DNA of 24,905 nucleotides, from positions 1-24,905 of IMG/VR virus record IMGVR_UViG_3300000116_000070; one strand, given 5' to 3'. The number at the start of each line of letters is the position of its first letter. Position 1 is the stretch's first letter. The DNA is from a virus. The position numbers were made by a program, and so were the translations under genes. This document shows positions 1-24,905 of this stretch, piece after piece. The notes beneath the pieces are model-generated. The model saw only the letters and a list, made by a program, of their open reading frames with translations, searched no databases and was not told the origin of the DNA.

Positions 1-1446
1 GTTAAACGCATACCATTCACCATTAGAAGCATCTCTGAAGAAACCTGCTCTTCTAATTGTTGCGCCACCATCTTGTGAGTATCTACCAACAACACCAATG
101 TCAACGGTATCTGCAGTGTTAGAATCTGCAAGTTTAATTAACGCGTTTCTGACTCGAAGGTCTTGTTGAGAGTCGAGAAAGTATCCACCACCAACAACCA
201 AGTCGCCATTGATAGTTACATTTCCAGTAAACAAACCACCAGAGAATTGAACTGAGTCTGCAGTACTAACAGCCTGACCAATTGCAATTGAACCTGATGT
301 GATTGTAACACCAGTACCACCAGTAAAGTGTGCTCTTACCTCAGACGCTGAAGGTCCTGTGTATGTAATAACGCCAGTAGATTCATCATAAGTTAATGAT
401 CCATCTCCACCATTATCAGTAACACTAATTGCTCTTTTTGCATCACTATCAACTCTTGATGTGAGATAGTATAGATTTGTACCTTCTGAAACGTCTGTTG
501 TTAATATGCTTGCGTTAATGTAAGAATCAACTCTTGCATCAGTAAAATAACGATTGGTAGAACCTTCACTTAGATCATCTGTGGATCTAGCAGTCAAAGA
601 TGCTGCAGATAGAGTACCTTGAAGTTCACCACCAGATGCTAAGATATTATTAGCCGCGATAATATCTTGGCCCCGAATATTTTTGTCAGCACCAATACCA
701 CCTCTAACGACAAGCGCTGCTGATGTCTTTGAAGATGCCTCAGTAGCATTTTTGAAATCAAATGCACCACCTGATGTCATAACAACTAATTCGCTGCCTC
801 CATCAAGATCGTAAGGTCCAGTGCCTACATTGTTTCTGATTTCAAGACCAGTAGTAGTACCTTCCATACCAATAACAAGAGTACCGTCAGCTGATGTACC
901 AGTAGCACCGATAGCTGCATGATACTGACCATTAACTCCTAAACTCAATACAGCTTCATCACCAGCAGATTTAGAAGTAAAATTAAACACTGATTGAGTG
1001 GGCCCACCATACTGACCATCTTCGTTTATCGATATCCCACCATACTGAATACCATAGACAGCTGTTGAGTCAATAACTGGATCTACAATTGTTTTGTTTG
1101 TAAGAGTTTGAGTGCCAGTAAGAGAAGCATAATCTTTTGCCAGGGTATCTAAGTAAGCTGAATCAACTAATACTCTTGTATCACTATCGTTTCTGGCTGT
1201 TGTGTAGTATAGGTTTGTGCCTTCAGATAGATCACTTGTTGATTTTTCTGTGAAGTCACTATCGAATCCAGTGTAGTCACCCGAGAAAGTACCTTCAATT
1301 GTAACATCACCAGAGAATGTTGTATTTCCGGTAATATTAGCTGTACCACCAACAACAAGGTTACCATCAACTGTAAGTTGACTTCCAATAGTAGCACTGT
1401 CACTAACTATTAAACCATTCTTGACCTTAAAGTCTTTATCTGCCAT
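1..1446 (-). CDS. Modular tail-fibre/virion structural protein, 3' end missing
   Basis: A reading frame stays open from the ATG at 1446 to the window edge, giving 482 codons with no stop. A GAGGG ribosome-binding site lies about 10 bases upstream. The N-terminus (MADKDFKVKNGLIVSDSATI) is a typical start of long modular fibre proteins in marine T4-like phages. It is followed by beta-rich VDGNLVVGG-type repeats, then SEGTNLYYTTAR and DNGGDGSLTY modules also present in the fibre gene just upstream. The last visible part, around GRYSQDGGATIRRAGFFRD, resembles a recurrent fibre domain. The gene follows the 916-residue fibre after 17 bases and is probably co-transcribed from the late promoter at 4614-4621. 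It is likely a fibre or host-contact protein; the exact particle position is unknown. No catalytic motif is visible. Confidence 0.85.
   Translation of the reverse strand, partial: MADKDFKVKNGLIVSDSATIGSQLTVDGNLVVGGTANITGNTTFSGDVTIEGTFSGDYTGFDSDFTEKSTSDLSEGTNLYYTTARNDSDTRVLVDSAYLDTLAKDYASLTGTQTLTNKTIVDPVIDSTAVYGIQYGGISINEDGQYGGPTQSVFNFTSKSAGDEAVLSLGVNGQYHAAIGATGTSADGTLVIGMEGTTTGLEIRNNVGTGPYDLDGGSELVVMTSGGAFDFKNATEASSKTSAALVVRGGIGADKNIRGQDIIAANNILASGGELQGTLSAASLTARSTDDLSEGSTNRYFTDARVDSYINASILTTDVSEGTNLYYLTSRVDSDAKRAISVTDNGGDGSLTYDESTGVITYTGPSASEVRAHFTGGTGVTITSGSIAIGQAVSTADSVQFSGGLFTGNVTINGDLVVGGGYFLDSQQDLRVRNALIKLADSNTADTVDIGVVGRYSQDGGATIRRAGFFRDASNGEWYAFN
325..502 (-). repeat. Fibre module, copy in the leftmost gene
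   Basis: An approximately 178-base module encodes DNGGDGSLTY to EVRAHF with the preceding SEGTNLYYL segment. It is similar in DNA and protein to the copies at 1899-2077 and 3156-3335 in the neighbouring fibre gene. Confidence 0.8.
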
Positions 1447-1463
1447 AGTTCACTATCCCTCGG

Positions 1464-4214
1464 CTATTTAATTATCGTCTTAATCGGTTTAACATTAACC
1501 GTGCCCATTCCTGTAGCTCTTTGGAATTTCAATCTAATATTTGCACCTAAGACATCTGCTGTCAAAGTACCTATATCACTATCGTTTGCAAACGAACTAA
1601 TAACACCATATTCTGTAAAGAATACATTTGATTTATTATATGTTAAAAGAACTTTTGATATTTGTGAATGACCAGCATCTGAGTCATCCATATGAACCGT
1701 ATATTCAACCGAAGTGAAGTCGGAGTCGTGTGTAGTATTATCAACAACAATGATTGTATCTGAAGACGCTTGACTCTGAGTTGGTGTATTATTTGTAATA
1801 CCGTTGGTATTTGTAATACTATTTGCTGTCACCGTGTCTGGTGTGATATCACCTAAACTAATCTCACCACTTGATAAAACAACACCATCTGCAACAGAAA
1901 AATGAGCTCTTACTTCTGCAGCACTTGGTCCAGTATATTCTATAACGCCAGTACTTGCTGTATATGTTAAAGAACCATCACCACCATTATCCGTTACTGA
2001 TATCGCGTTCTTAGCATCAGAATCCGCTCTGGCTGTGGTATAATATAGATTCGTACCTTCAGCTAAGTCTGTAGTAGTTTTAGTTGCAAGTCTTACATCA
2101 AAGGCGCTATCTACTCTAGATGTAGTATAGTAAAGATTTGTACCTTCACTTAAATCAGTTGTTGAGAAAGATGATAGACCAATTCTTGCATTAAAGGAAC
2201 CACCGTCTGCTGTTCCAATATTTAATGTAGCGTTGGATGAGTCAAATGTAAATGTTGATACACCAGCGACAGATACTGTTCCAGCAGAATCTAATTGACC
2301 TTGAGCGTTAACAGTAAATACTGGAACTTCTGAAGCAGATCCGTATGTTCCAGCAACAACTCCTGTATCAGTAATACTTAAAGTGTTTGTAGAAGAATCA
2401 TATGAAAGGCCGGTTCCATTGATTGCTGCAGCATCTAGTGATGTATTGAAGTCAGAATCAAAGTTTGCTTGAGTATAAACAGACTCTACATCAAAGCTAA
2501 ATTGGCCTGTTGATGAGTCATAAGACAAATCGCCAGCAGTGCTGAAGTATCCCCTAATCGAATTAATTGTGGATGTTCTTGCAAGGTCACTATCAAAACC
2601 TAAATATTCACCGGTAAGTGAGCTACCTGTGATTCCACTATCAGCAACTATGCTACCCCATACACGAACACCATATGATGTTGTTTCTAGTCTATGACTA
2701 TCAGCAAAGTAAAGCTCAATGTGACCACTATCACCATATGTTCTTAGCTGTCTTTGTTCAGAAAGGTTTTCAATTACAAATTCGTTAGTAAAAAAACCTA
2801 TCCTATGATCACTATCAACACTGGTCTTATGGATTGTGGTTCGTTTACCTCTAATAAATAGATCTTCAATTCGTGATGTTTCTGTGTCATTCGAATCTAA
2901 GAAAATTATTTTGTTAACATTGATCGTGTCAGTGACAACTGTATTTGAGATGGCTGAAGTCACTCGAGCATCTGTATAATAAAGATTGCTAACACCTTCG
3001 TTTAGATCATCTGTACTAAACATGCTTGTGAATTCAGAAGAATCAATACTTAACGTGTTGCTTAATTCATTATATGCTAAACCTTGGCCATCAACTGGTC
3101 GAGTATAACTAAATTGACCATTCAAACTATCATATGATAGATCTCCAGCCACGCTAAAATGAGCTCTAACATCAGCAGCTTCTGGACCATTGTATGAAAT
3201 CTGACCAGTCTCTGCATCATATACTAACGACCCGTCACCACCATTATCACTTACTGATATTGCATTTTTTGCAGCACTATCTGCTCTAGCATCAGTATAG
3301 TAAAGATTAGTACCTTCGCTCAGATCTGTAGTGGAGAAGTTTACAAGATGGTTTCTCGTACTACCTAATGGTTTATTCAGATCCCAAGTATCTGTAACCG
3401 AATTGTAAACTATTGATGCGTTTGCACCTTCTACAGTTATTCCTGCTCCACTTGCAACTGCAGAATCAGTAGCAGAATCTGCTAAAATAATATTTTTGTC
3501 GTTCACTGAAAGTGTTGTGGAATTGATAGTAGTAGTTGTACCTTCAACTGTTAAGTTACCAGCAACAACTAATGTACCTGTGTTATCACCATGAGCAGCA
3601 GGGTCAATAGTAAAGGTGCTTGGTCCTTTTAATGTACCAGTCATTTGAATGTCTGAAACTGAACCACTCGATAGTCGCGCATCAACACGACTATCGGTAT
3701 AATAAAGATTACTATCACCTTCAACTAGTTGATTTGTACTAAAAGCAGCTAAACCTATTCTAGCATTAAACGATCCACCATCAGCAGTTCCAATATTTAA
3801 TGTCGCACTAGCCGAGTCGAATGTAAACGTCGATACACCTGCTACAGCAATTTCACTGATGCTATCAATGTGCCCAAATGAATTGACACTGAATTTTGGA
3901 ACTAGAGAAGCTGACCCATATGATCCACCAACAACGCCTGAAAGCGAGTGAGTAAACTGTCCTGTAGTTGAATTATACTCTATTGCATTGTTTGCGCTGA
4001 GTAAATTTCTAACATCTGAGTCAAAGTCTTTGTGAAGAAATAATTGCTGAGAAGAGTCCCATCTAAGATAGGAGCCTTCAGCAAGATTAATGTTATCATT
4101 AACATCATCTTGACCAACAATAGTACCAATAGAAGGATCACCGATTCTAGTCGGCGTTCCAACTGTTATTCTTTTAACTAAAGTTGTTCCGGCCGATACA
4201 ACACGAATAGCCAT
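1464..4214 (-). CDS. Modular tail-fibre/virion structural protein, 916 aa
   Basis: This is a long, Asp/Ser/Thr/Gly-rich protein in which I see no cysteine, built from repeated beta-rich modules. The N-terminus (MAIRVVSAGTTLVKRITVGT) is a recurrent start in marine T4-like fibre proteins. Motifs of the type NLYYTDARVDS recur throughout. One module (DNGGDGSL then EVRAHFSVA) occurs twice, and another (VSTFTFDS then NIGTADGGSFNARIGL) also occurs twice. The last 110 or so residues form a distinct domain (TIIVVDNTTHDSDF then VFFTEYGVI) of the kind that caps phage fibres. The start is supported by a strong AAGGAG site about 6 bases upstream. It lies 9 bases after the 118-residue gene in the same late unit. 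The role is inferred to be a host-contact fibre; the receptor and attachment site are unknown. Confidence 0.9.
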   Translation of the reverse strand: MAIRVVSAGTTLVKRITVGTPTRIGDPSIGTIVGQDDVNDNINLAEGSYLRWDSSQQLFLHKDFDSDVRNLLSANNAIEYNSTTGQFTHSLSGVVGGSYGSASLVPKFSVNSFGHIDSISEIAVAGVSTFTFDSASATLNIGTADGGSFNARIGLAAFSTNQLVEGDSNLYYTDSRVDARLSSGSVSDIQMTGTLKGPSTFTIDPAAHGDNTGTLVVAGNLTVEGTTTTINSTTLSVNDKNIILADSATDSAVASGAGITVEGANASIVYNSVTDTWDLNKPLGSTRNHLVNFSTTDLSEGTNLYYTDARADSAAKNAISVSDNGGDGSLVYDAETGQISYNGPEAADVRAHFSVAGDLSYDSLNGQFSYTRPVDGQGLAYNELSNTLSIDSSEFTSMFSTDDLNEGVSNLYYTDARVTSAISNTVVTDTINVNKIIFLDSNDTETSRIEDLFIRGKRTTIHKTSVDSDHRIGFFTNEFVIENLSEQRQLRTYGDSGHIELYFADSHRLETTSYGVRVWGSIVADSGITGSSLTGEYLGFDSDLARTSTINSIRGYFSTAGDLSYDSSTGQFSFDVESVYTQANFDSDFNTSLDAAAINGTGLSYDSSTNTLSITDTGVVAGTYGSASEVPVFTVNAQGQLDSAGTVSVAGVSTFTFDSSNATLNIGTADGGSFNARIGLSSFSTTDLSEGTNLYYTTSRVDSAFDVRLATKTTTDLAEGTNLYYTTARADSDAKNAISVTDNGGDGSLTYTASTGVIEYTGPSAAEVRAHFSVADGVVLSSGEISLGDITPDTVTANSITNTNGITNNTPTQSQASSDTIIVVDNTTHDSDFTSVEYTVHMDDSDAGHSQISKVLLTYNKSNVFFTEYGVISSFANDSDIGTLTADVLGANIRLKFQRATGMGTVNVKPIKTIIK
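1899..2077 (-). repeat. Fibre module, second copy
   Basis: This is the same module as at 325-502 and 3156-3335 (LAEGTNLYYTTAR, DNGGDGSLTY, EVRAHFSVA). It lies near the 3' end of the 916-residue fibre gene. Confidence 0.8.
2160..2365 (-). repeat. Second fibre module, copy 1
   Basis: Encodes GVVAGTYGSASEVPVF through VSTFTFDS to NIGTADGGSFNARIGL. It is paired with the copy at 3735-3945 in the same gene. Confidence 0.75.
3156..3335 (-). repeat. Fibre module, third copy
   Basis: This is the same module, in the middle of the 916-residue fibre gene (SEGTNLYYTDAR, DNGGDGSLVY, DVRAHFSVA). It is more diverged in DNA than in protein. Confidence 0.8.
3735..3945 (-). repeat. Second fibre module, copy 2
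   Basis: Encodes GVVGGSYGSASLVPKF through VSTFTFDS to NIGTADGGSFNARIGL, nearly identical in protein to the copy at 2160-2365. Confidence 0.75.
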
Positions 4215-4223
4215 TACGTCTCC

Positions 4224-4580
4224 TTAGGTCCTTGTAACCGAAGGTGATACAGTGATCTGTCCTTCTAGTATTCTTTCTATGAGAGTGTTTGCAGCACTAT
4301 CAGTAGAAGAAATCTCCACATCATAGACATAACGACCGGCTTTCATTGCACCGGTCTGAGAATTGGTTAGTGTAAGATTAACAATTCCATCAGTAGCAGG
4401 TGATGCTATTTGAGTAGAAAATGTAACCGCATCAGAATCACTTGAAGAGTATGTTTTGCGAATTTGTGCAGCAACGGAATAACCTGTTAAGTTTTTCTTT
4501 GCGCCAGAAGTATCTACTAACTCTAATTGTATAGATTGGTCTGCACCTTGATCAATAGTTATATCTTCGTACTGCGACAT
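4224..4580 (-). CDS. Small beta-sandwich virion protein, 118 aa
   Basis: This small protein belongs to a recognisable phage type with one beta-sandwich domain. It shows LTGYSVAAQIRKT at residues 31-43, a GIVNLTLTNSQTGAM strand, GRYVYDVEI at 82-90 and LEGQITVSPSVT at 105-116. Similar domains occur as small structural proteins, or as N-terminal adaptor domains of baseplate and fibre proteins. It is therefore probably an adaptor that docks the following fibre proteins, which is inference from position. It is the first gene of a unit driven by an exact late promoter at 4614-4621, whose 5' leader can fold around the ribosome-binding site. It ends 9 bases before the 916-residue fibre. No enzyme motif is present. 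Confidence 0.85.
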   Translation of the reverse strand: MSQYEDITIDQGADQSIQLELVDTSGAKKNLTGYSVAAQIRKTYSSSDSDAVTFSTQIASPATDGIVNLTLTNSQTGAMKAGRYVYDVEISSTDSAANTLIERILEGQITVSPSVTRT

Positions 4581-4583
4581 GTT

Positions 4584-4611
4584 GGTAAATCTCTTTGAAG
4601 TTCAATTTACC
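4584..4611 (-). promoter_or_regulatory. Leader hairpin with ribosome-binding site in the loop
   Basis: GGTAAAT (4584-4590) and ATTTACC (4605-4611) are perfect inverted repeats separated by 14 bases. On the transcript the AAAGAGA ribosome-binding sequence lies in the loop and next to the stem, just before the ATG at 4580. It may tune translation of the 118-residue gene. Function is inferred. Confidence 0.4.
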
Positions 4612-4613
4612 TT

Positions 4614-4621
4614 TATTTATA
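4614..4621 (-). promoter_or_regulatory. T4-type late promoter
   Basis: The minus strand reads TATAAATA followed by AAGG. This is an exact match to the T4 late -10 word recognised by the gp55 sigma factor with gp33 and the sliding clamp. It lies 33 bases upstream of the ATG of the 118-residue gene, in the short space after the glycosyltransferase, and overlaps that gene's stop codon (4617-4619). Confidence 0.8.
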
Positions 4622-5333
4622 AGAAATATTTCTCCAAACCTTTGTAATGTTCTTCCGTACATTGAGATAAAATACAGAACGTACTATCAGGATCATAGTT
4701 GAGATTACCTTGAAGATGATGATCCAATCTCCCACCCTTTGCTCTATGGTACCAATCTTTTCCATATTGTAGGTAATTAAACTTGTTGTAGTTATGATAT
4801 GTGAACCTATCAAATCCATAATATTTAACCATGTGAGTATCAGGATCTTTAAAAAATTTATTATAAACCTCTTTCATATTGATAGGGTTAAACAACATCA
4901 CAGATGTATTTATGATAGACTCAGGGACAACTAAAATATTATCTGGTCTCCCTGTATACGGATGATTTACTCCATTATCTAAGGCCTTTATTGTTAAACA
5001 GTAATAGGGATCATATCTATCAATCAAGTAATCAAAATTGTTTTGAATAACAATATCAAGATCAAAGTAAAAAGTTGGCTGGTGTAAATCTAAGTTAAAC
5101 AAGCAAATCTTCCACCAATAAGATTCTAAATCAAGTTCTTTATTAACAAAAATTGTGTTGACATCTTGTTGTTTATCTGATATACAATAAAAAGAAAATG
5201 GTAGAGAGCAATTCCTCTTTACCATTCTATAAAGTCTATTAACATGTTGTTTATTGTATTTGTCGCCTACACAAACGCAAACTATATTAACATTCTGTTT
5301 CAAGATCCTCAATAACCTCTTCCCAGAACTCAT
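4617..5333 (-). CDS. Putative glycosyltransferase (GT-A fold), 238 aa
   Basis: The protein opens with a beta strand and helix typical of nucleotide-sugar transferases (NIVCVCVGDKYNKQHVNRLY). It then has FYFDLDIVIQNNFD, whose D-L-D is the metal- and sugar-nucleotide-binding DxD motif at residues 91-93 from the start used here. DNILVVPESIINTSVMLFN follows and resembles the acceptor-side segment of family 8-like enzymes. The C-terminus is rich in Tyr, His and Trp. The start is uncertain. The frame is open to an ATG at 5426, but that overlaps the oxygenase gene by 140 bases and adds a poorly conserved hydrophobic leader. ATG at 5333 (overlap 47) and TTG at 5303 (overlap 17, near a GAGG) are more plausible. 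It is the last gene of the cassette after the oxygenase. The substrate is unknown; a phage fibre is inferred. Confidence 0.75.
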   Translation of the reverse strand: MSSGKRLLRILKQNVNIVCVCVGDKYNKQHVNRLYRMVKRNCSLPFSFYCISDKQQDVNTIFVNKELDLESYWWKICLFNLDLHQPTFYFDLDIVIQNNFDYLIDRYDPYYCLTIKALDNGVNHPYTGRPDNILVVPESIINTSVMLFNPINMKEVYNKFFKDPDTHMVKYYGFDRFTYHNYNKFNYLQYGKDWYHRAKGGRLDHHLQGNLNYDPDSTFCILSQCTEEHYKGLEKYFL

Positions 5334-5961
5334 CAGCTTCATCAAAAACAAAAGCGACAGTAATACGATAATCATCTGTATAAGCTGCGTGATAACACAA
5401 TTTATCTGGGTCATCATATGGACCAAAATATGTCATCTTTGCTTGCCAACCAGGAACATCTTGAATACGAACTCTCTCCTGTTTTTCAAGATCCCAGTAA
5501 TCAAACCAACCGTTACCGTTTTCCGAGTATGTTATGATAATATTATACCCTTTAGCGTTTGCATTGTTATGCCAAGAAATAAATCCACCTGGAGGATAGC
5601 ATGCATTCAAAGCATTGTTGCGTGCTGACATAAATTCCATTAGCTTTGTGTTGAGAGTGCGTGAAGCATCTTTGATAACCTTACCACGCATATCTCCACC
5701 TTCATGCTTGAGACCTGCAAACCCCTTCAACACCTTTGGAAAGCCATCATGACCTGAACCCATATTAATAATTTCATGCATATACTCATCAGATAACCAG
5801 TCATCGGGAGTATCATCCTTGTGATTAACAGTCATTTCTTTTGTAATTAATGGTGTATCATCCCCAGGCTCTCTTTTAAGAAGAACATCCTTATATTCAT
5901 TGAGAATTTCTAAAAATTCTGAATTGCGTATATTAATATCTCTCACAGGTATTTGTGCCAT
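5287..5961 (-). CDS. 2OG-Fe(II) oxygenase-like double-stranded beta-helix protein, 224 aa
   Basis: The C-terminal half has the layout of a phage 2-oxoglutarate/Fe(II) dioxygenase. PPGGFISWHNNANAKGYNI places His131 on the first metal-binding strand. CYHAAYTDDYRITVAFVF supplies the distal His191, with Arg199 eight residues later where the 2OG carboxylate is normally bound. The usual carboxylate of the HxD triad is replaced: the motif reads His-Asn-Asn, so Asn133 stands where Asp is expected. Catalysis is therefore possible but not assured. The N-terminal 120 residues are charged and not recognised. It overlaps the preceding glycosyltransferase stop by one base (TAATG), with AAGGG about 8 bases upstream of the start, so the two are translationally coupled. 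Its position between two glycosyltransferases suggests side-chain hydroxylation of a virion protein. The fold assignment is fairly secure; the activity is inference. Confidence 0.75.
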   Translation of the reverse strand: MAQIPVRDINIRNSEFLEILNEYKDVLLKREPGDDTPLITKEMTVNHKDDTPDDWLSDEYMHEIINMGSGHDGFPKVLKGFAGLKHEGGDMRGKVIKDASRTLNTKLMEFMSARNNALNACYPPGGFISWHNNANAKGYNIIITYSENGNGWFDYWDLEKQERVRIQDVPGWQAKMTYFGPYDDPDKLCYHAAYTDDYRITVAFVFDEADEFWEEVIEDLETEC

Positions 5962-6800
5962 TATAAAAACCCTTTATCTCCAGTTTTGTCCATCCAACTT
6001 GAATAATGTATAACAACCGGATCACTTTTTGTTTTCCAGTAATCTCTATTTGGATCCATTTTATCCATGTTATATGTACCGTCAGTATTGAATCCAAATG
6101 AAGTAAAATAATTCCAACGATAGTTATCGTCAAAAAACTTCCAGGATAAATCTTTATATTTAGGACTATGGTATATCAACCACCAAAGAGTTAGCTGATC
6201 CCATTGTCTAAAGTTACCTTTTCTGATAGTATCAAATTCAGGTGGGTTCCATTTACAAACTTCTTGTTCAAGAAATAATTTATACCAATCATTCATAAAT
6301 TCTCTTACAAGCGGATTTCTTGTATCATATAACGCAACACCACCACAGTGAGCTAGATGATCAGGAACACCAGCGCAACCATCATCTAAGATATTAGGAC
6401 CCCATTGCCACTCTGTAAAATGTTTTGCACCTTGCTTGGTAAGATTGACATATACCATATCATACTTACCGTCCTCGAGTTGATCGAAAACATTCACTAT
6501 ATCACTATCTGCTATTTCTATATCAGAGTCAAGATAAAAAGTTAAATCGTATGGGGAGTTTGCCATTCCATACATTTTTTCTCGCTTGGTGTTACTCAGC
6601 GTAGGTAGGACTTGCTCAAAGGGAGTAAAGTATTTTTGAGTTTCTACATCATCAATGAATTTTTGTTCTGTAAATAAAGTAATCTTAGCTTCAGGATAAT
6701 AATCAAGAATAGACTCTGCGAGGTTTTGAGCACTCATTAAGAATTGAATTCTTTGGGAAGCAACTACAACAAAACCCTTAGACGGATTCTCCTGGATCAT
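5961..6800 (-). CDS. Putative glycosyltransferase (GT-A fold), 279 aa
   Basis: The N-terminus GFVVVASQRIQFLMSAQNLA is a nucleotide-binding strand and helix. KITLFTE follows, then a long segment leading to DLTFYLDSDIEIAD, in which Asp91-Ser-Asp93 is the DxD motif that binds metal and the nucleotide-sugar phosphates. Later, CGGVALYDT at mid-protein and VIHYSSWMDKTG near the C-terminus match the acceptor-loop and terminal His features of GT-A enzymes. No signal peptide or membrane segment is visible, so it should act in the cytoplasm during particle assembly. The ATG at 6800 lies inside the end of the previous gene (overlap 23 bases) with GGAG 7 bases upstream, indicating translational coupling. 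It is directly followed by the oxygenase. The sugar donor and acceptor cannot be read from sequence. Confidence 0.8.
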   Translation of the reverse strand: MIQENPSKGFVVVASQRIQFLMSAQNLAESILDYYPEAKITLFTEQKFIDDVETQKYFTPFEQVLPTLSNTKREKMYGMANSPYDLTFYLDSDIEIADSDIVNVFDQLEDGKYDMVYVNLTKQGAKHFTEWQWGPNILDDGCAGVPDHLAHCGGVALYDTRNPLVREFMNDWYKLFLEQEVCKWNPPEFDTIRKGNFRQWDQLTLWWLIYHSPKYKDLSWKFFDDNYRWNYFTSFGFNTDGTYNMDKMDPNRDYWKTKSDPVVIHYSSWMDKTGDKGFL

Positions 6801-7230
6801 TCATAATCTCCATTAATAAAATAGTAGCATATGCTTGCATTTCAATTTGATTTTTTGCTTTTCTAATTTTTGCTTTTAGCTTGCGATTAGTTGATTCTTT
6901 TATTTCAGGAATTTCAAATGTTGCAAGTTTTGCGTTAAAAAGATCTTCTAAACGCTTTGCTTCGTTGCGTTCTTGTTGCTTTTTAATATTTGCTTCTCTT
7001 TCCTGACGATGTCTTTCTAACCGCTCTTCTGTAAATGTATCAATTTGTTGTAGTGTATTCTGTTCGATGACTTCTTCATAATCAGAAGTAATTTTTCCAT
7101 CCACATCAAATTTAGAAACTTTGGCAACAGTCGTAGAAAAAGATCCATCATCATGAGTGATGTTTAACCTTACAGTTAATCTGTCTTTTGCTGCATTATC
7201 CCAAAATGGATGTTTCCATTCCTTTTTCAT
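6778..7230 (-). CDS. Charged coiled-coil phage protein of unknown function, 150 aa
   Basis: I recognise this as a type of small protein found near the fibre genes of marine T4-like phages, but its function is not known to me. Residues 1-60 contain EWKHPFWDNAAKDRLTVRL and look like a small beta domain. Residues 65-110 are a long charged helix (TEERLERHRQEREANIKKQQ) with coiled-coil character. A basic segment (KLKAKIRKAKNQIEMQAYA) and a short hydrophobic helix follow. The start has GGAGAGTT 8-12 bases upstream. It starts 12 bases after the tyrosine-repeat protein and overlaps the next glycosyltransferase by 23 bases. It could be an assembly chaperone or adaptor for the repeat fibre; that is inference from position and the coiled coil only. 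Confidence 0.8.
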   Translation of the reverse strand: MKKEWKHPFWDNAAKDRLTVRLNITHDDGSFSTTVAKVSKFDVDGKITSDYEEVIEQNTLQQIDTFTEERLERHRQEREANIKKQQERNEAKRLEDLFNAKLATFEIPEIKESTNRKLKAKIRKAKNQIEMQAYATILLMEIMNDPGESV

Positions 7231-7242
7231 TGTAACTCTCCG

Positions 7243-10008
7243 TTAAGCTATTCGTACATATAACGTATATGTTTCGTTTGTTTCACTAGTCGCATCAATC
7301 GTCTCACCAGCAAAGTTTCCAATAAAGTTTCCAAGGTAATCTTGGATGTATTGATCCTCAAAGTTTCTTGCATATTCAATTTGGTAGTTGCCAGTATAAT
7401 CAGTAACATAGTTGCCGGTATATGTTCCTGTGTACTGATTACTATACTCTCCGGTATATAGCCCTGTGTATATACCGGTATATAGCCGTTCGTATGTTGC
7501 ACCTGTATACTGATTCTCGTACGTGGGCCCATCGTAAGGACCACCGGTGTATTGTCTTTGATAAACAGTTGTATAGGTTCGTGTGTAAGTTCCAGTATAA
7601 CCTTTTTCGTAAAACGCTGCAAATGTATTTTGAAATTCATTTTGATATGAGTTAGCAAAATTACCAATATAATTACCAGCATAGTTACCTTGGTACGATG
7701 CTTGTGTATATGCCTTTTCATAAGGCAATCCAAAAGTATTCGTATAGTTAACAGTATAGTTTGTTAAATATCCTATTAGCCTATAATTAATAAAGTTTGT
7801 GCTATAGTTACCAGCATAAAGTCTTGTGTAGTTACCAGCATAGTTGGTTTGAAATTCTTTTTGATAACTCGCTTGGAAATTTCGTATATAATTTGGGACA
7901 TAGTTTGTTAAGAAATTGTTTACAAATTGAGATGTGAAAAGTCTTTGATAACCACCTGTATATGTAACTATATAGTTTCCAAGATAGTTAGTACCAAAAC
8001 CAACGGCTCTGACATAGTTACCAACATATTGCTGGGTTCCTTGATGGTCGTATGTGATAAGTCTAGTATAACTAGCTAGATATCCTGGCGCAATATAATT
8101 TACATTACGTGTATAATTTTTGTCGAAATATCGGAAGCCTATATAATTTTGAAATAGATATCCTTGGAATTGTCGCTCTCCGGTATAGTTTGCTGGAACG
8201 TTACGAAGGTAGAAAAAAAACGCGGCAAATTGTCTCGCATATAGCGCGGTTCTTACCCTGCCATTAAAAAACGCTGGGCCAGTATAATCTGTATTATATA
8301 GAATCTGACTTGAGTAGTATACTGCGGCTCCAGGGCCCGCAAAAGGCCGTGAGCCAATATAAAAGGGTTCAAGAACCCCCGCAAACACGACGGCTTCATT
8401 CCCATAGCCTCTTTGGTAATATAAAGCACCAGCAAAGCTTCCACTAAAGGTTGTTCTGTCATAAGGTACATCTCTTTGGTATGACCCGTCAAAAACTCTA
8501 TTATAATTACCTAGATACGTTACATCACGTGTATAGTTTCTGAGGTAATCCAATGAGAAATCAGATCCTTCAAATGATCTTTCATATGTTACATTGCTGT
8601 CGCTTGTATAGTTCCTTTGATATGCTGGATTACCTTGAAATGTTGGTGCTGTATAATCTTTTGCGTAATCTGTTACGTAGTTAGATGTGTAAAGTCTGGC
8701 ATAGGCACCAGTAAAGTTTCTGTTATAGTCACCAGTATAATTCCGAAGATAATTGCCAGTATATTGTCTTGTATAGTTACGCTGAAACGGTTGAGTGTAA
8801 TTGGATGTGTAGTTTGGAGTAAATGTTCTGTTATAATTGCCAGTATAGTTAGCCTGAGTATATGTTTCTACTCTATCAATTGTATAATTTGTTGTGTAAT
8901 TAGATGTGTAAAGTCTGGCATAGTTATTTTCATACGCGCTGGTATATGGAGTGCTATTAAACGTATTAATGAATACAGATGTGTATCCAATTGTTCTATA
9001 GTTGGTAAATGATGCTGTATAGTTCTTTAAATAGTTTGCAACATACGGTTGTGTAAACGATTCGGCAATTAATCCTGTGAATGCTGTAGAGTATGTTGTA
9101 ATATATGCAGGCGATTGAGTTACTCTTGTATAATCAATCTGGCTTAATTTTGTGTAGTTTGTTGTGTATGCACCTGTGTAAGCATTAGTATAGTTTGCCT
9201 GAAAGTTGGCTGTACTATCTCTTGTGAACACTTGATCGCTGGTTGTCTGCTTGGTGTCGGTAGCAGTTCCGCGAGCTACCCACGTTCCAGGATCTGTTGG
9301 TGCACCAGCTGTTGCACTACGTAATTGATGTTTTCCAATTCCGGAATTTCCAATACGAGTTTTTGCTCTTTGACCAAAAGAAAACTTAATCTGACGGTCA
9401 TTCATTTCTTTGATTTTTATACCAGATCCGCCTGCACTATCTTCAACATACATAGGTTTTACAGCAGTCGGTGCTGTGCCAGATGTTTTACGGTAAATGT
9501 TGTATGTTATTGAAGTACCGTCAGTTCTTGTATCAGTAAATGCAGCTTGTTGAACAGACCAACCGCCTCCAGGAGAGCTTGATGCAATTCTATAAGACCC
9601 TGGATATTCATTTGTAAATACTTTTGTTAAATATCTATCAACAGCTTCATTAAGATCAACATCAGGCATCATTTTGAAGCCAGTTTGAGATGCTGAATCC
9701 ACCCACATTAGAGGAGATAGAATATCCGAATCCGTCTCAGCAGCAGTACCAGTTGTTTGATATATTGTGGTGGTTGTTGTACCAGTTGTAATAGAAGTTG
9801 ATGGGTGAGTACCTACTGGTTGATTAAAGAAAGTGTTATCAAAAGAACCAACAGTATCCCCAAGTGTTGTTCTATTCAGAGAACCAACCTCAGCTGAATC
9901 CCCTTGCCCTAAATGCACACCCACCTGAAAGGCAACGTAGTTTTCTTCAGCAGTAGTTAACTCCTGAATATTACCACTGACGTCTTTTATCTTTAAAGGT
10001 GTTGCCAT
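7243..10008 (-). CDS. Tyrosine-rich tetrapeptide-repeat virion/fibre protein, 921 aa
   Basis: Residues 1-265 form an ordinary N-terminal region, including EENYVAFQVGVHL and a Thr-rich linker, and probably anchor the protein in the particle. From about residue 268 to 900 the protein is made of four-residue units with an aromatic residue (Tyr, sometimes Phe) first and often Asn or Asp last. Typical units are YTGN, YTRN, YTSN and FTGA. The spacing is exact from Tyr388 to Tyr452 (17 aromatics, every fourth residue) and from Tyr839 to Phe899 (16). Occasional five-residue slips such as YDGPT occur. Residues 455-660 are less regular and richer in Gly, Ala and Pro. A short non-repeat tail ends in YTLYVRIA. 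The gene opens a unit headed by an exact late promoter and is followed by modification-type enzymes. I do not recognise a named family for the repeat. A fibre role is inferred from context and length. Confidence 0.85.
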   Translation of the reverse strand: MATPLKIKDVSGNIQELTTAEENYVAFQVGVHLGQGDSAEVGSLNRTTLGDTVGSFDNTFFNQPVGTHPSTSITTGTTTTTIYQTTGTAAETDSDILSPLMWVDSASQTGFKMMPDVDLNEAVDRYLTKVFTNEYPGSYRIASSSPGGGWSVQQAAFTDTRTDGTSITYNIYRKTSGTAPTAVKPMYVEDSAGGSGIKIKEMNDRQIKFSFGQRAKTRIGNSGIGKHQLRSATAGAPTDPGTWVARGTATDTKQTTSDQVFTRDSTANFQANYTNAYTGAYTTNYTKLSQIDYTRVTQSPAYITTYSTAFTGLIAESFTQPYVANYLKNYTASFTNYRTIGYTSVFINTFNSTPYTSAYENNYARLYTSNYTTNYTIDRVETYTQANYTGNYNRTFTPNYTSNYTQPFQRNYTRQYTGNYLRNYTGDYNRNFTGAYARLYTSNYVTDYAKDYTAPTFQGNPAYQRNYTSDSNVTYERSFEGSDFSLDYLRNYTRDVTYLGNYNRVFDGSYQRDVPYDRTTFSGSFAGALYYQRGYGNEAVVFAGVLEPFYIGSRPFAGPGAAVYYSSQILYNTDYTGPAFFNGRVRTALYARQFAAFFFYLRNVPANYTGERQFQGYLFQNYIGFRYFDKNYTRNVNYIAPGYLASYTRLITYDHQGTQQYVGNYVRAVGFGTNYLGNYIVTYTGGYQRLFTSQFVNNFLTNYVPNYIRNFQASYQKEFQTNYAGNYTRLYAGNYSTNFINYRLIGYLTNYTVNYTNTFGLPYEKAYTQASYQGNYAGNYIGNFANSYQNEFQNTFAAFYEKGYTGTYTRTYTTVYQRQYTGGPYDGPTYENQYTGATYERLYTGIYTGLYTGEYSNQYTGTYTGNYVTDYTGNYQIEYARNFEDQYIQDYLGNFIGNFAGETIDATSETNETYTLYVRIA
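7290..9205 (-). repeat. 12-base coding repeat tract (tetrapeptide units)
   Basis: The DNA repeats with a 12-base period matching the tetrapeptide repeat of the overlying gene. Variants of gta-tag-tta-cca and gtg-tag-tta-gat recur on the plus strand, for example at 7390-7490, 8690-8840 and 8880-8930. Units are diverged rather than identical, so the tract is old or under selection at the protein level. The middle (about 8030-8650) is the least regular. Confidence 0.75.
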
Positions 10009-10045
10009 ACTTTATAATACCTAACAATAATCTATAATACAACAT

Positions 10046-10053
10046 TATTTATA
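10046..10053 (-). promoter_or_regulatory. T4-type late promoter
   Basis: The minus strand reads TATAAATAATGT, an exact late -10 word. It lies 37 bases upstream of the ATG of the tyrosine-repeat protein (10008). The same 12 bases occur at the promoter at 22027-22034. The space to the start codon is A+T-rich with a weak AGG as the possible ribosome-binding site. Confidence 0.8.
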
Positions 10054-10060
10054 GTTATTT

Positions 10061-10171
10061 TTAGGAGCCTTGTAATGCTTCATCTTGCGCTTTTAGATCC
10101 TTAACAGCCTCAACAAGAAGACCGATTACCTGAGTATAATGTATTCCTATATCTCCAACACCTTCAGGCAT
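10061..10171 (-). CDS. 36-residue micro-ORF resembling an S74 chaperone C-terminus
   Basis: This ORF begins with ATG at 10171, 3 bases after the stop of the S74 fibre, with GGAG about 6 bases upstream, and ends in TAA at 10061. Its middle (HYTQVIGLLVEAVKDLKAQ) closely resembles the last helix of the fibre's own chaperone domain ([19 protein letters not shown]). It therefore looks like a detached copy of the chaperone's C-terminal trimeric coiled coil. It may be a translated micro-protein coupled to the fibre, or the leftover of a second fibre lost by deletion. The ribosome-binding site and tight spacing favour translation. It sits just upstream of the next late promoter. Confidence 0.6.
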   Translation of the reverse strand: MPEGVGDIGIHYTQVIGLLVEAVKDLKAQDEALQGS

Positions 10172-10174
10172 TTA

Positions 10175-13100
10175 TTACTCCTTCATTAACCTTATTTCTT
10201 CTCTAAGATCATCTATTTGTTCCTGTTGCTCTTTCATACCCTCAATCAGCAATGCGACAATTTTGTGGTATTCAACAGCTTTGGTTCCATCATCTCTTTC
10301 TCTGACAACTTCAGGAAGAACCTTTTCCACTTCTTGTGCAATAACACCTACATCACGTTTGTGAACAAAGTAGCCATCTTCACCACCGCGCTTCTTAATA
10401 TGATCGTCAGTCCAATCAAAGAATACACCTCTAATCGAATTAATTTTATCGAGAGCGTCATTTATTTCTTCAATGTTTTCTTTTAATTTAATGTCCGAAC
10501 TGTGGAAAGATGTAATATCACCAGTTGCTCTAATCTCGTTATCAACAATTGATCCAGTTGAATCGCCAACATAGAGACCTGTACTGATTACCTGCCCACC
10601 TTCTTTAAAGATAGTGCTCAACGCTGAATCTCCAGCATATTGAGTATAAATCTTCATATGTGCGTCTTCGGTAATATTGCTAACGTCAAGCACTTTACCT
10701 TCTATAGACATCATATGATGATAATCACCTGCGGAATTTCGAGCAGTCCATTTATGAGCTACCAATAAATCATTGTCTTGAAAATTGGTTTCGCGTACTC
10801 GGAATTCGACCGATTGTTGATTTATAGTAGTGCTTCCAGCTCCACCAGCGTCAAAAATAAACTCTCCTTTGTTAGTCGATGATGGACTCGTAAGATCACC
10901 TGCCACCAAATAAACTTTACCACCATCACCCTCTGAAGCCTGAAGATAAAGATCTTCAGCGGTACCAGCCTTGATGTTCATATTACCGGAGCTTTGGAAT
11001 ATAGTGTTTGCCACACTATTCACGTCTATATAAGCAGCACTACTAGTCAAAGTTGATGTTGCAGAATTACTAAAATAAATCCTGGCATCATCGGTGTGAA
11101 GCCAAATGTCCCCATCGAGGTTTGTTATGTGCAGGTCTTTGCCACTTGGACCGTCCGGACTACTAAATGCAATCCAACAATCGCCAGCATTTGTAGCAAA
11201 TGGAGTACCATCTGGAACTGTGATTGCTAATGTTCCGTAATCGTCGGCTCTACCTTCATTATACCAGTTTTGAAGTGAGAAGTATGAGTTGTCTCCTCCT
11301 GAAGCAAACAAGGTTTCTGGCGCGCCACCACCAGTACCAGTTTCACCTATATAGATTGCAGTTCCACGTTCACTACCAAGTATAAGATCACTGGTATTCC
11401 CAGTTCGCACTGATTGAGCTGTTAAGGTACTAAAATTAAGACTATCGACCATATCTCTTAGCTCAGATGAATCTAAACTAAAAGTTGTACCAGTTAAATT
11501 AAGTCCAGTTCCAGCAGAGTATGTTGTGTTATTATCTGTCCACGGAACATTAACAACTGCTTGCCCATCTGAATTTAGCTGAATGCCATATGTCTTACCA
11601 GCGGTTGTTGTTACTGAATTGGCCGCTTCTGATTGGTCTGTATCACTGAACAGCTCAATACCACCACGCGTGGTTGAGGTAGCTTCTGGAAGGGAATATA
11701 CCGTATCATTATCTTCCCAAGGAACATTAACAACTGCTTGACCGTCACTGTTCAACTGTATTCCGTATGTTCTACCTGCAGTAGTCGTAACCGATTCAGC
11801 AGCAGTTGATTGGTCTGTATCACTGAACAGTTCAATACCACCTCTAGTAGTTGAAGTGGCTTCTGGTAACGTGTAGATCGTATCAGTATCATCCCTCCAG
11901 TCTGGATTACCGCTACCGTCTGTTTTCCAAACCTTGTTAGCCTGCCCGCTACCTGAAGTAACGTAGCCTTCTTGTGAAGAAGTGTTTTGTTGCCATGTGT
12001 CTGTATCAACTACTGTTTCTGACGCAGTTGCAAAACCTGTAACGTGACCATAAGAGTCAATTGTAACGTCTTGGATATATGTGCGGCCGGTGTTTTCAGA
12101 TGAAATAGCAACTGTTGTTGCGTGGCCAATTCTACCAGCTGATGAATCGTATGTTAGAGCATCAGTAACATTAAGGAAATCTGTTGTGAAGATTCGGTGT
12201 GTATCTCCAACAAGACCTGCTGCCCAATAATCACCAGCTTCATTCCAGTTGACTACAGCGCTGTCGTTGCTTGGTCTATCAACAGCAATGCCAGCCCTAT
12301 TAGCATTAGCTACAACAACTCCATCATTAACAACGGTAAAGCTATTAGCATTTCGAGTTTGACCAACTGTTGTAAAGGTACCAAAAACAGTAAATCCAGC
12401 ACGAGCTATTATTTCATCAGTAACGTCTGCAACACCACCGACTTGCAAATTGCCTGTGATATATGCACTGTCATTAACAAGTAAGCTCTCAGATAAAATT
12501 ACCTCATTATTGGTAATTTGAATTCTATCTGTACCACCTGTCTGTAAGTCGATAGTATCAGTACCAAATCCAAGATATGTGTTTGTATCACCATCATGAT
12601 ATAACTTATCACGAAGATAAATGTTAGCAACATCATTGATATCGTTAGCTTGAAGTTCGAGTGTATCGCTAATATACACTTGCTCAGCGCCTGTAAACGA
12701 TTGAATCTGATCTACTTTGAGCGTTCCACCAACATCCAAGTCGCCTGTAATATATGCACTATCTCGAACAGTAATCTCACCAGCAAAAACTGTGTCCCCA
12801 CCAATTGTTACGTTACTGCCAACATCTAAGTTGCCTGTGATATACGCACTATCCTCAATTGTAAGAGCTTCTGTTGATTTAAGACCGTTGGTAGTATCCC
12901 AAGTTAATTTGCTATCATCTTGTAGTTCACCACTTGTACCAGCGATTACTACACGACCACTTGTTAGGTCAGAAACAGCTGCGGATGCTAGTGTAGCAGC
13001 CGTCCCAACAGTTAAGCTAGCACCAACATCCAAGTCGCCTGTGATATACGCACTATCTTGAACAGTGATAGTGTTTAAGAACTTTGTATCACCACCAACT

Positions 13101-13894
13101 TCTAAGTCACCAGTAATCGTAGCACTATCTGCTTCTAGACCTGTTGTATTAATACCTGGTCCATCCTTATGGATAGTAGTCGAACCAACTGTTAAAGTTG
13201 TGCCATTGAACGTAAAGTTAGTATCGTCTTCTAGTTCGCCACTAGCTCCAGCAATAATAACTCTGTTGTTAGTTAGATCAGAAACCTTTAAAGTACCAAT
13301 AGTCGCACTATCGGCCGCTAGTTCATCAGCATTTACAGTACCATCAAAGTACCCATGACGCCATTCTTTTGAAGAAGACCCCAAATCGTAATCATTGTTA
13401 CCATCAGGAATAATACTTGAATTAACTTCACCCGTTAGTGTAATTGTATCTGTTGATGCATCACCAAGAGCAATATTGTTATCAGCACCTGCTTTGAATG
13501 TTACTTGGCCATCAACAGTCAGTGTACCAGACATTGTAGCGTTGCCGCCAACATGTAAATTAGTATCTACCTGTAAATTGCCTCTTACGATATTAGTTGC
13601 AGAACTATCTGATAATGTGGCTCTGGGGGAAAGAAGTTCTGTATTATTAATTGAATCTAAACGACCATCTAACTCAGCAATAGCTCCTGATACAGTACTT
13701 GCGGTTGTTCCCATTGCACCTGCAGATATTGTACCTAGTTCCGTGTCATGTTCGTTAATTGCAGCTGTTACGTCTGTACCAGTAGTGGTTAGAGTGGATA
13801 CATCTCCAACTGAATCTAGCAACTGATTGAACTTCAATCGTTGGGTATTCAGAGTATCGGATAGATTTAAATTAGGTATTTTTGAATTAGCCAT
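10175..13894 (-). CDS. Long tail fibre with C-terminal S74 intramolecular chaperone, 1239 aa
   Basis: The protein starts [20 protein letters not shown]. It then has many beta-rich units built on [13 protein letters not shown] (residues about 260-490), two tandem 59-residue units beginning [11 protein letters not shown] (676-734 and 735-793), and a large Gly/Ser/Thr-rich shaft. The last 114 residues are a peptidase S74 (intramolecular chaperone) domain: [10 protein letters not shown], then [14 protein letters not shown] and a terminal coiled coil. In this family the Ser of S-D-x-x-L-K with the Lys five residues on forms the cleavage dyad, here Ser1133 and Lys1138. The chaperone drives trimerisation of the fibre and is then cut off. 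The gene overlaps the preceding 71-residue gene by 8 bases. A late promoter word within that gene (14024-14031) could drive it separately. It is probably a major host-recognition fibre. Confidence 0.92.
11516..11869 (-). repeat. Tandem duplication, two 177-base units in the fibre gene
   Basis: Two adjacent 177-base units (11693-11869 and 11516-11692) encode near-identical 59-residue blocks, each starting [20 protein letters not shown]. They keep strong DNA similarity; for example ggaacattaacaactgcttg occurs at 11544 and again at 11721, exactly 177 bases apart. Confidence 0.85.
12440..13130 (-). repeat. Dispersed direct repeats encoding [12 protein letters not shown]-type units
   Basis: On the plus strand, variants of gcctgtgatatacgcactatc recur near 12450, 12742, 12832 and 13035, with a more diverged copy near 13097. 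Each marks one beta-rich shaft unit of the S74 fibre. Unit spacing is irregular. Confidence 0.7.
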
Positions 13895-14102
13895 TTGTAC
13901 CGTTCTCTAATAATTTCTGCAACATGTTTTTCATTTGCTGAACTTCAGACTTTAGAGTGCTGATTTCCTCTTTATCATTTTTTATCCGTTCAACCATATT
14001 TAAGTGCTGCCTATGTTTATCCTTATTTATATTAACAATCATACCAGTTTGTGTATCCCTCGCGAGGTCTGGATGATCTTTAACAGGCATTAGATTTCTC
14101 AT
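13887..14102 (-). CDS. Small coiled-coil virion-associated protein, 71 aa
   Basis: The N-terminus contains a short conserved-looking segment ([20 protein letters not shown]). The C-terminal 35 residues form a heptad-like helix ([20 protein letters not shown]). Small proteins of this layout sit in the structural regions of marine T4-like phages; their role is not known to me. The start ATG overlaps the stop of the 563-residue gene by four bases (ATGA). Its own end overlaps the start of the S74 fibre by 8 bases, so all three should be translationally coupled. The gene also carries a late promoter word on its coding strand. It may be a connector or assembly factor for the fibre, which is inference. 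Confidence 0.8.
14024..14031 (-). promoter_or_regulatory. Possible internal T4-type late promoter
   Basis: An exact TATAAATA followed by AGG lies on the coding strand inside the 71-residue gene, 130 bases upstream of the S74 fibre start. It encodes part of VNINKDK. It could boost fibre transcription. Being inside a gene, it could also be chance in A+T-rich DNA. Confidence 0.45.
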
Positions 14103-15790
14103 GATGTAGCAATAATTCTCAGATTGCGGAAGGAAGGTGGGAATGATTCTCTTTGTGAATTCATTGTGATTTTTATCTGATACTGATCAAAAGCATCTAT
14201 ATCAAAGTCATCAAATTGATATTCTTTGAACATAAAATCATCCGCAGAAATCTCTGAGTACGTCTTACCCTGAGTGATTTTTGCTGTTTTACTAAACTCT
14301 GTCCATCCCTGATCTTCTAATTTTGAAGTTTCATCCGCACTGTTGACAGCTCTGTACCAAACAGAAAAGTCAGATTTGATTGGTCTAATTGCATCTACAA
14401 TAACAACTATAGATGTGGAAGAATTTTCCAATTGGTAAGGAACTGTGATATGTTTACTACCTGAAGTACCTCCATCTGCACTTGTTTCAGCAACAAAATC
14501 AACAGTGGAGATAATATTTCTTGTTTGGCTACCAGCATAATTGTCAGAATCTTGATAGTCGATCAAGTATTGTAGCGTGGATAAATGTGCTGCTCCAAGA
14601 TTAAAGTATGGCGCAACATTTGGATTATCCGTCCACATACTAATTGTAAACTTAGAAGATGGATTACCACTCAATCTCAAAGTTTCATTTTCCGCTGTGG
14701 CGAGAAGATGAGGATCAGAAAGTCTAATCATACTATTTGGTGAGATTCTGATGTTACTTGTTGTATTGTATGCAGTTTCATTACCAGCAAAACTTTTTGA
14801 TGTTGTTAGATCAGCTTTTGCCGATAAGTTGGTTTTACCAGGAGTCTGATATTGCAAATTCATAAACAACTCGTTGATAACGTAGTTCTCATTTGCTAAC
14901 AAACCAGTACCACCAGCTCTTATTGATGAGTCAGCTGCCGAATCCATCTTAAATGTATATCCAAATGGATCTGCTGCTGTAATGGTTCTTTGACCAAGAA
15001 TACTACTACCTAAAACACCATTGATAGTATCGCCACTATCAAAACTATTTACACCATCTGAAAACAGTGTTACCTTATCACCAACTTGGAAGCCGTGTCC
15101 TGGATGTCTTACTCTCAAATCAGAATCAGCTTGTGTAAATATCAATGGATCAAATGAATATTTACCTAAACCATCTATAACAGTAGTTTCTGTTAAACTT
15201 TTAAATGGAGGGTTGTCAGCATTCAATACAGCTGTGGCAATTGTTGATGTGTCAAATTGAGCTCTATACGCTTTAAAAGTAATGTCTTTTGATGGATCCG
15301 CTTCCCAAGCAGTTCCTGAAGATGAAGCAAAAAATGCACCTCTTTCAGTGGATGTTGATTGTGTATAAAAAGATGTTAATTTACCATATTTGTATTCAAG
15401 CGTTTCTGCCGTATAAATCTGATATTCGCCTGCAGGAGCAGAAGAATATAATACGAATGATACTAATGTGTTTGCAGGAACATACACAGGCTCTTCAAAC
15501 ACAAATTTGTGTTCTGGTGGACTTGAATAGAAAGTCGTTGTATCTGTCGTAGGACTGTTATCAAAGGAAATACCTGTTCCTGGTCCAGCTGTAACTCTTG
15601 TACCAGGAATATACCTTTTAGTTGAAGGAATACCACCTTCTGTAGTAGGTCTCAGTTCAACTGTAATTGGATATGTGCTACTTACAGAAGCAAAATAGAT
15701 ACCTATTCCTGTGAGAACAGATGCTTCATCCACAACAAAAGTTTGCGCTGTCGGATTAGCCTGTTGTGTTAATTGTAACGCTGCTGTCAT
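14099..15790 (-). CDS. Virion structural protein with fibre-like N-terminal domain, 563 aa
   Basis: Residues 15-33 (AQTFVVDEASVLTGIGIYF) begin a beta domain common in large marine-phage baseplate/fibre proteins. It continues with PITVELRPTTEGGIPSTKRY and VPANTLVSFVLYSSAPAGEY. In related phages this domain often lies in the C-terminal part of a long DUF4815-type protein; here it opens its own gene. The middle has a ligand-like beta region (RVRHPGHGFQVGDKVTL), and the C-terminus (FDIDAFDQYQIKITMNSQRE then [10 protein letters not shown]) is another compact beta domain. The start has AGGAAAT about 8 bases upstream. It begins 25 bases after the 253-residue gene and overlaps the 71-residue gene. 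No catalytic motif was seen. It is probably part of the baseplate periphery. Confidence 0.85.
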   Translation of the reverse strand: MTAALQLTQQANPTAQTFVVDEASVLTGIGIYFASVSSTYPITVELRPTTEGGIPSTKRYIPGTRVTAGPGTGISFDNSPTTDTTTFYSSPPEHKFVFEEPVYVPANTLVSFVLYSSAPAGEYQIYTAETLEYKYGKLTSFYTQSTSTERGAFFASSSGTAWEADPSKDITFKAYRAQFDTSTIATAVLNADNPPFKSLTETTVIDGLGKYSFDPLIFTQADSDLRVRHPGHGFQVGDKVTLFSDGVNSFDSGDTINGVLGSSILGQRTITAADPFGYTFKMDSAADSSIRAGGTGLLANENYVINELFMNLQYQTPGKTNLSAKADLTTSKSFAGNETAYNTTSNIRISPNSMIRLSDPHLLATAENETLRLSGNPSSKFTISMWTDNPNVAPYFNLGAAHLSTLQYLIDYQDSDNYAGSQTRNIISTVDFVAETSADGGTSGSKHITVPYQLENSSTSIVVIVDAIRPIKSDFSVWYRAVNSADETSKLEDQGWTEFSKTAKITQGKTYSEISADDFMFKEYQFDDFDIDAFDQYQIKITMNSQRESFPPSFRNLRIIATS

Positions 15791-15815
15791 TTTTTATTTC
15801 CTATATTGAGGCTTA

Positions 15816-16577
15816 CTAGTATCCAAGTGCCTTGCCGATCCAAGAGTTTGTCCAGTTACTAACAGAGTTTTCTGCGTTATTATAGGCTGTTGTGCTTTCA
15901 TAACCCAGCGTTTGGGCCTGACTAGCCGTTATATAATAGTTAAAATTATCACTTCCCAGATATAAGCCCATTGTGTTGTTGTCGTTACCACCATCATTAT
16001 GATCTCGCGGTGGATCTTCCCATTCTTCATAAGCTTCTTGTTCTGTCCATTGCCAATAATTTTCGTATTGACCTACCCCTCTGAACAATGCAGTGCCAAT
16101 GGATGAAGCGTCAGACTTATCGATACCAAAAGTATCTTTTACCATAAGTTCTGTGCCACTAGTATTGATAGGCCAGTTATATGTTGTATTACTCTGTAAA
16201 TAAAATAAACCTTTTAACACACCATTTGCATCAGAGAAAAGAGGATCAGTTTCTCCTCCCTGAGCTGTTGCTCCACTATACTGTATCCCACCCCCTGAAT
16301 TTTCGGTTGGAAACTCTGTTGCGGAAACATATCTTTCTCCTGGATTCTTTAAGAAATTATTTCTTCCTAAGAACGCATAAGTTTCATAGTCAGATTTTGT
16401 ATAACTTGTGTTAACAAATTTGGTTACTTCTTTACCGCCAAAATATAACCAGTGAGGTGCACTAATTCTTAATCCAACAAATTCAAAATAAATAAACTTC
16501 GGTCTATGGATTGGAATAGGATCATATCCTAACACTCTTGTTTGTTCAACATCTCTATATTTTGTTACATATGGCAT
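15816..16577 (-). CDS. Virion structural protein, 253 aa
   Basis: Residues 25-48 contain RPKFIYFE followed by FVGLRISAPHWLYFGG. This resembles the linker-type domain that follows the DUF4815 part in larger phage structural proteins, in which a conserved strand pair reads like GLKPNTRVYxFFDG. The middle is loop-rich. An acidic segment (WTEQEAYEEWEDPPRDHND) and an aromatic, Asn-rich C-terminus follow. The start is supported by AGGA 8 bases upstream. It lies 9 bases after the DUF4815 gene and 25 bases before the 563-residue gene, so the three form one co-transcribed block. It is likely a baseplate or fibre-connector subunit; confidence in the role is low. Confidence 0.8.
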   Translation of the reverse strand: MPYVTKYRDVEQTRVLGYDPIPIHRPKFIYFEFVGLRISAPHWLYFGGKEVTKFVNTSYTKSDYETYAFLGRNNFLKNPGERYVSATEFPTENSGGGIQYSGATAQGGETDPLFSDANGVLKGLFYLQSNTTYNWPINTSGTELMVKDTFGIDKSDASSIGTALFRGVGQYENYWQWTEQEAYEEWEDPPRDHNDGGNDNNTMGLYLGSDNFNYYITASQAQTLGYESTTAYNNAENSVSNWTNSWIGKALGY

Positions 16578-16586
16578 GTTATATTC

Positions 16587-19550
16587 CTACTGTGAAGATA
16601 TTTCTTCTGTACCGGCTGGTATTAATGATGAATTAGATTGTGATGCGTAGTTTTCATCAGTTTTTCTTCTGATTGTGAAATAATCACCTTCAGGCATAAT
16701 TAAACTAGACGCTATATGTTGAGATATTTCAAACTGATTAACTCTTTCATATCCTGTTGCGACTTGCTGACTAAAATCAGCAACTTCTTCAGTGTATGTA
16801 GGCCAAATTGTATTGCCTTTGATAACAGTTGTGTTTAATGATAGGTCAGAGTCATATGCAAACCCAACAGCACGAATAAATTTCTGAGCTGTGAGAATAC
16901 CATTGTTACGCCTCGCTCGATAATCTCCATCTCCTATATCTGACTGATTGCTATTGAAAAATCCTTCACCAGACAAGCCCTGGGTAGATCTGATTGTGTT
17001 TGTTGTTGGATCAATAACTTGTAGTTTTGCCAGCTCTTTTTCAGAAGCCGTTAGAGTTGCAAATTCTTCTAATCCTTCAACTCTATCTTCTAGTCTTCTT
17101 ATGTCTGACATCTTATAACCACGATTATCATATGTAAATGTATCCACATCGTTTTTGTTATAAGTAAATGGGTTGAAAAATAGATCATGAAGAATCATAT
17201 TTTCGGGTGGGATACCCGTTGGATATTGAGCATTTCTACTTGGAACGCCTTTATGATAGCTCAACGTTCCAGAAGGAGCAAGAGAAACAACATCATGTCT
17301 TGCATTCCAATACTGCGCGGTTCCAATATTAATTGTATCATTGTTCCGTGGAAGAGGTTGGATTCTAGCAACACCACCAGTAAACTTACCTGTTGCTGGA
17401 TTTTTCATAGGACGGATATCGATCACATCCGATAGTCTGTAAGTGTTACCTGTGTTTGAATAGAAGTAAGGAATCTGATCGTACGTAATACCAACATATG
17501 ATTGTGCATCGAAGTATCCGATCTGATTTGACGGAACAGTATCGTGTTCAAAAAAACGATACTCGGCCCAAACATTACCAGCTGGAGCAGTCACACCTGA
17601 CTTCAAAACTGCGCGGCCGGCGTCATAATAGTTATCTCTTTGACCGTTGTCAAATCTATACTTGTATGTTATGTTCTCGCCAGTTGCATCATCATAAACT
17701 GCATTGAATTGGAAGATATCTGTTTTTGTAAATGTAATAACATTATTAACTGGAGTCAAGTTAGAATCAACCTGCCATGTTCCGTCAGAAGGAGTTAGTG
17801 TCTTTTCTATACGTTGGCATTTTGCAGCTGGATATGTTTCGTATGCAAGTAATGTGAATGCACCATCAGGCACACCAGTAATAGTCGCACTACTTGAGCC
17901 AGCACCTCCTGATGTAATAGCAACTGGAGTTGTTAAAGCACCACTACTATCCACAGAATAGATCCATTCTTCTGTATCAGCAAACGTTGTTCCTGTTGTT
18001 GAAGTTACAGCTGTTGTTGCACCAGATTTTGTGCCTGTAATCATCTTCTGAACAGTCATTGAAACAGTATCAGCTGCATATGCTCTGTCTTGTTTCAATG
18101 GAAACAAAAGATTGTTTTGATCTTTATCAAATAATCCGTATTCACCACTCACAGCTTTCAGGTTTGCATAGGCGTCACTGTCTATACCAAACGATCTGAT
18201 CTGTGATACACTTTTGCCAGCATTCATCTGAACGTCAAATACATGAGTTCTGAAATCATCGCCAAACTTATCTAAGTTTCTTACTCTGGCTTCACCAATA
18301 ACAGTTCCGCTAGCCGCAATATTAACTTTGTCATATAGATTTACATGACCATATGAATCAGCAAATCTGCTAATCAAGCCAAATGTGCTATCCTCAGATG
18401 ATAAGAAATAGTTACCATACTTTGCTGCAATAATTTCTGTTGATACAGATGTTAAGTTTAGGGTGTTAGCAGCATTATTGGGCTTTCTTACTCTAAACGG
18501 TACATTATAATCACGTTCAATTCTATTACCGTTTACAAAAGCTGTACCACTAGAAATCTCAATTGAAAGAAAGTCTGTAGAAATACTATCTTCTTCTACT
18601 TTAAGGTCATACATACCTCCAGCTTTTCTTTCAATAAAGTCACCGGTTATACTTTCTGTTCTTGCAGATAGAATTTCATTAATTTTTCCAAGTGTTCTAT
18701 CAGGAGTTTTGATAACTGTAACATTACCACTAACAATTTTAAATACTTCATAAAAGATATCATCAATATCTGTATCTTCTTTTTTAGTGAGAGCCAATGT
18801 AATTTTTAAACGATCAGCACCAGGAGATGTTAAGTTAGGATTTGCACCAGAGTTATCATAAAGTGCAATATTATCACCTGCAGTAATAACTTGTTCAGTA
18901 ACTTTAAATCCAACAGTACCACTATATGTGTTACTTGTAGCATCTAACACAAGAGTCTGAGCTTCTGTTGTTACTAAATGTCCTGCAGCAAATGTATCAA
19001 ATGCAGGTGTTTCTATCAAAGATGATTTACCCACCGCATCGTTTGTATTTAAAATAGTTGCCGAACCCAAAGTAGTTGTAATAACTGTATTTTTAATGAA
19101 TGTAAAAGGTTCAGAAGGATTAGCCGCAACAGAGCTAGAGGTTCCATCAGCTTTTGTTAATCTTACGATTAATGTTCCTGGAGGAGTATCTGTGGCTGTG
19201 TTATCCGGTACAATAGCTTTTACTTGAGCAAACAAGATGTTGTTATAGTTGATTTCTGTACCCTTCAAACCAACATAACCATCAGGCAAAGCTGCTACTT
19301 TAATATAAGTATATGAAGCAGCTCCAATACCTGAAGAAAGTGTACCAGAATTGTTGAATATAGAACCTTCTTTTACAACAAACTTAGCTAATCTTTCAAC
19401 TTCTTTTTGAATAATAGTTTGTAACTGTGTAAGTTCACGAGCTTGTAATGCTCTACCATTGTTAAAAAGGATACGATGAAAATGATCGCTATCTCTATAG
19501 TCGTCGTTATACTGACTTAAAAATGTTGTCTTTGATACGTTCGTCGCCAT
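16587..19550 (-). CDS. DUF4815-type virion structural protein, 987 aa
   Basis: The N-terminus carries the family's signature: residues 8-50 include TFLSQYNDDYRDSDHFHRIL and GRALQARELTQLQTIIQKEV. The large middle is beta-rich. A second hallmark, GYKMSDIRRLEDRVEGLEEF near residues 812-832, is the helical segment seen in this family in marine T4-like phages. The C-terminus ends with IMPEGDYFTIRRKTDENYAS. The gene follows gp8 after 9 bases, where T4 has gp9 and gp10, suggesting a place on the outer baseplate wedge. The ribosome-binding site AGGA is 7 bases upstream. The protein is co-transcribed with the next two structural genes, which look like its missing C-terminal domains. The precise role in the particle is not established. 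Confidence 0.9.
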   Translation of the reverse strand: MATNVSKTTFLSQYNDDYRDSDHFHRILFNNGRALQARELTQLQTIIQKEVERLAKFVVKEGSIFNNSGTLSSGIGAASYTYIKVAALPDGYVGLKGTEINYNNILFAQVKAIVPDNTATDTPPGTLIVRLTKADGTSSSVAANPSEPFTFIKNTVITTTLGSATILNTNDAVGKSSLIETPAFDTFAAGHLVTTEAQTLVLDATSNTYSGTVGFKVTEQVITAGDNIALYDNSGANPNLTSPGADRLKITLALTKKEDTDIDDIFYEVFKIVSGNVTVIKTPDRTLGKINEILSARTESITGDFIERKAGGMYDLKVEEDSISTDFLSIEISSGTAFVNGNRIERDYNVPFRVRKPNNAANTLNLTSVSTEIIAAKYGNYFLSSEDSTFGLISRFADSYGHVNLYDKVNIAASGTVIGEARVRNLDKFGDDFRTHVFDVQMNAGKSVSQIRSFGIDSDAYANLKAVSGEYGLFDKDQNNLLFPLKQDRAYAADTVSMTVQKMITGTKSGATTAVTSTTGTTFADTEEWIYSVDSSGALTTPVAITSGGAGSSSATITGVPDGAFTLLAYETYPAAKCQRIEKTLTPSDGTWQVDSNLTPVNNVITFTKTDIFQFNAVYDDATGENITYKYRFDNGQRDNYYDAGRAVLKSGVTAPAGNVWAEYRFFEHDTVPSNQIGYFDAQSYVGITYDQIPYFYSNTGNTYRLSDVIDIRPMKNPATGKFTGGVARIQPLPRNNDTINIGTAQYWNARHDVVSLAPSGTLSYHKGVPSRNAQYPTGIPPENMILHDLFFNPFTYNKNDVDTFTYDNRGYKMSDIRRLEDRVEGLEEFATLTASEKELAKLQVIDPTTNTIRSTQGLSGEGFFNSNQSDIGDGDYRARRNNGILTAQKFIRAVGFAYDSDLSLNTTVIKGNTIWPTYTEEVADFSQQVATGYERVNQFEISQHIASSLIMPEGDYFTIRRKTDENYASQSNSSLIPAGTEEISSQ

Positions 19551-19559
19551 TGTATATCC

Positions 19560-20981
19560 TTAAAGTTGTATAACTAGTTTAATATCATCAGTACTTGCTG
19601 TGGTTCTTGGTTGAGCTGCATCGTTACTCACAAAGAATATATCGCCAGAATATCTATCCACATCTGGTTCAACGACGTGATTATCAACGACTCTTGAATA
19701 GTCAGGTGCCGCTGGATCTTCACCAATGTTAATTGGTTCGCCTACTCTAAACGCTGTAAACCCTGTGTACTCATCTTGGTGATACCAAATTTCATCACTA
19801 TCAACATAATCTATCCAAGCCTCTGCATTACTATCGCCCCTCATTCTAATGTTTACATCAAAGGAATATTCAGCTGGTATTGATGACGTGATAGTTAATC
19901 TATTCATCGCGAGACCAGCAGTAGCAGTAAACTTTTCACCTGCGCTGTCCAATGGATTTCTCCATAGAGCAACTTGTCTGTAGTCTTGACCCCCAGTTGC
20001 CCATGTTTCGTTGTCATCCACATCAACAGAACCTTCAGGTTTAATATTGAACATCAATGCTGTCGCGCGTAGATCTTCTCTTGCATCAGCACCAAGACCA
20101 TTTTTATGCGCAAAAACAGGTACAATGTCAGCACTATCATTACCAGTTGCAGAGGTCACTCTAACATTTGCATAATCATATCCGGATCCCATTACAGAGG
20201 TGATTGATTCGAAGCCAGGCTGCCCAACATTAGCACTATCGCCAAGTTCTACGGCTGTAATAGTTCCAGCCGAAACAAGTAATCTTGCTTTAGCTCCAGT
20301 ACCATTACCGACAATTGTTATGGTATCACTCGAATCATAGTTCTCACCACCATTAATAACTCTATATCCAATAATTTGACCAGGTACCGCTGCGTTTTGA
20401 ATAGTAAACTGACCAAAGTATGGATCAGTAGCAATAGCAGAGTCGACAAACTTAACTGGCATGTAATTAGATGTCACAAACGCATTTGTATCTGCGGTTG
20501 AAATTGTGTACATATATTTCCAAATGTATCCATCTGTTTCAACAGGTAACGATGTGTCTGTATGATCTGGTTTTATTGTTGAAAGTTGAATATTGCCTTG
20601 AGCATCTTTACCTGTACGGATACAAACGTAAACATTATTGTCCACAGTGCGTACATAATATGATGTAGCTGGTTGGCCTACAACGTTGTCATTATACTGA
20701 GCATATTGAGCGTTGGCTGTCCAAGGCTTGACATTAACAACAAATGAAAATGCTTCAACTGCTTTTACAGATTGAACATTGTATCTAAACTCTCTTTCTT
20801 CACGTTCATCATTGAGTGGAGAAATAGCCAGATCTGTAGTTCCTGAAGGATCCCATGTTTGCGATCTACCTATGGCCATATAATAGTAGTTATCAGAGTC
20901 ACCAATTTTAGTCCCAGTTGCTTCATCAAATATCTGAGTTAAAAACAATCTTTTAATTTTGTCTGAAATAATTGCTGCCAT
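19560..20981 (-). CDS. 8: Baseplate wedge subunit gp8-like, 473 aa
   Basis: The T4 gp8 pattern is recognisable. It has an N-terminal helix, then YYYMAIGRSQTW at residues 32-43 (T4 has an equivalent GRSxPW segment). A central ETDGYIWKYMYTI at 148-160 follows (T4: GDGYVWEYLFEI), then YMPVKF at 173-178. It is longer than T4 gp8 (334 residues). The extra length holds a beta-rich Gly/Asp region and a C-terminal domain ending in TDDIKLVIQL. gp8 dimers join gp6, gp7, gp10 and gp53 in each baseplate wedge. The start has AGGA 9 bases upstream. It sits after the fibre-like gene that separates it from gp7, whereas 7 and 8 are adjacent in T4. Confidence 0.85.
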   Translation of the reverse strand: MAAIISDKIKRLFLTQIFDEATGTKIGDSDNYYYMAIGRSQTWDPSGTTDLAISPLNDEREEREFRYNVQSVKAVEAFSFVVNVKPWTANAQYAQYNDNVVGQPATSYYVRTVDNNVYVCIRTGKDAQGNIQLSTIKPDHTDTSLPVETDGYIWKYMYTISTADTNAFVTSNYMPVKFVDSAIATDPYFGQFTIQNAAVPGQIIGYRVINGGENYDSSDTITIVGNGTGAKARLLVSAGTITAVELGDSANVGQPGFESITSVMGSGYDYANVRVTSATGNDSADIVPVFAHKNGLGADAREDLRATALMFNIKPEGSVDVDDNETWATGGQDYRQVALWRNPLDSAGEKFTATAGLAMNRLTITSSIPAEYSFDVNIRMRGDSNAEAWIDYVDSDEIWYHQDEYTGFTAFRVGEPINIGEDPAAPDYSRVVDNHVVEPDVDRYSGDIFFVSNDAAQPRTTASTDDIKLVIQL

Positions 20982-20990
20982 TTTATTTTC

Positions 20991-21998
20991 CTATGATATT
21001 GACGCTGTACCGCCAACTTTATACCAGTTAGATCCATCATGAATTAACGTTGCTGTTTGATTAGCTGTAAAGTCTATTGTAGTGCCTTGTAAAAAGTTAG
21101 TAGGCGTTATTGTTTGAGTTCCAGAACTAGTGTCTCTGATTACATGTAGAATTGTACCGGTTGTTATTGCATCGTTAAGTGTTACTGTTGCAGCAGTAGT
21201 ACCAGTTAGTTTGATAATGCTACCTGTGATATTCGTTCCGCCACTTCCAATAGTAGCACCAGGAGCAATCGATTGAACGTCTGTTGCATACTTACTCAAC
21301 TTAACAACTTTGTTACCTTTTGCATCAATATCTATACCAATATTTGTACTACCACCAACAGCGGAAATAGTTACATCAGAAGAAGCTGAGTTCTGAACTC
21401 TAATTCTATTATATGTGCTTCCATAGCTAGTTCCGGTGATTGAAATAACTGGGTTACCAGATGAATCAGCAATGTAGTCTTCAATGTTAGGTCTTTGAAT
21501 ACTTGGCGTGGTTAGTGTTTTATTAGTAAGAGTTGCTGTAACACTATTAAGTACAAGAGTATCACTATCAGACAAATTTGGAATATTAATATTATGATCT
21601 GCAGTTAACGCTCCGGTAACAAGTGTGTAATTATGACTTGAATCATTGTCAAGTAACTTTACACCAGAAAATGTACCAAAATCAACATTTGGTGATGTCA
21701 GTGTTTTATTAGTTAAAGTTTGAGTCGCAACGTCAACCACAACAGTACCAGCTGTAGCCGGAAAATCAATACTGATTTCACTACCTGGATCAGCCGCACC
21801 AATCTTTGTTCGATGTGAAGTGCCTATAATATCTAAACCACTATCCGTTAATTGAGTGGAGCCAGCGCCTAGTGTGTCCCCACCAAGCGTTGAGTACAAC
21901 TCGGAAAAATTTGAATTAATCTTACCACCAGCTATACGTAACGTATCGCCCAAGCCATCATTGGCAATAGATCCAGTATTAATTATTTGTCTAGTCAT
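20991..21998 (-). CDS. Fibre-like virion structural protein, 335 aa
   Basis: The N-terminal motif NTGSIANDGLGDTLRIAGGK, then INSNFSELY, is a common opening of phage fibre and baseplate-decoration proteins. The middle repeats TLTNKTL segments (TLTNKTLTSP and TLTNKTLTTP), each leading to a beta unit. The end, ATLIHDGSNWYKVGG, is a typical fibre C-terminal strand. It is inserted between the gp7-like and gp8-like genes and has its own late promoter 28 bases upstream, so it may be made in larger amounts than its neighbours. A small hairpin lies directly before the start codon. It probably forms a short fibre or spike on the baseplate, which is inference. Confidence 0.85.
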   Translation of the reverse strand: MTRQIINTGSIANDGLGDTLRIAGGKINSNFSELYSTLGGDTLGAGSTQLTDSGLDIIGTSHRTKIGAADPGSEISIDFPATAGTVVVDVATQTLTNKTLTSPNVDFGTFSGVKLLDNDSSHNYTLVTGALTADHNINIPNLSDSDTLVLNSVTATLTNKTLTTPSIQRPNIEDYIADSSGNPVISITGTSYGSTYNRIRVQNSASSDVTISAVGGSTNIGIDIDAKGNKVVKLSKYATDVQSIAPGATIGSGGTNITGSIIKLTGTTAATVTLNDAITTGTILHVIRDTSSGTQTITPTNFLQGTTIDFTANQTATLIHDGSNWYKVGGTASIS

Positions 21999-22015
21999 AC
22001 TTAATCTCTTTAAGT
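21999..22015 (-). promoter_or_regulatory. Start-proximal hairpin with ribosome-binding site in the loop
   Basis: ACTTAA (21999-22004) and TTAAGT (22010-22015) are perfect inverted repeats around a 5-base loop. On the transcript the AGAGA of the ribosome-binding site falls in the loop, and the stem abuts the ATG at 21998. It may set translation efficiency. Confidence 0.4.
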
Positions 22016-22026
22016 GTTGTTTACAT

Positions 22027-22034
22027 TATTTATA
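22027..22034 (-). promoter_or_regulatory. T4-type late promoter
   Basis: An exact TATAAATA followed by ATGT on the minus strand, 28 bases upstream of the fibre-like gene start (21998). It overlaps the end of the gp7-like gene. Confidence 0.8.
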
Positions 22035-23106
22035 CGTGTTGAAATGGATAATGAGCAGAATCAGCTGAATTCTCTGAGTCAAATAGTGTCTGGTATCTAC
22101 CATCGCCAAATGTGCTCAATACGAACGGTGATGTGCCTGTTGAGTCTTGGTCGAATGTGATAATACCACTAGTGTCTGAATCATCCATAGTAAATGAATT
22201 TGGCAATAGAGCTCGACGAATTGTAATCGTTGAAAGACTATCGATTGAAGCACTACCTGTAATATCAAAGTGCTGACGAGCTTCTGTGCGAAGCATACCA
22301 ACACTTCCATCTCCAGTTTCAATAAGCGTAATATCTGCTGTTGGCATCAAAGGAGCAATTGCAGTTGATGCAAACTCTGCTTCGAAAGTAGCTTCAACAG
22401 GAATACCAGAACCAGATTCTCTTACACTTCTAATTACATTACCATTTACTAGCTCTAGAACCAACTCACCGGCAATATATGATCCAGCTGGATGGACGAA
22501 CAATTTGTAAGTTTCTAGCCATGTGCTGATAGGAATATCCGATTTAATTAAAATAGATAAAACTTGGTATGATTTATCATCAGTTATATATCTTTGAGAT
22601 TCTGGACCTAACTTAGATGCTTCGGTTTTAATTTGTTGGCCACTTGTATTGATACTGTCAAGGTCATAATCAATATCAGGGCCCACTTTAAAAATGTTTT
22701 CTTTAGGATATAATACTTGAGGATCAGTTCCAAAAAATCCTCTAAAGAATTGTTCAATTGAGTACTTTGTACCTTTTGATCTATACAGTAAGTTACTAAA
22801 CTTGATCGCTTCACGTTTATTAACAAATCCACCAAAGTATGCCTGACCAAGCAACAATTCATCTTCAAGGTATTGAAGTAATCTATCAGGAACTTGTGTT
22901 GCGTCCCTATTACGATGTAATTTTGCAATTTCTTCAGATGGGTTGCCGTTATTTTCCATCCATTCATAATATGCATCGAGCAAAGCAATAAGGTTCGGAA
23001 AATCTTCTGAAAAGTAATCAGGTAAAGCATTTTCAATCTCTGCGTGTTGCAGGTTGAGCAGTCGTCTGTTGTTATCCAGTAAAGTTTTATCTTTATGATG
23101 AGACAT
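22030..23106 (-). CDS. 7: Short baseplate wedge subunit gp7-like, 358 aa
   Basis: This matches, by motif order, the C-terminal core of T4 gp7. It has ALPDYFSEDFPNLIALLDAY (27-46), where gp7 has an F-x-x-F-x-x-A-Y-I-x-Y segment. NKREAIKFSNLLYRSKGTKY then IEQFF follow (T4: NADKRDAVARFF, then STKGIEASYKFLF). Next come DDKSYQVLSILIKSDIP, and FVHPAG at 203-208 (T4: RFVHPVG). T4 gp7 has 1032 residues, so the long N-terminal beta-propeller-like part is absent here. It directly follows gp6, sharing one base of stop and start (TAATG), as in the T4 order 6-7-8. gp7 links gp6, gp8, gp10 and the baseplate hub. Confidence rests on recall of the T4 sequence; a profile search would settle it. Confidence 0.75.
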   Translation of the reverse strand: MSHHKDKTLLDNNRRLLNLQHAEIENALPDYFSEDFPNLIALLDAYYEWMENNGNPSEEIAKLHRNRDATQVPDRLLQYLEDELLLGQAYFGGFVNKREAIKFSNLLYRSKGTKYSIEQFFRGFFGTDPQVLYPKENIFKVGPDIDYDLDSINTSGQQIKTEASKLGPESQRYITDDKSYQVLSILIKSDIPISTWLETYKLFVHPAGSYIAGELVLELVNGNVIRSVRESGSGIPVEATFEAEFASTAIAPLMPTADITLIETGDGSVGMLRTEARQHFDITGSASIDSLSTITIRRALLPNSFTMDDSDTSGIITFDQDSTGTSPFVLSTFGDGRYQTLFDSENSADSAHYPFQHV

Positions 23107-24905
23107 TAGTTAGTGGCTTCTGTGATTACTGTTGTTACTGTTGATCGGTCAGCGTCAAACACAATTCTTTCATTTCTAGTTGGATCAATCACACTTTGGT
23201 TTGCTGGGACGGCCGATAGTTTAATCTCCGACAATCCTCTTTGAATGGCAGTGGGATTGAAATAATTTACTGTAACTGTTCCGCTGATAGCATCATAATT
23301 ACCAACATCATCAACAATAACAAGTCCACCTGCTGCAGTAACAATTTGCAGAATATTGCTGCTCAATTTATTTCTTATAATACAGTTTTGGATGTTGTAA
23401 GTAAATTCATTTGAACTAATGGTATATGTATCGTCATCAGGAACAGCAATTGATACAGGAAACAACAGCTGCTGACTTGTGTTGTTCCTAGCTTTAGACA
23501 ATTCATCAACGATAAAAGAAGAAGTGTTATTGGTTAAATTATTAATAATCATATAATTTGCTGCTGAAAGATATGCTCTTTCTGTAACATATTCCATTAT
23601 CTGAATAAGGTCTCTAAATCCAAGTGAAACGTTGGCAAGAGATCTGACCACAGTTACAATTGCTGGAGCAGACGGAACAAACCTTTGTTGCATTCTAACA
23701 TTAGCTCTTGAAGATAGAATTGCTGTACTAGATTCATCAATCAACGTCAACATATTAGATCGTCTAAACGCTTGATTAAATCTACCTGTGTTCACACTAA
23801 AGTAATCAGAGATTGTACTAGTAACACCACTTTTAACAGAGTTTAATGTTTGATCAGTAAGTTTTGGGTTGAATTGGAAGAAGGTATCCACTTCAACAAA
23901 TGTTGTTATTGGATCAACAAATCTTAGATTAAATGACACGATGGCCAGCTGAGCTGCAAGATCCAAAATAGCATTTTTTGTAGCTAGCTGGGTTTCAGCT
24001 GAAACCGTATCTTCAAATAAAATAGATGTGTATACTGCACCAAACTCAGGCTTGAGAGCATCCTGACCACCAAAAGATACAATATCATTAATTAATGTTG
24101 AATAGTTACGTAAGATTAGAGACGAATAATCCGCTGCAGTAACCATCCTGTTTTGAGTTGCATATTGAAATGGTGCGTTTTGTCTAATCGATTCAATAGA
24201 TTCTTTTTCTTGCCCACCAACAGAATTAACCTGTGTAGTGACAACTAATGCAGAATCAATACCTTTGACAGATGTAAAGTTTGTGTTTACAGGTGTAAAC
24301 ACAGCTGCTCCATTAGCTACATCACCTTTAGCAGATAAGTATTCTACTTCAATTCTGTTACCAGCTGATGGTGCAATACCAAAAGTTGTTCCATCCCCAA
24401 AGGATAGTTCAAAGTATCCATTTGGAGATTCTTTTAAGATATAAACGGTAGAATTTGCGTTAATTGTTGTCGCATTGAGAATATTTTGGTAAGAAATAAA
24501 ACTACTAGATGAAGCGCTTTCATATACTTTTACTGTAACAGTATCTGCATCAATAGTGGTGTCAGGAATTACATAGATAGGATTATCCTCATACTCACCA
24601 ACCAAGAATGTCTTTGTTCTGAATGTACCTTCATAGATCGGGAGCTGATTTGTTCCATTTGCTAACTTGAACTCATAAAAACCGGTTCCATCATCGGTTG
24701 CTTGATAATCTTCAATTGTCTGAAAGGTATACTCAACATCATCAACGTCTGCTGTGAATGCTGTGTATGCTGGCAACGTAACAACTGTTTCTCTACCACT
24801 TACAGTTGAGTTAAATGTTGCTCTGATTTTAGCTTGTGAAGAAGTATCGGTATCTGGAACATATCCAATACCTTCAGCAAGAGATACTGCAGACGATCTA
24901 AGCTG
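23106..24905 (-). CDS. 6: Baseplate wedge subunit gp6-like, 5' end missing
   Basis: The frame is open from the window edge at 24905 to the TAA at 23106, giving 599 visible residues. The TTG at 24776 is only an internal codon, because the frame continues upstream with LRSSAVSLAEGIGYVPDTDT, a typical gp6 N-terminal segment. The hallmark region lies at visible residues 240-293: IRQNAPFQYATQNRMVTAAD, then ILRNYSTLINDIVSFGGQDA and GAVYTSILF. It matches the T4 gp6 segment with AQNRAVTxxDY and the WGGEDN turn. In T4, gp6 (660 residues) forms dimers that tie the wedges into a ring and changes shape on contraction. Probably only a few dozen residues are missing. It is coupled to the gp7-like gene. Confidence 0.9.
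   Translation of the reverse strand, partial: QLRSSAVSLAEGIGYVPDTDTSSQAKIRATFNSTVSGRETVVTLPAYTAFTADVDDVEYTFQTIEDYQATDDGTGFYEFKLANGTNQLPIYEGTFRTKTFLVGEYEDNPIYVIPDTTIDADTVTVKVYESASSSSFISYQNILNATTINANSTVYILKESPNGYFELSFGDGTTFGIAPSAGNRIEVEYLSAKGDVANGAAVFTPVNTNFTSVKGIDSALVVTTQVNSVGGQEKESIESIRQNAPFQYATQNRMVTAADYSSLILRNYSTLINDIVSFGGQDALKPEFGAVYTSILFEDTVSAETQLATKNAILDLAAQLAIVSFNLRFVDPITTFVEVDTFFQFNPKLTDQTLNSVKSGVTSTISDYFSVNTGRFNQAFRRSNMLTLIDESSTAILSSRANVRMQQRFVPSAPAIVTVVRSLANVSLGFRDLIQIMEYVTERAYLSAANYMIINNLTNNTSSFIVDELSKARNNTSQQLLFPVSIAVPDDDTYTISSNEFTYNIQNCIIRNKLSSNILQIVTAAGGLVIVDDVGNYDAISGTVTVNYFNPTAIQRGLSEIKLSAVPANQSVIDPTRNERIVFDADRSTVTTVITEATN

Follow-up and report, generated by a model that had tools for sequence, protein, structure and literature searches.

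A repeat protein, a putative adaptor, a glycosyltransferase and an oxygenase-fold protein form a conserved four-gene unit in marine T4-like phages

Introduction

Mycobacteriophage glycosyltransferases have been proposed to decorate virion proteins, and we know of no description there of an oxygenase, adaptor or repeat-array protein linked to them. Virion glycosylation by a phage glycosyltransferase is mentioned for phage Maravista (PMC11256854). A virus that hydroxylates and then glycosylates its own repetitive protein is known from Mimivirus, through L230 (PMC9614988). For the 2OG-Fe(II) oxygenases of T4-like cyanophages, the proposed roles are 2-oxoglutarate (2OG) metabolism or DNA repair (PMC3037559). 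The open-access literature yielded no paper on phage C48C1, nothing on tetrapeptide repeats in phage tail fibres and nothing on phage fibres that are both hydroxylated and glycosylated (one unrelated review).

The locus described here lies in IMG/VR virus record IMGVR_UViG_3300000116_000070. The window is the whole stretch of DNA analysed, 24,905 nucleotides; a megablast search of all of it against phages gave no match. An earlier note on this DNA had proposed a virion-modification cassette in which a repeat fibre is hydroxylated and then glycosylated.

Results and Discussion

Gene layout and late transcription

The five open reading frames (ORFs) of the proposed cassette are present as had been claimed, all on the minus strand and separated by at most 12 bases or overlapping. 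REP and ADP are 12 bases apart, ADP and GT1 overlap by 23 bases, and GT1 and OGO by 1 base. For GT2 the likeliest start is the TTG at 5312, which has an AGAGG site ahead of it and gives a 26-base overlap, and not the TTG of the long ORF at 5426, because the GT2 homologues of loci L003 and L059 start with M(R)ILKQ. The features are as follows.

10008-4617, minus strand: whole cassette (REP, ADP, GT1, OGO, GT2), five ORFs with a T4-type late promoter ahead
10046..10053, minus strand: TATAAATA, a late promoter motif of T4 type, 38 bases ahead of REP
7243..10008, minus strand: REP, repeat protein of 921 aa; N-terminal domain, tetrapeptide array and C-terminal strand
9223..10008, minus strand: N-terminal domain of REP, about residues 1-262, built in part of similar modules (alignment, hhalign, homologue model)
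7312..9222, minus strand: tetrapeptide array of REP, about residues 263-899 (excess of aromatic i,i+4 pairs over shuffles)
7246..7311, minus strand: conserved C-terminal strand of REP, ending ETYTLYVRIA (motif in upstream ORFs, homologue model)
6778..7230, minus strand: ADP, 150 aa, conserved in its helical C-terminal part; putatively an adaptor or assembly factor
5961..6800, minus strand: GT1, GT-A-type glycosyltransferase, DxD at residues 91-93 (invariant D91 and D93, Pfam GT8 and GT2 matches)
5287..5961, minus strand: OGO, double-stranded beta-helix (DSBH) protein of the 2-oxoglutarate oxygenase fold, H131-x-N133...H191...R199 (model, structure matches, invariant residues)
4617..5312, minus strand: GT2, accessory DxD protein resembling glycosyltransferases; TTG at 5312 the probable start, Pfam GT8 in few members
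4614..4621, minus strand: late promoter motif TATAAATA of the next unit (118-aa gene, 4224-4580), marking the cassette end

The window contains four copies of TATAAATA against 2.8 expected, a number that is not significant by itself. The placement of the motif bears out the late promoter that had been claimed ahead of the repeat protein. Among the matches listed, 61 of 117 homologous loci have it no more than 150 bp ahead of REP (background 3.8%), and 90 of 128 have it no more than 150 bp past OGO; it is near none of 126 ADP starts and none of 127 GT1 starts, and precedes OGO in 12 of 133 loci. The locus has the arrangement of a T4-type late transcription unit, with the motif before the first gene and not before the genes that follow. 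The genes themselves are tightly packed: among the matches listed, ADP and GT1 overlap or abut in 127/127 loci, and GT1 and OGO overlap or lie no more than 20 bases apart in 129/131.

Conservation of the unit

The survey scans covered the best 80 of up to 340 loci per scan, weaker relatives lying outside. Among the matches listed, the order REP-ADP-GT1-OGO is found in 121 of 140 dereplicated phage loci, most of the others being truncated, and loci found through REP with enough downstream sequence carry ADP (34/34), GT1 (31/31) and OGO (31/31). In every one of 14 long cassette contigs (>100 kb; 105-160 kb), ADP and GT1 are each present in a single copy, together with REP and one OGO. A control contig that lacks OGO also lacks REP, ADP and GT1, and no GT1 or ADP without REP was found in the contigs tested. 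The earlier note had named frequent occurrence of the enzymes without the repeat protein, or the reverse, as evidence against its proposal; this survey clearly favours the cassette, since loci found through REP always carry the enzymes.

Four apparent exceptions (L060, L098, L204 and L207) proved to be artefacts of start-codon overlap, and three loci that seemed to lack REP (L238, L283 and L256) have it upstream, a few genes away. In L134 a second REP stands between GT1 and OGO. The unit is kept in the very divergent phages L320, L321 and L323, and the block is intact where its neighbors change (L320, L323 and the L279 clade) and where the downstream gene differs. Among the matches listed, phage C48C1 is the only near relative among isolates and carries the unit; no other isolate matches OGO. 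The cassette genes sit in a generally syntenic structural operon, and comparison of distance matrices, uninformative with only 11 usable loci, gave correlations no better among cassette genes than for control genes.

REP-ADP-GT1-OGO is a conserved four-gene unit of marine T4-like phages. GT2, which had been counted as a full member, is instead an optional accessory, present in 24 of 140 distinct loci among the matches listed, and ADP belongs to the conserved unit.

The repeat protein

The claim of a repeat protein holds, and the four-residue period is real: in the window array a Y or F is followed four residues on by another Y or F 98 times, whereas 1000 shuffles average 34.6 such pairs and never exceed 50. 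The family consensus of the array is [N/D][Y/F][T/A/V/S][G/R]. The analogy to collagen drawn in the earlier note is weak in its chemistry. REP has a period of 4 and not Gly-X-Y, and its arrays have few of the Pro and Lys targets (Lys about 0.2-0.4%, Pro about 1%); because Lys and Pro are almost absent, collagen-type Hyp/Hyl chemistry is inapplicable. The window array has more N-glycosylation sequons than its shuffles (23, shuffle mean 12, maximum 21), an enrichment that follows from the N-Y-T consensus and was dropped as a sign of N-glycosylation.

Both ends of REP are predicted to be ordered. In a homologue model the N-terminal domain has pLDDT values of 90-98 and the C-terminal strand 94-98, and a motif of the ETYTLYVRIA type ends 106 of 121 upstream ORFs among the matches listed. 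Within the N-terminal domain, module 2 resembles module 3 (hhalign E 3.8e-10, probability 96.7%), and the similarity of module 1 is weaker. The repeats are predicted with pLDDT under 50, which gives no usable model. Since one domain of the homologue model anchors both ends of the array and the interruptions are central in it, the "fibre" may be a hairpin; the array that had been described stands, and the topology of a fibre is possibly wrong. Charge complementarity of the two array arms (40/59, p 0.001) was a small difference, inconsistent by clade, and was set aside. Pfam and PHROG leave REP unassigned, and Foldseek against PDB and viral models gave no significant match. Comparison of the REP base with beta-prism (MABP-like) folds gave Z 7.0 for 2qp2 and 4.0-4.6 for perforin-2, values within the range of chance arrangements.

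The glycosyltransferases, OGO and ADP

The DxD motifs claimed for both glycosyltransferases were found, as LDSDIE in GT1 and FDLDIV in GT2. D91 and D93 of GT1 are invariant in 68 sequences, and Pfam matches among the members are to GT8 (best E 7.6e-6) and, in 10/68, to the GT2 family; the window GT1 itself reaches E 0.025, below cut-off. Motif and family similarity together place GT1 with the GT-A glycosyltransferases. In the GT2 protein D82 and D84 are invariant and only 2/22 members match Pfam GT8 (E 0.004); it has no match in NCBIfam, and profile comparison with GT1 found none outside the DxD stretch.

OGO gave no sequence family match in Pfam, PHROG or PDB sequence profiles, and its AlphaFold2 model (pLDDT 95.3) confidently predicts a prolyl-hydroxylase-like fold. 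Foldseek matches it to a prolyl-4-hydroxylase with E 4.6e-5, and the model aligns with PiuC (Z 10.2 over 143 residues, rmsd 2.8) and with prolyl hydroxylases, including P4H, PHD2 and the viral collagen prolyl hydroxylase 5c5t (Z 9.3). The double-stranded beta-helix of the Fe(II)/2-oxoglutarate oxygenase superfamily is present. H191 and R199, invariant in 83 sequences, stand at the starts of consecutive strands in the model, Arg being the basic residue after the distal His that would serve 2OG binding. Of the 2OG oxygenase-like character that had been claimed, the fold is upheld and the HxD/E metal motif is not: both His residues of the triad are present, and the third metal position is Asn, with HxN in 132/132 sequences among the matches listed. 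Because the usual carboxylate ligand is missing, hydroxylation by OGO is not to be assumed, and OGO may not hydroxylate. OGO paralogues occur beside a gp19-like tail-tube gene and elsewhere, some with no adjacent GT1; the family therefore also works apart from REP.

No informative family match was found for ADP in Pfam, PHROG or PDB sequence profiles.

Proposed function and alternatives

A dedicated virion-modification cassette is well supported, and hydroxylation of the repeats followed by glycosylation is plausible. At a probability of roughly one half (0.52), we favor a unit in which REP is a late appendage protein to which GT1 adds sugars and which OGO oxidizes, before or during assembly. 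REP would be made late as a structural appendage with a folded base, its long aromatic tetrapeptide array leaving and returning to that base. ADP, GT1 and OGO would be translated from the late message of REP in overlapping reading frames and would act on REP before or during its assembly. GT1, with GT2 in some phages, would attach the sugars, and OGO, a protein of 2-oxoglutarate oxygenase fold with HxN in place of the usual motif, would oxidize side chains, most simply so as to create or tune attachment sites on the recurring Asn/Asp, Tyr/Phe and Thr/Ser residues. Gene content and order, co-inheritance, late promoters, the OGO fold and motif invariance are direct observations; we infer that REP is in the virion and is the substrate, that oxidation precedes glycosylation, and that the biological role is, for example, shielding, stability or receptor contact. 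A more specific form, in which a hairpin array of hundreds of [N/D][Y/F]xG repeats, with both ends fixed in a single base domain, is oxidized by an HxN oxygenase whose metal site would be new and then turned by dedicated glycosyltransferases into a sugar-coated stalk, is offered tentatively and is on the doubtful side.

Co-occurrence by itself does not name the substrate of an enzyme. The enzymes might act on REP or its neighbors and not in series, GT1 glycosylating existing Thr, Ser, Tyr or Asn residues while OGO modifies the sugar, ADP or another tail protein, or only binds in a non-oxidative role. Many Thr, Ser and Tyr hydroxyls are already present in the arrays, so glycosylation needs no prior hydroxylation, and the consistent HxN and the paralogues that lack an adjacent GT1 point the same way. 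However, OGO and GT1 are nearly always inherited together, which fits interlocking functions, and the His, His and Arg of the putative catalytic site are invariant. HxN does not imply an inactive protein either, since AspH is active with two His ligands only (PMC10947486). We consider this alternative unlikely. That the enzymes modify the host surface (e.g. lipopolysaccharide) or other virion proteins, their place after REP reflecting only a conserved late operon order, appears quite improbable. In pelagimyophages, glycosyltransferases of the host-recognition region have been interpreted as O-antigen modifiers (PMC7029224), and synteny extends to control genes, the 118-aa gene among them. Late expression of enzymes that have no promoter of their own nevertheless fits poorly with early masking of the surface, the block is unbroken despite changed neighbors, and neither GT1 nor ADP was seen apart from REP in the contigs tested.

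If REP is the substrate, the favored reading describes a widespread and compact system with which phages modify an appendage after translation; elsewhere among viruses, such chemistry is known chiefly from giant viruses. The glycosyltransferase and 2OG genes of marine phages could then be read as virion-modifying and not only as host-modifying or metabolic. The REP family is a directly testable candidate substrate whose similar sites number up to hundreds, and the invariant HxN in a hydroxylase fold tests how far 2OG chemistry can leave the standard triad.

Comparison with known systems

The prolyl hydroxylases of bacteria, PHD2 and vCPH of PBCV-1 carry HxD. OGO shares their overall fold (Z 9.3 to 10.1; vCPH, PDB 5c5t) and differs from them in HxN, in having no sequence family match and in the Pro-poor composition of its adjacent candidate substrate, REP. 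Human AspH, which acts on Asn/Asp, is a precedent for a protein hydroxylase without a carboxylate ligand (PMC10947486), although its motif is HxG and that of OGO is invariantly HxN. T4-like cyanophages (PMC3037559), which are related marine phages, have several 2OG-fold genes, whereas OGO is tied to REP and GT1. The collagen lysyl hydroxylase-glucosyltransferase L230 of Mimivirus (PMC9614988, PMC5802723) resembles the cassette in combining a viral Fe/2OG oxygenase with a glycosyltransferase, the substrate of the cassette being putative. L230 is one bifunctional polypeptide with HxD that targets Lys in Gly-X-Y collagen, whereas the cassette consists of separate genes with HxN and belongs to a tailed phage whose tetrapeptide aromatic array has almost no Lys or Pro.

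Organization of the locus

The window belongs to a 36.5-kb contig of an uncultured T4-like phage. The gp6-like protein of this contig is nearest to that of phage C48C1 (37%), followed by those of cyanophages, Pelagibacter phage HTVC008M and Methylophilales phages. The earlier note placed five genes in a block behind a late promoter, and all five are located between a tail fibre gene and a 118-aa gene. A late promoter motif precedes REP, and a second such motif is found immediately past the block.

Genes of the block and its flanks (window positions)
13894-10175, minus: S74-type tail fibre gene, one flank
10008-7243, minus: REP, tetrapeptide-repeat protein
7230-6778, minus: ADP, small helical protein, putative adaptor
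6800-5961, minus: GT1, GT-A-type glycosyltransferase
5961-5287, minus: OGO, 2OG oxygenase-like protein
5312-4617, minus: GT2, accessory glycosyltransferase-like protein (probable TTG start, set by comparison with homologues)
4580-4224, minus: 118-aa tail-fibre-assembly-like gene, other flank

Elsewhere in the window, two separate genes (14099-15790 and 16587-19550) both have matches to PHROG families 358 and 877, each to a different part. A 253-aa gene lies between them, and it looks as if one large structural protein were split.

Conservation of the unit

REP, ADP, GT1 and OGO form a late, almost invariant four-gene unit. Profile scans of IMG/VR, followed by HMM searches over all fetched loci (mostly fragments), gave a dereplicated set of at least 140 loci. 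Among the matches listed, the four genes occur in that order in 121 of 140 dereplicated loci, and GT2 adjoins them in 24 of 140; the proposed five-gene cassette is thus regular in four of its genes, with GT2 an occasional neighbor. Repeat protein and enzymes keep company as had been proposed: among listed loci found through REP only and having sufficient downstream sequence, ADP was present in 34/34, GT1 in 31/31 and OGO in 31/31. Apparent exceptions to the cassette were resolved when inspected individually. Each of fourteen long contigs (105–160 kb) has a single ADP and a single GT1 together with REP and one OGO; two additional GT1 matches (E about 5e-4) span 41 positions only. A control contig without OGO had no REP, ADP or GT1 either.

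Across loci, the late promoter precedes REP, not ADP or GT1, and the ADP/GT1 and GT1/OGO reading frames overlap or abut. Phage C48C1 (Kyanoviridae) has the identical order, a 3347-aa REP, ADP, GT1 and OGO, then a 118-aa gene; its REP, OGO and GT1 match at 29–41% identity. The unit is kept intact where the downstream context differs, and also in very distant phages (loci L320, L321 and L323; the L320 OGO shares 31% identity with its query, the C48C1 paralogue). L321 is on JAAXIF010000028.1, assigned to a Sphingobacteriales bacterium, as is L322, which has capsid genes; L323 is on CALPIE020000128.1, assigned to Bifidobacterium breve. These MAG contigs are probably mis-binned phage sequence.

Locus L134 (3805-10654) has the order REP-ADP-GT1-REP-OGO, with a second repeat protein inserted within the cassette. 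In other loci, REP genes are often found in tandem.

The repeat protein

The tetrapeptide repeat reported in the earlier note is real. The window's array has 98 aromatic pairs four residues apart, compared with 34.6 expected and a maximum of 50 in 1000 shuffles. In 121 proteins immediately upstream of distinct ADPs, aromatic residues are in ~3.3- to 3.5-fold excess at spacings 4, 8 and 12 and depleted at others. The consensus of 10,653 units is [N 39%, D 24%][Y 57%, F 43%][T, A, V, S][G 60%, R 17%]. Lys and Pro are nearly absent, so any modification of the array would have to fall on Asn/Asp, Tyr/Phe, Thr/Ser, Arg or Gly.

Full-length REP proteins range from 325 to 3347 aa, that of C48C1 being the longest. 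In a structure model of the short REP of L074 (430 aa; built from 60 sequences), residues 1-266 and 403-428 are confidently folded and the array has no ordered structure. This suggests that ETYTLYVR, the conserved strand at the C terminus, completes the fold of the base, and that the array departs from this base domain and comes back to it. The base contains similar modules (module 2 vs module 3, E 3.8e-10), and beta-prism domains are its best structural matches, suggestive only, at Z 7.0 or less. Array interruptions tend to be central, with 35/51 in the middle 30% vs 15 expected (a significance that is overstated, the proteins being related), and in many REP proteins the two arms are of like length. 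The simplest reading is that REP would be a hairpin stalk with a tip.

The putative modifying enzymes

In GT1 the DxD motif is invariant, and family members match Pfam GT8 and GT2. Glycosyltransferase support for the GT2 protein is weaker; its C48C1 relative is located away from the cassette. In L265, L279, L294 and L323, clusters of GT2-like genes follow downstream of the cassette and are encoded on the other strand.

Pfam, PHROG and NCBIfam gave no family assignment for ADP, and neither these nor PDB sequence profiles gave a recognisable family for OGO. The OGO structure model (83 sequences, pLDDT 95) matches the 2OG oxygenase fold, with PiuC at Z 10.2, bacterial P4H at 10.1, PHD2 at about 10 and a viral collagen prolyl hydroxylase at 9.3; in Foldseek a prolyl-4-hydroxylase matches at E 4.6e-5. 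The "oxygenase-like" description therefore fits the fold, but the metal motif is HxN: H131, H191 and R199 are invariant, and the residue two past the first His is Asn in 132/132 distinct sequences. The His/Asn/His/Arg spacing agrees with that of PHD2 (H313, D315, H374, R383). HxN need not mean that OGO is inactive, because AspH, with HxG, is functional with two His ligands (PMC10947486).

A second OGO clade, also WHxN, is found in many contigs (L301-L319, L004, L322; C48C1 18267-18920, L298), some of which also have the REP cassette. It is flanked by a gp19-like tail-tube gene, just past gp21-gp22-gp23, and by the next gene, whose C48C1 annotation is UvsY-like. Glycosyltransferase-like genes are nearby in L004, L302 and L305, and this clade may modify another virion protein. 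A third paralogue (C48C1 40130-40804, L298; also matched in G001-G004, G006 and G010) is outside the structural region; in several phages about 22–27 kb separate it from the second paralogue. With paralogues both next to the gp19-like gene and at other positions in these phages, the chemistry would therefore not be confined to REP.

Interpretation and comparison with known systems

The unit is best explained by REP being the substrate of its two putative modifying enzymes, because a late, overlapping and almost invariant unit joins one structural protein to both. In the literature, glycosyltransferases of related phages are read as modifying the host surface (PMC7029224), and cyanophage 2OG genes as serving metabolism or DNA repair (PMC3037559). 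The linkage in this cassette family argues against such readings here, short of proof. Modification of REP would also depart from the collagen analogy of the earlier note, since the array offers almost none of the Lys and Pro targets of collagen systems. The closest functional precedent for the REP cassette is Mimivirus L230 (PMC9614988).

Follow-up and report, generated by a model that had tools for sequence, protein, structure and literature searches.

The window, a 24,905-nucleotide stretch of viral DNA (IMG/VR record IMGVR_UViG_3300000116_000070), encodes on its reverse strand a 921-aa protein with an aromatic period-4 repeat (7243..10008). This protein consists of an N-terminal non-repeat domain common to its family (residues 1–265, 9214..10008), as delimited by alignments, an aromatic repeat region (about residues 266–902, 7303..9213), as delimited by autocorrelation and shuffles, and a C-terminal cap, ETYTLYVRI(A/S) (7243..7302), of which ETYTLYVRI is invariant in the alignment. 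On the same strand follow genes for a 150-aa helper protein (6778..7230), always placed between the repeat gene and the GT gene, a putative GT-A-like glycosyltransferase (GT) of 279 aa (5961..6800), a 224-aa protein with a predicted 2OG-Fe(II)-oxygenase fold (5287..5961), a second putative glycosyltransferase that is present at some loci (4617..5345, start codon uncertain), and a 118-aa homologue of 'L-shaped tail fiber protein assembly' (4224..4580), a boundary gene that is not module-specific. Directly upstream of the repeat gene lies a 1,239-aa tail fibre (10175–13894) with tail-fibre PHROG matches and, at its C-terminus, an intramolecular chaperone domain of the Peptidase_S74 type (E 2e-16).

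Tyrosine and phenylalanine account for 23.5% of residues 261–895 and exceed expectation 2.8-fold at lag 4, 2.6-fold at lag 8 and 2.2-fold at lag 12, with enrichment below 1 at every lag that is no multiple of 4. Uninterrupted runs of Y/F at spacing 4 comprise 17 aromatics at residues 388–455 (8644..8847), 18 at residues 671–742 (7783..7998, the longest run), 13 at residues 772–823 (7540..7695) and 16 at residues 839–902 (7303..7494), all on the reverse strand; the longest run in 2,000 shuffles was 9. A preliminary description of this DNA had reported runs at residues 388–452 and 839–899, both of which proved real, and had overlooked the other two. The coordinates given there, 7243–9205, are right for the repeat part from residue 268 to the end and leave the N-terminal ~265 residues outside, and the estimate of about 630 residues built from tetrapeptides was slightly generous, as residues ~456–670 are rich in aromatics but irregular in their spacing. 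The accompanying view that the protein is neither a collagen nor a coiled coil agrees with a periodicity of 4 and its multiples only. Because tandem repeats at the DNA level are short and weak in this gene, the period-4 pattern does not stem from recent DNA duplication.

Genome position and relatives of the repeat protein

The module sits between a VrlC-like gene and the 118-aa fibre-assembly gene, a location within the tail and host-recognition cluster. The host recognition cluster of pelagimyophages lies between VrlC and the neck genes, and in pelagi- and cyanomyophages the same genome slot is taken by fibres and glycosyltransferases (PMC7029224). In contrast to the window, P-HM2, HTVC008M and Melnitz-1 have the flanking genes without the module (HTVC008M in the stretch read), and in Prochlorococcus phage P-HM2 the 73-aa and 118-aa genes that flank the insertion here adjoin directly. 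The VrlC-like function of the window is seemingly split over ORFs of 987, 253 and 563 aa (14099–19550), whereas C48C1 and P-HM2 encode one long VrlC-like protein. Positions 1464–4214 and 1–1446 encode fibre-like proteins in which a motif resembling TTDLSEGTNLYYTTARADSDAKN recurs, and relatives of these proteins come after the 118-aa gene in 155 loci.

The preliminary description knew of no named fold with this periodicity and proposed a profile search for a characterised repeat family. No family in Pfam, PHROGs or NCBIfam matched the repeat protein, which upholds the statement at the level of sequence profiles; AlphaFold did not yield a usable model when run on the whole protein from seven sequences (pLDDT 29). 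A PDB sequence search with the whole protein returned chance-level matches only (E 0.008), the N-terminal domains of 14 divergent members yielded no profile match worth keeping, and we found no description of an aromatic period-4 repeat in the literature.

Among 50,697 phage records, one homologue was recovered, WJE88074.1 of Phage C48C1 (OQ984149.1, Kyanoviridae), which is 3,347 aa long and annotated as 'hypothetical protein'. Its N-terminal domain is 41% identical to that of the window protein, it carries aromatic repeats and a near-identical C-terminal cap, and its gene adjoins 150-aa, GT and 2OG genes; it differs in length, in Arg/Thr/Ser-rich repeat variants and in inserted non-repeat domains. 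In uncultured T4-like phage contigs relatives are widespread, with 261 loci recovered by a profile of the N-terminal domain and 437 related loci by an oxygenase search of viral contigs. Lengths differ widely within the family; the longest run among relatives comprises 267 consecutive tetrads, and some fragments of repeat ORFs exceed 2,500 aa and are still open at the locus edge.

A cellular origin was considered and rejected. The only matches in genome collections (L168, L169) belong to one 142-kb contig, JAAXIF010000028.1, which was binned in a Sphingobacteriales MAG and carries neck and terminase-like genes as in T4-like phages among its other genes, and it is apparently a T4-like phage. The contig also encodes two homologues of the oxygenase, together with aromatic-repeat genes.

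Constraint and inferred structure of the tetrads

Across 17,040 tetrads of the family the consensus is [YF]-[TAVS]-G(62%)-[ND](56%), with Tyr at 65% and Phe at 35% of tetrad starts. Glycine therefore recurs at tetrad position 3 and not at every third residue, and membership in the collagen family is refuted by this placement together with the period of 4 and its multiples. In 23 pairs of relatives, amino-acid change amounted to 7.8% at the aromatic position, 5.8% at the third, mostly Gly, position, and 22% and 19% at positions 2 and 4, rates that are not strictly comparable owing to the differing codon degeneracy of Gly and Tyr/Phe; synonymous change was frequent in these pairs and present at all four positions. 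Y/F exchange made up 83% of substitutions at the aromatic position. At position 4, N/D exchange made up 44% of substitutions and N/S exchange, which is one transition away too, 2%. Indel lengths weakly favour multiples of 4 (35%).

These patterns bear on two explanations of the repeat. Low-complexity drift without structural meaning would be in line with the expansion of repeat proteins by slippage and with the wide variation of lengths in the family, but amino-acid changes are held back at the aromatic and Gly positions even as synonymous changes build up, and members without period 4 mostly keep an even spacing, so that drift is barely credible. That tyrosine itself is modified, by conversion to DOPA, cross-linking or Tyr-O-glycosylation, to give a mussel-like sticky or cross-linked fibre, would suit the dominance of Tyr at tetrad starts. 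Since Phe fills 35% of these starts and most substitutions there are Y/F exchanges, selection keeps the ring and not the hydroxyl, and we consider modification of tyrosine very unlikely.

Exceptions to the aromatic spacing of 4 are mostly 6, 10 and 14, all even. Spacings of 6 and 10 (YAGSRNYSDQ, YIDNVNYQDN) occur at L302, L304, L321 and L322, where the same enzyme genes adjoin. The even spacings suggest a beta-structure with the aromatics on one face, and we infer from the alternating conservation and the mostly even spacing an extended strand with one conserved face. The repeat region would thus probably be an extended beta-structure with an inward-facing ladder of aromatic and Gly residues (positions 1 and 3), while the variable small or polar residues at positions 2 and 4, frequently T/S and N/D, would point to the outside. 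Within the tetrads of L129, L114, L118 and L124, where neighbouring tetrads are less alike than shuffled ones, superperiods of 28, 20 and 12 residues were detected; as superperiods differ between lineages, no single coil length is implied.

Linkage of the repeat gene to the neighbouring genes

The repeat gene and the genes for the 150-aa protein, the GT and the 2OG-fold protein form a strictly linked module. The order 150aa-GT-2OG is kept in 160 of 165 loci, and a period-4 ORF lies directly upstream in 150 of the 156 GT- or 2OG-anchored loci with upstream sequence; among the remaining six, the loci that were read have either the N-terminal domain or related repeats with a different spacing. 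Starting from the N-terminal domain, the 150-aa and GT genes were present at 60 of 60 loci whose contig runs on; at all 58 that extend far enough, the 2OG gene was present as well. Scans with divergent queries found the GT gene accompanied by the 2OG gene (79/79), the 2OG gene by the GT gene (80/80), and a strict period-4 ORF upstream in 133 of 150 loci. Loci without strict period 4 mostly encode homologues with the same N-terminal domain and another spacing; at L407, the upstream ORF is unrelated to the repeat protein. The linkage was thus probed from the GT, from the oxygenase, from the N-terminal domain and again with divergent queries, and held each time. The linkage was judged at loci that are not cut by a contig end, and the counts overstate independence, as many loci are near-identical contigs; clustering of the first 165 loci at 70% identity gave 24 GT and 42 oxygenase clusters. 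The VrlC-like gene is present in 1,357 phage records and the 118-aa gene in 119, whereas the N-terminal domain, GT, 2OG and 150-aa proteins each match a single record, C48C1, among the 50,697 searched. The enzymes therefore track the repeat gene and not the neighbourhood.

This linkage weighs on the possibility that the fibre is unmodified and that the GT and 2OG proteins have other targets, such as host lipopolysaccharide, whose modification would block superinfection. Glycosyltransferases of the pelagimyophage cluster have been read as lipopolysaccharide-modifying, and HTVC008M, a phage of that study, is without the module in the stretch read (PMC7029224), both of which speak for such a role. 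However, genes for surface modification are not expected to follow one fibre gene so strictly: where upstream sequence is available, the GT, 2OG and 150-aa genes hardly ever occur unless the repeat gene or one of its variants is present, and on contigs that continue the repeat was not found without these three genes. We judge an action on lipopolysaccharide to be unlikely.

The putative neighbouring enzymes and a proposed fibre modification

Identification of the 5961..6800 product as a putative GT-A-like glycosyltransferase is based on a DxD motif (D91 and D93) that is invariant in 25 sequences and on GT2 profile matches, which are weak in eight of the 25 members (best E 0.0028) and below the cut-off in the member of the window. 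The second putative GT has weak similarity to annotated phage glycosyltransferases, and a similar gene is located downstream of the 2OG gene in 51 loci.

The 224-aa oxygenase-fold protein was modelled by AlphaFold with a pLDDT of 94.4 and a pTM of 0.90. The best fold matches in the PDB, with Z of 9–11 at 11–16% identity, are PHD2, PiuC, a Pseudomonas prolyl-4-hydroxylase and the chlorovirus collagen prolyl hydroxylase (vCPH), in accordance with a double-stranded beta-helix fold. H131, N133, H191 and R199 are invariant in 41 aligned sequences, and the model places the motif residues at the strand positions expected for metal and 2OG sites. R199 follows the distal histidine, H191, at the usual distance of 8–10 residues for the Arg or Lys that binds 2OG, whereas the usual HxD/E...H metal triad is HxN in all 41 sequences with both histidines invariant. 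None of 42 members matched a Pfam 2OG family, that of AspH included. The model thus supports membership in the 2OG fold with one defining feature changed.

Base hydroxylation followed by glucosylation is known in phages, and 2OG enzymes and GTs carry it out elsewhere. A TET/JBP-type modification of the phage DNA by this pair of proteins is nonetheless highly improbable, as both genes go with a fibre gene of the tail cluster and protein prolyl hydroxylases head the list of fold matches.

Another reading is a non-catalytic role of the 2OG-fold protein, which together with the 150-aa protein would chaperone the fibre, with only the GT, or neither enzyme, being active. Without its usual carboxylate ligand, replaced by Asn in all aligned members, the protein may be non-catalytic, and fibre chaperones are often encoded at this gene location. 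Against this, the invariance of H131, N133, H191 and R199 suggests that metal and 2OG binding is retained, and AspH needs no carboxylate, its activity being based on two His and retained in variants that have a single His ligand (PMC10947486). We regard the chaperone role as distinctly improbable. AspH is also a 2OG oxygenase that takes both Asn and Asp as substrates (PMC10947486), and N/D exchange dominates tetrad position 4 here. The N/D equivalence and the carboxylate-free oxygenase both resemble AspH by analogy, but the members here have no Pfam match to the AspH family and the likeness of the active site is drawn from the motif only.

The best explanation, and in our estimate a moderately probable one, is that the repeat protein is a tail fibre that is hydroxylated and glycosylated by its own enzymes to give a decorated shaft. 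Fibre shaft, sticky surface and modification substrate had been put forward side by side in the preliminary description; a fibre that at the same time serves as a substrate for modification is favoured, because the repeat gene lies in the host-recognition region and is always followed by a putative GT and a 2OG-fold gene. The repeat protein, whose gene lies in the host-recognition cluster, would form a long fibre associated with the tail of a marine T4-like phage and would be present in the virion. Before or during assembly, the 2OG-fold neighbour would hydroxylate the fibre, most plausibly at Asn/Asp of the tetrads and possibly also at outward T/S, and the neighbouring glycosyltransferase would then add sugar. 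The outcome would be a shaft with dense decoration that serves in contact with the host surface or as a shield. Other sites were considered and set aside: N-x-S/T sequons are not enriched (T/S after Asn 31.8% vs 36.1% overall), the Thr of each tetrad is no fixed target (position 2 frequently holds V, A or I), and prolyl hydroxylation is unlikely with Pro at 1.8% of the repeat proteins.

The nearest functional precedent, by analogy, is mimivirus L230, a virus-encoded 2OG hydroxylase and GT that acts on collagen-like proteins (PMC9614988). Mimivirus L230 and the collagen lysyl hydroxylase/glycosyltransferases LH3/PLOD likewise combine hydroxylase and GT for a long repetitive protein (PMC9614988), a combination that is putative here and read from the genes. 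Their substrate has Gly-X-Y with period 3, in contrast to the non-collagenous aromatic-x-Gly-x of period 4 with few Pro/Lys, and their activities are fused, whereas here they would reside in separate genes.

The repeat has no Pfam, PHROGs or NCBIfam family and yet is widespread in uncultured marine T4-like phages beside two putative modifying enzymes, which suggests a chemically decorated tail fibre that was previously undescribed. On this reading, such phages would make and chemically process a collagen-like fibre system of their own that uses another repeat, and the glycosyltransferases of host recognition clusters, hitherto read as lipopolysaccharide-acting (PMC7029224), would have a concrete protein target. 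A broader proposal, tentative and on balance doubtful, is a new fibrous class, restricted to phages, of aromatic-Gly beta-ladders with period 4 or other even periods and a dedicated Asn/Asp hydroxylase-GT pair; if the Asn/Asp hydroxylase-GT reading is true, it would constitute a prokaryotic-virus counterpart of collagen maturation with fibres whose length may reach thousands of residues. Loci L017, L020, L109, L117 and L230 encode two or three paralogues of the repeat protein in tandem, as if there were several fibre subunits.
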